Source: Mycolicibacterium chubuense NBB4 (GTDB lineage: Bacteria; Actinomycetota; Actinomycetes; Mycobacteriales; Mycobacteriaceae). From it: 64,000 bases of DNA. Of the stretch, positions 1-64,000 are shown piece after piece. A program made the translations under genes and the position numbers. The stretch covers positions 5,084,001 through 5,148,000 of the forward strand of contig NC_018027.1 in the NCBI RefSeq assembly GCF_000266905.1, read 5' to 3'. Each line of letters starts with the position of its first letter. The stretch's first letter is position 1. The notes below the pieces were generated by a model that was not told the DNA's origin, ran no database searches, and saw nothing but the letters and a program-made list of their open reading frames with translations.

Positions 1-413
1 TCACGGTGTTCACCGCCCAGTTCGGCGACTTCAAGCCGCGCGAGCACAACCTGCTGCCGGTTCCGATCGCCGAGACGGTGTTCGAGCCGCGGGTCGGCGG
101 CCGCATCTACGACGTCGGCGCCGACGGCAGCCGCTGCGAGTGGGCGCGGGTGCTGCACTTCGAGCCGCCGTCGCGGGTGGTGTTCAGCTGGGACATCGGT
201 CCGACCTGGCAGGTCGAAGCCGATGTGGCGAAGACCAGTGAGGTGGAGGTGCGCTTCATCGCCGAGGCGCCCGACCGGACCCGGGTCGAGCTCGAGCACC
301 GGCACCTGGACCGCCACGGCGAGGGCTGGCGGTCCGTGGCCGACGGGGTCGGCGGGGACGCCGGGTGGCCGCTGTATCTGGCGCGCTACGCGGAGCTGGT
401 GGGTCATCGATGA
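1..413 (+). CDS. SRPBCC/AHSA1-like protein, 5' end missing
   Basis: The reading frame is already open at the window edge and ends in TGA at 411-413, so only the C-terminal ~136 residues are visible. The stretch FKPREHNLL followed by FEPRVGGRIYDVGADGSRCE and a late W..Y...Y is typical of the AHSA1/START-like SRPBCC family, small proteins with a hydrophobic ligand cavity. A GTG at 6 is in frame but sits inside the fold, so it is not the likely start. The stop overlaps a short repeat that precedes the next gene by 26 bases, suggesting co-transcription. The ligand or client cannot be told from sequence. Confidence 0.75.
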   Translation, partial: TVFTAQFGDFKPREHNLLPVPIAETVFEPRVGGRIYDVGADGSRCEWARVLHFEPPSRVVFSWDIGPTWQVEADVAKTSEVEVRFIAEAPDRTRVELEHRHLDRHGEGWRSVADGVGGDAGWPLYLARYAELVGHR

Positions 414-432
414 GCGCTTGCGCGAAGAGGAG
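409..432 (+). repeat. Dispersed ~23-bp gene-junction repeat, copy 1
   Basis: GATGAGCGCTTGCGCGAAGA then GGAG. It overlaps the stop of the SRPBCC gene and supplies the AGAGGAG Shine-Dalgarno sequence for the start at 440. A near copy is at 6916-6938, and the reverse complement forms the core of the 33-bp tandem repeat at 4779-4910 (about 3 mismatches in 23). This looks like a small dispersed repeat family sitting at gene boundaries. Confidence 0.6.
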
Positions 433-439
433 AGCACCG

Positions 440-1060
440 ATGAGCACCGTGATGGAACTGGCCTGCGCCGAGCGGGCCGACCTCGCCGAACTTCTCGCGA
501 CCCTGAGCCCCCAGCAGTGGGCGTCGCCCAGCCTGTGTACCGGCTGGACAGTCAAAGACGTTGTCGCTCATGTGATCAGCTACGAGGAACTGGGCGTCGG
601 CGGCCTGCTCGGGCGGTTCGCGAAGGGGCGGGTGGTGAACGCGAATCAGGTTGGGGTCGAGGAGTACTCGTCGCTGACCACCCAGCAGCTCGTCGACGTC
701 CTGCGCGCTCATCTGCGCCCCCGGGGGCTCACCGCCGCCTTCGGCGGCATGATCGGGTTGGTCGACACGACGATCCATCACCAGGACATCCGCCGCGCCC
801 TGAGCCTGCCGCGCGCCGTCCCCGCCGAGCGGTTGCTCCGGGTACTGAGCCTCGTGCAGCGCAACCCTCGGCTCGGCACGCCGCGGCGCATCAGGGGATT
901 ACGCCTGCAGGCCAACGACATCGACTGGCAGTGCGGCCACGGACTCGAGGTCCTCGGCCCGGGCGAGGCCCTGCTGATGGCCATCACCGGACGCGGCGAC
1001 GCGCTCGGCGACCTCAGCGGACCGGGTCAGCCCGTACTCGCCGCCCGGGTCGGCCCCTGA
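440..1060 (+). CDS. Maleylpyruvate isomerase/DinB-like family protein
   Basis: A 206-residue protein with the MDMPI_N/DinB-like pattern: a four-helix domain with LCTGWTVKDVVAHVISYEE near residues 30-50, then a second conserved helix HHQDIRRAL. Family members include mycothiol-dependent isomerases, and mycobacteria make mycothiol. The start at ATG 440 is preferred because AGAGGAG lies about 9 bases upstream. An ATG at 410 inside the repeat would add MSACAKRRAP, a non-conserved tail. The metal-binding His triad cannot be assigned with confidence, so the enzymatic role is inferred from family only. Confidence 0.75.
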   Translation: MSTVMELACAERADLAELLATLSPQQWASPSLCTGWTVKDVVAHVISYEELGVGGLLGRFAKGRVVNANQVGVEEYSSLTTQQLVDVLRAHLRPRGLTAAFGGMIGLVDTTIHHQDIRRALSLPRAVPAERLLRVLSLVQRNPRLGTPRRIRGLRLQANDIDWQCGHGLEVLGPGEALLMAITGRGDALGDLSGPGQPVLAARVGP

Positions 1061-1064
1061 TCTC

Positions 1065-1080
1065 GTTACCTACTGGAAAC
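1065..1080 (+). promoter_or_regulatory. GlnR-like box 1
   Basis: GTTAC-N6-GAAAC, an exact match to the a-site/b-site arrangement of the actinobacterial nitrogen regulator GlnR. It lies 95-110 bases upstream of the ammonium transporter start, a usual place for an activator. Confidence 0.7.
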
Positions 1081-1112
1081 CTCGGGAAACCGTTCACGTA
1101 ACAGAAGCGTCG

Positions 1113-1128
1113 GTAACTGTCGGTGAAC
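1113..1128 (+). promoter_or_regulatory. GlnR-like box 2
   Basis: GTAAC-N6-TGAAC, one mismatch from the GTnAC-N6-GAAAC consensus, 48 bases downstream of box 1 and in the same orientation. The paired boxes suggest that amt and the genes behind it are activated in nitrogen limitation. Confidence 0.55.
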
Positions 1129-1174
1129 GGCTCCGCAGCGGAGCCGCACTCGCACTTCGCTAGGAGAAAGCCCA

Positions 1175-2428
1175 ATGGATACAGGGACGACCGCGTTCAT
1201 GCTGTGTTGCATCATCGGCCTCACGCTGATGATTCCCGGCCTCGCGTTGTTCTACGGCGGCATGGTGTCCGTCAAGAGCTCGACGAACATGATGATGATG
1301 ACGTTCGGCGCGGTCGCGATCGTCGGCGTGCTGTGGGTGCTGTTCGGCTTCTCGATGACCTTCGGCACCTCCTACGGCGGATTCGTCGGCAGCTTCACCG
1401 AATTCGCCGGGATGAAGAACCTGATGGAACCGATGACCACGATCAAGGGCCTGCCCATCAGCCTGTTCTCGCTGTTCCAGGCCTTGTTCGCCGCGATCAC
1501 GGTGGCTTTGATCTCGGGTGCGGTCGCCGACCGGATGAAGTTCGGCGCCTGGATGGGATTCGCGACGCTGTGGGCGGTGCTGGTCTACTTCCCGGTCGCC
1601 CACTGGGTCTTCGCGTTCGACGGCGTGGTCACCGAGAACTCCACCGGCGGCTGGATCGCCAACAAGCTCAAGGCGATCGACTTCGCCGGTGGCACCGCGG
1701 TGCACATCAACGCCGGCGCCGCGGCGCTGGCCGTGGCGATCGTGCTCGGCAAGTCGGCGAGCTGGGGGCAGCTGCGCAAGCCGCACAACGTCCCGCTGAC
1801 ACTGCTCGGCGCCGGCCTGCTGTGGGCCGGGTGGTACGCGTTCAACGGCGGCTCCGCGCTGGCGGCGGGCAACAGCGCGGCGATCGTCATGGTGACCACC
1901 TTCGTGGCGACGTGCGCGGCCACACTGGCCTGGATCGCGATCGAGAAGATCAAGGACGGGCACGTCACCGGTGTGGGCGCCGCCTCCGGCGCGATCACCG
2001 GCCTGGTCGCCATCACCCCGGCCTGCGGGGCCGTCACGCCGGTGGGCGCGATCATCCTCGGTGCGATCGCGGGCGCGGTCTGCGTCTACGCGGTCGGCCT
2101 CAAAGAGCGCTTCGGATATGACGATTCCCTCGACGTCGTCGGCGTCCACCTGGTCGGCGGCGTGATCGGCACGCTGCTGATCGGCTTCCTCGCCAGCGAC
2201 ACCATGCCGAACGCCACCAACGGTCTGTTCTACGGGGGCGGGTTCGACCAGTTGTGGCGGCAGGCGGTCGCCGCCGGAGCCGTGATGGCGTTCTCGTTTG
2301 TGGTGGCCTTCATCATCGCGTTCGCGCTGAAGAAGACTGTGGGCATTCGCATTTCGCCCGACGACGAGGAGAAGGGCATCGACGCCGCGTTCCACCGCGA
2401 GGCGTCGTACGAGCTGCTGCCCGCGTAG
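1175..2428 (+). CDS. amt: Ammonium transporter (Amt/Rh family)
   Basis: A 417-residue polytopic membrane protein carrying NH4+/NH3 across the cytoplasmic membrane. The N-terminus (CCIIGLTLMIPGLALFYGG) and the twin pore histidines are present: GGTAVHINAG near residue 175 and DVVGVHLVGG near residue 324. About 11 hydrophobic segments are visible, followed by a short charged C-terminal tail. The start has AGGAG at 1162-1166, 8 bases upstream. It is first in a nitrogen operon, behind two GlnR-like boxes and followed by a glutamine synthetase-like gene, and so probably feeds that ligase. No glnK/glnD follows it, so this is not the amtB-glnK-glnD locus. Confidence 0.95.
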   Translation: MDTGTTAFMLCCIIGLTLMIPGLALFYGGMVSVKSSTNMMMMTFGAVAIVGVLWVLFGFSMTFGTSYGGFVGSFTEFAGMKNLMEPMTTIKGLPISLFSLFQALFAAITVALISGAVADRMKFGAWMGFATLWAVLVYFPVAHWVFAFDGVVTENSTGGWIANKLKAIDFAGGTAVHINAGAAALAVAIVLGKSASWGQLRKPHNVPLTLLGAGLLWAGWYAFNGGSALAAGNSAAIVMVTTFVATCAATLAWIAIEKIKDGHVTGVGAASGAITGLVAITPACGAVTPVGAIILGAIAGAVCVYAVGLKERFGYDDSLDVVGVHLVGGVIGTLLIGFLASDTMPNATNGLFYGGGFDQLWRQAVAAGAVMAFSFVVAFIIAFALKKTVGIRISPDDEEKGIDAAFHREASYELLPA

Positions 2429-2444
2429 GTCACCCCCAGTCGCC

Positions 2445-2481
2445 ACGGCCGGTGCAGCGCCCCGAGGCCTGCACCGGCCGT
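2445..2481 (+). terminator. Strong hairpin after amt
   Basis: A perfect 13-bp stem, ACGGCCGGTGCAG at 2445-2457 and CTGCACCGGCCGT at 2469-2481, with an 11-base loop. It starts 16 bases after the amt stop. There is no T-tract, as is common in mycobacteria, so it may terminate partially or protect the amt message end. The next gene would then be expressed by read-through or from its own promoter in 2482-2545. Confidence 0.55.
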
Positions 2482-2545
2482 TCGACATGCGAGCTGTTTC
2501 ACGCAGTGATACTTTGATTCCCGATAAGAGACAAAGGTGGTCGTC

Positions 2546-3853
2546 ATGACACAGGACCTCGCTGTACTGGCGGAGCGATCCGGCACCCGCTTCATCCTCG
2601 CGCTGTTCGTCGATCTGCGCGGGAAGCCCTGTGCCAAGCTGGTTCCCGTCGAAGCGGTCGACCTGCTCGCCACCGAAGGAGTCGGCTTCGCCGGCTACGC
2701 CGTCGGCGCCATGGGCCAGGAGCCCAAGGATCCCGACCTGATGGCGCTCCCGGACCCGGCGTCGTTCACGCCGATCCCGTTCATCAAGGACGGGCTGGCC
2801 GTCGTGCACTGCGACCCGCACGTCAACGGCGAGCCGTGGCCGTACGCGCCGCGCGTCATCCTGAAAGCGTTGATCCAGCAGTGCGCCGACGCCGGGTTCG
2901 AGCCGTGGGTGGGCGCCGAGGTCGAGTACTTCCTGCTGCGCCGTGACGGCGACGGCAGCGTGTCGGTGGCCGACGCGGCCGACACCGCCGCCCAACCGTG
3001 TTACGACGCGCGCGGCGTCACCCGGATGTATGACCACCTGACCGCCGTGTCGACGGCGATGAACCAGCTGGGCTGGTCGAATTACGCCAACGACCACGAG
3101 GACGGTAACGGCCAGTTCGAGCAGAACTTCGAGTTCGCCGACGCCCTGACCACCGCCGACCGGGTCGTCACGCTGCGCTACCTGCTGTCGATGATCGCCG
3201 CCGAGCGCGGCATGCTCGCCACGTTCATGCCGAAGCCGTTCGCGGACAAGACCGGAAGCGGGCTGCACCTGCACATGTCGCTCACCAGCGCGGGCGCGCC
3301 GGTCTTTCCCGCCGACGACGACGCGCGCGGGCTGGGACTGTCCGACACGGCGTACGGCTTCATCGGCGGCATCCTCGACCACGCCTGCGCTCTGCAGGCG
3401 GTCGTCGCGCCAACGGTGAACTCCTACAAGCGAACCGGTGCGACGGCGACGGCTTCGGGCGCCTCGTGGGCACCGCGGCTACCGACCTACGGCGGCAACG
3501 ACCGCACGCACTACATCCGCGTGCCCGACTCGCACCGCATCGAACTGCGGGGCGGCGACGGGTCGGCCAACCCGTACCTCGCCATCGCCGCGGCTCTGGG
3601 CGCCGGCATCGACGGCATCAAACGCAGCACCGACCCCGGTGCGGTGGGATGCGGGGTCAGCAACCGCACGCTGCCGCCCACGCTGCTGCATGCCGTCGAG
3701 GAGTTCGAGGGCGACCCGGTGGTCACCGGAGTGCTCGACGCCGCGGGCGGCGGTGTCGCCGGCTACTTCGCCTCGGTCAAGCGCGAGGAGTTCTTCGCCT
3801 ACCACAGCGCCGTCAGCCCGTGGGAGATCGATCAGTACCTCACCGCTTTCTGA
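2546..3853 (+). CDS. Type III glutamine synthetase-like ligase (gamma-glutamyl-amine synthetase candidate)
   Basis: A 435-residue member of the glutamine synthetase superfamily, which forms gamma-glutamyl amides from glutamate, ATP and ammonia or an amine. The core motifs are in order: E-x-E in VGAEVEYFLL, NGQFEQNFEF, GSGLHLHMSL near residue 237 (metal and ammonia side), NSYKR near 290, and RIELRGGDGSANPYLA. It belongs to the TIGR03105/GlnT-like group, which also contains gamma-glutamylmethylamide synthetase (GmaS). The ATG at 2546 is chosen because AAAGG lies about 8 bases upstream; a GTG at 2537 is possible. Its partners glxBCD, a DAO-family flavoprotein and an XRE-cupin regulator make an amine rather than plain ammonia a plausible acceptor, but sequence alone does not decide. 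Confidence 0.85.
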   Translation: MTQDLAVLAERSGTRFILALFVDLRGKPCAKLVPVEAVDLLATEGVGFAGYAVGAMGQEPKDPDLMALPDPASFTPIPFIKDGLAVVHCDPHVNGEPWPYAPRVILKALIQQCADAGFEPWVGAEVEYFLLRRDGDGSVSVADAADTAAQPCYDARGVTRMYDHLTAVSTAMNQLGWSNYANDHEDGNGQFEQNFEFADALTTADRVVTLRYLLSMIAAERGMLATFMPKPFADKTGSGLHLHMSLTSAGAPVFPADDDARGLGLSDTAYGFIGGILDHACALQAVVAPTVNSYKRTGATATASGASWAPRLPTYGGNDRTHYIRVPDSHRIELRGGDGSANPYLAIAAALGAGIDGIKRSTDPGAVGCGVSNRTLPPTLLHAVEEFEGDPVVTGVLDAAGGGVAGYFASVKREEFFAYHSAVSPWEIDQYLTAF

Positions 3854-3877
3854 CCGAGACGCGAAGGGAGAACAGCC

Positions 3878-4786
3878 ATGTGCGGGATCGTCGGGTTACA
3901 CCTGCGCACCCCCGAGCTCTACCCGCGACTGGGCGAGTTGCTGACCGGCATGCTCTGCGAGATGGGCGACCGCGGCAGCGATTCGGCGGGGGTGGCCGTC
4001 TACGGCGACCCGGCCTGGTCGCCGCCGGGGGCGGGATGCGTCTCCGTCGCCGAGCTCGCCGCCGGCGACCGGCGCTGCGTCGCCGACGTGACGTCGGCCG
4101 TGGCGGCGGCGCTCGGCGACGACGTCGATGGGATCGCCGTGGACGGCAGCTACCTGCTGTCGGCCGGGCGCAGGTCCGAGGAGTTGCTCGTCGCCGTACG
4201 GTCGGCCTTCCCGCACGCGATCATCGCCGGGTTCGGTTCGGACGTCGCGGTTCTCAAGGGTGTCGGGTATCCGCGCGCGCTCACCGGCGGCTGGGGCCTG
4301 GCCACGGCCCGGGGCTGGCAGGGTGTCGGCCACACCCGGATGGCCACCGAGTCCGCGGTCACCCCGGCAGGCTGTCACCCTTACGCGGTCGGCCCCGGAC
4401 AGTGCATGGTGCACAACGGATCCTTCGCCAACCACGCCACGATCCGGCGCGAACTGCGCTCGGCCGGTGTCGAGTTCGACAGCGAGAACGACACGGAAGT
4501 GGGGGCGCGGTTCATCGCCGCGCTGCTCGCGGACGGCCGCGACGTCGAGGGGGCGCTCAAGGAACTCTGCGCCACGTTCGACGGCTTCTACACCTTGCTG
4601 GTCTCCGACCGCGACTCGTTCGCGGTGGTGCGCGACGCGATCGCGTGCAAGCCGGCGGTCGTCGCCGAGACCGACGAGTGGGTCGCGATGGGCAGTGAAT
4701 ACCGCGCATTGGCCGGGCTTCCCGGTGTCGAGAAGGCCCGCATCTGGGAGCCCGAACCGGAGGTGGTCTACGCATGGCAGCGCTGA
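3878..4786 (+). CDS. glxB: Class II glutamine amidotransferase, GlxB/MgsA type
   Basis: A 302-residue stand-alone Ntn glutaminase domain. The catalytic Cys is residue 2 (MCGIVGL), with the supporting motifs GDRGSDSAGVAVYG, HTRMATESAV and VHNGSFAN. It releases ammonia from glutamine for the partner synthase subunits, as the N-terminal domain of glutamate synthase does. A good SD (AAGGGAGAA) precedes the ATG. Its end overlaps glxC by 13 bases. In N-methylglutamate synthase of methylotrophs the equivalent subunit is MgsA, and in rhizobia it is GlxB. Confidence 0.88.
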   Translation: MCGIVGLHLRTPELYPRLGELLTGMLCEMGDRGSDSAGVAVYGDPAWSPPGAGCVSVAELAAGDRRCVADVTSAVAAALGDDVDGIAVDGSYLLSAGRRSEELLVAVRSAFPHAIIAGFGSDVAVLKGVGYPRALTGGWGLATARGWQGVGHTRMATESAVTPAGCHPYAVGPGQCMVHNGSFANHATIRRELRSAGVEFDSENDTEVGARFIAALLADGRDVEGALKELCATFDGFYTLLVSDRDSFAVVRDAIACKPAVVAETDEWVAMGSEYRALAGLPGVEKARIWEPEPEVVYAWQR

Positions 4787-5589
4787 ATTTTTCCTCGCGC
4801 GAGCGCTCGTCAGCGCTGAATTCCTCCTCGCGCGAGCGCTCGTCAGCGTTGAATTCCTCCTCGCGCGAGCGCTCGTCAGCGCTGAATTCCTCCTCGCGCG
4901 AGCGCTCGTCAGCGCTGACGTTCGACCTGCGCACCACCGCGCTACGCGACGTCAACGCCGCACTGCACGCACCGGATCTGGCCGGCGAGTTCGTCATCGA
5001 ACACCCCGCCGGTGCGCACAACGTGGCCGTCGGCCTCGATGCGCCGGTCACGGTGACGGTCACCGGACACGTCGGGTACTACGCGGCGGGCATGAACCAG
5101 CACGCCGACGTCGTGATCGACGGCAACGCGGGCACCGGCGTCGCCGAGAACATGATGAGCGGATCGGTGTGGGTCAGGGGCAACGCGTCTCAGTCCGCGG
5201 GTGCCACCGCCCACGGCGGGCTGCTCGTGATCGAGGGCGACGCGGCGGCGCGCTGCGGCATCTCGATGAAGGGCGTCGACATCGTGGTGGGCGGCAACGT
5301 CGGCCACATGAGCGCCTTCATGGCCCAGGCCGGCCGCCTGGTGGTGCGCGGCGATGCGGGTGAGGCGCTCGGGGACTCCCTCTACGAGGCGCGCCTCTAC
5401 GTGCGCGGCGACGTCGCGTCGCTGGGCGCCGACTGTGTGGCCAAGCCGATGCGCGACGAGCACCACCGTGAGCTCGAAACACTGCTCAAGGCAGCGGGAT
5501 TCGAAGGCGACGACACCAGCGCCTACACCCGGTACGGGTCGGCCCGGTCGCTCTACCACTTCCACGTCGACAACGCAGCGAGCTACTGA
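4774..5589 (+). CDS. glxC: GXGXG-domain glutamate synthase-like subunit, GlxC/MgsB type, with a repeat-made N-terminus
   Basis: A 271-residue protein corresponding to the C-terminal right-handed beta-helix domain of glutamate synthase, with regularly spaced G-containing turns (for example GHVGYYAAGMNQHADVVIDG). The start overlaps glxB by 13 bases. Residues 3-46 are encoded by four 33-bp tandem repeats, giving ALN-SSSRERSS repeats with no counterpart in the family; the true domain starts around LTFDLRTTALRD, residue 48. Either the extension is tolerated disorder, or translation starts inside the repeats at one of the CTG/TTG codons. It acts with GlxB and GlxD as one enzyme. Confidence 0.85.
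   Translation: MAALNFSSRERSSALNSSSRERSSALNSSSRERSSALNSSSRERSSALTFDLRTTALRDVNAALHAPDLAGEFVIEHPAGAHNVAVGLDAPVTVTVTGHVGYYAAGMNQHADVVIDGNAGTGVAENMMSGSVWVRGNASQSAGATAHGGLLVIEGDAAARCGISMKGVDIVVGGNVGHMSAFMAQAGRLVVRGDAGEALGDSLYEARLYVRGDVASLGADCVAKPMRDEHHRELETLLKAAGFEGDDTSAYTRYGSARSLYHFHVDNAASY
4779..4910 (+). repeat. Four 33-bp tandem repeats in the glxC 5' end
   Basis: Units at 4779-4811, 4812-4844, 4845-4877 and 4878-4910. Each holds AGCGCTGAATTCCTCC and TCGCGCGAGCGCTCGTC; only unit 1 (TTTTT in place of TTCC context) and unit 3 (GCGTTG) differ slightly. The 11-codon period keeps the frame open. The core is the reverse complement of the dispersed repeat at 409-432 and 6916-6938. Confidence 0.9.
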
Positions 5590-6920
5590 TGACCTACACC
5601 AGCGACGACCGCGCCCGCCTCGGCCTGCGCGAGTCGGCGACCTTCGACCGGGCCACCATCGCCGCGATCCAGCGTGCGGCCGACACCGGCATCTACGACA
5701 TTCGCGGCTGGGGCGCCAAGCGCGCGCTCCCCCATTTCGACGATCTGCTGTTCCTCGGCGCGTCGATGTCGCGCTATCCGCTGGAGGGATACCGCGAGCG
5801 CTGCGCCACCGACATCGTGCTCGGCGACCGCTTCGCCAAACACCCTCTGCACCTGGATATCCCGGTCACGATCGCCGGCATGAGCTTCGGCGCGCTGTCC
5901 GGGCCGGCCAAGGAGGCGCTCGGCCGCGGCGCCAGCGAGGTCGGTACGTCGACGACGACCGGCGACGGCGGGATGACGCCCGAGGAGCGCGGCCAGAGCA
6001 AGTACCTGGTCTACCAGTACCTCCCGTCGCGGTACGGGATGAACCCGGACGACCTGCGCAAGGCCGATGCGATCGAGGTCGTGCTGGGCCAGGGCGCCAA
6101 ACCCGGCGGCGGCGGGATGTTGTTGGGGCAGAAGATCTCCGAGCGTGTCGCTGCCATGCGCACGCTGCCCGAGGGCATCGACCAGCGCTCGGCGTGCCGG
6201 CATCCCGACTGGACCGGCCCCGACGACCTGACCATCAAGATCAACGAGCTGCGTGAGATCACCGACTGGGAGAAACCGATCTATGTCAAGGTCGGCGCCA
6301 CCCGCACCTACTACGACGTCAAGCTCGCCGTGCACGCCGGTGCCGACGTCGTGGTGGTCGACGGCATGCAGGGCGGTACCGCCGCGACGCAGGAGGTGTT
6401 CATCGAGCACGTCGGCATCCCGACGCTCGCGGCGATCCCGCAGGCGGTACAGGCGTTGCAGGAACTGGGCGTGCACCGGCGGGGAGTCCAGCTGATCGTG
6501 TCGGGCGGGATCCGCAACGGCGCCGACGTCGCGAAGGCGCTGGCGCTGGGCGCGGACGCCGTCGCGATCGGCACCGCCGCGTTGATCGCGCTGGGCGACA
6601 ACCATCCGCGATACGCCGCCGAGTACGAGAAGCTCGGCAGCGCAGCGGGTTTCTACGACGACTACCAGGACGGCCGCGACCCCGCCGGGATCAGCACGCA
6701 GGACCCCGACCTGGCGGCCCGCTTCGACCCGGTGGCCGGCGGCCACCGGCTGGCCAACTACCTGCGGGTGCTGACCATGGAGGCGCAGACGATCGCCCGG
6801 GCGTGCGGCAAGTCCCACGTCTGCCACCTCGAGCCCGACGATCTCGTCGCGGTGAGCATCGAGGCCGCGGCGATGGCCAAGGTGCCGCTCGCGGGCACCA
6901 GCTGGATTCCGGGCCGATGA
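5589..6920 (+). CDS. glxD: FMN-dependent glutamate synthase-like catalytic subunit, GlxD/MgsC type
   Basis: A 443-residue protein matching the central TIM-barrel (FMN/2-oxoglutarate) domain of glutamate synthase: PVTIAGMSFGALS near residue 95, GDGGM, KPGGGGMLLGQKIS, IYVKVGAT, GADVVVVDGMQGG, and the phosphate site SGGIRNGADVAKALALGADAVAIG. It is joined to glxC by a 1-base stop/start overlap. The segment where glutamate synthases have cysteines for a [3Fe-4S] cluster (C-x-T-G-x-C-P-V-G-I-x-T-Q-D) reads YQDGRDPAGISTQDPDL, so those ligands are missing. Electron supply may therefore differ from classical GOGAT. The likely substrate partners are glutamine plus a 2-oxo acid or an amine. Confidence 0.87.
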   Translation: MTYTSDDRARLGLRESATFDRATIAAIQRAADTGIYDIRGWGAKRALPHFDDLLFLGASMSRYPLEGYRERCATDIVLGDRFAKHPLHLDIPVTIAGMSFGALSGPAKEALGRGASEVGTSTTTGDGGMTPEERGQSKYLVYQYLPSRYGMNPDDLRKADAIEVVLGQGAKPGGGGMLLGQKISERVAAMRTLPEGIDQRSACRHPDWTGPDDLTIKINELREITDWEKPIYVKVGATRTYYDVKLAVHAGADVVVVDGMQGGTAATQEVFIEHVGIPTLAAIPQAVQALQELGVHRRGVQLIVSGGIRNGADVAKALALGADAVAIGTAALIALGDNHPRYAAEYEKLGSAAGFYDDYQDGRDPAGISTQDPDLAARFDPVAGGHRLANYLRVLTMEAQTIARACGKSHVCHLEPDDLVAVSIEAAAMAKVPLAGTSWIPGR

Positions 6921-6938
6921 GCGCTTGCGCGAAAAGCA
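6916..6938 (+). repeat. Dispersed ~23-bp gene-junction repeat, copy 2
   Basis: GATGAGCGCTTGCGCGAAAA, nearly identical to copy 1 at 409-432. It overlaps the glxD stop and the first possible start of the next gene, the same position relative to genes as in copy 1. Confidence 0.55.
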
Positions 6939-8134
6939 GACAGCCGAGCGTGACCACCGCCGACGTCGTCGTCGTCGGCGGCGGCCTGGAGGGTTGCGCG
7001 GCGGCATGGGCGCTGAGTCAGCGCGGTGTCACCAATGTGGTTGTGGTGGAACGCCACACGGTGGGATCGGGCATGACCGGCAAGTCCAGTGGCATCGTGC
7101 GATGCCATTACGGGGTCAGCTCGCTCGCGGCGATGGCCACCGTCGGGCTCGAGGTGTTCGAGCAGGCGGCCGACGTCCTCGGCGCCGATATCGGTTTCCG
7201 CCAGACCGGCTACGTCGTCGGCGTCGGCGAACCGGACGTCGACGCGCTGCGCAAGAGCCTGGCCGCGCAGCGCGCCGTCGGCGTGGACACCGAGGAGATC
7301 GACCGCGCCGCGGTCGCCGAGTTGTGGCCGTTCGCCGACCTGACCCCGTTCGCGGCGTTCGGCTGGGAGGCGCGCGGCGGGTACGGCGACGCCTACCTGA
7401 CCGCGCAGGCCCTGGCGACGGCCGCGCGACGGGCCGGGGTTCGGGTCCGGCAGGGCACGCCGGTCACCGGGCTGCTCCTCGACGGCGACCATGTCACCGG
7501 TGTGCGGCTCGGCGACGGCGGCACCATCTCGGCCGGCACCGTCGTCGTCGCGACCGGCGTCTGGACCCGCCCGTTCCTCGGGCGGTACGGAGTCGACGTG
7601 CCGATCCGGGTGGTCCGCGAGCAGATCGTGATGGTCGACCCCGGGGTGCCCACCGGCCCCGTCCCCGTGTTCTCCGACCTGGTCTCGCTGCAGTACGTCC
7701 GCGCCGAGGTCGGCGGGGACATCCTGTTCGGCAACAGCGACCTGGCCGATCCGCGCGAGGCCGACCCCGACCACTACCTCAACCGGGCCACCGACGACTT
7801 CGTCGACATCACCGTCGAGAAGGTCGGCACGCGGTTCCCCGGGTTCCCCGACGCGGCGATCTCGGGCAGCTACGCGGGCTGTTACGACGTCACGCCGGAC
7901 TGGAACCCGGTGATCTCCCGCACCGGCTTCGACGGGCTGGTCGTCGCGGCGGGATTCAGCGGCCACGGCTTCAAGATCGCCCCCGCGGTCGGCCGGCTGG
8001 TCGCCGACCTCGTCGTCGACGGCCGCAGCAGCGACCCCCGCATCCCCGCCTCCGACTTCCGGCTGTCCCGCTTCGCCGACGGTGACCTGCTGCAGACGCC
8101 CTACCCCTACACCGGCGCGGGGCAGATGCGTTAG
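6917..8134 (+). CDS. DAO-family FAD-dependent oxidoreductase (sarcosine oxidase beta/PuuB-like)
   Basis: A flavoprotein of the glycine/D-amino acid oxidase family, 405 residues from ATG 6917 or 394 from GTG 6950. The Rossmann motif VVVVGGGLEGCAAAWAL follows directly after GTG 6950; the extra residues MSACAKSRQPS come from the dispersed repeat, so 6950 may be the real start. The C-terminus has the family signature GFSGHGFKIAPAVGRLVADL. It would oxidise a secondary or primary amine or N-substituted amino acid. In the operon it follows a GS-like ligase and GlxBCD, so a gamma-glutamyl-amine or N-methylglutamate intermediate is a fair guess. The four-subunit N-methylglutamate dehydrogenase is not encoded here. 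Confidence 0.85.
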   Translation: MSACAKSRQPSVTTADVVVVGGGLEGCAAAWALSQRGVTNVVVVERHTVGSGMTGKSSGIVRCHYGVSSLAAMATVGLEVFEQAADVLGADIGFRQTGYVVGVGEPDVDALRKSLAAQRAVGVDTEEIDRAAVAELWPFADLTPFAAFGWEARGGYGDAYLTAQALATAARRAGVRVRQGTPVTGLLLDGDHVTGVRLGDGGTISAGTVVVATGVWTRPFLGRYGVDVPIRVVREQIVMVDPGVPTGPVPVFSDLVSLQYVRAEVGGDILFGNSDLADPREADPDHYLNRATDDFVDITVEKVGTRFPGFPDAAISGSYAGCYDVTPDWNPVISRTGFDGLVVAAGFSGHGFKIAPAVGRLVADLVVDGRSSDPRIPASDFRLSRFADGDLLQTPYPYTGAGQMR

Positions 8135-8143
8135 ACACACACT

Positions 8144-8821
8144 GTGCCCTCCCCCGACGATCACCCGCTGCGCACAGAATCCGATTCGTTGCTGCGCAAC
8201 ACCTCCGGCACGGCACGGGACCGCGACCCCGCCGAACCGGTCGAGGAGCTCGAGATCGAGGCCGCGATCGGCCGCAACGTGCGCCTGCTGCGCCTGCAGC
8301 AAGGCCTCACGGTCGCCGAGACCGCGGCTCGGGTCGGCATCTCGAAGGCGATGATGAGCAAGATCGAGAACGCTCAGACCTCCTGCAGCCTGTCCACCCT
8401 CGCGCTGCTGGCCAAGGGTCTGGACGTGCCCGTCTCCAGCCTCTTCCGTGGCGCCGACGTCGAACGGCCCGCGGCCTTCGTCAAGTCCGGCACCGGCGCG
8501 CGGATCGTGCGGGAGGGCACCCGCGAGGGGCACGAGTACCAGCTGCTCGGCTCGCTGCGCGGCGAACACAAGCGGCTGGAATGCCTGCTGGTGACGCTGT
8601 CGGAGAAGAGCCGCACCTACCCGTTGTTCCAGCATCCGGGCACCGAGTTCATCTACATGCTCGAAGGCGTCATGGACTACAGCCACAGTCGCTCGGTGTA
8701 CCGGCTGCACCCCGGTGATTCGCTGCAGATCGACGGCGAGGGCGCCCACGGACCCGTCGACCTCGTCGAGGTGCCCATCCGGTTCCTGTCGGTCATCGCG
8801 TTCCCCGACTCCCAGGTGTGA
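8144..8821 (+). CDS. XRE-family regulator with C-terminal cupin domain
   Basis: A 225-residue protein. A helix-turn-helix lies at about residues 45-100 (IGRNVRLLRLQQGLTVAETA, then VGISKAMMSKIENAQTSCSL), followed by a cupin barrel from about residue 130 (HPGTEFIYMLEGVMDYSHSR, HPGDSLQIDGEGAHGP). This architecture matches PuuR, the putrescine-pathway repressor, and related regulators that sense small metabolites with the cupin. It starts at GTG 8144, 9 bases after the oxidoreductase stop, and is probably co-transcribed with it. It is the likely local regulator of the amine/nitrogen operon, in addition to GlnR. Confidence 0.88.
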   Translation: MPSPDDHPLRTESDSLLRNTSGTARDRDPAEPVEELEIEAAIGRNVRLLRLQQGLTVAETAARVGISKAMMSKIENAQTSCSLSTLALLAKGLDVPVSSLFRGADVERPAAFVKSGTGARIVREGTREGHEYQLLGSLRGEHKRLECLLVTLSEKSRTYPLFQHPGTEFIYMLEGVMDYSHSRSVYRLHPGDSLQIDGEGAHGPVDLVEVPIRFLSVIAFPDSQV

Positions 8822-8869
8822 CGGAGACGGGTTTGGTCCGGCGAGCCGGCCGGAGTATCGTTGGCCGCG

Positions 8870-8920
8870 ATGTTCTCTGCGCAGCGGTCGCTCCTTCTCG
8901 GACGCCGCGACGGGGTCTGA
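8870..8920 (+). CDS. leuL: Leucine leader peptide of leuA (16 codons)
   Basis: A short open frame encoding MFSAQRSLLLGRRDGV with three consecutive leucine codons (CTC CTT CTC at 8891-8899). It ends 73 bases before leuA and overlaps one arm of competing RNA stems. This is the standard layout of ribosome-mediated attenuation: stalling at Leu codons when charged tRNA-Leu is low changes the downstream fold. No strong SD is visible upstream; TTGGCCGCG precedes the ATG. Confidence 0.65.
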   Translation: MFSAQRSLLLGRRDGV

Positions 8921-8965
8921 TCCAGACCGGCTTCCCGTCGCGGGTATTCGCGATGCGCCGGTCTG
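8907..8965 (+). promoter_or_regulatory. Candidate leuA attenuator with alternative stems
   Basis: Two stems compete. GCGACGGG (8907-8914) pairs with CCCGTCGC (8934-8941). CAGACCGGC (8923-8931) pairs with GCCGGTCTG (8957-8965), and its loop holds the second arm of the first stem. A local GGTCT/AGACC hairpin (8914-8927) is a third option. The 5' arm of stem one lies within the leader peptide frame, 8 bases after the Leu codons, so a ribosome stalled there would block it. No U-tract follows, so the terminator would be of the U-poor mycobacterial kind. Confidence 0.55.
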
Positions 8966-8966
8966 A

Positions 8967-10808
<1,842 letters not shown>

Positions 10809-10906
10809 CCGGCGATTTCAGGGTCTTTCGGCCCTGATATGGCGATACCCGCGGTGCTTGACTGACCTCGATACACGCTGTGTGGTCGTGGTGAAGGAGC
10901 ACCCTC

Positions 10907-11320
10907 ATGTGGAATTCGTTCTGGAGTTTCCTGTGGTCGACGGTCGTCATCTTCGCGTTCATCGCCTACCTGATGATCCTGTTCAACATCCTCGTCGACC
11001 TGTTCTGGCGCGATCACAAGACCTCGGGCTGGATCAAAGCCGTCTGGGTCATCTTCCTTGTCGTGCTGCCGTATGTGACTGCGCTGGTGTACCTCATCGC
11101 CCGCGGGAAGGGGATGGCCGAACGGGCCCGCGAGCAGGCTCTGCAGGCCAAGCGCGAGACCGACGATTACATCCGGCAGGCGGCCGGGCGCAGTCCGGCG
11201 CAGGAGATCGCCGATGCCAAAGCGCTGCTGGACGCGGGCACGATCACCCATTCCGAGTTCGACGGGCTGAAGGCCAAGGCGCTGGGCCAGCAGTTGGCGA
11301 TGGATCGAATGGTTCGCTGA
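10907..11320 (+). CDS. Small membrane protein with SHOCT domain
   Basis: A 137-residue protein with two membrane segments near residues 10-32 and 45-65 (FAFIAYLMILFNILVDLFWR and IKAVWVIFLVVLPYVTALVY; PLDc_N-like hairpin), a charged helix, and a C-terminal SHOCT motif (AQEIADAKALLDAGTITHSE, FDGLKAKAL). SHOCT domains are short oligomerisation/anchoring modules. The start has GAAGGAG just upstream. Function is unknown; the family occurs widely in actinobacteria as envelope-associated proteins. Confidence 0.75.
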   Translation: MWNSFWSFLWSTVVIFAFIAYLMILFNILVDLFWRDHKTSGWIKAVWVIFLVVLPYVTALVYLIARGKGMAERAREQALQAKRETDDYIRQAAGRSPAQEIADAKALLDAGTITHSEFDGLKAKALGQQLAMDRMVR

Positions 11321-11341
11321 CCCACTGCGGGCCGCGAATGC

Positions 11342-12340
11342 TCAGAACAACGTGAACTGGTCGTCGGCGGCGGAGGTATCGGTGAACTCCTCGATGTCTG
11401 CGCCGCCGACCACCGACTCCAGACCGCGCAGGAACTCCGGGGCGCTCAGCAGGGGCACGCCGAGTTCGCCTGCCTGATAGCCCTTTCCCTGGTCCGGAAC
11501 GTCGTCGCAGACGACCAGTGACGTATGGGCGTCCACGGCTTCGGTGTACGCCAGGCCGGCGTGCAGGATGCGCTCGATGAGCTCCTCGTGGGTGTGGCCG
11601 ACCTCGGCGGCCAGCGCGACCCGCATCCCCTGAACCAGCGGCCGGCCCGCGACGAACCGTCCGGGGTTGGCGTAGGGGCAGGGTGTTCGCGCCGCGACCG
11701 CTTTGAGGGGCCGCAGCTCGTCGTGCGTGACCCGGCCGTTGGGCCATGTCCGGCGCGACACGGGGTGGACCGGCAGCCACTTGCGGTGCTCCCGGGCGCG
11801 CACCAGCACCGGTTTGAGGATCTGTGCCAGCACCATCGCATCGTCGAGCGCATCGTGGGGCCGCATCTGGGTGACACCCCAGTGCGCGGCCAGCGTCTCG
11901 AGCTTGAGGTTCTCCAGGCCGAGATCGAGCCGGCGGCCCAGTTCCACCGTGCACATGACTGTCTCCACGGGCAGTTCGGCGGACACCATCTCGGCCTCGG
12001 CCGCCAGGAACGAGTAGTCGAAGCCGACGTTGTGCGCGACCAGCGTGCGCCCGCGCAGCACCTCGACCAGATCGCCGGCGACGTCCGCGAAGGTGGGCTG
12101 GCCGGCCAGCATCTCCGCCGTCAGCCCGTGCACGTGCGTCGGACCGGGGTCGACGCCCGGGTCGAGCAGGCTGTAGAAACTCTTCTCGACGTTGCCGTCG
12201 TCGCTGAGGGCCAGCGCCGCGATGCTCACGATGCGGGCCTGACCGGGCCGGAAACCCGAGGTCTCCACGTCGACCACTGCCCATCCCGAACCGGGTGCAT
12301 CGGCGGGCCTGCCCCAGCGATGTCCGGCGGTTGAGCTCAC
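11342..12340 (-). CDS. DEDD-family 3'-5' exonuclease with BRCT domain (DnaQ-like, Rv3711c type)
   Basis: A 332-residue protein. The exonuclease domain occupies about residues 15-180: WAVVDVETSGFRPGQARIVS (DxE), HNVGFDYSFLAAE, and the late HDALDDAM for the DEDDh histidine. A BRCT-like domain ends the protein (residues ~235-320: LVQGMRVALAAEVGHTHEEL, TSLVVCDDVPDQGKGYQAGE). This matches the DnaQ-like epsilon homologue next to leuA in mycobacteria. It probably acts in DNA repair or proofreading. The start is taken at GTG 12340; the frame stays open far upstream only because of high GC and overlaps murT on the other strand. Confidence 0.85.
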   Translation of the reverse strand: MSSTAGHRWGRPADAPGSGWAVVDVETSGFRPGQARIVSIAALALSDDGNVEKSFYSLLDPGVDPGPTHVHGLTAEMLAGQPTFADVAGDLVEVLRGRTLVAHNVGFDYSFLAAEAEMVSAELPVETVMCTVELGRRLDLGLENLKLETLAAHWGVTQMRPHDALDDAMVLAQILKPVLVRAREHRKWLPVHPVSRRTWPNGRVTHDELRPLKAVAARTPCPYANPGRFVAGRPLVQGMRVALAAEVGHTHEELIERILHAGLAYTEAVDAHTSLVVCDDVPDQGKGYQAGELGVPLLSAPEFLRGLESVVGGADIEEFTDTSAADDQFTLF

Positions 12341-12418
12341 CGTTCGAGGATGGCACGGCCCTGTGACAAGGCTCGCTCCATCGGCCAGCGTGTCGGGCGC
12401 TCTTCTAGACTGCCGGGC

Positions 12419-13645
12419 ATGGTCACCGCACGCGGACGCTTCGCGCTCACGGCAGGCGCCGGTGCGCGGTGGGCGTCGCGGGTCACCGGGCGCGGTGCGG
12501 GTGCCATGATCGGCGGCCTGGTCGCGATGACGCTGGACCGCTCGATCCTGGCCCAGCTGGGCCAGGGACGGCGCAGCGTGGTGATCACCGGTACGAACGG
12601 CAAGTCGACGACCACCCGGATGACGGCCGCGGCACTGGCCACGCTCGGGCCTGTCGCGACCAACGCCGAGGGCGCCAACATGGACGCCGGCCTGGTGGCC
12701 GCGCTGGCGGCGGCCCCCGAGGCCCCGCTGGCCGCCCTCGAGGTCGACGAGATGCACGTCCCGCACGTCAGTGATGCGGTGAACCCCTCGGTGATCGTCC
12801 TGCTGAACCTCTCCCGTGACCAACTCGACCGCGTGGGTGAGATCAACCACATCGAGCGCACCCTGCGCGCCGGTCTCGCCCGCCATCCCGCGGCCGTGAT
12901 CGTCGCCAACTGCGACGACGTGCTGATGACGTCCGCCGCCTACGACAACCCGAACGTGGTCTGGGTCGCCGCGGGCGGCGGCTGGGCCAGCGACTCGGTG
13001 AGCTGCCCGCGCTCCGGCGAGGTCATCGTGCGCGAGCAGCAGCACTGGTATTCCACCGGCAGTGACTTCAAGAGGCCGGACCCCGACTGGTGGTTCGACG
13101 ACACCCACATCCACGGTCCCGGCGGGCTGTCGCTCCCGATGGCGCTGACGCTGCCCGGCACCGTCAACCGAGGCAACGCCACGCAGGCGGTCGCGGCGGC
13201 GGTGGCCCTGGGCGCCGACCCCGCCGCCGCGGTGGCCGCGGTGTCGGCCGTCGACGAGGTCGCGGGCCGGTACCGGACTCTGCAGGTAGGTGCGCACACG
13301 GTGCGCATGCTGCTCGCGAAGAATCCGGCCGGCTGGCAGGAGGCGCTGTCGATGGTCGACCGGGACGCCGCCGGGGTGGTGATCGCGGTCAACGGCCAGG
13401 TGCCCGACGGCGAGGACCTGTCCTGGCTGTGGGACGTCGGCTTCGAGCACTTCGAGTCGGTGCCGGTGGTGGCCGCCGGGGAGCGCGGCACCGACCTGGC
13501 CGTCCGGCTCGGGTATGCCGGGGTGGCCCACACGCTGGTGCACGAAACCCGGGCCGCGATCGCGTCCTGCCCGCCCGGTCATGTCGAGGTGCTCGCCAAC
13601 TACACCGCCTTCCTGCAACTGAACCGGGTGCTGAGCCGTGCGTGA
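12419..13645 (+). CDS. murT: Lipid II isoglutaminyl synthase, MurT subunit
   Basis: A 408-residue Mur-ligase-like protein that, with GatD, amidates D-Glu of lipid II to D-isoglutamine. The ATP loop VVITGTNGKSTTTRMTAAAL is near residues 52-70; LEVDEMHVP and NLSRDQLDRVGEI follow, and the C-terminal DUF1727 domain is present. In Staphylococcus MurT the middle domain has a four-Cys zinc ribbon; here that segment (VSCPRSGEVIV to FKRPDPDW) keeps only one Cys. It overlaps gatD by 8 bases, so the two subunits are translationally coupled. Confidence 0.93.
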   Translation: MVTARGRFALTAGAGARWASRVTGRGAGAMIGGLVAMTLDRSILAQLGQGRRSVVITGTNGKSTTTRMTAAALATLGPVATNAEGANMDAGLVAALAAAPEAPLAALEVDEMHVPHVSDAVNPSVIVLLNLSRDQLDRVGEINHIERTLRAGLARHPAAVIVANCDDVLMTSAAYDNPNVVWVAAGGGWASDSVSCPRSGEVIVREQQHWYSTGSDFKRPDPDWWFDDTHIHGPGGLSLPMALTLPGTVNRGNATQAVAAAVALGADPAAAVAAVSAVDEVAGRYRTLQVGAHTVRMLLAKNPAGWQEALSMVDRDAAGVVIAVNGQVPDGEDLSWLWDVGFEHFESVPVVAAGERGTDLAVRLGYAGVAHTLVHETRAAIASCPPGHVEVLANYTAFLQLNRVLSRA

Positions 13646-14354
13646 CTCGGTGGTGCGGATCGGGCTGGTGCTGCCCGACGTCATGGGCACCTACGGCGAC
13701 GGCGGCAATGCTGTGGTGCTCCGACAACGCCTGCGGCTGCGCGGGATCGCCGCGGAGATCGTCGAGATCACTCTCGACGACCCGGTGCCGTCCGAGCTCG
13801 ACCTGTACACCCTCGGCGGGGCGGAGGACTACGCACAGCGCCTGGCGACCAAGCACCTGATTCGCTATCCCGGTCTACAGCAGGCGATTTCACGCGGGGC
13901 GCCGGTGTTGGCGATCTGCGCGGCCATCCAGGTGCTGGGCCACTGGTACGAGACGTCGGCCGGTGAGAGGGTCGACGGGGTCGGCGTCCTCGACGTCACG
14001 ACGTCCCCCCAGCCCGAGCGCACCATCGGCGAGGTGACGTCCAAGCCGCTCGTCGACGGGCTGACCGAGCTGCTGACCGGGTTCGAGAACCACCGCGGCG
14101 GAACGGATCTCGGGCCGCAGGCGCGGCCGCTGGCCGCGGTGACGCGGGGTGCGGGCAACCGCGCCGGCGACGGAATCGACGGCGCCGTGCAGGGCAGCAT
14201 CGTCGCCACCTATCTGCACGGCTGCTGCCTGGCGCGCAATCCGCAACTGGCCGACCATCTGCTCACCCAGGTGGTCGGGCCGCTGGCGCCGCTGGAGTTG
14301 CCGGAGGTCGACCTGCTGCGCCGCGAACGCCTGGCTGCGCCACGCCGCGTCTGA
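13638..14354 (+). CDS. gatD: Lipid II isoglutaminyl synthase, glutaminase subunit GatD
   Basis: A 238-residue CobB/CobQ-like class I glutaminase. The catalytic Cys lies in GAPVLAICAAIQVLG and the His in VATYLHGCCLARNPQLADHL. It hydrolyses glutamine and channels ammonia to MurT for peptidoglycan amidation. The GTG start overlaps the end of murT. The nucleophile elbow reads ICAAIQ rather than the common ICGGYQ, but the Cys is intact. Confidence 0.93.
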   Translation: MRDSVVRIGLVLPDVMGTYGDGGNAVVLRQRLRLRGIAAEIVEITLDDPVPSELDLYTLGGAEDYAQRLATKHLIRYPGLQQAISRGAPVLAICAAIQVLGHWYETSAGERVDGVGVLDVTTSPQPERTIGEVTSKPLVDGLTELLTGFENHRGGTDLGPQARPLAAVTRGAGNRAGDGIDGAVQGSIVATYLHGCCLARNPQLADHLLTQVVGPLAPLELPEVDLLRRERLAAPRRV

Positions 14355-14358
14355 GGGG

Positions 14359-15258
14359 TTACGCAGCAAGAGTCGGCCGATCTCTGAGTGCCAGCGGGCA
14401 GCCTCGACGGTGCAATGCCCCCTCGACTCGTGCGAGCCATTCCTCGGGTCGGTCCTCTGCGATGACCCGGATGACGATCCAGTCCAGCGCTTCGAGCGTC
14501 CGCAGCCGCCCGATGTCCTTGACGTACTGCTCGCGATTCTTGCGGTGATGGTCCCCGTCATACTCGACGGCGACGCCGTATTCCTGCCACCCCATGTCGA
14601 GGAAGGCGATCGCGCGGGAGCCCTGCAGAACGGGGATCTGCGTCTCGGGACGGGGAAAGCCCTTGTCGTGCAATCGCAGTCGGATGGCACTCTCCCGAGG
14701 TGATGCGGCGCCACCGTCGACCAGGGGGAGCAGCTCGCGCAACTGTGCGATTCCGCGAAGCCGCGGCAGCCGGTCGGCGATGTCGAGGACGTCGCCGATG
14801 TCGAAGCGCTGATTCCACATCAGAGCGTCCAACCGGGCCAGCGCCTCGGCCCTCTCGAGGTGGCGCCCAAGGTCGAAAGCCGTCCGAATCCGTGTCGTGA
14901 CGGGCAGTCCCGAGCGATAGGTGATCTGGTCGCCGGTGAGCAAGTCCCTGCGGACGACCAGTCCGTCTCGCGGGCGGCACGTGACGCCCACCACCTCGAT
15001 CCGGATGTCGGGGTCGATCCACGGTGCGCCGTGCAAGGCGGCGGCTGCGACGCCGCCGATCACTCCCTTGCGTCCGGTCGCCAGCCACGCACCGATCGCC
15101 CGGTCTCGCAGGGTGACTTCGATGCCCTTGCGAACGAACACCCCGCGGTAGAGCCTCGTGTAATCGCGGGCCAGTTCGTGCCTGGTGGCCACGCCGGCGC
15201 GGACGGCCTCCCCGCCCAAGACGACCCTGTTCATGCCCGGCATGCTGCCAGCCCCCAC
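14359..15258 (-). CDS. AbiEi-like/DUF559-type protein (Rv3714c-like)
   Basis: A 299-residue conserved hypothetical protein. The N-terminal part (VATRHELARDYTRLYRGVFV) resembles the winged-helix of AbiEi-antitoxin-like proteins. The C-terminal part has a Vsr/DUF559-like restriction-endonuclease-fold pattern, with SPRESAIRLRLHDKGF, then FLDMGWQEYGVAVEYDGDHH and a trailing DWIVIRV, giving a possible E...D...E-x-D metal site. Its place between gatD and recR matches Rv3714c. No toxin partner is visible, so a toxin-antitoxin role is not supported. DNA-binding or nuclease activity is inferred from the fold only. Confidence 0.7.
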   Translation of the reverse strand: MGAGSMPGMNRVVLGGEAVRAGVATRHELARDYTRLYRGVFVRKGIEVTLRDRAIGAWLATGRKGVIGGVAAAALHGAPWIDPDIRIEVVGVTCRPRDGLVVRRDLLTGDQITYRSGLPVTTRIRTAFDLGRHLERAEALARLDALMWNQRFDIGDVLDIADRLPRLRGIAQLRELLPLVDGGAASPRESAIRLRLHDKGFPRPETQIPVLQGSRAIAFLDMGWQEYGVAVEYDGDHHRKNREQYVKDIGRLRTLEALDWIVIRVIAEDRPEEWLARVEGALHRRGCPLALRDRPTLAA

Positions 15259-15362
15259 CGACAGGCCGACCGATCAACGTTTTGCAGCGAAAGTGCGAGT
15301 GGCGGCCTGCAGAACGTAGATCCGTCGGGTCGTCGATCAGGCCACCGCGGCGGAGTCGCGAA

Positions 15363-15974
15363 TCAGGCCATCGCGCGGCGGCCGGCCAGCGCGCGGCCGA
15401 GCGTCAGCTCGTCGGCGAACTCCAGGTCCCCGCCCATCGGCAGGCCCGAGGCGATCCGCGTCACCGTGAGCCCCGGGATGTCACGCAGCATCCGCACCAG
15501 GTACGTCGCGGTCGCCTCGCCCTCGGTGTTGGGGTCGGTCGCGATGATCACCTCGGCGACCTCCACGCCGTCGACGCGTTCACCGATCCTGTTGAGCAGC
15601 TCACGAATTCGCAACTGGTCGGGCCCGATCCCCGACAGCGGATCCAACGCCCCACCGAGCACGTGGTAGCGCCCGCGGAATTCCCGCGTACGTTCGACGG
15701 CCTGCACGTCCTTGGGTTCCTCGACCACACACACCAGCGACGCGTCCCGGCGCGGGTCGCTGCAGATCCGGCAGCGTTCCTCATCGCTGACGTTGCCGCA
15801 CACCGCGCAGAACGTCACCCCGTCGCGAACCCTGTTCAGCACCGCGGTCAGCCGGTCGATGTCGGGCGGCTCGACGGACAGGAGGTGGAATGCGATCCGC
15901 TGCGCGCTCTTGGGCCCGATGCCGGGCAGCTTGCCGAGCTCGTCGATCAGATCCTGGACAGGTCCTTCGAACAA
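15363..15974 (-). CDS. recR: Recombination mediator RecR
   Basis: A 203-residue protein of the normal RecR length. It contains the HhH region ([20 protein letters not shown]), a Cys4 zinc finger ([17 protein letters not shown]) near residues 55-72, a Toprim domain ([16 protein letters not shown]) and a C-terminal Walker-like segment ending in [10 protein letters not shown]. It acts with RecF/RecO in loading RecA at gaps. It lies 4 bases downstream of ybaB in the same transcript, the usual order. Confidence 0.96.
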
Positions 15975-15978
15975 GAAA

Positions 15979-16320
15979 TCACATCCCCGGCAGGCCCGGG
16001 AACCCCTGGTCGCCCAGCCCTCCGGCCAGCGGGCCGAGCCGGTCGTGCGCCATGATGGTCACCTGCTTGGCGGCGTCGGCGATCGCACCGACGACGAGGT
16101 CCTGCAGTGTCTCGACGTCGGAGGGGTCGACGACCTTCGGGTCGATCGAGATGCCCACCACCTCGCCGCTGCCCCGCATCGTCACCTGCACCAGTCCGCC
16201 GCCTGCCTGGCCGTGCACCTCGGAGTTGGCCAGCGCCTCCTGCGCCTCCATCAACTGCTGCTGCACCTGCTGTGCCTGCGCGAGCAGTGCTGACATATCG
16301 GGTTGGCCACCAGGCTGCAT
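15979..16320 (-). CDS. YbaB/EbfC nucleoid-associated protein
   Basis: A 113-residue protein with the YbaB pattern: an N-terminal helix ([20 protein letters not shown]), the strand [20 protein letters not shown], and a C-terminal helix with [16 protein letters not shown]. It is a small dimeric DNA-binding protein co-transcribed with recR. The start could be at 16320 ([13 protein letters not shown]) or 16296 (MSALL). Confidence 0.93.
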
Positions 16321-16429
16321 GACTGATCCTCTTGCGTCTCGGTTGCGGACGGGTCTCGAGTTGGTTGCGCTCGCCGGAAAGCGGCGCTTTCGTCTTCAAG
16401 ACTAGTCGGGTCAGGGCTACCGTGGCCGG

Positions 16430-17179
16430 GTGCATGTGCCAGCCAACCTGCGTGTCGGCGCAGCCCTCGCCGCCGGGATGCTCGCCGCGGCGTCGATTCT
16501 CGCCGGCCCCGCCCACGCGGCCCCGTCGAATGTCGCGGGGATGATCGTCTTCCTCGACCCGGGCCATCAGGCGTCGATGGCCGGCATGAGCCGTCAGGTT
16601 CCCACCGGCCGTGGTGGCACCAAGGACTGCCAGGCCAGCGGCACCTCGACCGAGGACGGATTCCCCGAGCACAGCTTCACCTGGGACACCACGCTGCGGG
16701 TTCGTCAGGCGCTGACCGCCCTCGGGGTGCGCACCGCGATGTCGCGGGGTGACGACACCGGGCCCGGCCCGTGCGTGGACGAGCGCGCCGCGATGGCCAA
16801 CGCGGTGCACCCCAACGCGATCGTCTCTATCCACGCCGACGGCGGCCCGACCACCGGCCGCGGGTTCCACGTGCTGTACTCGTCGCCGCCGCTCAACGCG
16901 GCGCAGGCGGGTCCCGCGGTGGCGTTCGCGAAGGTGATGCGCGACCAGATGGCGGGTTCGGGCATCCCGCCGTCGACGTACATCGGCTCTTCGGGTCTCA
17001 ATCCGCGCGCCGACATCGCCGGCCTGAACCTGGCGCAGTACCCGTCGATCCTCGTCGAGTGCGGCAACATGAAGAACCCGATCGACTCGGGCCTGATGAA
17101 GACCCCCGAGGGGCGCCAGAAGTACGCCGACGCCGTGGTCCGCGGGATCGTGACGTTCCTCGGCGCCCAGCGCGCCTGA
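16430..17179 (+). CDS. ami1: Secreted N-acetylmuramoyl-L-alanine amidase (Rv3717/Ami1 type)
   Basis: A 249-residue zinc amidase that cleaves the peptide from muramic acid. A Sec signal (LRVGAALAAGMLAAASILAG, cut after AHA) leads into the Amidase_3 domain. The zinc ligands are His in IVFLDPGHQ, Glu in DGFPEHSFTWD and His in VSIHADGG; the catalytic Glu is in ILVECGNMKNP. There is no separate cell-wall-binding domain, as in Rv3717. It starts at GTG 16430. It is monocistronic and followed by a 60-bp duplication. Confidence 0.92.
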   Translation: MHVPANLRVGAALAAGMLAAASILAGPAHAAPSNVAGMIVFLDPGHQASMAGMSRQVPTGRGGTKDCQASGTSTEDGFPEHSFTWDTTLRVRQALTALGVRTAMSRGDDTGPGPCVDERAAMANAVHPNAIVSIHADGGPTTGRGFHVLYSSPPLNAAQAGPAVAFAKVMRDQMAGSGIPPSTYIGSSGLNPRADIAGLNLAQYPSILVECGNMKNPIDSGLMKTPEGRQKYADAVVRGIVTFLGAQRA

Positions 17180-17190
17180 GGGCTGACGCC

Positions 17191-17321
17191 GTCGCCCGGC
17201 TCACCCCACCGCCGGCCTCCTCAACGCGACTCGTCCCTCGCCGCTTGATCGTCGCCCGGCTCACCCCACCGCCGGCCTCCTCAACGCGACTCGTCCCTCG
17301 CCGCTTGATCGTCGCCCGGCT
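17191..17321 (+). repeat. 60-bp direct duplication plus partial third copy
   Basis: The 60-bp unit starting GTCGCCCGGCTCACCCCACC occurs identically at 17191-17250 and 17251-17310; a third copy is cut after 11 bases (17311-17321) at the stop codon of the next gene. It lies between two convergent genes, so it may carry part of their termination signals. Confidence 0.95.
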
Positions 17322-17778
17322 AGGTCCCCTCGACCGCCTGCGTCCCCTCGACCTCGCGCTTGAGGTTGCCCAGCACCTCGGCCTGGATCTTGCGCAGTCC
17401 GATCGGCGCGAACGTCTTCTCGAAGAAGCCGCCCACGCCCCCGGCGCCCTGCCAGGACGTCTTCATCGTCACCGACGATCCGGGACCCGCGGGGGCCACG
17501 GTCCAGTTCGTCACCATCGAGGAGTTCTGGTCCTTCTCGATGACGGTGCGACCGGCGACGTCGACGGCGGCCTTGACGTCCCGCGAACGCGACTTCGTGG
17601 CCTGCAGCTTCCACTGCGCGACGGTGCCGGCGCCCTGACCGCCTTCGAGGACGCGATAGCCGCTGTAGTGCTCCGAGAGAATCTTGGGCCGCATGGCCTC
17701 GTAGTCCGCGACGGCGGCCAGCACCGTGGCCGGCTCGGCGTTGATCAGGACCGTGCTGGACGCGCTGACCTGTGCCAT
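17320..17778 (-). CDS. SRPBCC family protein (Rv3718c-like)
   Basis: A 152-residue START/polyketide-cyclase-like protein: SSTVLINAEPATVLAAVADY at the N-terminus, the central strand GAGTVAQWKLQ, and a C-terminal helix (RKIQAEVLGNLKREVEGTQ) closing the ligand cavity. The start ATG 17778 was chosen on homology-like length. The stop TAG lies inside the truncated third copy of the 60-bp repeat. It may bind a hydrophobic ligand; its neighbour, a lipid-modifying pair, is divergent. Confidence 0.85.
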   Translation of the reverse strand: MAQVSASSTVLINAEPATVLAAVADYEAMRPKILSEHYSGYRVLEGGQGAGTVAQWKLQATKSRSRDVKAAVDVAGRTVIEKDQNSSMVTNWTVAPAGPGSSVTMKTSWQGAGGVGGFFEKTFAPIGLRKIQAEVLGNLKREVEGTQAVEGT

Positions 17779-17868
17779 CAGTGCAAACTCCTTGTCAACC
17801 TCGTTCGGTGGGGTGGCCCGGAATCGGGTGCGGTCGCATCGGCTGCCACCGCGGACTAGCGTATATGT

Positions 17869-19257
17869 GTGTCTGCTGCCTCCACCGACGCACGGGCTGC
17901 GCACCGCGACGGCGTGCAGCGGCTGCTCGCCAGCTATCGGGCCATCCCGGCCGATGCCACCGTCCGGCTGGCCAAGCCGACGTCGAATCTCTTCCGTGTC
18001 CGTGCCAAGAACACCGCTCCCGGCCTGGACGTGTCGGGGCTGGCCGACGTGATCGCCGTCGATCCTGACGCCCGCACCGCCGACGTCGCCGGGATGTGCA
18101 CCTACGAGGATCTGGTGGCGGCCACGCTGCCCTACGGACTGGCCCCTCTCGTGGTTCCCCAGCTGAAGACCATCACGCTCGGGGGCGCGGTCACCGGGCT
18201 GGGCATCGAGTCGACGTCGTTCCGCAGCGGCCTGCCGCACGAGTCCGTGCTGGAAATGGACATTCTCACCGGCACCGGCGACGTGGTCCGGGCCTCCCCC
18301 GACGAGAACGCCGATCTCTTTCGTGCCTTCCCGAATTCCTATGGCACGCTCGGCTATTCGGTGCGGCTGAAGATCGAGCTCGAACCCGTCAAACCATTCG
18401 TGGCGCTGCGGCACCTGCGATTCAACTCGCTGGCCGCGCTGGTCGAGACGATGGACCGGATCATCGAGACGGGCGGGTACAACGGCGAGCGGGTCGACTA
18501 CCTCGACGGCGTGGTGTTCAGCGCCGACGAGAGCTACCTGTGCACCGGTGCGCAGACAGGGACTCCGGGCCCGGTCAGCGACTACACCGGTCAGCAGATC
18601 TACTACCGCTCCATCCAGCACGACGGCGAGGACGGGGCCGAGAAGCACGACCGGCTGACCATCCACGACTACCTGTGGCGTTGGGACACCGACTGGTTCT
18701 GGTGTTCGCGGGCGTTCGGTGCACAGCATCCGCGGATCCGCCGGTTATGGCCCCGCCGCTACCGGCGCAGCAGTTTCTACTGGAAGCTCATCGGCTACGA
18801 CCAGCGATTCGACATCGCCGACCGGATCGAGAAGCGAAACGGACGTCCACCGCGGGAACGCGTGGTTCAGGACGTCGAGGTGCCCATCGAGCGCACCGTC
18901 GACTTCCTCGACTGGTTCCTCGACACCGTGCCGATCGAGCCGATCTGGTTGTGCCCGTTACGACTTCGCGACGACCGCGACTGGCCTCTGTATCCGATCC
19001 GGCCGCACCACACCTACGTCAATGTCGGTTTCTGGTCTTCGGTGCCGGTGGGGCCGGACGAGGGGCACACCAACAAGCTGATCGAACGCAAGGTCAGCGA
19101 ACTCGACGGGCACAAATCGCTGTACTCCGACGCGTATTACTCGCCCGAGGAGTTTGAGGAACTCTACGGCGGGGAGACCTATTCGACGGTGAAGAAGAAC
19201 TACGACCCAGATTCTCGTTTTCTCGATCTCTACGCGAAGGCGGTGCGACGGCAATGA
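17869..19257 (+). CDS. FAD-binding oxidoreductase, DHCR24-like (Rv3719 type)
   Basis: A 462-residue flavoprotein of the vanillyl-alcohol oxidase/PCMH fold. The FAD-binding part shows VAGMCTYEDLVAATLPYGLA, PQLKTITLGGAVTGLGIES and GTLGYSVRLKIELEPV. It ends 4 bases inside the next gene, a cyclopropane-fatty-acid-type methyltransferase, so the two are translationally coupled. Methyltransferase plus flavoenzyme pairs make 10-methyl branched fatty acids (tuberculostearic acid, TmsB/TmsA type), in which the flavoenzyme reduces the methylene intermediate. That is the most likely role, inferred from pairing. It starts at GTG 17869. Confidence 0.85.
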   Translation: MSAASTDARAAHRDGVQRLLASYRAIPADATVRLAKPTSNLFRVRAKNTAPGLDVSGLADVIAVDPDARTADVAGMCTYEDLVAATLPYGLAPLVVPQLKTITLGGAVTGLGIESTSFRSGLPHESVLEMDILTGTGDVVRASPDENADLFRAFPNSYGTLGYSVRLKIELEPVKPFVALRHLRFNSLAALVETMDRIIETGGYNGERVDYLDGVVFSADESYLCTGAQTGTPGPVSDYTGQQIYYRSIQHDGEDGAEKHDRLTIHDYLWRWDTDWFWCSRAFGAQHPRIRRLWPRRYRRSSFYWKLIGYDQRFDIADRIEKRNGRPPRERVVQDVEVPIERTVDFLDWFLDTVPIEPIWLCPLRLRDDRDWPLYPIRPHHTYVNVGFWSSVPVGPDEGHTNKLIERKVSELDGHKSLYSDAYYSPEEFEELYGGETYSTVKKNYDPDSRFLDLYAKAVRRQ

Positions 19258-20570
19258 CGATGTTCAAAGAACACGCAGTGAATTCGGGAAGCGACGGGAA
19301 GCTCAGCCTGGCGGAGATTTTGGAGATCTTCGCCGCCGGGCGGATGCCACTGAAGTTCACCGCGTACGACGGCAGCAGCGCCGGACCCGACGACGCGGAA
19401 CTCGGGCTCGACCTGCGCACCCCGCGCGGCACCACCTACCTGGCGACCGCGCCGGGCGACCTCGGGCTGGCGCGCGCCTACATCTCGGGCGATCTCGCGA
19501 TGCACGGCGTGCACCCCGGCGACCCGTACGCGCTTCTCAGCGCGCTCACCGAGAAGCTGGATTTCAAGCGCCCGCCGGCGCGTGTGCTGGCCCACATCGT
19601 CCGGTCCATCGGGATCGAGCACCTCAAGCCCATCGCGCCGCCACCGCAGGAGGCGCTGCCGCGCTGGCGCCGGATCGCAGAAGGCTTGCGCCACAGCAAG
19701 ACCCGCGACGCCGATGCGATCCATCACCACTACGACGTGTCGAACACGTTCTACGAGTGGGTGCTCGGCCCGTCGATGACGTACACCTGCGCCTGCTATC
19801 CGCGTCCGGACGCCACCCTCGAGGAGGCGCAGGACAACAAGTACCGGCTGGTCTTCGACAAACTCCGCCTGTCGCCCGGCGACCGGCTGCTCGACGTCGG
19901 CTGCGGCTGGGGCGGCATGGTGCGCTACGCCGCCCGGCACGGCGTGAAGGCGATCGGCGTCACGCTGTCGAAGGAGCAGGCGGCGTGGGGCCGGCAGGCC
20001 ATCGCCGAGGAGGGCCTCGGTGAGCTGGCGGAGATCCGCCACAGCGACTACCGCGACGTCCGCGAGGGGGGCTTCGACGCCGTGTCGTCGATCGGCCTCA
20101 CCGAGCACATCGGCGTCGCGAACTATCCCGCCTACTTCCGCTTCCTGAAGTCCAAGCTGCGCACCGGTGGGCTGCTGCTCAACCACTGCATCACCCGCCA
20201 CGACAACCGGCACGGTGCGTCCGCCGGCGGGTTCATCGACCGGTACGTGTTCCCCGACGGGGAGCTCACCGGCTCCGGCCGGATCATCACCGAGATTCAG
20301 GACGTCGGCCTGGAGGTCCTGCACGAGGAGAACCTGCGCCACCACTACGCGATGACGCTGCGCGACTGGTGCCGCAACCTCGTCGAGCACTGGGACGAGG
20401 CCGTCGCCGAAGTGGGGCTGGCGACCGCCAAGGTGTGGGGTCTCTACATGGCGGGCTCGCGAGTCGGCTTCGAGCAGAACGCGATTCAGTTGCACCAGGT
20501 CCTGGCGTGCAAGCTCGACGAGCGTGGCGGCGACGGAGGTCTGCCGTTGCGGCCTTGGTGGACCGCCTGA
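19254..20570 (+). CDS. Cyclopropane-fatty-acid synthase family methyltransferase (Rv3720 type)
   Basis: A 438-residue SAM-dependent methyltransferase acting on unsaturated acyl chains of phospholipids. An N-terminal domain (residues 1-130, EILEIFAAGRMPLKFTAYDG) precedes the substrate region HHHYDVSNTFYEWVLG, SAM motif I LLDVGCGWGGMVRYAARHG, and the CFA signature IGLTEHIGVANYPAYF. It overlaps the upstream flavoprotein by 4 bases. With that partner it may form 10-methyl rather than cyclopropane fatty acids. Confidence 0.9.
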   Translation: MTMFKEHAVNSGSDGKLSLAEILEIFAAGRMPLKFTAYDGSSAGPDDAELGLDLRTPRGTTYLATAPGDLGLARAYISGDLAMHGVHPGDPYALLSALTEKLDFKRPPARVLAHIVRSIGIEHLKPIAPPPQEALPRWRRIAEGLRHSKTRDADAIHHHYDVSNTFYEWVLGPSMTYTCACYPRPDATLEEAQDNKYRLVFDKLRLSPGDRLLDVGCGWGGMVRYAARHGVKAIGVTLSKEQAAWGRQAIAEEGLGELAEIRHSDYRDVREGGFDAVSSIGLTEHIGVANYPAYFRFLKSKLRTGGLLLNHCITRHDNRHGASAGGFIDRYVFPDGELTGSGRIITEIQDVGLEVLHEENLRHHYAMTLRDWCRNLVEHWDEAVAEVGLATAKVWGLYMAGSRVGFEQNAIQLHQVLACKLDERGGDGGLPLRPWWTA

Positions 20571-20586
20571 GCGCTACGCTCACGGT

Positions 20587-20979
20587 GTGATCCGGTTCCT
20601 GCTGCGCGTCGCGGTCTTTCTGGGCTCGTCGGCGATCGGGCTCCTCGTGGCCGCCTGGCTGGTGCCCGGAGTGTCGGTGTCGGCTGTCGGTTTCGTCGCC
20701 GCGGTGGTGATCTTCACTGTGGCGCAAGCGATTCTGGCGCCGTTCTTCCTGAAGATGGCCAGCCGCTACGCGTCGGCGTTTCTCGGCGGCATCGGCCTGC
20801 TGTCCACGTTCGCCGCGTTGCTGCTCGCCTCGCTGCTGACCCACGGAGTGAGCATCCGCGGGGTGGGCTCCTGGATCGCGGCCACCGTGGTGGTGTGGCT
20901 GGTGACGGCCGTGGCGACGCTGGTGCTCCCTGTGCTGGTGCTGCGCCGGAAGAAGACCACCGGCCAAGACCCCCGCTAG
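20587..20979 (+). CDS. Small four-helix membrane protein (phage holin IV-like family)
   Basis: A 130-residue protein with four hydrophobic segments (LLRVAVFLGSSAIGLLVAAW, GFVAAVVIFTVAQAILAPFF, FLGGIGLLSTFAALLLASLL, TVVVWLVTAVATLVLPVLVL) and a basic tail. It matches the chromosomal 'phage holin family' of unknown function. It starts at GTG 20587, 17 bases after the methyltransferase, and its last 4 bases overlap the convergent dnaX. It is not a prophage remnant, since no phage genes are near. Confidence 0.75.
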   Translation: MIRFLLRVAVFLGSSAIGLLVAAWLVPGVSVSAVGFVAAVVIFTVAQAILAPFFLKMASRYASAFLGGIGLLSTFAALLLASLLTHGVSIRGVGSWIAATVVVWLVTAVATLVLPVLVLRRKKTTGQDPR

Positions 20980-22826
20980 CCGTCGATACGGCGGGCGCCC
21001 AGCTCGCTCTGCAGCAACTCGAGCGCCGCCTCTTCGGGATCGCGGCGGGGCGCTGCGGGGTCGGAGTTGCCGGCCTCGGCGAGCATGCTCTCCTCGTCCT
21101 CTTCCGGCGGCGGCGGAGGCGGTTCGGCCGCAGCCCGCCGCTGCTCCGGAGCCGCCGGCTGCGATGCGGGTGCAGTGCCGGTCTCGCAGCGGATCTTCCA
21201 GTTGACGCCCAGGGCGTCCTTGAGCGCCTCCCGGATCACGTCGGAGTTGCGCTGCTCGGTCAGCCGGCGGGCCAGCGGCGCCGACTCGTGGCTCAGCACC
21301 AGGGTGTCGCCGTCGACGGCACGCACGATGGCGCCCGCGAGCATCACCTCCGTGGTGCGGCTGCGTTCGCGGACCTTCTCCCGCACCGTGGTCCACATGC
21401 TGCGCACCGCGGCGGCGTTGGGTTCGCCGGTCGCGACCGCGGCTGCCGGCGTTGCGGCGGGCGCTTCCACGGCCGGCGCGGCGGGCGGCGGCATCGGTGG
21501 CGGCGAATCAGGTTGCCGGTCAAACTTTTTCGGAGCGGGCGCAGGTGCGGGCGGGCGCGGCGGCTCCGGCGCAGGTTCGGCCGGCGCCTGCGTCTTGCGG
21601 ACATACTGCTTCGGTGGTGCCGCGTCCGCGACGGCGCCGGCCGCCCCGCCGTTCTCGCCGGCGGGGATCGACATGTCGAGCCGGGTTTCGATGCGTTCGA
21701 CCCGCTGCAGCAGGGCCGCTTCGGTGTCGCTGGCCGAGGGCAGCAGCAGGCGGGCGCACACCACCTCCAGCAGCAGCCGCGGCGCGGTCGCGCCCCGCAT
21801 CTCCCCGAGCCCGGCGTGCACCACTTCGGCGTAGCGGGTGAGCGTCGCGGTGCCGAGCCGCGACGCCTGTTCGCGCATCCGCTCCAGGACGTCCTCCGGT
21901 CCGTCCACGACGCCGCGCGCGACCGCGTCGGGCACCGCCTGCAGGACGATCAGGTCGCGGAACCGCTCGAGCAGATCGGTGGCGAAGCGGCGCGGGTCGT
22001 GTCCGGCGTCGATGACCCCTTCCACCGCGCCGAACAGGGCCGCCGCATCACCGGCGGCGAGGGCGTCGATCGCGTCGTCGATCAGGGCGACGTCGGTCGC
22101 CCCCAGCAGGGACAGCGCGCGCTGATAGGCGACCTTGTTGCCCTCCGCGCCTGCCAGTAGCTGGTCGAGCACCGACAGCGTGTCGCGGGGCGAACCGCCG
22201 CCGGCGCGGATGACCAGCGGATACACCGCGTCGTCGACCTCCACGCTCTCGGAGGCGACGATCTTCTCGATCAGCGTGCGCATGGTGCGCGGCGCGAGCA
22301 ACCGGAACGGATAGTGATGCGTGCGCGAGCGGATGGTGGGCAGCACCTTCTCCGGTTCGGTGGTGGCGAACACGAAGATGAGGTGGTCCGGCGGCTCCTC
22401 CACGATCTTGAGCAAGGCGTTGAAGCCGGCCGTGGTGACCATGTGCGCCTCGTCGACGATGAAGATGCGGTAGCGCGACTGGGCCGGCGCGTAGAACGCG
22501 CGATCACGCAGCTCGCGGGTGTCGTCGACACCGCCGTGACTGGCGGCGTCGAGCTCGACGACGTCGACGTTGCCCGGCCCGTTCGGCGCCAGCGCCACGC
22601 AGGAGTCGCAGACGCCGCACGGCGTCGCCGTCGGGCCCTGCTCGCAGTTCAGCGAGCGCGCGAGAATGCGCGCCGAGGAGGTCTTGCCGCAGCCGCGCGG
22701 GCCGGAGAACAGGTAGGCGTGGTTGATCCGGCCGGAGTTCAGCGCCGTCGACAGCGGCTCGGTGACGTGTTCCTGGCCGACGACTTCAGCGAAAGTTGCC
22801 GGTCGGTACTTGCGGTAGAGAGCCAC
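20976..22826 (-). CDS. dnaX: DNA polymerase III subunits gamma/tau
   Basis: A 616-residue clamp-loader ATPase. The N-terminus MALYRKYRPATFAEVVGQEH is invariant. Walker A GPRGCGKTSSARILARSLNC and a Cys4 zinc module (CEQGPTATPCGVCDSC) follow; the DExx region is FIVDEAHMVTTAGFNALLK, and sensor motifs follow. Domain III ends near residue 365. A long Pro/Ala-rich linker (residues ~400-470) leads to a C-terminal domain resembling the tau alpha-binding region. No slippery A-tract for a gamma frameshift is evident. Confidence 0.96.
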   Translation of the reverse strand: MALYRKYRPATFAEVVGQEHVTEPLSTALNSGRINHAYLFSGPRGCGKTSSARILARSLNCEQGPTATPCGVCDSCVALAPNGPGNVDVVELDAASHGGVDDTRELRDRAFYAPAQSRYRIFIVDEAHMVTTAGFNALLKIVEEPPDHLIFVFATTEPEKVLPTIRSRTHHYPFRLLAPRTMRTLIEKIVASESVEVDDAVYPLVIRAGGGSPRDTLSVLDQLLAGAEGNKVAYQRALSLLGATDVALIDDAIDALAAGDAAALFGAVEGVIDAGHDPRRFATDLLERFRDLIVLQAVPDAVARGVVDGPEDVLERMREQASRLGTATLTRYAEVVHAGLGEMRGATAPRLLLEVVCARLLLPSASDTEAALLQRVERIETRLDMSIPAGENGGAAGAVADAAPPKQYVRKTQAPAEPAPEPPRPPAPAPAPKKFDRQPDSPPPMPPPAAPAVEAPAATPAAAVATGEPNAAAVRSMWTTVREKVRERSRTTEVMLAGAIVRAVDGDTLVLSHESAPLARRLTEQRNSDVIREALKDALGVNWKIRCETGTAPASQPAAPEQRRAAAEPPPPPPEEDEESMLAEAGNSDPAAPRRDPEEAALELLQSELGARRIDG

Positions 22827-22852
22827 GCAAGCAGGCTACCGACCGGCTCCGA

Positions 22853-24199
<1,347 letters not shown>

Positions 24200-24205
24200 T
24201 CAAGG

Positions 24206-24291
24206 GGACCCCGCGCACCCGCCAGAGCCCGTTGACCCTTGCTGCCTTCCGGCCCTGGGGGAGTTCACAGGATGGACGCCGCGCGGGGTCC
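24206..24291 (-). ncRNA. ffs: Small (4.5S-type) signal recognition particle RNA
   Basis: Read on the minus strand, the conserved apical domain GGGCCGGAAGGCAGCAAGGG is present (GGAA tetraloop with symmetric and asymmetric internal loops), closed by a long terminal stem of GGACCCCGCGC with its complement. The end points are set by that stem and may be off by a few bases. It binds Ffh to target membrane proteins. Confidence 0.92.
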
Positions 24292-24364
24292 ACGGCGAGT
24301 CTAATACCCCCGGCGCGGTGGGAGTTTTTCCGACCCTCCAGACCAGTCGGCTACCATGACCGAC

Positions 24365-24450
24365 GGAGGATTCGCCTAGTGGCCTATGGCGCTCGCCTGG
24401 AACGCGGGTTGGGTTAACAGCCCTCGCGGGTTCAAATCCCGCATCCTCCG
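24365..24450 (+). tRNA. tRNA-Ser (anticodon GGA)
   Basis: The 7-bp acceptor stem GGAGGAT/ATCCTCC, D arm, anticodon stem CTCGC/GCGGG with loop CTGGAAC (GGA at 24399-24401), a long class II variable arm (TTGGGTTAACAGCCC) and the T arm GCGGGTTCAAATCCCGC are all intact. The 3' CCA is not encoded. It reads UCC/UCU codons. It sits between the SRP RNA and lucA, as in other mycobacteria. Confidence 0.95.
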
Positions 24451-24521
24451 CACTCCGCCCGGGGTGCGAACGGCCTGCGACGTCGACCGTCGCACCCCGG
24501 GCACCACGATCAAGGAGGCAT

Positions 24522-25343
24522 ATGGGCCGCACCGTTGCGGTGATGTGGCACGCGTCGTTCTCCGTCGCCGCCGGTGTCCTGTACTTCTTCTTCGTCCTCC
24601 CCCGCACCTACGAGCTACTCGGGGACACGTCGCACACGCTGGGCACGGCGCTGCGCATCGTGACCGGCGCGCTGATCGGGCTGGCGGCGCTACCCGTGGT
24701 GTTCACGCTGCTACGCACCCGCCGCCCCGAGTTCGGCACGCCGAAGCTGGCGTTGAACCTGCGGACGGCATCGATCGTGCTGCACGTGCTCGCCGGCCTG
24801 CTGATCGTCGGCACCGCGATCAGCGAGATCTGGCTCTCGCTCGATGCCGCCGGACAGTGGCTGTTCGGGATCTACGGCGCGGCCGCCGCAATCGCCCTGC
24901 TCGGGGTGCTGTCGTTCTATCTGGCGTTCGCCGCCGAACTGCCGCCGCCACCGCCGAAACCGGTGAAGGTCAAGCAACGCAAGTCGCGCAGGCGGCGCAA
25001 GGGCGGCGACACCACCCACGACCAGAGCGAAGAAGCCGCCGACGAAGGCTCGGAGGGCGACACCGACCAGGTGGACGGCGTCCCCGACACCACAGACGAC
25101 ACCGCCGCAGCCGCCGAGACCGAGAACGCCGGGACCGAGACCCAGGCCGACCGGGCCGACGAGGAGACCGCGGACGAGACCGTGCCGACGGCCGAGTCCG
25201 AGCCGGCCGCCGAGACTGAGGACAGCGATGCCGGCACCGACGAGGCCTCGGACGGCAAACTCCGCAATCAGCGCCCGACCGGCAAGAGAACGGTGCTGGG
25301 CCGGCGCAAGAAGAATCGTGGCGGCGTCGCCGTCGAGGACTGA
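24522..25343 (+). CDS. lucA: LucA-like integral membrane protein (Rv3723 type)
   Basis: A 273-residue protein with four membrane segments in the first ~145 residues (for example FSVAAGVLYFFFVLPRTYEL and IVLHVLAGLLIVGTAISEIW), then a proline run, a basic stretch (KQRKSRRRRK) and an acidic, disordered tail rich in Glu/Asp/Thr. Position after tRNA-Ser and Rv3722c matches Rv3723, which stabilises Mce1/Mce4 fatty-acid and cholesterol importers in M. tuberculosis. The SD AAGGAGG lies at the ATG. The tail is longer and more acidic than the membrane domain suggests and is probably species-variable. Confidence 0.85.
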   Translation: MGRTVAVMWHASFSVAAGVLYFFFVLPRTYELLGDTSHTLGTALRIVTGALIGLAALPVVFTLLRTRRPEFGTPKLALNLRTASIVLHVLAGLLIVGTAISEIWLSLDAAGQWLFGIYGAAAAIALLGVLSFYLAFAAELPPPPPKPVKVKQRKSRRRRKGGDTTHDQSEEAADEGSEGDTDQVDGVPDTTDDTAAAAETENAGTETQADRADEETADETVPTAESEPAAETEDSDAGTDEASDGKLRNQRPTGKRTVLGRRKKNRGGVAVED

Positions 25344-25388
25344 CCGACCTCGTCATTTCGACAGAGGCCGCCGACACAAGCACTATTG

Positions 25389-26420
25389 ATGGGTATGAGC
25401 ATCTTCCGCTCGCTTCGAGTCGCGCTGACCGCGCTGGCGATCTCGCTCGGCGTCACCCTGTCCCTCGTCGCTCCCGCGGCACCGGCGACCGCCGCCCCGA
25501 CGGATCTCATCGCGGTGTCGGCGTCTGTGGAACCAGCGGTGGTGCGCATCGACACCGAGGTCGACTACCAGGGCGTCGTCGGCGCCGGCACCGGCTTCGT
25601 CATCGACCCCGGCGGCCAGGTGCTGACCAATTTCCACGTGGTCCAGGGCGCCGACCGGATCACCGGGACGGTCAACGGACGGTCGTACCCGGCGACCCTG
25701 GTGGGATACGACCGCAAACGCGACGTCGCGGTGATCCAGCTGCTGGGCGCCGGCGGTCTGCTCCCCGCGCCGATCGGCGATTCCAACGTCCTGGTGCCCG
25801 GTCAGCCCGTCGTCGCGCTCGGCAACGCGCGAGGCAGTGACAATCCGCTCACCCGCGAGGTCGGCACGTTCACCGCGTTCGGCCGCACGATCAACGCCGA
25901 GGACACGCTGACCGGCTCGTCCGACGAGGTCACGGGTCTGATCGAGTTCGCCGCACCCGTGCGCGCCGGAGACTCCGGAGGACCGGTGATCAACGACGCC
26001 GGCCAGGTCGTCGGCATGACGACGGCCGCGTCGGTCAACTTCAAGATGGGGCCCGCCGGTCAGGGCTTCGCGATCCCGATCAACGACGCGATGGGCGTCG
26101 CCAACCAGATCCGTTCCGGAGCCCGCTCCGACACCGTCCACATCGGACCGCCGGTTCTGCTCGGAGTCGGGGTGCGCGCTTCCCCGAGCGACCAGCCCGG
26201 CGTGCTGCTGCACGAAGTGCTGCGCGGAGGCCCGGCCGAGCAGGCCGGACTGGTCGACGGCGATGTCCTGCTCAGTGTGGACGGCGTGCGCCTGGACGCC
26301 ACGAATTCGCTGCCTGCCGTGCTCGACCGGCACTACCCGGGCGACGTCGTCGACCTGACGTGGATCGACAACAGCGGTGCGGTCCGCACCGGTAAGGCGG
26401 TGCTGACGCCGGGGTCGTGA
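25389..26420 (+). CDS. Secreted trypsin-like serine protease with PDZ domain (PepA/HtrA family)
   Basis: About 343 residues. The signal peptide (LRVALTALAISLGVTLSLVA, cut after ATAAP) suggests export. The S1C catalytic triad is His in VLTNFHVVQG, Asp in YDRKRDVAVIQL and Ser in VRAGDSGGPVIN. A C-terminal PDZ domain starts near residue 255 (LLHEVLRGGPAEQAGLVDGD). The arrangement matches PepA (Mtb32A). Starts at 25386 (TTG), 25389 or 25395 are close alternatives. It would act in the periplasm-like space or outside the cell. Confidence 0.88.
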   Translation: MGMSIFRSLRVALTALAISLGVTLSLVAPAAPATAAPTDLIAVSASVEPAVVRIDTEVDYQGVVGAGTGFVIDPGGQVLTNFHVVQGADRITGTVNGRSYPATLVGYDRKRDVAVIQLLGAGGLLPAPIGDSNVLVPGQPVVALGNARGSDNPLTREVGTFTAFGRTINAEDTLTGSSDEVTGLIEFAAPVRAGDSGGPVINDAGQVVGMTTAASVNFKMGPAGQGFAIPINDAMGVANQIRSGARSDTVHIGPPVLLGVGVRASPSDQPGVLLHEVLRGGPAEQAGLVDGDVLLSVDGVRLDATNSLPAVLDRHYPGDVVDLTWIDNSGAVRTGKAVLTPGS

Positions 26421-26470
26421 TTTGACGGAATCACCCCGGCCGCCGGGCCACCCGACCCTATGCTGAGCGA

Positions 26471-27541
26471 GTGCCCAACAACGCCTCGTATCGGGTCGTC
26501 CAGTGGACGACGGGAAACGTCGGAAAGAGCTCGGTCGCGGCGATAGCCGCCAACCCGACACTGGAACTGGTCGGCTGCTACGCGTGGTCGGACGACAAGG
26601 CCGGCCGCGATGTGGGCGAGCTGGCCGGCATCGAGCCACTGGGAGTGACGGCCAGCAACGACATCGACGAGCTGCTCGCCCTCAAGCCCGACGCCGTCGT
26701 CTACAACCCGATGTGGATCGACGTCGACGAGCTGGTTCGCATTCTCGAGTCGGGCGTCAACGTGGTCGCGTCCGCGTCGTTCATCACCGGGCGCAACCTG
26801 GGCGAGGGCCGGGCCAGACTCGCCGAGGCCTGCCAGCGCGGCGGGTCGACACTGTTCGGCTCCGGCGTCAGCCCGGGGTTCGCCGAACTGCTCGCCATCG
26901 TGGCGGGCACCGCGTGCGACCGCATCGACAAGATCACGATCGCCGAGTCGGCCGACACCACCCTCTACGACTCGCCTGACACCGAGCGGCCCGTCGGGTT
27001 CGGCGCCGCGATCGACGACCCGGACCTGCAGCCGATGGCGGCCGCGGGCACGGCGGTGTTCGCCGAGGCGGTGCAGCTGGTCGCCGACGCGCTCGGCATC
27101 GAGCTCGACGACATCACCTGCGTGGCCGAATACGCCCAGACCACTGAAGACCTGCCGATGGCATCGTGGACCATCCCGGCCGGCCACGTCGCCGGGGTGT
27201 TCGCCAGCTGGCGGGGTATCGCAGCGGGCAGGACCGTCATCGACATCAATGTCCGGTGGAAGAAGGGCCAGACGCTGGAGCCGGACTGGAAGCTGGACGG
27301 CGACGGCTGGAAGATCACCATCGACGGCCGGCCCACGGTCAACATGACCGTCGGATTCCTGCCACCGCCGGACATGATCGAGAATGCCAAGACCCTCGAG
27401 GACTTCTTCGTGCTCGGCCACATCATGACCGCGCTGCCGCCGATCCACGCGATTCCTGCCGTGGTCGCAGCGGCGCCGGGCATCGCGACCTACAACGACC
27501 TGCCGCTGCCCCAGCCGCGCGGGGTGGTCTCCACCGGCTAG
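26471..27541 (+). CDS. NAD(P)-dependent dehydrogenase, DapB-like Rossmann fold
   Basis: A 356-residue protein starting at GTG 26471. The Rossmann motif VVQWTTGNVGKSSVAAIAAN with the WTTGNVG signature is typical of the dihydrodipicolinate-reductase-like family that includes 2,4-diaminopentanoate dehydrogenase. Mycobacteria have many paralogues, mostly of unknown substrate. The C-terminal FLPPPDMIENAKTLEDFFVL and HAIPAVVAAAPGI are family features. It stands alone with its own start region, and the substrate is unknown. Confidence 0.78.
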   Translation: MPNNASYRVVQWTTGNVGKSSVAAIAANPTLELVGCYAWSDDKAGRDVGELAGIEPLGVTASNDIDELLALKPDAVVYNPMWIDVDELVRILESGVNVVASASFITGRNLGEGRARLAEACQRGGSTLFGSGVSPGFAELLAIVAGTACDRIDKITIAESADTTLYDSPDTERPVGFGAAIDDPDLQPMAAAGTAVFAEAVQLVADALGIELDDITCVAEYAQTTEDLPMASWTIPAGHVAGVFASWRGIAAGRTVIDINVRWKKGQTLEPDWKLDGDGWKITIDGRPTVNMTVGFLPPPDMIENAKTLEDFFVLGHIMTALPPIHAIPAVVAAAPGIATYNDLPLPQPRGVVSTG

Positions 27542-27565
27542 TCGCAGGCCCGGTTAGATGGGCCC

Positions 27566-28450
27566 ATGAGCCTTCGCGGGTGGACGCTGTTCGCCGCGAT
27601 GAGCCTCATCTGGGGCATTCCGTATCTGCTGATCAAGGTTGCGGTAGAGGGTGTTTCGGTGCCCGTGCTGGTTCTCGCGCGGACCGCGGTCGGCGCGCTG
27701 GTGCTGATACCGCTGACGCTGCGGCGCGGCGGCTGGGCGGCCGTCCTCGCGCACTGGAGACCGGTCGCGGCGTTCGCGTTCTTCGAGATCCTTGCCGCGT
27801 GGCTGCTGCTCTCCGACGCCGAACGCCATCTCTCGAGCTCGCTGACCGGACTGCTGATCGCGGCCTCGCCCATCGTCGCGGCGCTGCTCGACCGTCTCAC
27901 CGGCGGCGAGCACCGGCTGACCGTCACGCGGTTGCTCGGCCTGGGCGCCGGGCTGGCCGGTGTCGCCGTGCTCGCCGGTCCGGAGCTCACCGGCGGGAGC
28001 GCATGGCCGGTCTGCGAGGTGCTCATGGTGTCGGTGTGCTACGCGATCGCGCCGCTGGTGGCGGCACGCTTCCTCGGTGACGTGCCGGCGTTGCCGCTGA
28101 CCGCCGCCTGCCTGACCCTGGCCGCTGTGGTGTATGCCGGGCCGGCCGCGGCGACGTGGCCGGACTCCGTTCCCTCGACACGGGTGCTGGCGGCGATCGG
28201 CGGGCTCGCCGTGATCTGCACGGCGACTGCGTTCATCGTGTTCTTCGCGCTGATCCGGGAGGTCGGCGCGGCGCGGGCGCTGGTCTTCACGTACGTCAAC
28301 CCTGCGGTCGCGCTCGCCGCAGGGGTGATCGTGCTGAACGAACCGCTGACCGCCTGGAACGTCGCCGGGCTCGCGCTGATCCTGACCGGTTCGGTGCTCG
28401 CCACGCGGACGGTCAGCGGGCTCGCAGAGTCTGCGCAATCACCTCGATGA
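27566..28450 (+). CDS. EamA/DMT family transporter
   Basis: A 294-residue protein with ten predicted membrane helices in two EamA repeats (first half begins LFAAMSLIWGIPYLLIKVAV, second half begins CEVLMVSVCYAIAPLVAARF). The family exports amino acids, drugs or metabolites. Its 3' end overlaps the convergent thioesterase gene by 38 bases, an unusually long tail-to-tail overlap. Confidence 0.85.
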   Translation: MSLRGWTLFAAMSLIWGIPYLLIKVAVEGVSVPVLVLARTAVGALVLIPLTLRRGGWAAVLAHWRPVAAFAFFEILAAWLLLSDAERHLSSSLTGLLIAASPIVAALLDRLTGGEHRLTVTRLLGLGAGLAGVAVLAGPELTGGSAWPVCEVLMVSVCYAIAPLVAARFLGDVPALPLTAACLTLAAVVYAGPAAATWPDSVPSTRVLAAIGGLAVICTATAFIVFFALIREVGAARALVFTYVNPAVALAAGVIVLNEPLTAWNVAGLALILTGSVLATRTVSGLAESAQSPR

Positions 28451-29162
28451 CCCGCTCGGGGTGCTTCTCCAGATAGAAGTGGCCGCCGGTGAAGGTGTGC
28501 ACGTCGCCGCCGCCGGTGGTGTGCTCGTGCCACGCGCGCGCGTCCGCTTCGCTGGTCTTGGGGTCGTCCGTGGCGGTCATCACCACGATCGGCGCACTGA
28601 TGCCGACATCCGTCCCCCGGTGGTAGGCCTGCAGCGCCCGGTAGTCGTTGCGGAAGGCGGGCAGGAAGGTGTCCAGCATCTCGGGGTTGTTCAGCACGCG
28701 CGGGTCGGTGCCGCCGAGGTCGCGCATCACCTGCACGAGGTCGTAGTCGCCCTTGTGCTCTCGTTCGTCGCCGTAACGGCTCGGCGCCCGCGAACCCGAC
28801 GCGAACACCGTCACCGGGCGCCGCCCGTCCCGCGCCTCGACGCGGCGGGCGACCTCGAAGGCCAGCACCGCGCCCATGCTGTGGCCGAAGAACGCCACCG
28901 GCGCGTCGGTCAGAGGATCCAGCGCGGCGGCGATCTCGTCGGCCAGTCCGTCGATCGAGTCGACGAACGGCTCGCTGTAGCGGTCCTGACGGCCCGGGTA
29001 CTGCACGGCGTAGATGTCGAACTCCGGAGCCAGCGCCCGCGACAGCGGGAAGAAGTAGCTGGCCGATCCGCCCGCATGCGGAAAGCAAACGAGGCGGACG
29101 GCAGCGTCGGGTGACGGATTGAAATTGCGGATCCAGCGGCTGCGGTCCGACGGTGTCGTCAT
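28413..29162 (-). CDS. Type II thioesterase (alpha/beta hydrolase, TesA/GrsT family)
   Basis: A 249-residue alpha/beta hydrolase. The N-terminal VRLVCFPHAGGSASYFFPLS and the nucleophile elbow FFGHSMGAVLAFEVARR are signatures of thioesterases that edit or release chains from polyketide and peptide synthetases; the catalytic His is in FTGGHFYLEKHP. No synthetase gene lies in the window, so it works on an enzyme encoded elsewhere or has another substrate. The ATG at 29162 overlaps the stop of the upstream gene by 4 bases. Confidence 0.87.
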   Translation of the reverse strand: MTTPSDRSRWIRNFNPSPDAAVRLVCFPHAGGSASYFFPLSRALAPEFDIYAVQYPGRQDRYSEPFVDSIDGLADEIAAALDPLTDAPVAFFGHSMGAVLAFEVARRVEARDGRRPVTVFASGSRAPSRYGDEREHKGDYDLVQVMRDLGGTDPRVLNNPEMLDTFLPAFRNDYRALQAYHRGTDVGISAPIVVMTATDDPKTSEADARAWHEHTTGGGDVHTFTGGHFYLEKHPERVIEVIAQTLRAR

Positions 29163-29605
29163 CCGGTCGCCTCCCCGGTCACCCGGAGCACGTTGGCCGA
29201 CAGTTGCGCCCCCGGCGGCCCCTCGACCTGGACGTCCTTGAGGATGTTGGCCTTCTGATCCGCGACGGTGAACTTGCCCGGCTGCGGCGCCACTCCTCCG
29301 GTCACCTCGTACTCCACCGTGAACGGCGTCGGCGGGAACGGGTGCAGCCCAACGTATCTCGGATCGATGGTGTAGGTGTAGAGGCACGTCCCGGCCGGCG
29401 CGCATTCCTGTGCCGTGACGTTGACGCCGATGAGGAACTCCTTGGCGGTCGGCACCGACGGCGGCGGCGGAGTGGGCGGTGTGCGCTTCGGCGCGGTGGT
29501 CTGCTGCTGGGTCGGCTTGCTGAAGATCAGCATCGACGCGATACCGACGCCACTGGCGAGCATCCCGACGATCGCCAAGGCGGCGAGCAGCCTGCGAATC
29601 GGCAT
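29159..29605 (-). CDS. Membrane-anchored hypothetical protein
   Basis: A 148-residue protein with an N-terminal signal-anchor (RRLLAALAIVGMLASGVGIA), a Thr/Pro linker (TAPKRTPPTPPPPSVPT) and a beta-rich domain with two Cys (CAPAGTCLYTY) that could form a disulfide outside the cell. I do not recognise the family. It is coupled by a 4-base overlap to the thioesterase gene behind it. Confidence 0.7.
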   Translation of the reverse strand: MPIRRLLAALAIVGMLASGVGIASMLIFSKPTQQQTTAPKRTPPTPPPPSVPTAKEFLIGVNVTAQECAPAGTCLYTYTIDPRYVGLHPFPPTPFTVEYEVTGGVAPQPGKFTVADQKANILKDVQVEGPPGAQLSANVLRVTGEATG

Positions 29606-29667
29606 GCAGAGCAGAGTATCGGGCCGTCGCGGTCAGTCCGCGACGCGGACCCGCCCCGAACCCGAAC

Positions 29668-32547
29668 TCATGTGCTCGCCTTGGCCGCGGCGACCCGCGC
29701 CGGATCCAGCAGGACCAGGGTGTCCCCATCGAGAGTGGACGTGATCTGGGACCCGGCAGTCGTGGGGGTGATCGTTCGCGTCAGCTTGTTGATGGTGGCA
29801 TCACCGGTCAGCGAGCCGGTGTGGGTTCCCGTGACAGTGATGTCGGCGATGTAGTGAATGGTGTTCTGGGCAGCGCTTTGATCGGTTGATTCGACGCCGT
29901 TGAGGATCATGCCCTCGTCGTCGACGTAATCGGTGTACAGCACCGTGCGGACGATGTGACCCGTTGTCGCGTCGGTGGTTTCGGTCACCACGGCGGTGCC
30001 GCCGCCGGCGCCGGTGTACGTACCGGTCGGAGGGAGTGACACCTGCGTGGGAGTGTTGGAGGCCAGTGTGGGAAAGGCCGACGACACGGTCGGCGTCGTC
30101 TTGTCCGCTGCCGTGCCCACGCTGGTGGTGTACTGCAACTTCGCCACGACCAGCCGCGACCTCTGCCCCGTCGGATCCGTGGTGTCGGCCTCCCAGAACG
30201 CGACCTCGGTGCCGTCGGCATTCCAGCTGGGCATGCTGCGGGCAGTCCAGCCGTCGCCTTCGTCCTGGGGCGTGTTGGGGTCGTCGCTGACAAACAGGGG
30301 AATTCCGTCTCCTCGGTGGAGGTCGTCGCCGACGGCGACCAGCCACGGCTGATTCGAGACGTTCACCGCATCCGAGTTCCCTGCGTAAGCCGTGTACACC
30401 GATCCTTGGATCAGGAGCGGCAGGAAAGCCGGGCGCACGATCCGCGTCACCGGGGTCAGCGCGTCGAGGCCGCGCATGCTGTCGATCGTCAGCCACTGGC
30501 CGTTGGGGGACAGATCGGCGTCCTCGTCATAGTCGAGATTGCCCGTCAACCGGGTCACCTCTCCGGTCGCGATGTCGACGACGATGTCATCGACGTTGCC
30601 CGACTCGTACAGCCCGCCGAGGATGATCACGCCCTTGCCGTCGTGAGTCCATTGTTTGCCCTCGCCGACCGGGTAGACGACCCGCGCATCGGTGATGGTG
30701 TAGACCTTGTTCCCGTTCGCGTCGAGGCCCGGCGTCAGCGCCCCGACGATCGGGACGGCAGTGATGAAGCCGGGCGGGTCCGACGGGTTGGGAACCAGTT
30801 GGATCTGGCTGAACAACACGTGCGTTCCGTCCGGGGAGATCCTCATCTCACGTTGCGGATCGGTGGCGATCACTCCTGGCTTACCCGCCGGCGTGAGCAC
30901 GCGGACGAGTCGGGTTCCGTCGGCGTCGCTTTCGTAGATGACATGGGTGTAGGCCCCCGTCGCCGGGTCCACCGACTGCATGAGGATGCGCCCGGAACCG
31001 TCCTCGAAGGGCACCGGCTTGGAGAGGATCCTCGGTGCGGTGGTGCCGGCCCGAAGAGGAGTCGGGTCGACCACGCCACAGGTCACGCACGTCAGCCCGG
31101 TGCCGTCGACATTGACCTGATAGATCTCCCTCCGAGCGCCGGCGGCCGCATCTGGCGGCGTGGCGCTGAACAACAGCGACGTTCCGTCGGCCGCGAAGCG
31201 CGGAATCTGCGCGTTGGTGAAACCGGGCGGCAGCGGCACGATCACGCGCTCGGCGGTCGGCGGTCGCACGCCCAAGTCGATCGTCGTCTGATCTCCGTGG
31301 GGTTGACGGAAGAAGCTCAGCAGGTTCTTCTTGCCGTCGGTGACGGACACGGTGAAGGAGTCGGTCTGCGCCCCGGCGTAATCGATGCCGTCGGGTGTGT
31401 AGGTGAAGTGCCCCGTCGCCTGGTCGATGGTCACGGTGCCGTGCTGCGGGCCCTTGGTCACCGTGTAGGTCACGGTGTCGCCTTCGGGGTCGACGGCGCC
31501 GATGTCGCCGGTGACGGTCTGACCTGTTTGCGACGTCTTGGTCGGGTCGTAGGTGATGGTGGGGCCCTCGTTGAACAGGTTGCGGCGCACGAAACCGAGC
31601 ACGGCCCACACGATCGGGGTGACCGGTCCGGGCGTGGAGGGGGCCGGGGCCAGGAACGGGTTGAGCAGGTTGGTCACGACGCTGTTGAGGAACCCGATGA
31701 CGCCGATGACCGGACCGGCGGTACCCGTCGACGCGGCTGCTGCCGCCACCGCCGGGACGACGAGGGCGGTGCTTTCGGTTGCGGCTGAGGAGGTTTCAGC
31801 CGTGGCCGCCACGCCCGAGGAGGTTCCGGCCAGCGGCGACTCGGTGACCGTGCCGGTGACGTTCGGATCAGTCGGGGCCGCCGCGGCGAGAGGGGCTGAT
31901 GACGCGGCGCGCTGCGCGGGCACCGTCGTGGTTTCGGTGGTGGCGGTGGGGTGCGACGAGGTCGACCGGGTCTCGGTCACCGACGCCGGGGGCCGGTTCG
32001 AGGATTCCGGAACCGTTGCGGTGGTCCCGCCGGTGTCCGGGGACTGGCTCGGCTCCGTCAGCGCGCCGGTGGTGTCCGTGTCGGTCGGCTCCGTGTCGGT
32101 CGCGTCCGTCTCGGTCGCGTCCGTCTCGGTCGTGTCGGTGCCGGTCGTGTCGGTGCCGGTCCCGGTGGTCGACGAGTCGGTGCCGTCGTCTGCGGCGGTG
32201 GCATCGGTGCCGGCGTCGCTCGAATCCGAAGCAGCGTCGGCGCCCGCAGAGTCCGTGGAGTCGGCGGTAGCGACGCTGCCGGCGCTGCCGCCGGCGGTCG
32301 TCGAGTTCGTGGACGGCGACGAGGTCGCCTTCTGCGTGCCGCTGTCAGTTCCCGTCTGCGACGCAGCCGAACCGCCGCTGGTCGTGGTGGAGGCGTCCTT
32401 CGACGACGCCGATGACGTCGAGGAGTCAGCGCTGGCGATGGCCGGCGACGTCGCGACCATCACCCCGATCCCCAGGGCCGCAGCCAGTGCGCCCACTCGA
32501 CCGACGTACCGGCCGTACCCGTTGACCTGCGTTCTCGGTGCGCTCAT
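29668..32547 (-). CDS. Large secreted Ig-like/beta-propeller repeat protein
   Basis: About 959 residues. A signal sequence (YVGRVGALAAALGIGVMVAT, ending ASAD) leads to a ~220-residue Ser/Thr/Asp low-complexity region with TD/TE dipeptide runs, a hydrophobic segment (PVIGVIGFLNSVVTNLLNPF), and an Ig-like/VCBS-type repeat (residues ~340-410: GDIGAVDPEGDTVTYTVTKG, HGTVTIDQATGHFTYTPDGI). A TolB/PD40-like beta-propeller region then has repeated S-P-D-G-x-x blocks (RISPDGTHVLFSQIQLV, LSPNGQWLTIDS). The family is common in environmental mycobacteria as surface proteins. The ATG at 32547 is chosen for its GGGGGAG SD; GTG 32553 is possible. Confidence 0.78.
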   Translation of the reverse strand: MSAPRTQVNGYGRYVGRVGALAAALGIGVMVATSPAIASADSSTSSASSKDASTTTSGGSAASQTGTDSGTQKATSSPSTNSTTAGGSAGSVATADSTDSAGADAASDSSDAGTDATAADDGTDSSTTGTGTDTTGTDTTETDATETDATDTEPTDTDTTGALTEPSQSPDTGGTTATVPESSNRPPASVTETRSTSSHPTATTETTTVPAQRAASSAPLAAAAPTDPNVTGTVTESPLAGTSSGVAATAETSSAATESTALVVPAVAAAAASTGTAGPVIGVIGFLNSVVTNLLNPFLAPAPSTPGPVTPIVWAVLGFVRRNLFNEGPTITYDPTKTSQTGQTVTGDIGAVDPEGDTVTYTVTKGPQHGTVTIDQATGHFTYTPDGIDYAGAQTDSFTVSVTDGKKNLLSFFRQPHGDQTTIDLGVRPPTAERVIVPLPPGFTNAQIPRFAADGTSLLFSATPPDAAAGARREIYQVNVDGTGLTCVTCGVVDPTPLRAGTTAPRILSKPVPFEDGSGRILMQSVDPATGAYTHVIYESDADGTRLVRVLTPAGKPGVIATDPQREMRISPDGTHVLFSQIQLVPNPSDPPGFITAVPIVGALTPGLDANGNKVYTITDARVVYPVGEGKQWTHDGKGVIILGGLYESGNVDDIVVDIATGEVTRLTGNLDYDEDADLSPNGQWLTIDSMRGLDALTPVTRIVRPAFLPLLIQGSVYTAYAGNSDAVNVSNQPWLVAVGDDLHRGDGIPLFVSDDPNTPQDEGDGWTARSMPSWNADGTEVAFWEADTTDPTGQRSRLVVAKLQYTTSVGTAADKTTPTVSSAFPTLASNTPTQVSLPPTGTYTGAGGGTAVVTETTDATTGHIVRTVLYTDYVDDEGMILNGVESTDQSAAQNTIHYIADITVTGTHTGSLTGDATINKLTRTITPTTAGSQITSTLDGDTLVLLDPARVAAAKAST

Positions 32548-32596
32548 CGGCACTCCCCCAACTGACTATCGAAGTGAGGCGCCCGGGTCCGATCAG

Positions 32597-32693
32597 CTTG
32601 CCGAGCGTCAAGTACGAACTTGCCGAACGTAAAGCCATTCCTAGCCGTGTGTCAAGCATCACACTTTCCGGCGGTAAAGTGCGTGCTTGCCGA
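32597..32693 (+). repeat. Three CTTGCCGA direct repeats in a divergent promoter region
   Basis: CTTGCCGA occurs at 32597-32604, 32619-32626 and 32686-32693. The first two share a longer pattern (CTTGCCGA-A/G-CGT-A/C-AAG) exactly 22 bases apart, two helical turns. They lie between the surface-protein gene and the divergent tetR gene and are candidate operator elements. Confidence 0.5.
32656..32686 (+). promoter_or_regulatory. Candidate TetR operator (inverted repeat)
   Basis: An imperfect palindrome with core arms ACTTT (32663-32667) and AAAGT (32676-32680) inside GCAtcACACTTT ... AAAGTGCGTGC. It lies 47 bases before tetR and 110 bases before the divergent surface-protein gene, where a TetR dimer could control both. 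Confidence 0.45.
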
Positions 32694-32732
32694 ATGGCTA
32701 GGACATTGCTTCACTACACGAGGAGGTGAGGC

Positions 32733-33386
32733 ATGACATCAGCAGAGACCGCAGATGCCGGCTCTCCCACCGACACCCGGCAACGGCTGCTCGATGTCGC
32801 CAAAGTCCTGATCAGCCGCCAAGGCTTCGCCGGGACTTCACTCCAGATGATCGCCGACGAACTGGGCTTCACGAAGGCGGCGATCTACTACCACTTCCGC
32901 ACCCGTGACCAGCTGCTCGTCGCTGTGATGGAGCCGATCCTGCATCAGATCCAGCGCGTCGTCGAGATGGCGGAGGCACAGCGCACGCCCCGCACGCAGA
33001 TGAACGCGATGGTGGAGGGCTTCGCCGCCGTCGTCGCCAAGAATCGCTCGCTGGCCGCCGTGATGGTCTTCGATCCCGGCGTGCACCGGGTCCTTCAGCT
33101 ACAGCCGGACTGGGGCGACCTCATCGGGCGCCAACTCGGGATACTGACGCAGCTCGACACCGGCGAGGCCGGCGTCGTGAAGGCCACGGCTCTGATGACC
33201 GGGCTGGCCGGGGCGGCCACCGGCGCACCGCTCGAGATGGACGAGACCGCGCTGATCGACGAGCTGTCCGACATCGGCCGCCGCGTTCTGGGGCTACGTC
33301 AACCCGCTCGCCCGAGTGACTCACCGATGCGGAACCTGCGCGGACCCGCGGCGGGACGGTGGAAGGACTTCCTGCCGGAAGGGTGA
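32733..33386 (+). CDS. TetR family transcriptional regulator
   Basis: A 217-residue regulator. The N-terminal helix-turn-helix spans about residues 17-65 (TRQRLLDVAKVLISRQGFAG, TSLQMIADELGFTKAAIYYH, FRTRDQLL). The ligand domain is generic and does not reveal the inducer. It has an AGGAGG SD. It is divergent from the large secreted protein, with an inverted repeat between them, so it may regulate that gene and itself. Confidence 0.88.
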   Translation: MTSAETADAGSPTDTRQRLLDVAKVLISRQGFAGTSLQMIADELGFTKAAIYYHFRTRDQLLVAVMEPILHQIQRVVEMAEAQRTPRTQMNAMVEGFAAVVAKNRSLAAVMVFDPGVHRVLQLQPDWGDLIGRQLGILTQLDTGEAGVVKATALMTGLAGAATGAPLEMDETALIDELSDIGRRVLGLRQPARPSDSPMRNLRGPAAGRWKDFLPEG

Positions 33387-33439
33387 CCGGCACCCTCTCG
33401 TCGCGGCAGTCCTGGTCGTCCTGGCCGCATGGCCCGGCG

Positions 33440-34483
33440 CTAAACCCGGTTTCCGTCCTCGTCCCAGTGCTCAGCCACTTTCTTGCTCGGCTGCACCCGT
33501 GGCGGTTCGCCCGGCATCTTGGGGTAGTTCGGCGGGTAGGGCAGGTCGCCGAGCCCGCGCTCCTCGTCCGCGGCCACCATCTGCAGCAAGGGTTCGATCG
33601 ACTGCGCAGCGGTCTCGATAGCGGCCCACGGGTCAGGCCGGCCCGCAACGAAATCGGGCACGGTGACGATCGTGTAGTCGTCGGGCTCGGCGTCGCGCAA
33701 CTCGTCCCAGGTCAGCGGCGTCGACACCGTCGCGATCGGGGTCTTGCGCGCCGAGTACGCCGACGCGAAGGTGCGGTCTCGCGCGTTCTGGTTGTAATCG
33801 ATGAAAACCCGCGCACCCCGGTTTTCTTTCCACCACTCCGTCGTCACGGCGTCCGGTGCGCGCCGCTCGATCTCGCGCGCCAGCGCGATGCCCGCCCGCC
33901 GCACCGCGATGAAGTCCCAGTCGGCGGCGATGCGCAGAAAGACATGCACCCCGCGGCCGCCCGAGGTCTTCGGGTAGCCGACCAGACCGAGTTCGTCGAG
34001 GAGTGGTTTGAGCACGTCCACGGCGATCACGCGGGCGTCGGAGAAGTCGGTGCCTGGCTGCGGGTCGAAGTCGATGCGCAACTCGTCCGGATGCTCGGTG
34101 TCCGGGCAACGCACCTGCCACGGGTGCAGGGTCACCGAACCCATCTGTGCCGCCCACGCGATCGCCGAGGGGTGCGTGACCTTCAGCGTGTCGGCGGTTC
34201 GGCCCGACGGGAAGGTCACGGTGCAGGCCTGCAGATAGTCGGGTCGCTTCTGCGGCAGGCGTTTCTGGTAGATCTCCTCGCCCTCGATGCCGTCGGGGAA
34301 CCGCTGCAGATGCACCGGCCGGTCGCGCAGCAGGGACACCATCGGCTCGGCCACCGACAGGTAGTACTCGACGAGTTTCCCCTTGGTCCCGTCCTTGCCG
34401 AGCTTGGGGAAGTACGGCTTGTCGGGGTTGGTCAGTCGGACCTTGACCCCGTCGACATCGAGTTCGGTTGCCGCGCTTGCCAT
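33440..34483 (-). CDS. polD1: Stand-alone LigD-type polymerase/primase (PolD1-like)
   Basis: A 347-residue archaeo-eukaryotic primase-type enzyme like the polymerase domain of LigD. Motifs: HLQRFPDGIEGEEIYQKRLP, the metal dyad in LRIDFDPQPGTDF, TSGGRGVHVFLRI, and ARVFIDYNQNARDRTFASAY. Such enzymes add ribonucleotides or fill short gaps in repair. It shares one base with the stop/start of ligC1 upstream (ATG/TGA overlap at 34483), so it forms an operon with the ligase. It corresponds to the PolD1 next to LigC1 in M. smegmatis and Rv3730c in M. tuberculosis. Confidence 0.92.
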   Translation of the reverse strand: MASAATELDVDGVKVRLTNPDKPYFPKLGKDGTKGKLVEYYLSVAEPMVSLLRDRPVHLQRFPDGIEGEEIYQKRLPQKRPDYLQACTVTFPSGRTADTLKVTHPSAIAWAAQMGSVTLHPWQVRCPDTEHPDELRIDFDPQPGTDFSDARVIAVDVLKPLLDELGLVGYPKTSGGRGVHVFLRIAADWDFIAVRRAGIALAREIERRAPDAVTTEWWKENRGARVFIDYNQNARDRTFASAYSARKTPIATVSTPLTWDELRDAEPDDYTIVTVPDFVAGRPDPWAAIETAAQSIEPLLQMVAADEERGLGDLPYPPNYPKMPGEPPRVQPSKKVAEHWDEDGNRV

Positions 34484-35592
34484 CAGGATCGCTCCAAGAC
34501 GTCGTAGAGATCGTAGTTCAACGGCACGTCGAGCTGCTCGAACGTGCAGCTGGCCGGATCACGGTCGGGCCGCCAGCGCAGGAACTTCACGGCGTGCCGG
34601 AATCGCTGCCCGTACTCGCCGTTTCCCTCCATCTGGTCATAGGCGACCTCGCACACCCGCTCCGGGCGCACCGGGATCCAGCGCTTGTCCGCCGCGGAGT
34701 TCCAGCGGCTGGGTTCGCCGTCGCGCACCTCGTCGCCGATGCGCAGCGGCTCCAGGTCGGCGAGCAGCTTCAGTCGCGCCTTGGCCGTGAACGACGCAGC
34801 GCCACCGACCATCTGGAGCTCGCCGTCGGCGCGGTATAGGCCCAGAAGGATCGATCCGATGCCTTCACCACTCTTGTGGATCCGATAGCCCATCGCCACA
34901 CAGTCCGCGTCGCGGTGATGCTTGACCTTCACCATCTCGCGCTTGCCCGCAAGGTAGGGCCCGTCGAGGCGCTTGGCGATCACGCCGTCGAGTCCGGCGC
35001 CCTCGAACTCCTGGAGCCACTGCGCACCCAGAACAGGATCCTCGGTGGTCCGGGTGACGTGGCACCACTGCTTCTCGTCGACCGCCCCGGACAGCGCCTC
35101 TCGACGCGTGCGGAACGGTGCGCGAAGCAACGACGTGTCGCCGACGGCCAGCGCGTCGAAACCGATGAAGTGCGCCGGGGTCTGCGTCGAGAGCAGCCGG
35201 ACCCGCGACTCGGCGGGATGGATGCGCTGGCTCAGCGACTCCCAGTCCAGCCGAACCCGGCTCTTGGCCGTCTTGCTCCTCGCGTCCGCAGTGTTCTCAT
35301 TGCTCCTCGCGTCCGCAGTGATCTCGCGGGGCACGACGATCTCGCCGTCCAGCACGCAACGCGGCGCGAGTTCGTCGCGCACCGCGTCGAGGACCTCGGG
35401 GAAGTAGCGCGCCAGATCCTTGCCGCTGCGCGACAGCAGCACGACGTCGTCGCCGTCGCGGAACACCAGCGCCCGGAAGCCGTCCCACTTCGGCTCGTAC
35501 GACCACACCCCGGCATCGGTCGGCACCGTGGTCTGCGCCTTGGCCAGCATCGGTTCGAGTGGGGGCATCACAGGAAGCTGCACGATTCCCAT
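34483..35592 (-). CDS. ligC1: ATP-dependent DNA ligase LigC1
   Basis: A 369-residue ligase. The nucleotidyl-transferase motif I is SYEPKWDGFRALVF near residue 30 (adenylated Lys); motif III VLDGEIVVP; motif IV GLDGVIAKR; motif V MVKVKHHRDADCV; the OB domain ends FRHAVKFLRWRPDRDP. It seals nicks and is paired with PolD1, suggesting a gap-filling/sealing unit for repair. An in-frame 27-bp duplication adds TADARSNEN-TADARSKT near residues 95-110, in a loop after motif III, and does not disturb motifs. Confidence 0.92.
   Translation of the reverse strand: MGIVQLPVMPPLEPMLAKAQTTVPTDAGVWSYEPKWDGFRALVFRDGDDVVLLSRSGKDLARYFPEVLDAVRDELAPRCVLDGEIVVPREITADARSNENTADARSKTAKSRVRLDWESLSQRIHPAESRVRLLSTQTPAHFIGFDALAVGDTSLLRAPFRTRREALSGAVDEKQWCHVTRTTEDPVLGAQWLQEFEGAGLDGVIAKRLDGPYLAGKREMVKVKHHRDADCVAMGYRIHKSGEGIGSILLGLYRADGELQMVGGAASFTAKARLKLLADLEPLRIGDEVRDGEPSRWNSAADKRWIPVRPERVCEVAYDQMEGNGEYGQRFRHAVKFLRWRPDRDPASCTFEQLDVPLNYDLYDVLERS
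35273..35326 (+). repeat. 27-bp tandem duplication inside ligC1
   Basis: GCTCCTCGCGTCCGCAGTG recurs with a 27-base period (starts near 35274 and 35301). It inserts nine residues in frame. The CTCCTCGCG core resembles the 33-bp repeat in glxC. Confidence 0.75.
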
Positions 35593-35685
35593 CCTCGTCC
35601 ATCGATCGCGCGGACCGCCATGACCCGCCGACAGTCCAGACCGTACGCGGCGGCCGAATTCATCGTTGCCGGCTGCGTGACGCCC

Positions 35686-36021
35686 TCAGAAGCCGAGGCC
35701 GATGCCTCCGCCGAACGAGAAGCTGTCGTCGTCGCGATTGGGGCACGACACGTCGACGTACACGGTCGTGAACGTCTCCGGAGGCGGACCGTTGAGATCG
35801 GGATTGTGCACGGCGAGCACACGGCATTCTTCCAACGGACGGTTGCTGACGCCGCTGACCCAGTTGATCTGGACGTCGTAGCCCTGCGACTTCAGCTCGT
35901 CGATGACCGAGGCAGCCGAGCCCGCGGGAGGCGCCGGCTCGGCGATGCACGGCGGTGAGAGTGCGACAGTCGCCGCGACGGCGAGTAGCCATGCTGCGAC
36001 GCCCCGTGGGCCCATGGGCAT
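35686..36021 (-). CDS. Small secreted hypothetical protein
   Basis: A 111-residue protein with a signal peptide (GVAAWLLAVAATVALSPPCI, cut after AEP) and a short domain IDELKSQGYDVQINWVSGVS, with two later Cys (LEECRVL and DVSCPNRDDD) that could form a disulfide, and a Gly/Phe-rich end. Small exported proteins of this pattern are frequent in mycobacteria; the function is unknown. Confidence 0.7.
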   Translation of the reverse strand: MPMGPRGVAAWLLAVAATVALSPPCIAEPAPPAGSAASVIDELKSQGYDVQINWVSGVSNRPLEECRVLAVHNPDLNGPPPETFTTVYVDVSCPNRDDDSFSFGGGIGLGF

Positions 36022-36092
36022 ACCTCATGATGCGCCTGCGCACAGTGCTGCGTCCAGAACCGAAAAGCGCTGCGTCATCTCCGCATACGCCA

Positions 36093-36713
36093 CTAGCCGG
36101 CGGTCACCGCCGGCAGCACCAGGGTGTCGAACACCTCACGGAAGAACGCCGCGTCGACGCGCTGACCGCGGACCACTCGGAGCAGCCCCATGGCCGTCGC
36201 CACGTCGGCGACCATCGACCAGTTCCGGTCGGCGGAGATCTCCCCGCGCTCGGCGGCCCGGTCCAGGATCGCCGACATCACCCGACGGCCGCGCAGCAGC
36301 ATGAGTTCGTCCAGCGCCGAGGCGAGTTCGTGATCGTGCACGGCCTCCAACGCCACTCGCAGAACCAGATCGGTGGACACCCGGGCGTCGTCGTTGCGCT
36401 TCACCCGTTCGACCACCGCGTCCAGGTCACGGGTCAGGCTGCCGGTGTCGGGGGCGCCGCTCTCGAGCAGGTCGGGCCGCCAGTGCACCAGGGCATCGGT
36501 CAGCAGCGCAGCCTTGGACGACCAGCGCCGGTAGATCGCGGCTTTACCCACGCCCGCCCGTGCTGCGATGTCGTTCATGTTGGTCGCGTCATAGCCATGC
36601 TCGCTGAGCGCTTCCAGCGCGGCGTTCAGAATGGCTGGATCGCGGGACCGATCCAGTCTCCCGTCGGTGCGTTGACGGAGTTTCGATTCAGACTCGGCTG
36701 GCATGGGCTCCAT
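36093..36713 (-). CDS. TetR family regulator at the end of the mmpS-mmpL operon
   Basis: A 206-residue regulator with a helix-turn-helix at about residues 25-70 (ILNAALEALSEHGYDATNMN, DIAARAGVGKAAIYRRWSSK). The start at 36713 overlaps the mmpL end by 26 bases; MPAESES at 36704 is an alternative. It is the last gene of mmpS-mmpL-tetR. The 26-bp palindrome before mmpS is its likely operator, giving self-controlled efflux. Confidence 0.88.
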   Translation of the reverse strand: MEPMPAESESKLRQRTDGRLDRSRDPAILNAALEALSEHGYDATNMNDIAARAGVGKAAIYRRWSSKAALLTDALVHWRPDLLESGAPDTGSLTRDLDAVVERVKRNDDARVSTDLVLRVALEAVHDHELASALDELMLLRGRRVMSAILDRAAERGEISADRNWSMVADVATAMGLLRVVRGQRVDAAFFREVFDTLVLPAVTAG

Positions 36714-39570
36714 ACTCGGCTGATGGCTCCTCGGCCACCAGTTTCCCAGATCCGCGGCGGTACCGGTCGAGAATCTGGAAGGTGTTGAGCGGCCACCAGA
36801 ACCAGCGGCCCAGCGCCGCCGCGATGGACGGCGTCATGAACGACCGGACGATCAGCGTGTCGACCATCAGGCCGATGCCGATCGTCATGCCGAGCTGGCC
36901 GACCACCCGTAGGTCACTGACGATCATCGACATCATCGTGAACGCGAACACCAGCCCCGCGGCCGTCACCACGCGTCCGGTGGCGCCCATACCGCGGATG
37001 ATGCCGGTGTTGAGACCGGCGTGGATCTCCTCTTTCAGGCGCGACACCACCAGCAGGTTGTAGTCGGAGCCCACCGCCAGCAGGATCACCACCGACAGCG
37101 GGATCACGATCCACTGCACCCCGAGGCCCAGGACGTCCTGCCACAGCAGCACAGACAGACCGCACGCGGTACCCAGTGACGCCGCGACCGTTCCGACGAT
37201 GACCAGTGCGGCGACGACGCTGCGGGTGATCAGCAGCATGATCGCGAAGATCAGGATCATCGACGCGATGCAGGCGATGAGGAGGTCGGTCTTCACGCCG
37301 TTCTGCATGTCGGCATACAGCGAGCCGGTTCCCGCCAGCGACACCTTCGCGTTCTCCAGCGGCGTGCCCTTGACCGCGTCGGCCACCACGTCCCTGATCC
37401 CGGCGACGTGCTTGATGCCCTCCACCGAGGCCGGGTCGCCCTGGTGGGTGATGATCATCCGCACCGCCGTGCCGTCGGGCGAGACGAACATCTTCAGCCC
37501 GCGCTTGAAGTCGGGGTTCTGAAACACCTCGGGCGGCAGGTAGAACGAGTCGTCGTTCTTGGCCTGGTCGAAGTAGTTGCCCATCATGGTCGACCCCTGG
37601 GCCGACTCCTGCATCTGCTTCTGGATGCCGGCCATGGTGCTGTGCGTCGACAACATGAAGTCGCGCATGGTCTTCATGGATTCGATTGTGGGAGGCAATG
37701 TCTGGAGCATCTGCGGCATCAGCGCGTCAAGCTGGTCGATGTCGCCGCTGAGGCCTTCCAACTTGTCGGCGAGTGTGTCGATGCCGTCGAGTGAATCGAA
37801 GATCGACCGCAGCGCCCAGCACATCGGGATGTCGTAGCAGTGCGGTTCCCAATAGAAGTAGTTGCGGATCGGGCGGAATTGGTCGTCGAAGTTGGCGATG
37901 CTGTCCCGCAGATCGTTGGTGGTGTCCACCATGTCGTGGGTTCTGCCCGTCATGTCGTGGGTAGTCGCCACGATCTGCTTGGTGATCTCGTACATCCGCT
38001 GCATGTTGGCGATCGTCTTGCTCAACTCGTCCGCCTGCTCGAGCATCTGGGCGGTGTTGTCGTTGTTGTACTTGGCCGTCTGCAGCGTCGCCGCGTTCTG
38101 CATCGCGATCTGGAACGGGATCGAACTGTGCTCGATCGGCGCGCCCAGCGGCCGCGTGATGGTCTGCACCCGCTCGATACCGCGGAGGTGGAAGACGGCC
38201 TTGGCGACCCGGTCGATGATGAGCATGTCCGCCGGGTTGCGCAGATCGTGATCGGCTTCGAGCATGAGCAACTCGGGGTTCATCCTGGCCTGCGAGAAGT
38301 GCCTCTCGGCCGCGGTCATCGCGACGTTCGCCGGCATGTTGGAGGGCGTGTACTTCTGGTCGTTGTACTGCGGGATGTAGGTCAGCAGGCTGACGAAGCC
38401 GATGACGGCGATCAGCGAGGTCATCGCGACGATCGGCATCGGCCACCGGACGACGGCCGTGCCGACCTTGCGCCAACCCCGCGTCGACAGTTCCCGCTTG
38501 GCGTCGAGCAGCCCGAACCGCGAGACGACCGTCAGGATCGCCGGCGCCAGCGTCAACGCCGCCGCCACGATCACCAGCAGCGCGATCGCACACGGCAGAC
38601 CCATCGTGGAGAAGTACGGCAGCGTGGTCATCGTCAGACACAGACACGCCCCGGCGATCGTCAGACCCGAACCCAGGATCACGTGCGAAACCCCGTGATA
38701 GGCGGTGTAGAAAGCCTGTTCGCGGTCCTCCCCGTTAGCGCGCGCCTCCTGGTAGCGGCCGAACAGGAAGATCACGTAGTCCGTGCCCGCCGCGATGCCG
38801 AGCATCGTCACCATGCTGACGGCGTACGGGGTCAGCCCGATGATGTCCAGGTTGCCCGCGGTCGCCACGATCCCCTGGGTGGCGAACAGTTCCACGAGCA
38901 CGATGACGAGCGCGATGATCGTGGTGACGATCGACCGGTAGACGATCAGCAGCATCACCACAATCACGCCGATCGACACCAGCGCCATCGTCGCCATGCT
39001 CTTGTGGCCCGCCACACTGGTGTCGGCGTTGAGCACGGTGTTGCCGGCGACGTGGGCCTGCACCCCGGGCGGCGCCGGGACGGAGGCGACGAGATCGCGT
39101 ACCGCGGCGACGGACTCGTGGCTGGGCGTGGTGCCCTGGGCGCCGACCAGGAAGACTTGGACGTAGGCGGCCTTGCCGTCGGGACTCTGCACACCGGCCG
39201 CGGTCAGCGGGTCACCCCAGAAGTCCTGGATGAACTGGACGTGCTCCCGGTCGGCCTTGAGCTTGGCGACGATCCGGTTGTAGTAGTCGTGCGCGCTGTC
39301 GCCGAGCTTGTCCTGGCCCTCGATGACCACCATCGCCGTCGAGTCCGAGTTGAACTCCCCGAACTTGGCGCCGATGTTGAGCATCGACTCGTATGCCGGC
39401 GAATTGTGCGGTGCCAACGACACCGCGTGCTGGTCCGCCACTGCATCGAGGGCGGGGGTCGCCATGGCGGTGACCACCGCGACCGCCAGCCAGAACAGGA
39501 TGATCGGGATCGACAGGACACGGATCAGGCGGACGAACACCGGACGCCGGGGCGAAAGCTGTTCGCTCAT
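36688..39570 (-). CDS. MmpL family RND transporter
   Basis: A 960-residue membrane protein of the mycobacterial MmpL family, exporting lipids, siderophores or drugs with proton drive. About 12 membrane helices are in two halves, each with the proton-relay pair (AAGTDYVIFLFGRY near residue 260, VGSDYNLLVVSRL near residue 850). A large coiled-coil-like periplasmic loop (ADELSKTIANMQRMYEITKQ and onward) places it with the MmpL4/5-like cluster that works with an MmpS. ATG 39570 overlaps the mmpS stop by 4 bases; the open frame further upstream is not coding. Confidence 0.95.
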   Translation of the reverse strand: MSEQLSPRRPVFVRLIRVLSIPIILFWLAVAVVTAMATPALDAVADQHAVSLAPHNSPAYESMLNIGAKFGEFNSDSTAMVVIEGQDKLGDSAHDYYNRIVAKLKADREHVQFIQDFWGDPLTAAGVQSPDGKAAYVQVFLVGAQGTTPSHESVAAVRDLVASVPAPPGVQAHVAGNTVLNADTSVAGHKSMATMALVSIGVIVVMLLIVYRSIVTTIIALVIVLVELFATQGIVATAGNLDIIGLTPYAVSMVTMLGIAAGTDYVIFLFGRYQEARANGEDREQAFYTAYHGVSHVILGSGLTIAGACLCLTMTTLPYFSTMGLPCAIALLVIVAAALTLAPAILTVVSRFGLLDAKRELSTRGWRKVGTAVVRWPMPIVAMTSLIAVIGFVSLLTYIPQYNDQKYTPSNMPANVAMTAAERHFSQARMNPELLMLEADHDLRNPADMLIIDRVAKAVFHLRGIERVQTITRPLGAPIEHSSIPFQIAMQNAATLQTAKYNNDNTAQMLEQADELSKTIANMQRMYEITKQIVATTHDMTGRTHDMVDTTNDLRDSIANFDDQFRPIRNYFYWEPHCYDIPMCWALRSIFDSLDGIDTLADKLEGLSGDIDQLDALMPQMLQTLPPTIESMKTMRDFMLSTHSTMAGIQKQMQESAQGSTMMGNYFDQAKNDDSFYLPPEVFQNPDFKRGLKMFVSPDGTAVRMIITHQGDPASVEGIKHVAGIRDVVADAVKGTPLENAKVSLAGTGSLYADMQNGVKTDLLIACIASMILIFAIMLLITRSVVAALVIVGTVAASLGTACGLSVLLWQDVLGLGVQWIVIPLSVVILLAVGSDYNLLVVSRLKEEIHAGLNTGIIRGMGATGRVVTAAGLVFAFTMMSMIVSDLRVVGQLGMTIGIGLMVDTLIVRSFMTPSIAAALGRWFWWPLNTFQILDRYRRGSGKLVAEEPSAEYGAHASRV

Positions 39571-40019
39571 ACGGATTTTACCAAGCAGTAGATGAACGGG
39601 TGGTATTCGTCGGTGGAGCGGTCGTCGCGCACTTGGCCGTCGACGACGACGCGGCAACGGAGATCGGACGCACCGGTGCCGGCCTGGGCGACGATGTTGG
39701 CCGACATCGACGGCAGCGTGGTGACGATCGTGAACGACCACGGCAACTGACCGTCCACGTGATGCGGCTGACCGTTCTCGTCGAGGTAGTCGACGCTGAC
39801 CGGACCGTTGGACGAGGAGCTCGAGATCTCGTAGGTGATGTGCTTGGGGTTGAACGGATCCGTGAACCCGCCGGCGCCGGCTTCGGTGCCTCCCGACAGT
39901 TCATGGCCGCCGATGTCCCCGCGGACACGAAGAACCGCGTAGGCGCCGAGCGCGACCACCACCACGAGGAGCAGTGGTATCCAGGCCCTCGTTGAAGCCC
40001 TCGCCAACTTCCCCAACAC
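39567..40019 (-). CDS. MmpS family accessory protein
   Basis: A 150-residue protein with one N-terminal membrane anchor (RAWIPLLLVVVVALGAYAVL) and the MmpS beta-sandwich domain (ITYEISSSSSNGPVSVDYLD, PWSFTIVTTLPSMSANIVAQ, a late Cys pair CRVVVDG and YCLVKSV). It assists the MmpL encoded right behind it (4-base overlap). Confidence 0.92.
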   Translation of the reverse strand: MLGKLARASTRAWIPLLLVVVVALGAYAVLRVRGDIGGHELSGGTEAGAGGFTDPFNPKHITYEISSSSSNGPVSVDYLDENGQPHHVDGQLPWSFTIVTTLPSMSANIVAQAGTGASDLRCRVVVDGQVRDDRSTDEYHPFIYCLVKSV

Positions 40020-40048
40020 CCCGACCGTCCTCCTCGAACTCGCCTTCG

Positions 40049-40074
40049 ATAGACGGAACTCGAGTTCCGTCTAT
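40049..40074 (+). promoter_or_regulatory. 26-bp perfect palindrome, TetR operator candidate
   Basis: Half-site ATAGACGGAACTC with its exact reverse complement following without a gap. It lies 30 bases before mmpS and 121 before the divergent ligC2. A perfect palindrome of this size next to a tetR-containing efflux operon is best read as the repressor site. Confidence 0.75.
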
Positions 40075-40194
40075 GCGACGGCGAGAACTGTACCGCGTCC
40101 GCGCTCGAGTTCGCTCATCGCCGTCTCGTTCCCTTGTGTTGCGGCGTCGGGGCGGCGACAGGGCGGCGACAGGGCGGCGGCGGGGCAGTCGACA

Positions 40195-41280
40195 ATGGCA
40201 GCGATGAAGCTTCCTGTGATGCCGCCGGTCTCGCCGATGCTGGCGAAGCCGGTCGCAGAGATGCCGCCGGACGCGTCCTACGAGCCCAAGTGGGACGGTT
40301 TCCGGTCGATCCTGTTCCGCGACGGCGACGATGTGGAGCTGGGCAGCCGCAACGAGCGCCCGATGACGAGGTACTTCCCGGAACTGGTCGACGCGGCCCG
40401 CACGGAGTTGCCACCGCGCTGCGTGATCGACGGAGAGATCGTGATCGCCACCCCCGAAGGGCTCGACTTCGAGGCGCTGCAACTGCGTCTGCATCCCGCC
40501 GCGTCGCGGGTACGGTTGCTGGCCGGCCAGACGCCGGCGTCGTTCATCGCGTTCGATCTGCTCGCGCTCGACGACTGCGACTACACGTCGCGGCCCTTCG
40601 GTGAGCGGCGGGCGGCGCTGGTCGAGACGTTGGCCGGTTCCGGGCCGACCATTCACGTCACCCCGGCGACCACCGACATCAGAATCGCGCGGCGCTGGTT
40701 CTCCGAGTTCGAGGGCGCCGGCCTCGACGGCATCATCGCCAAACCGCTGAATCTGACCTACCAGCCGGACAAGCGGGTGATGTTCAAGGTCAAACACCAG
40801 CGCACCGCCGACTGCGTGGTCGCCGGGTACCGGCTGCACAAGTCGGGCGACGACGCGATCGGCTCGCTGCTGCTCGGGCTCTACACCGACGGCGGCGCTC
40901 TGGCGTCGGTGGGAGTCATCGGCGCGTTCCCGATGGCGACGCGGCGCGCGCTCTTCACCGAGTTGCAGCCGCTGGTGACGACCTTCGACGACCACCCGTG
41001 GAACTGGGCGGCGCAGGCGGCTGCCGATCCCGCGCTGGCGCGCAGATACGGTGTCGGCTCGCGGTGGAACGCCGGCAAGGACCTGTCGTTCGTGCCGTTG
41101 CGGCCCGAGCGCGTCGTCGAGGTGCGTTACGACCACATGGAAGGCAAAAGGTTCCGTCACACAGCGCAGTTCAACCGCTGGCGACCGGACCGCGACCCGC
41201 GCTCGTGCACCTACGCCCAGCTCGAGCAGCCGCTGACGTTCCGTCTGGATGACATCGTGCCGGGACTTGGCCGTCCTTGA
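40195..41280 (+). CDS. ligC2: ATP-dependent DNA ligase LigC2
   Basis: A 361-residue ligase, a paralogue of ligC1. Motif I YEPKWDGFRSILFRDGDD, motif III CVIDGEIVIATP, GAGLDGIIAKPLN, and FKVKHQRTADCVVAGYRL are all present, and the C-terminus FRHTAQFNRWRPDRDPRSCT is the OB part. It lacks the repeat insertion of ligC1. In M. smegmatis LigC1 and LigC2 are near neighbours; here a ~4.5-kb efflux operon separates them. Confidence 0.92.
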   Translation: MAAMKLPVMPPVSPMLAKPVAEMPPDASYEPKWDGFRSILFRDGDDVELGSRNERPMTRYFPELVDAARTELPPRCVIDGEIVIATPEGLDFEALQLRLHPAASRVRLLAGQTPASFIAFDLLALDDCDYTSRPFGERRAALVETLAGSGPTIHVTPATTDIRIARRWFSEFEGAGLDGIIAKPLNLTYQPDKRVMFKVKHQRTADCVVAGYRLHKSGDDAIGSLLLGLYTDGGALASVGVIGAFPMATRRALFTELQPLVTTFDDHPWNWAAQAAADPALARRYGVGSRWNAGKDLSFVPLRPERVVEVRYDHMEGKRFRHTAQFNRWRPDRDPRSCTYAQLEQPLTFRLDDIVPGLGRP

Positions 41281-41342
41281 CAGCGGGAGCGAGTTCCTGC
41301 CAACCGGGAATGGCGGGTCACCGCGAGGTCTTGTAGCCAAGC

Positions 41343-42218
41343 ATGGACCTCGGAATACACGTACCGATCTTCGACATCGACGGCGGAACCACGGCGATTG
41401 CGGGCGAGTTGGCCCGGGTCGGATCCGCAGTGGAGGAGTCCGGCGCCACCTGGCTGTCGTTCATGGACCACTTCTTCCAGATCGAGCCCACCGGGTTGCC
41501 GGCGGAGTCGCACATGCTCGAGGGCTACACCACGTTGGGCTTCCTCGCCGCGCACACGTCGACGGTCAGCCTGGGCCTGCTCGTCACCGGTGTCACCTAC
41601 CGGCACCCGGGCCTGCTCGCCAAGACCGTCACCACCCTGGACGTGCTCTCCGGTGGTCGTGCGGTCCTGGGCATCGGGGCCGCGTGGTTCGAGCGGGAAC
41701 ACCGCGGCCTGGGAGTGCCGTTCCCGCCGATCGCGGAGCGCTTCGAACGTCTCGAGGAGACGCTGCAGATCTGCGATCAGATGTGGGATCCGGACAACAA
41801 CGGTTCCTTCGACGGGACGCACTACCACCTCGAGGAGACGCTGTGCTCGCCGCAGCCGATCAACCGCCCGAAGGTGATGATCGGCGGGGGCGGTGAACGC
41901 AAGACGCTGCGGCTGGTGGCTCAGTACGGCGATGCCTGCAACCTGTTCGCCAGTTCGCCCGACGACGTGGCCCACAAGCTCGAGGTGCTGCGTCGGCACT
42001 GCGACGTCGCCGGTCGCGATTACGGCACCATTCGCAAGACGGTGATGGTCAACAATCCGCGGCCCACGCCCGAAACCCGTGACGAATTCGTCCGGGCCAT
42101 GGCTGATTACGCCGCGATCGGTGTCGACACCGTGATCGTCACGCCCACGACCGGGTCGCCCGCGGCATGGATCGAAGGCATGACACCCGCGGTGAAGCAG
42201 CTCGCCGAATTGGGCTGA
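41343..42218 (+). CDS. LLM-class F420-dependent oxidoreductase
   Basis: A 291-residue luciferase-like (TIM barrel) oxidoreductase of the TIGR03560 type. Visible are GATWLSFMDHFFQIEP, VSLGLLVTGVTYRHPGLLAK, VLSGGRAVLGIGAAWFEREH and RPKVMIGGGGERKTLRLVAQ. It probably uses deazaflavin F420 as hydride carrier. The substrate is unknown and there is no operon partner. Confidence 0.85.
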   Translation: MDLGIHVPIFDIDGGTTAIAGELARVGSAVEESGATWLSFMDHFFQIEPTGLPAESHMLEGYTTLGFLAAHTSTVSLGLLVTGVTYRHPGLLAKTVTTLDVLSGGRAVLGIGAAWFEREHRGLGVPFPPIAERFERLEETLQICDQMWDPDNNGSFDGTHYHLEETLCSPQPINRPKVMIGGGGERKTLRLVAQYGDACNLFASSPDDVAHKLEVLRRHCDVAGRDYGTIRKTVMVNNPRPTPETRDEFVRAMADYAAIGVDTVIVTPTTGSPAAWIEGMTPAVKQLAELG

Positions 42219-42235
42219 GCGGGCGATTGTTTCGC

Positions 42236-43603
42236 TCATCCGTCGGGGTCGCCGCGAAGCAGTTCGTCGGGCTGGTGGGCGCGGTTGACGCCGGGTGATG
42301 AGGTGCCGTCGGTCCAGGCGAGGCGGCCGCGCTCCGTGACAGCCGCGGTCCAGTGGCCGTCGGTGAGCAGTTTGTGGTCCGGGCCGCAGGCGAAGTACAG
42401 CACGTCGGCGTCGGTGCGGCCGCCGCGGGCCCAATCGGTGCTGTGGTGGACCTCGCTGTGGTAGCCGGGTTCCAGGCAGCCGGGCCGGGTGCAACCGCCG
42501 TCGCGTGAGTAGCAGATGATGCGCTGATCGGTGGTGGCGATGCGAGTCTGACGCCCCAGATACAGCGGCCGGTCGCTGTGATCGTCGAACACGGCGAGGT
42601 AGTGGATGGCGTCGGTGGCCATCCGGATCAGGTCCCGCATCGGCAGCGCGGTGTTGCCGCCGGTGCGCGCCGGCGCGGGCATCGACACGTCCGGATTCGT
42701 CGCGGCATGCGCGGCCTGGTTGAGCTCGGCCAGCGTGGTGCGCGCGATCACGGTGACCGGATGGCCGCGGTGAGAGCCCATCTGCCCGGAGGACAGGGCG
42801 GTCTTGAGCCCGAGCTTGACGCCGTCGTGGCAGCGTTGACTCGGTGTGCGGTCGTCGGGAGTGTTCTCGATGCTCCCGTCGGGGAGGTGACGGCCGGGGC
42901 GGACCGCAGCCGAGCAGGCTTCGATGTAGGCGCGGTTTTCCGGGTCGACCCAACCCCAGAGCTTGCTCATCCCGTCGGGGCCTTGCGCACCCAGGTGGAG
43001 TCCACGGCGGCGGGCCCGGTCGGCTTCGTCGTAGTGCCCGTCGGGGTTGAACACCTCGTCGAGGCGCTTACCGACTTCTTTGACGAAATCGGCGTCTTGC
43101 TTGGCTGATTCGCGCACCAAGGTGGCTTCGACGTCCTCGCGGTCGACCGCTGAGGTGGCCGATGGCAGTTTGTCCATGGTGGTGGTGATCGCGCGCAGGT
43201 GGTCTTCGCCCAGCGTTCCGGCGGCGAGTGCGTCGGCCACCACCGGCAGTAGGGGAGGCAGGGCAGGGCCGGAGAGTTGGCGGCGCGCGCACACCTTGGC
43301 GGCGGTCTTGAAGCGGCGGGTCACCTCGCGTACCGGGATACGCAGTCTGGCGGCCAGCCGGGGTTTGACCATCGGGGCCATCGCGGCCTCGTCGGGCGGA
43401 TCGGCGATCTGGCCGAAGGTCCGGTACATCAGTGCGCGGTTACGCCGCTCCTGGGTTTCCAGCCGCTCGGCCATCTCCATCCGGAACCGGGAACCGACCG
43501 TGTCGCAGGGCAGGTCGGTCATCTCGGCGTAGGCGGCGTCGACCTGGTCCAGCAACGTGCTGAACCGCTCTCGCGCCGCCGCGCCGGTGACGAACGAACC
43601 CAT
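42236..43603 (-). CDS. DUF222/HNH endonuclease domain protein (13E12 repeat family)
   Basis: A 455-residue protein with N-terminal DUF222 (about residues 30-330) and a C-terminal HNH nuclease domain (CTRPGCLEPGYHSEVHHSTD, FACGPDHKLL). This family is repeated many times in mycobacterial genomes (13E12/REP) and may have been mobile, but no terminal repeats or partner genes are seen here. The HNH histidines and Cys pair look intact. Confidence 0.88.
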   Translation of the reverse strand: MGSFVTGAAARERFSTLLDQVDAAYAEMTDLPCDTVGSRFRMEMAERLETQERRNRALMYRTFGQIADPPDEAAMAPMVKPRLAARLRIPVREVTRRFKTAAKVCARRQLSGPALPPLLPVVADALAAGTLGEDHLRAITTTMDKLPSATSAVDREDVEATLVRESAKQDADFVKEVGKRLDEVFNPDGHYDEADRARRRGLHLGAQGPDGMSKLWGWVDPENRAYIEACSAAVRPGRHLPDGSIENTPDDRTPSQRCHDGVKLGLKTALSSGQMGSHRGHPVTVIARTTLAELNQAAHAATNPDVSMPAPARTGGNTALPMRDLIRMATDAIHYLAVFDDHSDRPLYLGRQTRIATTDQRIICYSRDGGCTRPGCLEPGYHSEVHHSTDWARGGRTDADVLYFACGPDHKLLTDGHWTAAVTERGRLAWTDGTSSPGVNRAHQPDELLRGDPDG

Positions 43604-43718
43604 GACGCCACGCTATCGAACGCACGTGCGAAAGCGGCTACGTGCGAGCGGCCGCAGCGCAATCTGTGGATGAAACCGGCATTGGGGATAACTCAAGCGC
43701 AGGCGATCGCAGGCCTGC

Positions 43719-45443
43719 CTACTGCTTCGCGTACATAGCGGTCAGGCCGGCGGCCACCGCGAATCGCGGGCCGTGCACACCGTCGATGTTGGCGCGCCCC
43801 ACCACCACCGGCACGCCCCGCAGCGCCTCACCGACCGTGCGCATGAGTTCGTCGTCGAGCGCGCCGCCGCCGGCGAGCACCAGCGCGGTCGGCGGCTCGT
43901 CGAACGCGGCCAGGCAGCGCGCGATGTTCGCCGCGACCGTCTCCTGCTTGATCGCCAGCCGCAGACTCCGCCACTCTTCGGCGGCGAGCCGATTGGAGAA
44001 CGGGACCAGGCCGGCGCTGCCCCGTGTGCACAGCCGGCCGATCGCGTCGTGTGACGCCGGCGAGTCGAGGAATACCCGCCGCCCGTCCTCCTCGTGCGCG
44101 ACGTGCGGCCCCTCGACCCGAACGGCCGGTGTCCGTTTGACCGCCTCCGCCAGCGCCCGCGGGATGCCCAGCACCCTGGCGACGGCGACGGTGATCGACT
44201 CCCCCGCACCCGCCGCGACCACCGTGCGTTCGGTGCCGATGAGATCGACTGTGCCGCCGCCGATGTCGCACACCACCGCCCCGGGCGGAATGCCGGGCGT
44301 GGTGCGTGCGCCCCAGGCCGCCGCCTCCGGCTCCGTCGCGAGGGTCGTGGCCCGCCTGCCGGTCAGCTCCTCCAGCGTCGCCGCCGCATCGGCGGCCTCC
44401 TCCGCCGCGAGCAGTGCGACGACGGTGCCCTGCGCGTCGGCGACGCCGCGGCGCAGCCACGCGCCGTTGTCGATCGACGCGAGGTCGGTGAAGAACGCGT
44501 CGTGCACGGCGAGGCCGTCCACGGCGGTCGGCACCGAACGCAGGCGGACCTGCCGGACGCACCCGGGCACCGAGCGACGCAGGACGGCATGGGCCTGGGC
44601 GGGTGAAAACCTCGATGTCTCTCCATTGACGCCGATCTCGACGTAGTCGTCGTCCGGGGCGGGCGGCGGTGGTGGGGAGGTTCGGCGGGTCACCGCGATG
44701 GCCGCGGAATCAGCGAGCTCCCTGCAGAATTCGGCGACGTCCACCAGGCTGTCGGCCGGCAGGCCCAGTGCCGCCGACAGTGCGATCGGGTCGGCCATCG
44801 CGCGGTAAGCCCGCCCCTCCTCGACCACCTCGACCGCCACCAGCGCGCCGGGTTCCAGGTCGGCGACATCGGCCTCGTCGACCACGGGCACGTCGATCGG
44901 TATCCGGTTCCGGATCAGCACCGCGTCGTCCTGGGCGGCCAGCACACCCACTATGTGCCAGCCACGGTCGACCGCCGCGCTGATCTCCCGGGCGGCCACT
45001 TCGAAGTCCGTGGCGTCGTCCACGGAGACGACGACGGGACCGCCGGCCGCCGACGCGGTCAGGTCTGCGAGCCGAACATGGCTGCCGACGCCGTATCCCG
45101 CGCCGGCGGGAGTGCTGGCGTCCGGCCGTCGCAGGCTGCGCACGGGTGAGGACGGCGAGTACCCCGGCGGTATCGGCGCCGTCGCGGTGTCCACCGGGCG
45201 CAGCGAGGACAGCAGCAGCTCATCGGCGCGCACGCCGGCATCGACCTCGATCCTGTGCAGCAGCGCCGCCGCGGCCTGCAGCGACTCGACGCTGCCCTTG
45301 CGTCCGCGGGTGGGCGCCTGCCCGTGCGCGATCGTAAAGACGACTCCGGATCGCACACGGGCCAGCACGATTTCGGTCGTGTGGTTACCGACGTCGATCC
45401 CGGCGACCACTGGATCCGATGACCGGCTCGCCGGTGTCGTCAA
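43719..45443 (-). CDS. Diol dehydratase reactivase, large subunit (DdrA/PduG type)
   Basis: A 574-residue ATPase of the actin/Hsp70 fold that removes damaged cobalamin from B12-dependent diol dehydratase. Phosphate motifs: VVAGIDVGNHTTEIVLARVR at the N-terminus, AVVCDIGGGTVDLIGTERTV near residue 400, and VLAGGGALDDELMRTVGEAL near the C-terminus. The start is taken as TTG 45443, which overlaps the TGA of the small-subunit gene (TTGA), giving coupled translation. The usual small partner DdrB/PduH (~120 residues) is not encoded next to it; 43604-43718 holds no frame for it. Confidence 0.9.
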   Translation of the reverse strand: MTTPASRSSDPVVAGIDVGNHTTEIVLARVRSGVVFTIAHGQAPTRGRKGSVESLQAAAALLHRIEVDAGVRADELLLSSLRPVDTATAPIPPGYSPSSPVRSLRRPDASTPAGAGYGVGSHVRLADLTASAAGGPVVVSVDDATDFEVAAREISAAVDRGWHIVGVLAAQDDAVLIRNRIPIDVPVVDEADVADLEPGALVAVEVVEEGRAYRAMADPIALSAALGLPADSLVDVAEFCRELADSAAIAVTRRTSPPPPPAPDDDYVEIGVNGETSRFSPAQAHAVLRRSVPGCVRQVRLRSVPTAVDGLAVHDAFFTDLASIDNGAWLRRGVADAQGTVVALLAAEEAADAAATLEELTGRRATTLATEPEAAAWGARTTPGIPPGAVVCDIGGGTVDLIGTERTVVAAGAGESITVAVARVLGIPRALAEAVKRTPAVRVEGPHVAHEEDGRRVFLDSPASHDAIGRLCTRGSAGLVPFSNRLAAEEWRSLRLAIKQETVAANIARCLAAFDEPPTALVLAGGGALDDELMRTVGEALRGVPVVVGRANIDGVHGPRFAVAAGLTAMYAKQ

Positions 45444-45775
45444 CGCAACAGGCCCCGGCGCGTATAGGCGGCGGCGGCCTGCTCGACGAGCGCCGCACAC
45501 CGCGAGGCTCCGCGCGCCACGAGCGACGCCCGCAACTCCTCGAGTTCGGCGGCGGTCGAGCGGTACGGGCGCAGGGCTTCGTACAGCGCCATCACGTCCT
45601 CATCGTCGATCGTCGCCAGTTCGGCCGCCCGCAGGAAGTTCTCGGCCAGCTGCGGGTTGCCACCCTCCTCGGCGACGACGGCCTGGTGCGCCAGCGCGGC
45701 GGGATCCATTCGCAGGTCTGCCAGACCCAGCTTGCCGTCGACGGCGTTGCCGATGGTCACGTCCCTGTCGCTCAT
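45440..45775 (-). CDS. B12-dependent diol dehydratase, small (gamma) subunit
   Basis: A 111-residue PduE-like subunit: LRMDPAALAHQAVVAEEGGN, LAENFLRAAELATIDDEDVM and ALYEALRPYRSTAAELEELR. Compared with Klebsiella/Salmonella PduE (~173 residues) about 60 N-terminal residues are missing, including the helix that in Pdu systems targets the enzyme to the microcompartment. It overlaps the dehydratase gene upstream by 4 bases and the reactivase downstream by 4 bases. Confidence 0.9.
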   Translation of the reverse strand: MSDRDVTIGNAVDGKLGLADLRMDPAALAHQAVVAEEGGNPQLAENFLRAAELATIDDEDVMALYEALRPYRSTAAELEELRASLVARGASRCAALVEQAAAAYTRRGLLR

Positions 45776-48024
45776 GGATATTCGACCTTCACGGTCATCG
45801 GCGGTTTGCCCGGTTCGGACGCCTCGCGTTCCAGCGCCACCAGTGCGACCGCCCTGGCGTGATAGCGCGCCGAGATCGACTCGTCGGTGCCACCGGTGAA
45901 GATCGGCACCGGCGCCATGCCCTTGGCGTGACGCGCGGCGTTCTTGCCCAGTTCGCGGTACATCCTCGCCGTGAGCAGCGGTGCGACACTGAACAGCTCG
46001 AGGTTCGCCAGCGGCGCCAGGTCGCGGCGGTGGATCAGGGCGGTTCCCTTGCCCTGCAATCCGATTCCGATCCCGGAGCCCGAGAGGCGGGCAGCGGTGA
46101 GGCCGATGAGCCCGACGTCGATGGTGGAGCGCACGCGCACCGTCCTCGCGACGCAGCCCTCCTCCTCGAGGCCGGCCGAGATCTGGCGCAGCACTTCACC
46201 GATCGTGAGACCGCACAGACTGAGCCACACCGTGTCACCCCACGCCGGTGACAGCCCGATGCACACCTCGCGCGGATCGCTTCCCTGCCGCGCCTCCTCG
46301 ATGTCGGTGACGACGACGTGCCCGCGGTGCTCGACCTGGTCGGCCGTCAGTTCGGCACTGCTGCGCGCCTGCCGGATCGCGTCGATCTCGGCGCGCCGCT
46401 GCTCGGTGAGCGCGTAACCCGTTGCCGGACCGGCATAGTCGTTGGGGTCGGTCAGCTTGGACAGCACGCGGAACTGATCGTCGAAGATCGCCGACGTCTG
46501 CAGCTGGTCGCCGCGCAGACGCTCCCGGGTCAGCGTCGTGATGGCCTCGGCCTCCTCGACGTAGCCGGTGCGGTGCAACGATGCGATCACGTCGAACACC
46601 GTCAGCTGTCTGGCCTCGATCGAGGCCGCCGCCTCGGCCACCATCTTGGGATGCCCGGCCGGCAGGTCACGCGATCCGTTGGCGGACACGACTTCTTCGA
46701 CGCGGGAGTCGTCGTAGTCGGCCAGTCCGAGGTCGCGGTAGACGGCCTGGACCGCGGTCGCGGCACGGCGGCGCACGGCTTCCAGACGTTCGGGTGACAC
46801 CGTGCGCAGGCCTCCGTCGGCACCCCAATCCCGTTGCAGCACCAGGAAGTCGTCCATGTCGTCGGAGTTGAAGTTCGACAGCGCGAACGCGTTGTCGTAG
46901 CGCGGAATCGAACCGAACCCGGAGAAGATGAAGTCGGCTCCGGCGAGCAGCACGGGCAGGGTGTGGGCACTGCGCCGGATGTCGGACTCGGAGATCAGGT
47001 TGTCGTTGCCCGCGCAGGACTCGAGGTCGCGCATCATCACCATCAGGTTCTCGGCGAGCAACTCTTTCATGCCCTCGGGCACCGACGCCACCACGCCCAC
47101 GCCGTCGATGCCGCCGTTCTGCACACCCTGGGAGCCCAGTGCGCGCGCCAGCGACACGCACCGCGACTCCAGATACAGGATCGAGCACTTCTCCGCCGCG
47201 CCCATCAGCACCTCGGCGCCGCCGCCGCTCGTCACGCGCATCTTCAGCCCGCGCGAGGCGTACGCCGACGTCAGGATCGCCTTGCTGAACGGGGTGTCGT
47301 CGCCGTCGACGAAAACCTGCTCGGTGCCGTAGATCGAGATGGTTTCGGCATAACTGGTCAGTCCGCGCAGGCCGAGTCGCAGCTCGAGCGCCTCCTCGAT
47401 GGAGCACTGTGCCATCGCACCGGGCGTGCCGACCTGCGAACCGATCAGCAGCGCGACCGCGTTCGACGGCGCGTCGCCCAGCACCGGCACCGTCGTCTCG
47501 ACTTCGCGGAAGCCGTACGCGACGGCGCTGGCCGCGTCCGCGGCGATGAGCAGCGGGTCGTCGAGCTGATTGGTGACGTGCGCCTGATTGCTCGGGGTCC
47601 GGCGGGCACGCATCTTGGCCATCGCCATCTGCATCTCCACCGGGGACATCAGCGCGACCACACGGGCCAGCTTCGCGGGGGTGGTACCGCCGATCAGCCG
47701 AACCACCTCCGCCCGAGGCACATTGACATCGACGGCCATCCGGGCCAGCGCCGCGTCGTCGAGAGCCATCGCCTCCTCGGCGACCGCGAGATCGATCCCG
47801 TACCGGGCGATGAACTCGTCGATGACGTCGAACTCGGCGGCGCCTTTGCCGTCGAGTTCTGTGACATAGGGCCCACCGTCACCCCACTGAACGACCAGCG
47901 ACGGGGAGGGGTCATGGGAGCTGTGCATCGCGACGAGCCCGAGGCCCGGGTCGGCGACGCTGAACCCGTCGAGGTTGACCGGTTTCGAGTTCAGAACCCG
48001 AAACCGGCCCAACTCGTCTGCCAA
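45772..48024 (-). CDS. B12-dependent diol dehydratase, fused large and medium subunits
   Basis: A 750-residue fusion: residues 1-555 match PduC and ~565-750 match the PduD core (GLTIGEVLRQISAGLEEEGC, LSGSGIGIGLQGKGTALIHR, ARYHARAVALVAL). It makes an aldehyde from a vicinal diol by adenosylcobalamin radical chemistry. Residues matching Klebsiella oxytoca Gln141, His143, Glu170, Glu221, Gln296, Asp335 and Ser362 are all kept at a constant +6 offset (Q147, H149, E176, E227, Q302, D341, S368). The two residues near the substrate C3 end differ: Ser301 becomes Asp307 and Gln336 becomes Asn342. No encapsulation helix is present. The gene lies 9 bases after the APC permease. Confidence 0.93.
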   Translation of the reverse strand: MADELGRFRVLNSKPVNLDGFSVADPGLGLVAMHSSHDPSPSLVVQWGDGGPYVTELDGKGAAEFDVIDEFIARYGIDLAVAEEAMALDDAALARMAVDVNVPRAEVVRLIGGTTPAKLARVVALMSPVEMQMAMAKMRARRTPSNQAHVTNQLDDPLLIAADAASAVAYGFREVETTVPVLGDAPSNAVALLIGSQVGTPGAMAQCSIEEALELRLGLRGLTSYAETISIYGTEQVFVDGDDTPFSKAILTSAYASRGLKMRVTSGGGAEVLMGAAEKCSILYLESRCVSLARALGSQGVQNGGIDGVGVVASVPEGMKELLAENLMVMMRDLESCAGNDNLISESDIRRSAHTLPVLLAGADFIFSGFGSIPRYDNAFALSNFNSDDMDDFLVLQRDWGADGGLRTVSPERLEAVRRRAATAVQAVYRDLGLADYDDSRVEEVVSANGSRDLPAGHPKMVAEAAASIEARQLTVFDVIASLHRTGYVEEAEAITTLTRERLRGDQLQTSAIFDDQFRVLSKLTDPNDYAGPATGYALTEQRRAEIDAIRQARSSAELTADQVEHRGHVVVTDIEEARQGSDPREVCIGLSPAWGDTVWLSLCGLTIGEVLRQISAGLEEEGCVARTVRVRSTIDVGLIGLTAARLSGSGIGIGLQGKGTALIHRRDLAPLANLELFSVAPLLTARMYRELGKNAARHAKGMAPVPIFTGGTDESISARYHARAVALVALEREASEPGKPPMTVKVEYP

Positions 48025-48033
48025 GAAGGCCTC

Positions 48034-49575
48034 CTAGTCGCGGATCTCGTTGTCTTCGTAGACGATCCGGCCGATCAGCTCGTAGCGGTCCTTGTCCCTG
48101 AACTTGAAGTACAGCGCGAGGAGAGCACCGAATGCGAACACCCCGACCACGATCCACGGTGTCAGCTTGAACAGCAACGTGCCCGACGCAGCGCCGGCTG
48201 CGGCGTCCTTGTGCTCCCACAGCAGATACACCACGTAGAGCATCCCGATACCGCCGAGCAGCGGCGCCAGGAACGTCTTGAACCAGTGTGCGCTGGACGG
48301 ATGGTTCTTGTGGAAGTGGAAATACGCGACGACGGAGAAGGCACAGAGCGACTGCACGATCAAGATCGCCATCGTGCCGAGGATCGCGAGCAGCGTGTAC
48401 ATGTGGATGTACGGATCCATGCCGGCGAAGAAGAACGCCAGGATCAGCACCAGAGTGATGCCCGTCTGCACGAACGACGCGATGTGCGGCGAGCCGTGAT
48501 GCTTGTGGGTGGCGCCGAGCGTCTTCTGCAGACCGGCGTGCAGGCCCTCGCGCCCCATCGCGTACAGGTAGCGCGACGCGCAGTTGTGGAATGCCATGCC
48601 GCAGGCGAACGAACCCGTCACCAGCAGGATGTTGAACAGCGTGATCGCCCACTCGCCGTAGGTGCTTCGCACCGGGCCGAAGAAGATCTCCGAGGACGTG
48701 TCGGCGCTCTGCGCCAGGTCGACGGCCTGCTTCGGGCCGGTGCCGGCAATCGCCATCCAGGAGACCAGGACGTAGAAGATGCCGACGCCGAGAACGGCGA
48801 TCATCGTGGCCCGCGGGATGATCTTCTTGGGGTCCTTGGACTCCTCGCCGTACATCGCGGTCGACTCGAACCCGACCCACGACCAGAACGCGAAGAACAG
48901 GCCGAGGCCGGCACTGGCACCCGCGATCGCGGCCGGTTGGAACGCGCCGACCGGATTGAGGATCTGCCCCACGGCGAACCCGTCCGGACCGCCGCCCTTG
49001 ACGGCCACCGCGATCGCGCCGAGCGACAGCATCACGATCTCGGTGATCAGGAACACCCCGAGCACCTTCGCCGTCAGGTTCACGTCGAAGTAGGTCAGGA
49101 TGCAGTTCAGCGTGAGCATCAGCAGCGCGGGGATCAGCCAGTGGACGTGGATGCCCAGCTGGCTGTCGAACAGGTTCTGGAAGAAGAACGCGAAGATGCC
49201 GATCAGCGATCCTTCGAACACGACGTAAGCCATCGTGATGATCAGGCCGCTGGCCATGCCGATCACCCGGCCCAGGCCGTGGGAGATGTACCCGTAGAAG
49301 GCGCCGGTGGAGGTGATGTGCTTGGCCATGGTGGCGTAGCCGATCGCGAACAAGCCCAGCACGATCGTGGCCACGAGGTAGCCGGCCGGTGCGTGCGCGC
49401 CGTTTCCGAAGCCGACGGCGATCGGCACGTTGCCGACCATCGCCGTGATCGGCGCGGCGGTGGCGACCGCCATGAAGATGACGCCGAAGGTGCCTACGGC
49501 GTTGCGCTTGAGTCGTTGGACGGAGTCTGTGGATTTCTGCTGGCCGGGGGCCAGGGTTGTGGGGTCGTCAGTCAT
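48034..49575 (-). CDS. APC-superfamily amino acid/amine permease
   Basis: A 513-residue transporter with about 12-13 membrane helices (first: LKRNAVGTFGVIFMAVATAA; GFGNGAHAPAGYLVATIVLG next). The GAFYGYISHGLGR and FAFWSWVGFESTAMYGEESK segments are APC signatures. RMM microcompartment loci usually include such a permease for the amino-alcohol substrate. Here it is the first gene of the dehydratase operon, divergent from the shell genes. The SD GGGAGG precedes the ATG. The substrate is probably an amine or amino alcohol; an amino acid cannot be excluded. Confidence 0.9.
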   Translation of the reverse strand: MTDDPTTLAPGQQKSTDSVQRLKRNAVGTFGVIFMAVATAAPITAMVGNVPIAVGFGNGAHAPAGYLVATIVLGLFAIGYATMAKHITSTGAFYGYISHGLGRVIGMASGLIITMAYVVFEGSLIGIFAFFFQNLFDSQLGIHVHWLIPALLMLTLNCILTYFDVNLTAKVLGVFLITEIVMLSLGAIAVAVKGGGPDGFAVGQILNPVGAFQPAAIAGASAGLGLFFAFWSWVGFESTAMYGEESKDPKKIIPRATMIAVLGVGIFYVLVSWMAIAGTGPKQAVDLAQSADTSSEIFFGPVRSTYGEWAITLFNILLVTGSFACGMAFHNCASRYLYAMGREGLHAGLQKTLGATHKHHGSPHIASFVQTGITLVLILAFFFAGMDPYIHMYTLLAILGTMAILIVQSLCAFSVVAYFHFHKNHPSSAHWFKTFLAPLLGGIGMLYVVYLLWEHKDAAAGAASGTLLFKLTPWIVVGVFAFGALLALYFKFRDKDRYELIGRIVYEDNEIRD

Positions 49576-49632
49576 CTACTCGGTACCTCCCAAAGCGGGG
49601 CGTAAGTGCAGTCCAGCCCGTACCTGGGCGCC

Positions 49633-49654
49633 ACTGTGGTCTAGACCACAGTGC
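49633..49654 (+). promoter_or_regulatory. 22-bp perfect palindrome, GntR/HutC operator 1
   Basis: Half-site CACTGTGGTCT followed directly by its reverse complement; the core TGGTCTAGACCA is the classical HutC-subfamily GntR operator. It lies 58 bases upstream of the permease start and 126 upstream of the aminotransferase start. Confidence 0.8.
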
Positions 49655-49669
49655 TGGACCTGAGCCATA

Positions 49670-49684
49670 TTGGCACTACCAATT
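49670..49684 (+). promoter_or_regulatory. GntR/HutC operator 2
   Basis: ATTGGCACTACCAAT, an inverted repeat with the same TTGG-N5-CCAA spacing as the site before gntR at 56784-56800. Confidence 0.65.
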
Positions 49685-49713
49685 CAGCTTCGCAAGGGGA
49701 ACATCGAACCTAT

Positions 49714-49742
49714 TGACACAAATGGTTGGACCTTTTACGTTG
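49714..49742 (+). promoter_or_regulatory. Promoter of the microcompartment operon with operator 3 in the spacer
   Basis: TTGACA (49714-49719), a 17-base spacer, then TACGTT (49737-49742). The spacer contains TGGTTGGACC (GGT-TGG-ACC at 49725-49733), a GntR-like half-site pair, placed to block RNA polymerase. An SD GGGAG follows before GTG 49780. Confidence 0.65.
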
Positions 49743-49779
49743 AGGGCACGCGCCCCGCCGACCAACGACAGGGAGTTTC

Positions 49780-51060
49780 GTGTACGACTACGGCACGTTC
49801 TCGTTCGATTCCAAGGCACAGGTGCTGGAGCGGGCGAAGGAATACTGGAACCCGGACAAGACCCAGTTCTGGACCGACTCCGGCGTCGACCTCGTCATCG
49901 ACCGCCGACAGGACTACTTCCTGTGGGACATGAGCGGTCGGCGCCTGATCGACATGCATCTCAACGGCGGCACCTACAACCTCGGACACCGCAATCCCGA
50001 ACTGGTGCAAGCGATCACCGAGGGAATGCAGTACTTCGACGTCGGCAACCACCACTTCCCGTCCGTCGCCCGCACGGCGCTGGCGCAGAAGCTCGTCGAG
50101 TCCGCCCCGGCGTCGCTGACCAAGGTGGCGTTCGGCTCCGGCGGCGGCGAGGCCATCGACATCGCGCTCAAGAGCGCACGCCATGCCATGCAGCGCCGCA
50201 AGATCGTCTCGATCGTCAAGGCCTACCACGGTCACACCGGATTGGCCGTCGCCACCGGCGACGACCGGTTCGCCAAGTTGTTCCTCGCCGACCGGCCCGA
50301 CGAATTCGTCCAGGTCCCGTTCGGCGACGTCGACGCGATGGAGCAGGCGCTGCGCGGGCGCGACGTCGCCGCCGTCATCATGGAGACCATCCCGGCGACG
50401 TACGGATTCCCTCTGCCGCCAATCGGTTACCTGGAAGCGGTCAAGGATCTGTGCGAGCGCTACGACGCGCTCTACATCGCCGACGAGGTGCAGACCGGGC
50501 TCATGCGCACCGGCGAGATGTGGGCCATCACCAAGCACGGCATCGAACCCGACATCATGGTCACCGGCAAGGGACTCTCGGGCGGCATGTACCCGATCAC
50601 CGCGGCACTGCTCAGCGACCGCGCGGCCAAATGGCTCGAACAGGACGGCTTCGGCCACATCTCCACGTTCGGCGGCGCAGAACTGGGCTGCGTCGCGGCC
50701 ATCAAGACACTTGAGATCACCAGCCGACCCGAGGTGCGCTCCTCGGTGCACTACATCGCCGAGATCTTCTCCGAAGGACTGACCCGCATTCAGGCCGACT
50801 ACCCGGACTGGTTCGTCGGCATCCGGCAGAACGGTGTCGTCATCGGCCTCGAGTTCGACCACCCCGAGGGCGCCAAGTTCGTCATGCGCGAGCTCTACCA
50901 GAACGGGGTGTGGGCGATCTTCTCGACGCTGGATCCCCGTGTGCTGCAATTCAAACCGGGCCTGCTGCTGGGCCGCGAACTCTGCGAGGACGTCCTCGAC
51001 CGGGTCGAGGTCGCCGTCGGACGGGCACAGCAGGCCGCTACCGGACGGAGAAAGCCGTGA
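49780..51060 (+). CDS. Class III aminotransferase family enzyme (amino-alcohol-phosphate phospho-lyase)
   Basis: A 426-residue PLP enzyme of fold-type I, subgroup II. Motifs: YFLWDMSGRRLIDMHLNGGT, GSGGGEAIDIALKSARHAM, KAYHGHTGLAVATGDDRF, ADEVQTGLMRTGEM (Asp on the pyridine N), and the Schiff-base Lys in IMVTGKGLSGGMYPI. In RMM loci this enzyme is thought to eliminate phosphate and ammonia from phospho-1-amino-2-propanol to give propionaldehyde. It starts at GTG 49780 and is first in the shell operon. No clear encapsulation helix is seen at either end. Confidence 0.88.
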   Translation: MYDYGTFSFDSKAQVLERAKEYWNPDKTQFWTDSGVDLVIDRRQDYFLWDMSGRRLIDMHLNGGTYNLGHRNPELVQAITEGMQYFDVGNHHFPSVARTALAQKLVESAPASLTKVAFGSGGGEAIDIALKSARHAMQRRKIVSIVKAYHGHTGLAVATGDDRFAKLFLADRPDEFVQVPFGDVDAMEQALRGRDVAAVIMETIPATYGFPLPPIGYLEAVKDLCERYDALYIADEVQTGLMRTGEMWAITKHGIEPDIMVTGKGLSGGMYPITAALLSDRAAKWLEQDGFGHISTFGGAELGCVAAIKTLEITSRPEVRSSVHYIAEIFSEGLTRIQADYPDWFVGIRQNGVVIGLEFDHPEGAKFVMRELYQNGVWAIFSTLDPRVLQFKPGLLLGRELCEDVLDRVEVAVGRAQQAATGRRKP

Positions 51061-52619
51061 CCGGCGAAAATCTCGTGCCCCACGCGGGCCAGCTTCTCGA
51101 GCGGGCGCATTTCGCCGCGGCCGCCTTCTCCGACTACGACCAGGCCTCGGTCGCACGGATCGTCGAGGCCGTCGCCGAGGCCGGCCACCGCAACGCCGAG
51201 CGGTTCGCCGCGGCCGCCGTCGCCGAGACGCAGATGGGCGTGGTCGACCACAAGATCGTCAAGAACCGGGCCTGCTCGCGCGGCATCGTCGACTTCTACC
51301 GCGACCAGGACTACGTGAGCCCACGGATCGACTCGGCCCGCAAGATCGTCGAGATCCCCCGGCCCGCAGGGGTCGTGCTGGCTCTGACACCCACGACCAA
51401 CCCGGTGTCGACGGTGTACTTCAAGGTGATCCTCGCGATGATGACCCGCAACGCCGTCGTGGTCGCTCCTCATCCTCGGGCCAAGCAGTGCTCGGCCGAT
51501 GCGGCCCGGGTGCTCGCCGAGGCGGCCGCCACCGCCGGCGCGCCGGACGGCATCATCCAGGTGATCGACGAGCCGTCCATCCCCCTGGTCGAGGCGCTGA
51601 TGGCCGACGAGCGCACCGACGTCATCGTCGCCACCGGCGGCACCGGTGTGGTGCGTGCTGCGTACTCCTCGGGCAACCCGGCGCTCGGTGTGGGCCCCGG
51701 CAACGTCCCGGTGCTCGTCGACGCCACCGCAGACGTCGAGGCCGCCGCCCGGCGCATCGTCGACAGCAAGGCCTTCGACAACTCCGTGCTGTGCACCAAC
51801 GAGTCGGTGCTGATCGTCGAAGAGGCCGTCGCCGCCAGGCTGCGCAGCGCACTCACCCGCCACGGTGCCCACATCCTCGACGAGGATGCCGCACTTCGCT
51901 TGCGCGAGTTCATGTTCCCCGGCGGCGCACTGAACACCGAGGTGGTGGGACGCGACGCGTCGTGGATCGCCGAACGCATCGGCCTGCGGGTGACACCCAA
52001 GACCCGGGTGTTGATCGCGCCGTTCACCGACGTGATCGGTGAAGAGGTGCTGACCCACGAGAAGCTGTCCCCGGTCCTGGGCATGACCACCGTCGCCGAC
52101 GCCAGACGCGGCATCCGGGCCGCCCGCGCCGTCGTGCGCATCGCCGGCGCAGGACATTCGGCGGCGATCCACAGCGAGGATCCCGCGACCATCACCGACT
52201 TCGCGGCCCAGGTGCCGGTGCTGCGTGTGGCGGTCAACGTCGGCAACAGCACCGGCAGCTCCGGGCTGGACACCAACCTCGCGCCGTCAATGACGATCGG
52301 CACGGGCTTCGTCGGCCGCAGTTCGATCGGTGAGAACCTGCAGCCCGACAACCTGATCAACTGGACGCGTATCGCCTACAACAGCGACGCGGGCGTGCCG
52401 ATGGCCAACTTCGCGGGGCTGTCCCCGTGGCGCTCACCCGCCGGCCCGGTGCCCGCTTATCCGCGGGCGTCCAACGACACGGCCGCTGCACCCGCGCCGG
52501 CCGTCCGCACCGTCAGTCGGGCACCTGCACGCCGCAACGGCGACCCTGGCATCGAGGCGCTGCGCGCCGAGTTGCGTGCGCTGGTGGCCGAAGAACTCGC
52601 ACAGTTGATCAAGAGGTGA
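51057..52619 (+). CDS. CoA-acylating propionaldehyde dehydrogenase with C-terminal encapsulation peptide
   Basis: A 520-residue aldehyde dehydrogenase of the PduP/EutE group, converting aldehyde, NAD+ and CoA to acyl-CoA. The catalytic Cys is in [37 protein letters not shown] and [13 protein letters not shown] are family motifs. After the catalytic domain a Pro/Ala linker (~residues 466-497) leads to an amphipathic helix, [20 protein letters not shown], ending the protein, the standard encapsulation peptide that binds shell proteins. GTG 51057 overlaps the aminotransferase stop by 4 bases. Confidence 0.93.
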
Positions 52620-52622
52620 CCT

Positions 52623-53228
52623 GTGGCTGAACTGCGTTCCTTCATCTTCATCGATCGTCTGCAGCCGCAGACGATGTCGTACCTGGGCACCTGGATCAAG
52701 GGCGCGCTGCCGCGCGCCGGCGTCGCCGCCCAGATCATCGAAGTCGCACCGGGACTCGACATCGAGGGTGTCACCGACGTGGCGCTCAAGCACGCCGAGG
52801 TGCAGGCCGGGGTGCTGGTCGTCGAGCGTCAGTTCGGCTACCTGGAGTTCCACGGCGAGACCGCCGCGGTCGAGGCCGCCGCCGACGCGGCGCTCGACGA
52901 ACTGGGCCGCGAGTCCGATTCGGCCACCGCACCGCAGATCTTGGCGTCGCGCATCATCTCGAGCATCGACGCCCAGCACGCATTCCTGATCAACCGCAAC
53001 AAGATCGGATCGATGGTGCTGGCCGGTGAGACGCTGTACGTGCTCGAGGTGTCCCCCGCCTCGTACGCGATCCTGGCCACCAACGAGGCCGAGAAGGCCG
53101 CGGACATCAAGGTCGTCGACTTCCGGATGATCGGCGCAACCGGGCGGGTGTACCTGTCGGGCACCGAGTCGGACATCCGTCAGGCCGCGGCCGCCGCCGA
53201 GGAGTCGCTGGCACGGAGCGTGCCGTGA
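52623..53228 (+). CDS. BMC-T shell protein with two BMC domains (paralogue A)
   Basis: A 201-residue trimer-forming shell protein. Two BMC folds: residues ~1-100 (FIFIDRLQPQTMSYLGTWIK, VLVVERQFGYLEFHG) and ~105-200 (ISSIDAQHAFLINRNKIGSM, RMIGATGRVYLSGTESD). It is clearly paralogous to the protein at 54302-54973 over the whole length. It starts at GTG 52623, 3 bases after the aldehyde dehydrogenase, and overlaps the next gene by 4 bases. Confidence 0.93.
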   Translation: MAELRSFIFIDRLQPQTMSYLGTWIKGALPRAGVAAQIIEVAPGLDIEGVTDVALKHAEVQAGVLVVERQFGYLEFHGETAAVEAAADAALDELGRESDSATAPQILASRIISSIDAQHAFLINRNKIGSMVLAGETLYVLEVSPASYAILATNEAEKAADIKVVDFRMIGATGRVYLSGTESDIRQAAAAAEESLARSVP

Positions 53229-53719
53229 GCATCGACCGCGAGGAGCTGCGCCGACTGGTCCGCGACGTGATCCGCGAGACCGTCGGCGATCTCAAAGCCG
53301 CACCGGCACCGGCACCGGCACCACCGAAGGCGTCGCCGCCGGCGCCGGCCCGGGCTCCCGAGGGGCCGGTGGCCACCGGTCCGCTCGCTGCTGACGAGAG
53401 GTCCCGCACCGACACCGTACGCATCGCCAACGACCGTGACCTCGATGTCTTCGTGCGGAACCTGTTGCGCCTCTTCGAGAATCCGAAGACCCGCGCCGAC
53501 CTGCGGCACGGCCGGCTGACGTTCCGGCTCGCCGGCGCCGAACGCGGCGGCTCCGGCTCCAGCCGCCGTGTCGAGCGCGGCGCGGTCACCGAACGCCAGA
53601 TCGCGGACATCGCCGAGGCCGGCTCGTCGCTGATCCTCGGCCCGCGCGCCGTACTCACCCCGCTGGCCCGTGAGCGCGCCCGGGCGCTGGGCGTGACCAT
53701 TCACAAGGAGCGAACATGA
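53225..53719 (+). CDS. Microcompartment-associated linker protein
   Basis: A 164-residue protein. Residues 1-25 (MSIDREELRRLVRDVIRETV) form an amphipathic helix of encapsulation-peptide type, followed by a Pro/Ala linker (APAPAPAPPKASPPAPARAP). The middle has RDLDVFVRNLLRLFENPKTR. The C-terminal ~45 residues (AVTERQIADIAEAGSSLILG, PRAVLTPLARERARALGVTI) resemble the N-terminal segment of EutQ. It has no enzyme motif. It overlaps both neighbours by 4 bases, so it is made with the shell and may link shell and cargo. I do not know a confirmed function. Confidence 0.8.
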   Translation: MSIDREELRRLVRDVIRETVGDLKAAPAPAPAPPKASPPAPARAPEGPVATGPLAADERSRTDTVRIANDRDLDVFVRNLLRLFENPKTRADLRHGRLTFRLAGAERGGSGSSRRVERGAVTERQIADIAEAGSSLILGPRAVLTPLARERARALGVTIHKERT

Positions 53720-53955
53720 TCCGAGGCACAGTCACCGGCCAGGTCTGGTCTACCCGCCGCATCGACGGCATCCCCGCCGGCGCCTTTCTCGAGGTGCAGA
53801 CCGAGAGCTCGCAGCTCATCGCGTTCGACGTGCTGGGCACCGGGGTGGGCGAGCAGGTGCTCGTCGCCCAGGGATCGGTGGCGGCGAGCTGGTTCACCGG
53901 CACTCCCCCGCCGGTCGACGCCCTGATCATCGGATCCATCGACCCCGCCGGATAG
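53716..53955 (+). CDS. BMC-P pentameric vertex protein (EutN/CcmL family)
   Basis: A 79-residue protein with the EutN/CcmL pattern: MIRGTVTGQVWSTRRIDGIP, a central ELQ-like QLIAFDVLGTGVGEQVLVAQGS and the terminal DALIIGSID. Pentamers close the vertices of the shell. The ATG overlaps the linker gene by 4 bases. Confidence 0.95.
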   Translation: MIRGTVTGQVWSTRRIDGIPAGAFLEVQTESSQLIAFDVLGTGVGEQVLVAQGSVAASWFTGTPPPVDALIIGSIDPAG

Positions 53956-53997
53956 CACTCCGGACGCCCCGCCCGACAACCGTCAGATATCACAACA

Positions 53998-54006
53998 AAG
54001 GAGAAA
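53998..54006 (+). promoter_or_regulatory. Strong ribosome binding site of BMC-H
   Basis: AAAGGAGAA ends 3 bases before ATG 54010 (core AAGGAG spaced ~7). It follows a 54-base gap, the only real spacer within the shell genes, which are otherwise overlapped. It fits the need for many more BMC-H copies than the other shell proteins. Confidence 0.6.
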
Positions 54007-54009
54007 ACC

Positions 54010-54291
<282 letters not shown>

Positions 54292-54301
54292 TCTCTCGAC
54301 G

Positions 54302-54973
54302 ATGGCAGTGCTGAACACCCCGAAGGGAAACGAGGCGCCGACGCGGACCGACATCCGCGTCTACCTCCTTGTCGAGGACCTCCAGCAGCAGTTCGCCGCC
54401 TACCTCGGCACCCCGACCCGGGCTCGTGGATATCCGCCGTACGCCGGCGAGCACGCGCTCATCGTCGAGGTGTCACCGGCTCTGGCGATCGAGCGGGTCA
54501 TCGACCTCGCGCTGCGGGAGGTGCCGGGTATCCAGCCGGGAATCCTGTACGTGGAGCGGCAGTTCGGCGTGCTCGAGATCCACTCCGGTGATCTGGCCGA
54601 CGTGCGGCGGGCCGGTGAGGCGATCCTGAACGGCACCGGCAACGTCGCGGCCGACCAGTTGCGGCCGAGGGTGCTCTACCACGACGTCATCGAAGACATC
54701 ACCGATCAGCATGCGGTGATCCTGAACCGCAACCGGCAGGCGTCGATGGTGCTGCCCGGGCAGTCGCTGCTCGTCTACGAGATGACACCGGCACTGTTCG
54801 CCGCGGTGGCCGCCAACGAGGCGGAGCGCGCCGCGCCCGGCCTGACGCTGGTGGACGTGCAGATGATCGGGGCCGCGGGCCGGCTCTACATCAGCGGCAG
54901 TACCGAAGACGTGGTGACGGCGCGCGACCGCATCACCGCGGTGCTGGCGGCGATCGAGGGACGCGACCATTGA
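54302..54973 (+). CDS. BMC-T shell protein with two BMC domains (paralogue B)
   Basis: A 223-residue protein, paralogue of the 52623 gene with a ~20-residue longer N-terminus (MAVLNTPKGNEAPTRTDIRV). Matching blocks are ILYVERQFGVLEIHSGDLAD, DQHAVILNRNRQASMVLPGQ and VQMIGAAGRLYISGSTED. ATG 54302 is 11 bases after BMC-H; the TGA overlaps the kinase start. The two BMC-T proteins may form different pores or stacked trimers. Confidence 0.92.
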   Translation: MAVLNTPKGNEAPTRTDIRVYLLVEDLQQQFAAYLGTPTRARGYPPYAGEHALIVEVSPALAIERVIDLALREVPGIQPGILYVERQFGVLEIHSGDLADVRRAGEAILNGTGNVAADQLRPRVLYHDVIEDITDQHAVILNRNRQASMVLPGQSLLVYEMTPALFAAVAANEAERAAPGLTLVDVQMIGAAGRLYISGSTEDVVTARDRITAVLAAIEGRDH

Positions 54974-55965
54974 CGGCCGAGGACATGGGTGACGACAGGG
55001 CGGTGGCCGAGCAGGCCCTCGAGGCTTTCGACCTCCCTCAGGGGTCCGCTCTTCGGCTGCTCAACCTGTCCGAGAACGCGACCTACGCCGTCGAGGAGCC
55101 CGGAACCGGCCACCGGTCGATCCTTCGGGTGCACCGCAAGGACTACCACCGGCGCGATCAGATCGAGTCGGAATTGCACTGGCTCGACGCCCTGCGGCGC
55201 GACAGCGACCTGACCGTGCCCACCGTCATCCCTGCGCGTGACGGCGGGCGGGTCGTCACCGTCACCCACGACGGCACCGAACGCCATGTCGTGCACTTCG
55301 AGATGGTGCCCGGTGCGGAGCCGGACGAGAATTCGCTCACCACAACGGACTTCCATACGCTGGGGTGCATCACCGCGGCACTGCACGATCACGCGCGCAG
55401 CTGGAGACGACCCGCCGAGTTCAGCCGCTTCGCCTGGGACTGGGAGCACAGCCTCGGTGATTCACCCCGGTGGGGCCGCTGGCGCGATGCCGTCGGCGTG
55501 GGCCCGGCAGAGGAGGAGGTGCTCACCCGGGCGCAGGAACTCCTGCAGCAGCGACTCAGCGAATACGGCAGCGGGCCGGACACTTTCGGCCTGGTGCATG
55601 CCGATCTGCGGCTGGCCAACCTGCTCGTCGACGGCGACACCATCACGGTCATCGACTTCGATGACTGCGGGTTCGGCTGGTACTTCTACGATTTCGGCAC
55701 GGCGGTGTCTTTCTTCGAGGACCATCCGTCGGTACCGGAATGGCAGGAGGCCTGGGTCAGCGGCTACCGGACCCGGCGCGAACTCACCCCGGCCGACGAG
55801 GACATGCTCGCGTCGTTCGTCCTGCTGCGCCGCCTGCTGCTGCTGGCCTGGATGGGCACCCACAGTCACTCCCGGGAATCGCAGGCCATCTCGATCACCT
55901 ACGCCGCCGGCAGCTGCGAGCTCGCGGAGCGGTACCTGTCCTCCGACGGCCACCGGTTGACCTGA
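54970..55965 (+). CDS. APH-fold small-molecule kinase (1-amino-2-propanol kinase candidate)
   Basis: A 331-residue choline/aminoglycoside-kinase-like enzyme. The catalytic loop is LVHADLRLANLLVDGD (HxD....N) and the metal motif VIDFDDCGFGWYFYDFG; the N-lobe has YAVEEPGTGHRSILRVHRKD. In the M. smegmatis RMM locus the equivalent enzyme phosphorylates (S)-1-amino-2-propanol. The start is TTG 54970, overlapping the BMC-T stop (TTGA); ATG 54985 is an alternative. Confidence 0.88.
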   Translation: MTAEDMGDDRAVAEQALEAFDLPQGSALRLLNLSENATYAVEEPGTGHRSILRVHRKDYHRRDQIESELHWLDALRRDSDLTVPTVIPARDGGRVVTVTHDGTERHVVHFEMVPGAEPDENSLTTTDFHTLGCITAALHDHARSWRRPAEFSRFAWDWEHSLGDSPRWGRWRDAVGVGPAEEEVLTRAQELLQQRLSEYGSGPDTFGLVHADLRLANLLVDGDTITVIDFDDCGFGWYFYDFGTAVSFFEDHPSVPEWQEAWVSGYRTRRELTPADEDMLASFVLLRRLLLLAWMGTHSHSRESQAISITYAAGSCELAERYLSSDGHRLT

Positions 55966-55987
55966 CCCCACGAAAGGGTTCTGATTC

Positions 55988-56767
55988 ATGTTCACCTCGT
56001 TGCAGGGCCGCTCGGCGATCGTCACGGGCGGCAGCAAGGGCATCGGCCGCGGCATCGCCGAGACGTTCGCCCGGGCCGGTGTCAACGTCGTCCTCACGGG
56101 GCGACACCAGGCCGACATCGACGCCACGGTCTCCGACCTCGACGGTCTCGGCGGCTCGGTGACCGGCGTCGCCGCCGACGTGACCAGTCCCGAGGACTGC
56201 CGTCGCGTGGTGGGCACCGCAGTCGAGCGCAACGGCGGCCTCGACATCGTCTGCGCCAACGCCGGGATCTTCCCGTCCGGACGCCTGGCCGACCTGACGC
56301 CCGAGGACATCGAGCAGGTCATCGGCGTGAACTTCAAGGGCACGGTGTACATCGTCCAGGCCGCGCTGGAGCCGCTGACCGCCAGCGGACACGGCCGGGT
56401 GATCATCACGTCGTCGATCACCGGACCCATCACCGGATTCCCGGGCTGGTCGCACTACGGCGCGAGCAAGGCCGCACAGCTCGGATTCCTGCGCACCGCG
56501 GCGATCGAGTTGGCGCCGAAGAAGATCACCGTCAACGCCGTCCTCCCGGGCAACATCGTCACCGAGGGTCTGATCGAAATGGGCCAGGCCTACATGGACC
56601 AAATGGCCGCGGCCGTGCCCGCCGGCCGGCTCGGCGCCGTGGCCGACATCGGCAACGCCGCGCTGTTCTTCGCCACCGATGAGGCGGCCTACGTCACCGG
56701 TCAGTCGCTGGTCGTCGACGGTGGCCAGATTCTTCCGGAGTCACCGGAGGCGCTTGCCGACCTCTGA
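55988..56767 (+). CDS. Short-chain dehydrogenase (aminoacetone/1-amino-2-propanol dehydrogenase candidate)
   Basis: A 259-residue SDR. Cofactor motif [23 protein letters not shown] in [10 protein letters not shown]; catalytic Ser in [10 protein letters not shown] and Tyr/Lys in [10 protein letters not shown]; the end [20 protein letters not shown] is classical. In RMM loci it interconverts aminoacetone and 1-amino-2-propanol. AAAGGG precedes the ATG. Its use of NADH would recycle the NADH made by the aldehyde dehydrogenase. Confidence 0.87.
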
Positions 56768-56783
56768 GGCCGGCATACCCTAC

Positions 56784-56800
56784 ATTTGGTCTTACCAAAT
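56784..56800 (+). promoter_or_regulatory. Operator before gntR (autoregulation)
   Basis: ATTTGGTCTTACCAAAT, a perfect 7-bp inverted repeat around CTT, 20 bases before the gntR start and sharing TTGG-N5-CCAA with the site at 49670-49684. Confidence 0.75.
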
Positions 56801-56820
56801 CAGTCGGCGCAGGAGGTGCA

Positions 56821-57597
56821 GTGGCCACCCAGACGGAAGAGCTGCGGCGGCTGATCGTGGCCGACATCAACGCCGGCGAGCCGGGCACCAAGCTGGGCAG
56901 TGAGCGGGAACTGGCCGAGCGCTACCGGACCAGCCGGTCGAGTCTGCGCCAGGTGCTGGCAGCCCTCGAGGAGTCCGGCCTGGTCGACCGCGTGATCGGC
57001 CGTTCCGGAGGTATCTTCATCAGCCACGGCCAGGTCCAGCGCAGCCTCTCCGACGTCGTCGGGGTGCCGGCGTTTCTCGCCAGCCAGGGTTACGTGGCGG
57101 GTACGCGGGTGCTCTCGACCAAGATCGCCGCACCCGACGCGACCACGCAGCAGGCGCTCGGGATCGCCGCCGAGGATTTCGTCATCGAGATCCAGCGGGT
57201 CCGGCTCGCCGACGGATCGCCGATCTCGTTGGAGCTGGCGCGTTTTCCCGCCGAGACCTTCCCCGGACTGCTCGAGCAGCAGCTCGGCGGGTCGCTCTAC
57301 GAGATCCTGGAGAGCCACTACGGGCTGGTCACCTCGCGCGCGGACGAACGCATCGAGGCCGTCAACGCGACGCCGGAGGAAGCCACGCTGCTCGGCATCA
57401 AGCCGGGCTCGGCACTGCTGCTCATCACCCGGATCACCTACGACCAGAACGGCACTCCCTGCGAGTATTCGCGCGACCTCTTCCGCGGCGACCGCACCCG
57501 GCTCGCGGTCACCGCGCGGGGCCGCGGCGTGGGGGCTCAGCCCTCGGTCGGTGACGCCTCGGTCGCGCTGCAGAGCCAGCAACGGCGGGTCGGCTGA
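56821..57597 (+). CDS. GntR/HutC-family regulator of the microcompartment locus
   Basis: A 258-residue regulator. The N-terminal winged helix (LGSERELAERYRTSRSSLRQ, VLAALEESGLVDRVIGRSGG) is followed by a UTRA ligand domain (residues ~90-235: FVIEIQRVRLADGSPISLEL, LLLITRITYDQNGTPCEYSR). HutC-type operators occur in the divergent promoter and just before this gene. GTG 56821 has AGGAGG upstream. The likely inducer is an amine or pathway intermediate. Confidence 0.9.
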   Translation: MATQTEELRRLIVADINAGEPGTKLGSERELAERYRTSRSSLRQVLAALEESGLVDRVIGRSGGIFISHGQVQRSLSDVVGVPAFLASQGYVAGTRVLSTKIAAPDATTQQALGIAAEDFVIEIQRVRLADGSPISLELARFPAETFPGLLEQQLGGSLYEILESHYGLVTSRADERIEAVNATPEEATLLGIKPGSALLLITRITYDQNGTPCEYSRDLFRGDRTRLAVTARGRGVGAQPSVGDASVALQSQQRRVG

Positions 57598-57619
57598 CCC
57601 CATCTGAGAAGGTGGAGGC

Positions 57620-58504
57620 GTGACGAGCCCACCCGGCGCAGGCAGGTTCGCGCCGAGCCCGTCGGCCGATCTGCACATCGGCAACCTGCGCACCGCGGTG
57701 CTGGCCTGGCTGTTCGCGCGCTCGACCGGCAGGCGCTTCCTGATGCGGGTCGAAGACCTCGACGACCGCACCCACCCCGAGGTCGCCGAGCGCCAGCTCG
57801 CCGACCTGGCGGCGCTGGGCCTGACGTGGGACGGGCCGGCCACCCGCCAGAGCGACCACCCGCAGCGCTACGACGACGTCGTCGACGCGCTGGCCGACCG
57901 CGGGCTGCTGTACGAATGCTTCTGCACGCGAAGAGATATCGCGCAAGCACCCAGAGCTCCGCACGCTCCCGAGGGTGCCTACCCGGGGACCTGCCGAAAC
58001 CTGACCGACGCACAGCGGGCGCAGCGGCGCGACGAGACCGGCCGACCCCCGGCGCTGCGGTTGCGCACCGACACCGCGCAGTTCACCGTGCACGACCTGC
58101 TGCACGGTGACTACACCGGCGTGGTCGACGACTTCGTGGTGCGCCGCGGCGACGGGGTGCCCGCCTACAACCTCGCGGTGGTGGTCGACGACGCCGCCTC
58201 CGGAGTCGACCAGGTGGTCCGCGGCGACGACCTGCTGTCGTCGTCGCCCCGGCAGTCGTATCTGGCGCACCTGCTCGGCCACCGGCAGCCCGTGTACGCC
58301 CATGTGCCGCTGGTGCTCAACGCCGACGGGGCGCGGCTGGCCAAGCGCGACGGCGCGGTGACGCTGGCCGAGATCGGCGTGCCGGAGGCGCTCGGCCGGA
58401 TCGCCGGGTCGCTGGGCTACCGCGCGCACACCGTCGCGGGGATGCTCGCCGAGTTCGACCCCGCGCGCTTGCCCCGTACTCCGTGGGTATATCTGCCCGA
58501 GTGA
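57620..58504 (+). CDS. gluQ: Glutamyl-Q tRNA(Asp) synthetase
   Basis: A 294-residue truncated glutamyl-tRNA synthetase without anticodon domain, which attaches Glu to queuosine at the wobble base of tRNA-Asp. [20 protein letters not shown] gives the HIGN motif, a Zn-site-like segment runs [10 protein letters not shown] to YPGTCR, and the KMSKS counterpart is [11 protein letters not shown]. It lies 22 bases after gntR but is functionally unrelated. Confidence 0.93.
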
Positions 58505-58548
58505 GCAGAATCCTTGGGTCGACGCGGCCGACTTGCTACGGTCCGCCG

Positions 58549-60030
58549 ATGGGCTACCCCCGCCGGCGCCGTGCCGGCCTCGTGACGATCCTGCTGCTGG
58601 CGGCCGCGCTGCTGAGCGCATGCGGCCCCTCGGCGGACCGGAGTGAGAACCCGATCAAGTCGGCGGGAGTCCTGCGCGTCGGCACCGAAGGCGTGTACTC
58701 ACCGTTCTCCTATCACGATGCCGCGACGGGCCGGCTGGTCGGCTACGACGTCGAGGTGGCGCGCGCGGTCGCGGACAAGATCGGCGTCAACGTCGAATTC
58801 GTCGAGACACCATGGGATGCGATGTTCGCGGCGCTGGAGGCCAACCGGTTCGACGTGGTCGCCAACGAGGTCACGATCAATCCGCAACGGCGAGCCAAAT
58901 ACGACCTGTCCGAGCCCTATTCGGTGGGTGAAGGCGTCATCGTCACTCGGGCCGCCGACAACTCGATCACATCGCTGGCCGATCTCAAGGGCAAGGTGGC
59001 CGCGGAGAACGCGACCAGCAACTGGTCGGACGTCGCACGCAAAGCCGGCGCCCGCGTGGAGACGGTCGAGGGTTTCACCCAGGCCATCACGCTGTTGAAC
59101 CAGGGGCGCGTCGACGTCGTCGTCAACGACAGCATCGCGGTCTACGCCTACCTCGCGGAGACCAAGGACACGTCGGTCAAGATCGCGGGCTCGGTCGGAG
59201 AGAAGAGCGAGCAGGGCTTCGCCGCGCGCAAGAACAGCGGTCTGCTGCCCGAACTCAACAAGGCCCTCGACGAGCTCCGCGCCGACGGCACGCTCGCCCG
59301 GATTTCGCAGAAGTACCTGAACGCCAACGCCTCCGGTGCTCCCGAGGCCGCCGGCGCGCCGCCGGTGCGCTCGGCCTGGCAACTCATCCTCGACAACCTC
59401 TGGCCGCTGGCCAAGGCCGCCCTGACGATGACCATCCCGCTTACGATCGTCAGCTTCGTGATCGGCCTCGCCATCGCGCTGGTCGTCGCGCTGGCGCGGT
59501 TGTCGGCGAATGTCGTGGTGGCCAACGTGGCCCGGTTCTACATCTCGGTCATCCGGGGCACCCCGCTACTCGTTCAGCTGTTCATCGTGTTCTTCGCGCT
59601 GCCGGAGTTCGGGGTCAAGATCGACCCGTTCCCGGCGGCGGTCATCGCGTTCAGCCTCAACGTCGGCGGTTATGCCGCCGAGATCATCCGCTCGGCGATC
59701 CAGAGCATCCCCAAGGGACAGTGGGAAGCCGCCTCGACGATCGGGCTGAACTACGTCGGAACACTGCGGCGGATCATCCTGCCGCAGGCTGCCCGCGTCG
59801 CGGTGCCGCCGCTGTCGAACACGCTGATCTCGTTGGTCAAGGACACGTCGCTGGCATCGACCATCCTGGTCACCGAACTGCTGCGGCAGGCACAGATCAT
59901 CGCCGCACCGACGTTCGAATTCTTCGCCCTCTACGGCACCGCCGCCGTGTACTACTGGGTGATCTGCCTGGTGCTCTCGTTCGGACAGGCGCGTGTCGAA
60001 CGCCGACTGGAAAGGTACGTGGCCAAGTGA
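58549..60030 (+). CDS. Amino-acid-type ABC transporter, substrate-binding protein fused to permease
   Basis: A 493-residue fusion. A lipoprotein signal (LVTILLLAAALLSACGPSAD, lipobox Cys) precedes a PBP type 2 domain (residues ~40-270: LRVGTEGVYSPFSYHDAATG, PWDAMFAALEANRFDVVANE) and then a HisM/GlnP-type permease (residues ~285-490: SVIRGTPLLVQLFIVFFALP, QWEAASTIGLNYVGTLRRII). Import of a polar amino acid or amine is likely. It overlaps the ATPase gene by 4 bases. Confidence 0.92.
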   Translation: MGYPRRRRAGLVTILLLAAALLSACGPSADRSENPIKSAGVLRVGTEGVYSPFSYHDAATGRLVGYDVEVARAVADKIGVNVEFVETPWDAMFAALEANRFDVVANEVTINPQRRAKYDLSEPYSVGEGVIVTRAADNSITSLADLKGKVAAENATSNWSDVARKAGARVETVEGFTQAITLLNQGRVDVVVNDSIAVYAYLAETKDTSVKIAGSVGEKSEQGFAARKNSGLLPELNKALDELRADGTLARISQKYLNANASGAPEAAGAPPVRSAWQLILDNLWPLAKAALTMTIPLTIVSFVIGLAIALVVALARLSANVVVANVARFYISVIRGTPLLVQLFIVFFALPEFGVKIDPFPAAVIAFSLNVGGYAAEIIRSAIQSIPKGQWEAASTIGLNYVGTLRRIILPQAARVAVPPLSNTLISLVKDTSLASTILVTELLRQAQIIAAPTFEFFALYGTAAVYYWVICLVLSFGQARVERRLERYVAK

Positions 60031-60812
60031 CCGAGCCGACCGAGCCGACCGAGTATCGGGTCACCGCAGCGGGCGTCCGCAAGGCCTTCGGCGACAACCA
60101 AGTGCTCAAAGGAGTTTCGTTCACCGTGCCCCGCGGCAGCGCGACGACGATCATCGGGCCGTCCGGATCGGGCAAGACGACATTGCTGCGTGCGCTCAAC
60201 GCCCTCGATCCCCCCGACGCCGGGGTGATCCGGATCGGCGGTCCGCAGGACGGCGTGGAGGTGGACTTCTCGAAACCGGTGTCCAAGGAATGGCTCAGGC
60301 GATACCGGGCGCAGAGCGGCTTCGTGTTCCAGTCGCACAACCTGTTTCCGCACAAGACGGTGCTGCAGAACATCACCGAGGGGCCGATCGTCGCGCAGAA
60401 ACGGCCTCGCGAGGAAGCCGAGGCCGAAGCCGTCGAACTCCTCGACCAGGTCGGCCTGGCCGACAAACGCGACCAGTACCCGTTCCAGCTCTCGGGCGGC
60501 CAGCAGCAACGCGTCGGGATCGCTCGCGCGCTCGCACTGCGGCCGAAGGTGGTGCTCTTCGACGAGCCGACCTCGGCGCTGGATCCGGAACTCGTCGGAG
60601 AAGTGCTCGCCGTGATCAGAGACCTGGCCGTCGAGGGCTGGACGCTGGTCATCGTCACCCACGAGATCCAGTTCGCCCGAGCGGTTTCCGATCAGGTGCT
60701 GTTCACCGATGGCGGAGTGATCCTCGAGCAGGGACCGCCGGCCGAGGTCATCGGTGATCCGAAGGAGGAGCGCACGCGGCAGTTCCTGCAGCGGATCCTC
60801 AACCCGCTGTGA
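60027..60812 (+). CDS. Amino-acid-type ABC transporter ATP-binding protein
   Basis: A 261-residue ATPase: Walker A IIGPSGSGKTTLLRALNALD, signature LSGGQQQRVGIARALAL, Walker B KVVLFDEPTSALDPEL, and H-loop IVTHEIQFAR. GTG 60027 overlaps the permease stop (GTGA). Completes the importer with the fused protein upstream. Confidence 0.94.
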   Translation: MTEPTEPTEYRVTAAGVRKAFGDNQVLKGVSFTVPRGSATTIIGPSGSGKTTLLRALNALDPPDAGVIRIGGPQDGVEVDFSKPVSKEWLRRYRAQSGFVFQSHNLFPHKTVLQNITEGPIVAQKRPREEAEAEAVELLDQVGLADKRDQYPFQLSGGQQQRVGIARALALRPKVVLFDEPTSALDPELVGEVLAVIRDLAVEGWTLVIVTHEIQFARAVSDQVLFTDGGVILEQGPPAEVIGDPKEERTRQFLQRILNPL

Positions 60813-60837
60813 GTCCGGCCGTGAGAGGGTGTCACCC

Positions 60838-62211
60838 ATGGCACACCCACCGGCCGTGGCAGCGGACGTCATCGTCGTCGGTGCGGGAATCTCCGGGCTG
60901 ATCGCCGCCCGCACGGTGCTGGCGGCCGGGCTGACCCCGGTGATCCTGGAGGCCGACAGCCGCGTCGGTGGACGGATCCTCACCGAGGAGGCGGCTCCGG
61001 GTCTGCCCGTCGAACTCGGCGCCCAGTGGATCGGTGACACCCACCACCGGATGTTCGCATTGGCCGAGGAGTTGGGCGTGCAGACCTATCCGCAGTTCGA
61101 CGAGGGCGAGACCTCCTATGAGCTCGCCGGCTCGGGAGTGTTGCGGGAGAACGAGTTCCGCGCACGCTTCGCCGGCGAGTTGGGCGAGCTGGAGAAGGTG
61201 CTGCGCCTGCTCGACGAACTGGCCGCCGAGGTTCCCCCCGAGGCGCCGTGGCGGGCCCCCCGCGCGGCCGACTGGGACGCCATCACCGCCGGGGCGTGGT
61301 ACGACGGCCAGGCCCTGTCGCCGGTCGCGCGGACGCTGCTGGAGATCTGCACCGTCGGCATCCTCGCCGTACCCACCGTCGAGGTGTCGTTCCTGCACCT
61401 GCTGTTCACGATCCAGACCTGCGGGGTCACCTCGGAACTGTTCGCCGAGTCCGAGGGAGGGGCGCAGACGACGCGGTTCGTCGGCGGCACCGGCGAGATT
61501 CCCAAGCGGCTCGCCGCACTGGTCACCGATCACCTGGTGCTCGACGCACCGGTGCAGCTCATCGAGCACTCCGATGACAGCGTGACCGTGCACTGCCGGG
61601 GCGGTCGCACCGCACGGGGCCGGCGCGTCATCGTCGCGATCTCCCCGGCGCTGGCCGGCCGGATCATGTACGACCCGCCGCTGCCCGGGAAACGGGACCA
61701 GCTGACCCAGCGGATGCCGAACGCGTCGGCGATGAAGGCGTTCTTCGTCTACGACGAACCCTTCTGGCGCGCAGCAGGACTCAACGGCCAGCTGATCTCC
61801 GACGTCGGCCCGGCCCGGATGTCCAACGACACCTGCCTGCCGGGCGACGACCACGGCGTCATCCTGTGCTTCCTCGAAGGCGAACAGGCCCGCACCTACG
61901 GCCGGATGCCCACCGAGGAGCGCCGCGCCGCACTGACTGCCGAACTGGTGCGCCACTACGGGGACAAGGCCGCCCGCCCGGCGGCCTACCTCGACGGCGA
62001 GTGGGCCGACCGGCAGTGGACCCGCGGCTGCTACAACGCCAACCTCGGTCCGCTGGTGTGGACGAACTTCGGGGACGCGCTGGCCGAACCCATCGGGACC
62101 ATCCACTGGGCGTCCACCGACACCGCCGTCCGGTGGAGCGCGTACATGGAGGGCGCGGTCGAGGCGGGTGAGCGCGCCGCGCAGGAAGTCATTGACGCCC
62201 TCACCGGGTGA
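60838..62211 (+). CDS. Flavin monoamine oxidase family protein
   Basis: A 457-residue FAD enzyme: VIVVGAGISGLIAARTVLAA, EADSRVGGRILTEEA, LGAQWIGDTHHRMFALAEEL, and a C-terminal WSAYMEGAVEAGERAAQEVI. The Cys in TRGCYNANLG aligns with the Cys carrying covalent FAD in human monoamine oxidases, so covalent flavin is possible. It would oxidise an amine to the aldehyde, ammonia and H2O2. Its position 26 bases after the ABC importer suggests the importer supplies its substrate. Confidence 0.9.
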   Translation: MAHPPAVAADVIVVGAGISGLIAARTVLAAGLTPVILEADSRVGGRILTEEAAPGLPVELGAQWIGDTHHRMFALAEELGVQTYPQFDEGETSYELAGSGVLRENEFRARFAGELGELEKVLRLLDELAAEVPPEAPWRAPRAADWDAITAGAWYDGQALSPVARTLLEICTVGILAVPTVEVSFLHLLFTIQTCGVTSELFAESEGGAQTTRFVGGTGEIPKRLAALVTDHLVLDAPVQLIEHSDDSVTVHCRGGRTARGRRVIVAISPALAGRIMYDPPLPGKRDQLTQRMPNASAMKAFFVYDEPFWRAAGLNGQLISDVGPARMSNDTCLPGDDHGVILCFLEGEQARTYGRMPTEERRAALTAELVRHYGDKAARPAAYLDGEWADRQWTRGCYNANLGPLVWTNFGDALAEPIGTIHWASTDTAVRWSAYMEGAVEAGERAAQEVIDALTG

Positions 62212-62221
62212 GAGCCCCCGC

Positions 62222-63226
62222 TCAACCGAGGTGTGGCCGATGTTCGGCGTAGAACCGCGCGGCGCGCCGGATGGCCTGCGATGTCGGGGCGGGCCTCCAC
62301 CCCAGTTCGCGTGCGGCCTTGCTGTGATCGGCCGGTGAGGTGAGGTCGAGCAGCCGGACCACGTCGAGCAGCGGGGCGATCCTTGTGGGCAGCAACCTCC
62401 GTAGCGGCAGGCCGGCGTAGGCGCCGGCATAGAGCATCGTCATGGGTACGGCGACCGCGGGTGGACGCACCCCGGTCTCGTCCGCTGCGGCCCGCAGGAT
62501 GTCGCGCAGCTGCATGTAGCTCTCGGAGATGATGTACCGCTCTCCGGGCCGGCCGTGCTCGGCCGCCAGCAGCATGGCATGTGCGGCGTCCTCGACGCCC
62601 ACCACTTCGGCGGCCGCCCCTCGGGCGTAGAAGCGCATCGTTCCCGACGCGGCGCGCGCCACCACGGCGCCGTGCGGGGTCGGTTGCCAATCCCGGGGGC
62701 CGTAGGTGTTCGAGACGTTCATCACCACGGCCGGCAAACCGCGACGCTGCTCGGCGTCGAGGACCAATTCCTCAGCGGTCAAGCGGCTTTGGACGTACCG
62801 GCCGCAGATGCGGGACCAGTTGAAGGGCGCCTCCTCCGTCACCGGCCGGCCGTCGCTGCTGAGGGCCATCGTGGCTATGGTGGACAGGTACACGAACTTC
62901 TGCAGGCCGGCGTCGACCGCGTAGTTCAGCACCCGGCGCAGCCCCTCGACGTTGGTGTCGAAGAGGGGGGCGGGGTCGGGGAGCATCGCCCGGGTGTCGA
63001 CGACGCAATAGAACACCACCTCGCGGCCCGCCATGGCGCACCGGACCGCCTCGTCGTCGAAGATGTCGCCGTATCGGCGTTCCACGTCGAGGTCGTCGAT
63101 GCCCCGGGTGGAGCTCGTGCGGCGCAGCATCACCCGGACGTCGTCGCCGCGCGCGACGAGTTGCCGGGTGACGTGTGAGCCGAGGAAACCACTGGCTCCC
63201 ATGACGAGCGATGTCCGCGGTGACAT
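62222..63226 (-). CDS. NAD-dependent epimerase/dehydratase (extended SDR)
   Basis: A 334-residue extended SDR. The Rossmann motif is SLVMGASGFLGSHVTRQLVA; the catalytic region RICGRYVQSRLTAEELVLDA has Y and K/R spacing slightly unusual (YVQSR rather than YxxxK). Length and C-terminus (ARELGWRPAP) fit dihydroflavonol-reductase/3-beta-HSD-like members. ATG 63226 avoids overlapping the upstream gene; a start at 63277 is possible. Confidence 0.8.
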   Translation of the reverse strand: MSPRTSLVMGASGFLGSHVTRQLVARGDDVRVMLRRTSSTRGIDDLDVERRYGDIFDDEAVRCAMAGREVVFYCVVDTRAMLPDPAPLFDTNVEGLRRVLNYAVDAGLQKFVYLSTIATMALSSDGRPVTEEAPFNWSRICGRYVQSRLTAEELVLDAEQRRGLPAVVMNVSNTYGPRDWQPTPHGAVVARAASGTMRFYARGAAAEVVGVEDAAHAMLLAAEHGRPGERYIISESYMQLRDILRAAADETGVRPPAVAVPMTMLYAGAYAGLPLRRLLPTRIAPLLDVVRLLDLTSPADHSKAARELGWRPAPTSQAIRRAARFYAEHRPHLG

Positions 63227-63230
63227 CGGT

Positions 63231-64000
63231 TCAGCCGCAGAGAGCTTCGGGTCGGTGCCACCATGGCGCCGCGTCACCGGGTTCGACGCAGCAGATCTCG
63301 TTGGCGCCCGTGAAGTACTCGCGCACCCGGGCCACCTCGACCGGCGGGGGACGCTTACCCCGCTTGACAGACAGGAAGGCCCTGTCCCCCATCGGCTTTT
63401 CGTGCAGAACGTACGGTGCCATGACGCGTGAGCCGCGACCGACGGTCACCCCTCCGAACGTCCACGCGATGTAGGGAAGCACTTTGAGCCAGTAGATCTG
63501 GCTGGCCCGGTGACGTTCCCTGAGGATGTTCGTCCCGGGCATCACGCCGGGGTCGAAGTATGCCGCGCCCATTTCCGCGGGAGCCAGCCGTGCCGCGGCG
63601 CAGGACAGGTAGAACAATCCGAGTTTGGTCCTCGCGTACGCGGCCACCCCGTCCTGGCTCGGCGCGCACTGCTCCCGAAGCGGCTTCCACGAGGCGGCTT
63701 TGACTCCAGCCGCACGCTGGAACCAGGTCTGCCGGATCGTCGGCGACCCGACGATGAGGATCCGCGCGTCGGCGGCGAGGCGGGGACTCAGCCGGGCCAG
63801 AAGCGTGTGCGGCCCGAAAAGGTTGGTGGCGACCGTCAACTCGATGCCGTCCACACTGAGCTCGGTCGCGTCGTTGCGTAGCACTGCGGCGTTGAGCACG
63901 ATCGTGCTGAGCGGAGCCACCCTCCCCTCGTCGATGAGCTCGCCCACGTGAGCCGCGGCGCCACGCACACTGTCCAGGCTCGACTGCTCACAGTTCACGA
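63231..64000 (-). CDS. Short-chain dehydrogenase, N-terminus beyond the window
   Basis: At least 256 residues of an SDR. Visible are LSTIVLNAAVLRNDATELSV (the NAA variant of NNAG), LTVATNLFGPHTLLARLSPR, the Ser in ILIVGSPTIRQTW, and the YARTKLGLFYLSCAAA Tyr-Lys pair. The TGxxxGIG cofactor motif lies off the right edge, so the gene is cut by the window. It is followed by the epimerase gene 4 bases later, likely as one operon. Confidence 0.82.
   Translation of the reverse strand, partial: VNCEQSSLDSVRGAAAHVGELIDEGRVAPLSTIVLNAAVLRNDATELSVDGIELTVATNLFGPHTLLARLSPRLAADARILIVGSPTIRQTWFQRAAGVKAASWKPLREQCAPSQDGVAAYARTKLGLFYLSCAAARLAPAEMGAAYFDPGVMPGTNILRERHRASQIYWLKVLPYIAWTFGGVTVGRGSRVMAPYVLHEKPMGDRAFLSVKRGKRPPPVEVARVREYFTGANEICCVEPGDAAPWWHRPEALCG

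What the first reader, a model, noticed from the sequence alone, without database searches (positions are those of the whole stretch)
43719..57597. Microcompartment of the RMM type physically joined to a B12 diol dehydratase operon
The plus-strand operon has the full set for aminoacetone/1-amino-2-propanol use: phospho-lyase, CoA-acylating aldehyde dehydrogenase, four shell proteins, linker, kinase, SDR and GntR. Divergent from it, on the minus strand, lie permease, fused diol dehydratase, small subunit and reactivase. Known RMM loci reach propionaldehyde by kinase plus phospho-lyase and do not need a diol dehydratase. A second aldehyde-producing enzyme feeding the same shell and aldehyde dehydrogenase would be a dual-input microcompartment. 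I cannot tell how widespread the arrangement is.
Basis: partly seen in the sequence, partly recalled or inferred. Interest (0 to 1): 0.85.

Follow-up and report, generated by a model that had tools for sequence, protein, structure and literature searches.

The report
Aminoalcohol microcompartment with adjoining diol dehydratase
A soil mycobacterium carries a known type of protein organelle for breaking down amino alcohols next to a vitamin-B12 enzyme; comparing relatives suggests that the enzyme belongs to the amino-alcohol pathway rather than to the organelle, and that it may act on an amine-bearing diol instead of ordinary propanediol.

Summary
In detail: an RMM shell operon lies divergent from permease, fused PduC-PduD dehydratase, PduE and reactivase. 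The arrangement is already named: Axen et al. 2014 define RMM2 as RMM1 plus an opposite-strand diol dehydratase and mention a bifunctional compartment as the alternative. So neither locus type nor dual-input idea is new. New is evidence on that open question. (1) Of 198 genus genomes, 14 link dehydratase to the shell operon; another 14 link it to a lyase operon without shell or aldehyde dehydrogenase; all 15 shell-less lyase genomes carry the dehydratase. (2) No encapsulation peptide is visible on it. (3) It runs with the permease, behind a conserved palindrome shared with the shell operon. (4) Its seven catalytic residues are kept, but pocket Ser301 is Asp, invariant in 240 of 240 related fused clusters; 13 of 13 unfused loci checked have Ser. 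(5) Such enzymes recur beside APC permeases or kinase/class-III genes, also on shell-less rhizobial plasmids. Best reading: a co-regulated, probably cytosolic partner of the amino-alcohol pathway, perhaps an aminodiol dehydratase. Against it: 20 of 49 genus genomes hold the dehydratase unlinked, and co-occurrence without linkage is not shown. Substrate untested.

The parts
43719..45500 (-). diol dehydratase reactivase alpha (PduG/DdrA-like; true start uncertain); no second PF02288 protein (beta partner, PduH) found in the genome
   Evidence: PF08841 and PF18427; 2d0o E 5e-50; one PF02288 match in the genome, the fused one
45440..45775 (-). dehydratase small subunit (PduE-like, 111 aa, no N-terminal extension)
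   Evidence: PF02287 E 4.9e-29, matched from profile position 25
45772..48024 (-). fused PduC-PduD dehydratase; catalytic residues kept; Ser301->Asp307, Gln336->Asn342
   Evidence: PF02286+PF02288; alignment to solved enzymes; residue table
48034..49575 (-). APC-family permease (conserved with RMM also where the dehydratase is absent)
   Evidence: PF13520/PF00324
49576..49779 (.). divergent intergenic region shared by both arms
49632..49653 (.). 22-bp perfect palindrome, candidate GntR operator (core TGTGGY-N4-RCCACA)
   Evidence: core exact in 52 of 73 distinct intergenic regions, 0.1% of mononucleotide shuffles
49667..49683 (.). second conserved motif ATATTGGCACTACCAAT
49780..51060 (+). class-III PLP enzyme, inferred amino-alcohol-phosphate phospho-lyase
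   Evidence: PF00202 E 8e-72; neighbours of plasmid relatives
51057..52619 (+). CoA-acylating-type aldehyde dehydrogenase with conserved C-terminal encapsulation-type helix
52623..53228 (+). BMC-T shell protein (MSM0275 orthologue)
   Evidence: PF00936; 5l39
53225..53719 (+). linker protein with N-terminal encapsulation-type helix
   Evidence: no Pfam/NCBIfam hit; conserved N-terminus
53716..53955 (+). BMC-P vertex protein
   Evidence: PF03319
54010..54291 (+). BMC-H shell protein
   Evidence: PF00936 E 3.5e-27
54302..54973 (+). second BMC-T shell protein (CcmP-like)
   Evidence: NF053796 186 bits, below its cut-off of 340, and no Pfam match; 45% identical to BMC-T1
54970..55965 (+). APH-family kinase
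   Evidence: PF01636
55988..56767 (+). SDR, close relative of 6ci8/6ci9 (recalled as M. smegmatis 1-amino-2-propanol dehydrogenase)
   Evidence: E 4.6e-138 and 2.4e-137
56821..57597 (+). GntR-UTRA regulator
   Evidence: PF07702, PF00392

Best explanation
This is an RMM2 locus in which the fused B12 dehydratase is a co-regulated member of the amino-alcohol catabolic module (permease, kinase, class-III lyase, SDR, GntR), not a signature enzyme that needs the shell. Mechanism: amine import by the APC permease; kinase plus lyase turn an amino alcohol into an aldehyde, taken by the encapsulated CoA-acylating ALDH; the dehydratase, transcribed with the permease from the shared divergent region, turns a second, co-imported vicinal diol into an aldehyde in the cytosol, from where it enters the same pathway or other aldehyde dehydrogenases. 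Shown by sequence: gene set, co-orientation, conserved palindrome, absence of a visible targeting helix, catalytic residues, Asp at the 301 position, shell-less relatives that keep the dehydratase. Inferred: operator function, cytosolic location, lyase chemistry, and that the substrate is an amine-bearing diol (for example 3-amino-1,2-propanediol).
For: Lyase search made without regard to the dehydratase: 53 of 198 genus genomes have the lyase (E 1e-120 or better); 15 lack the shell and 15 of 15 carry the type-A dehydratase, 14 of them linked. 12 of those 14 have no close relative of the RMM ALDH anywhere; the other two have AdhE-sized proteins at 37-38%. Operon tree of 70 loci: shell state needs 4 changes (gain or loss), all shell-less loci inside the dehydratase-linked clade. 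Dehydratase probably placed beside the RMM permease twice: out-of-genus RMM2 dehydratases are separated from mycobacterial ones by unlinked lineages, supports 95-99. Palindrome core exact in 52 of 73 intergenic regions; upstream of standalone dehydratases 0 of 35 within one mismatch. ALDH and linker carry encapsulation-type helices, dehydratase and PduE do not. Asp301 in 240 of 240 clusters of two D301 groups while 13 of 13 unfused loci have Ser (unfused state checked). Shell-less rhizobial plasmid operons with fused dehydratase + APH + class-III + SDR + GntR; Nakamurella: APC permease directly before the dehydratase with Gln-synt_C, ADH, ALDH genes.
Against: 15 of 38 shell-bearing genus genomes hold the type-A dehydratase elsewhere, without the palindrome and, in the representatives scanned, beside unrelated genes; 5 genomes have it with no lyase. 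Independent-pair test lyase versus dehydratase: 5.8 same, 0.0 opposite of 9 pairs, median p 0.031, range 0.0156-0.25, but with linked genomes removed only 1.3 same, 0.2 opposite of 5 pairs, so co-occurrence may be mere linkage. Standalone copies keep Asp301 (52 of 52 rows), so the pocket does not depend on this pathway. Gaiella-like fused enzymes have Ser301/Ala336 (120 of 120): fusion and Asp301 are separable. Rhizobial lyases are only 25% identical and their kinases were not detected by BLAST with the window kinase: analogous, not orthologous. The palindrome pattern is not enriched in the own genome (3 places against 7 for the reversed control). Lack of a recognisable peptide does not exclude encapsulation by partners. 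Both trees carry long-branch warnings.
Confidence: 0.5

Rival explanations
1. Dual-input compartment: the dehydratase is encapsulated and makes propionaldehyde from 1,2-propanediol for the same ALDH (first reader; Axen's alternative).
For: Axen 2014 names it as an option; physical linkage in 14 of 198 genus genomes and in 3 out-of-genus loci; catalytic residues intact.
Against: No targeting helix visible; retained in 14 linked loci without shell or ALDH beside it; Ser301 replaced by Asp.
Confidence: 0.2
2. Neighbours only: the dehydratase is an independent cassette that happens to sit beside the RMM permease (Axen's preferred reading: RMM2 does not use it).
For: Opposite strand; standalone copies in 20 of 49 type-A genomes (15 with shell elsewhere, 5 without lyase); pair test without linked genomes has no signal.
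Against: Probably linked twice independently at the same place; co-oriented with the permease, median gap 37 bases in 62 loci, some of them the same strain from two collections, behind a shared palindrome; kept in loci that lack the shell.
Confidence: 0.2
3. Serial pathway: amino alcohol to lactaldehyde, SDR to 1,2-propanediol, dehydratase to propionaldehyde (an extension of a scenario in PMC6620236).
For: That paper proposes lactaldehyde and, in its second scenario, 1,2-propanediol (passages); would explain retention together with the SDR in shell-less loci.
Against: Leaves the kinase unexplained before the dehydratase; the SDR's measured substrate is amino-2-propanol (passages); Asp301 unexplained.
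Confidence: 0.08

Closest known systems
RMM2 locus type (Axen et al. 2014, PMC4207490)
   Same: RMM1 core from permease to GntR plus diol dehydratase genes on the opposite strand
   Different: nothing essential; added here: shared strand and short spacing of permease and dehydratase, a common palindrome, and shell-less relatives
RMM1 / Aut compartment of M. smegmatis and Rhodococcus
   Same: shell, ALDH, lyase, kinase, SDR, GntR, permease; relatives with solved structures
   Different: no dehydratase next to it
Natural alpha-beta fused glycerol dehydratases (Liu 2010, as cited in PMC7674605, passages)
   Same: large and medium subunit in one chain; M. smegmatis and Mesorhizobium named there
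   Different: the passages I read do not mention Asp at 301 or loss of the reactivase beta subunit
PDU compartment
   Same: B12 diol dehydratase beside a shell and an acylating ALDH
   Different: separate PduC/PduD, PduH present, PduD targeting peptide (recalled), Ser301/Gln336

Membership tests
RMM2 | RMM1 gene set from permease to GntR, syntenic | tested here: met
RMM2 | diol dehydratase genes on the opposite strand | tested here: met
   definition read
RMM2 | RMM1 hydrolases absent, no PTAC or classical AlcDH | tested here: met
   no such domain in the proteins of 43719-57597 scanned; the linker has no family match
B12 diol/glycerol dehydratase | seven catalytic/metal-binding residues | tested here: met
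   five named and D335, the role of E221 recalled
B12 diol/glycerol dehydratase | Ser301 (3-OH contact) and Gln336 | tested here: not met
   Asp307, Asn342; role of S301 and Q336 read
B12 diol/glycerol dehydratase | activity on 1,2-propanediol or glycerol | not testable with these tools
   needs enzyme assay
two-subunit dehydratase reactivase | alpha plus beta (PduH) subunit | tested here: not met
   one PF02288 match in 10 of 10 fused-type genomes, two in 4 of 4 unfused-type
PDU compartment | encapsulation peptide on dehydratase | tested here: not met
   (judged by eye on 22 sequences)
dual-input microcompartment | dehydratase in the lumen, shared ALDH | not testable with these tools
   indirect evidence against:

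The most novel reading that the evidence does not exclude
The fused, Asp301-bearing dehydratases are a separate B12 enzyme subfamily that dehydrates cationic aminodiols (for instance 3-amino-1,2-propanediol to 3-aminopropanal), partnered with amine permeases; the carboxylate binds the ammonium group where Ser301 contacts glycerol's 3-OH. The fusion removes the subunit exchange used by two-subunit reactivases, so a single-subunit reactivase serves them. RMM2 would then be one of several amine pathways that recruited this enzyme.
Probability: 0.3. Interest if true: 0.78.

Novelty: new member of a known kind. Interest (0 to 1): 0.52.

Why it matters
Axen et al. left open in 2014 whether RMM2 compartments use the dehydratase. 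Natural shell-less loci, the shared palindrome and the changed pocket make that question testable with a few simple assays. If the pocket reading holds, many proteins now named propanediol/glycerol dehydratase are misnamed, and B12 radical dehydration extends to amines. The fusion-without-PduH pattern also bears on how reactivases act on fused enzymes, which a 2020 review calls unknown (passage).

Tried and rejected
Independent co-occurrence as proof of function: rejected, the signal goes when linked genomes are left out. Types B and C as controls: no pair signal (1.1 v 0.7 and 1.5 v 0.5 of 9 pairs), though raw odds ratios were 11 and 14. A replacement gene in shell-less loci: none seen among conserved neighbour clusters, and no close ALDH relative in 12 of 14 genomes. 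A functional hint from neighbours of standalone dehydratases: the representatives scanned were WS/DGAT, penicillin-binding protein, PorA, haem peroxidase, a weak peptidase C39 match, or without a family. Sigma-70 promoter and terminator scan of the intergenic region: nothing. Growth on propylene glycol of Paracoccus yeei TT13, listed in a survey as an RMM2 bearer (passage): the genome paper (whole text) says pdu is absent and proposes the lactate route, so not usable. First rpoB tree discarded: 29 rows split off on a very long branch, evidently on the wrong strand; redone. Rooting with L151 replaced by out-of-genus loci; long branches L254/L255 meet there, and the dehydratase tree carries three such warnings. 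Structure prediction and fold search were not run.

Type sets were copied by hand. Rows include some strains twice, from two collections; one search removed identical intergenic regions only.
Full report
WHAT IS THERE. The window lies in a 6.34-Mb genome of the Mycobacterium/Mycolicibacterium group: its dehydratase is 92-95% identical to those of M. iranicum, M. vaccae, M. austroafricanum and M. chubuense. BMC-T1 matches the RMM shell protein MSM0275. The SDR matches 6ci8/6ci9, labelled there as an oxoacyl-ACP reductase; that these are the M. smegmatis 1-amino-2-propanol dehydrogenase is recalled. The dehydratase is the only one of its family in the genome.

PRIOR ART. I read the passages of Axen et al. 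2014 on RMM (PMC4207490). [quoted passage not shown] Sutter et al. 2021 keep the RMM2 type (PMC8217296, passages). So the finding's observation and its dual-input idea are both in print. The listings of searches for later work showed no experiment on the question; the library lacks most subscription papers.

NATURAL VARIANTS. In 198 genus genomes, 60 have a dehydratase match: type A, the window's fused kind, in 49; fused type B in 17; unfused type C in 23 (some genomes have several). The RMM BMC-T is in 38, the lyase in 53. Regions around these genes (79 fetched) were mapped with the window's proteins. Four architectures appear: (I) full RMM2; (II) the same divergent arms with lyase, kinase, SDR and GntR but no ALDH, no shell and no linker, lyase and kinase 17-147 bases apart; (III) RMM, mostly with permease, but no dehydratase beside it; (IV) dehydratase, small subunit and reactivase alone. 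In the 198 genomes 14 are I (G316 cut after BMC-T1) and 14 are II: 12 are seen through to GntR, L106 is cut in the kinase and L117 after the lyase, where the class rests on the absence of BMC-T1 and ALDH from the genomes. In L110 the permease is missing too. All 15 genomes with lyase but no shell carry type A; the fifteenth (G307) is too fragmented to judge linkage. The lyase search did not depend on the dehydratase, so the pattern is not a product of searching by dehydratase.

HISTORY. The operon tree (70 loci) places the dehydratase-linked mycobacterial loci (40 rows) in one clade, support 99, among RMM1-type loci; shell presence needs 4 changes, dehydratase presence 2. A class-II locus (L213) is nested beside a class-I locus (L084), support 99. 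Three loci outside the genus show the arrangement with dehydratases 59-62% identical: L255 in full, L254 and L258 as far as their contigs go, with 1.5 kb between permease and dehydratase in L254. In the dehydratase tree they are separated from the mycobacterial ones by unlinked lineages, supports 95-99. Two recruitments beside the same permease fit best, but both trees carry long-branch warnings, and counts of changes cannot tell gain from loss. In the family sample, dehydratase was found in the window's genus only (7 of 301 genomes); a BMC-T1 match in 16 of 301, of which 11 at 66% identity or more, in 4 genera.

CO-OCCURRENCE. Type A and lyase occur together in 44 of 49 and 44 of 53 genomes. 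On an rpoB tree of 98 genomes, of 9 independent pairs differing in lyase, type A goes the same way in 5.8 on average and the other way in 0.0, median p 0.031, while types B and C do not follow. With linked genomes left out nothing remains (5 pairs, 1.3 v 0.2). So the two arms move as a block; function-driven co-occurrence beyond linkage is not shown.

REGULATION. The 204-base divergent region holds a 22-base perfect palindrome (49632-49653). Its core is exact in 20 of 26 class-I, 9 of 20 class-II and 23 of 27 class-III intergenic regions, against 0.1% of mononucleotide shuffles, and in none of 35 upstream regions of standalone dehydratases within one mismatch. In the own genome the pattern occurs at 3 places, its reversed control at 7, so it is not enriched genome-wide. 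Permease and dehydratase run in one direction with a median gap of 37 bases in 62 loci. This weakens the argument that opposite strands mean separate use; that GntR binds here is inferred.

LOCATION. The ALDH ends in a conserved amphipathic-looking helix and the linker begins with one in most of the mycobacterial and out-of-genus RMM loci compared; the dehydratase and PduE do not, and the C-D junction is alike in classes I, II and IV (22 sequences, by eye). Absence of a peptide is not proof of absence from the lumen.

THE ENZYME. The seven catalytic or metal-binding residues are all kept in the window. Ser301, which contacts the 3-OH of glycerol (PMC9850924, passages), is Asp307; Gln336 is Asn342. 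Asp301 stands in all 117 type-A rows (one of them has Gly at 362), 3 of 3 type-B, 4 of 4 out-of-genus RMM2-like, and 3 of 4 others, L247 having Glu; in 120 of 120 window-like and 120 of 120 rhizobial-like protein clusters, the best-scoring lists of two searches. Unfused loci have Ser301 and Gln336 in 3 of 3 type-C and 10 of 10 others from Actinomycetota, Archaea, Fusobacteriota and Citrobacter. A Gaiella-like fused group has Ser301 and Ala336 (120 of 120), so Asp301 defines a subset of fused enzymes. Searches for 'S301D' with dehydratase and B12 (no paper) and 'aminopropanediol' (0 occurrences in the 15 papers listed of 1,103) found nothing in this library.

NEIGHBOURS. Asp301 enzymes sit beside an APC permease in RMM2, in two of three type-B loci (with PucR in the one scanned), in Nakamurella (permease immediately upstream, with glutamine-synthetase-like, ADH and ALDH genes), in MAG L244 (Pfam) and its relative L253 (BLAST only), and within 5 kb of two permeases in M. 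sediminis. L247 has no permease on its short contig but an APH plus class-III fusion protein and a Zn-ADH. On Agrobacterium and Shinella plasmids the fused dehydratase shares a gene row with an ABC importer, SDR, APH kinase, class-III enzyme and GntR, with no shell. These class-III enzymes are only about 25% identical to the RMM one. I did not count permeases beside canonical dehydratases systematically; of five plasmid loci, the four annotated list no APC permease.

REACTIVASE. Fused-type genomes (10 of 10) have a single PF02288 match, unfused-type genomes (4 of 4) two, the second taken as the reactivase beta subunit by position. A reference title seen reports subunit swapping between reactivase and dehydratase. 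Fusion would hinder that, so loss of beta is consistent; this is inference. That natural fusions exist is known.

VERDICT. A real RMM2 locus, a known type. The evidence leans against an encapsulated second input and towards a co-regulated member of the amino-alcohol module, with an unexpected pocket change that suggests an amine-bearing diol as substrate.

Noticed in passing
L366 (G829) 3-3672: RMM-like SDR and GntR lie immediately upstream of a fused dehydratase on the same strand: a third arrangement, seen only with 1.5-kb flanks.
   Followed up: partly
L244, L253: Two fused dehydratases flank one APC-type permease in actinomycete MAGs.
   Followed up: partly
L264 (G230:C3; same length and coordinates as Rhodococcus jostii RHA1 plasmid NC_008270): RMM-like BMC-T, linker, BMC-P and BMC-H occur twice in tandem.
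   Followed up: no
L260 (G193): The second BMC-T is matched in two overlapping pieces, as from a frameshift or sequencing error.
   Followed up: no
window 42236-43603: A DUF222 gene lies next to the reactivase; it was not matched in the 79 regions of relatives, so it is not part of the system.
   Followed up: partly
G000:C1:104999-106300 and G000:C2:7273-8574: The two other contigs of the own genome each carry an acylating-type ALDH relative (33-35% identity to the RMM ALDH).
   Followed up: no
L250 (Mycolicibacterium sediminis): A second fused dehydratase, 79% identical to the window's, behind a large FMN/FAD oxidoreductase and between APC permeases.
   Followed up: partly
L389, L390: Rhizobial plasmid relatives of the RMM lyase (56-57%) sit with an alkaline-phosphatase-family gene and, in L389, near PhnF, pointing to a phosphorylated amine as substrate.
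   Followed up: partly
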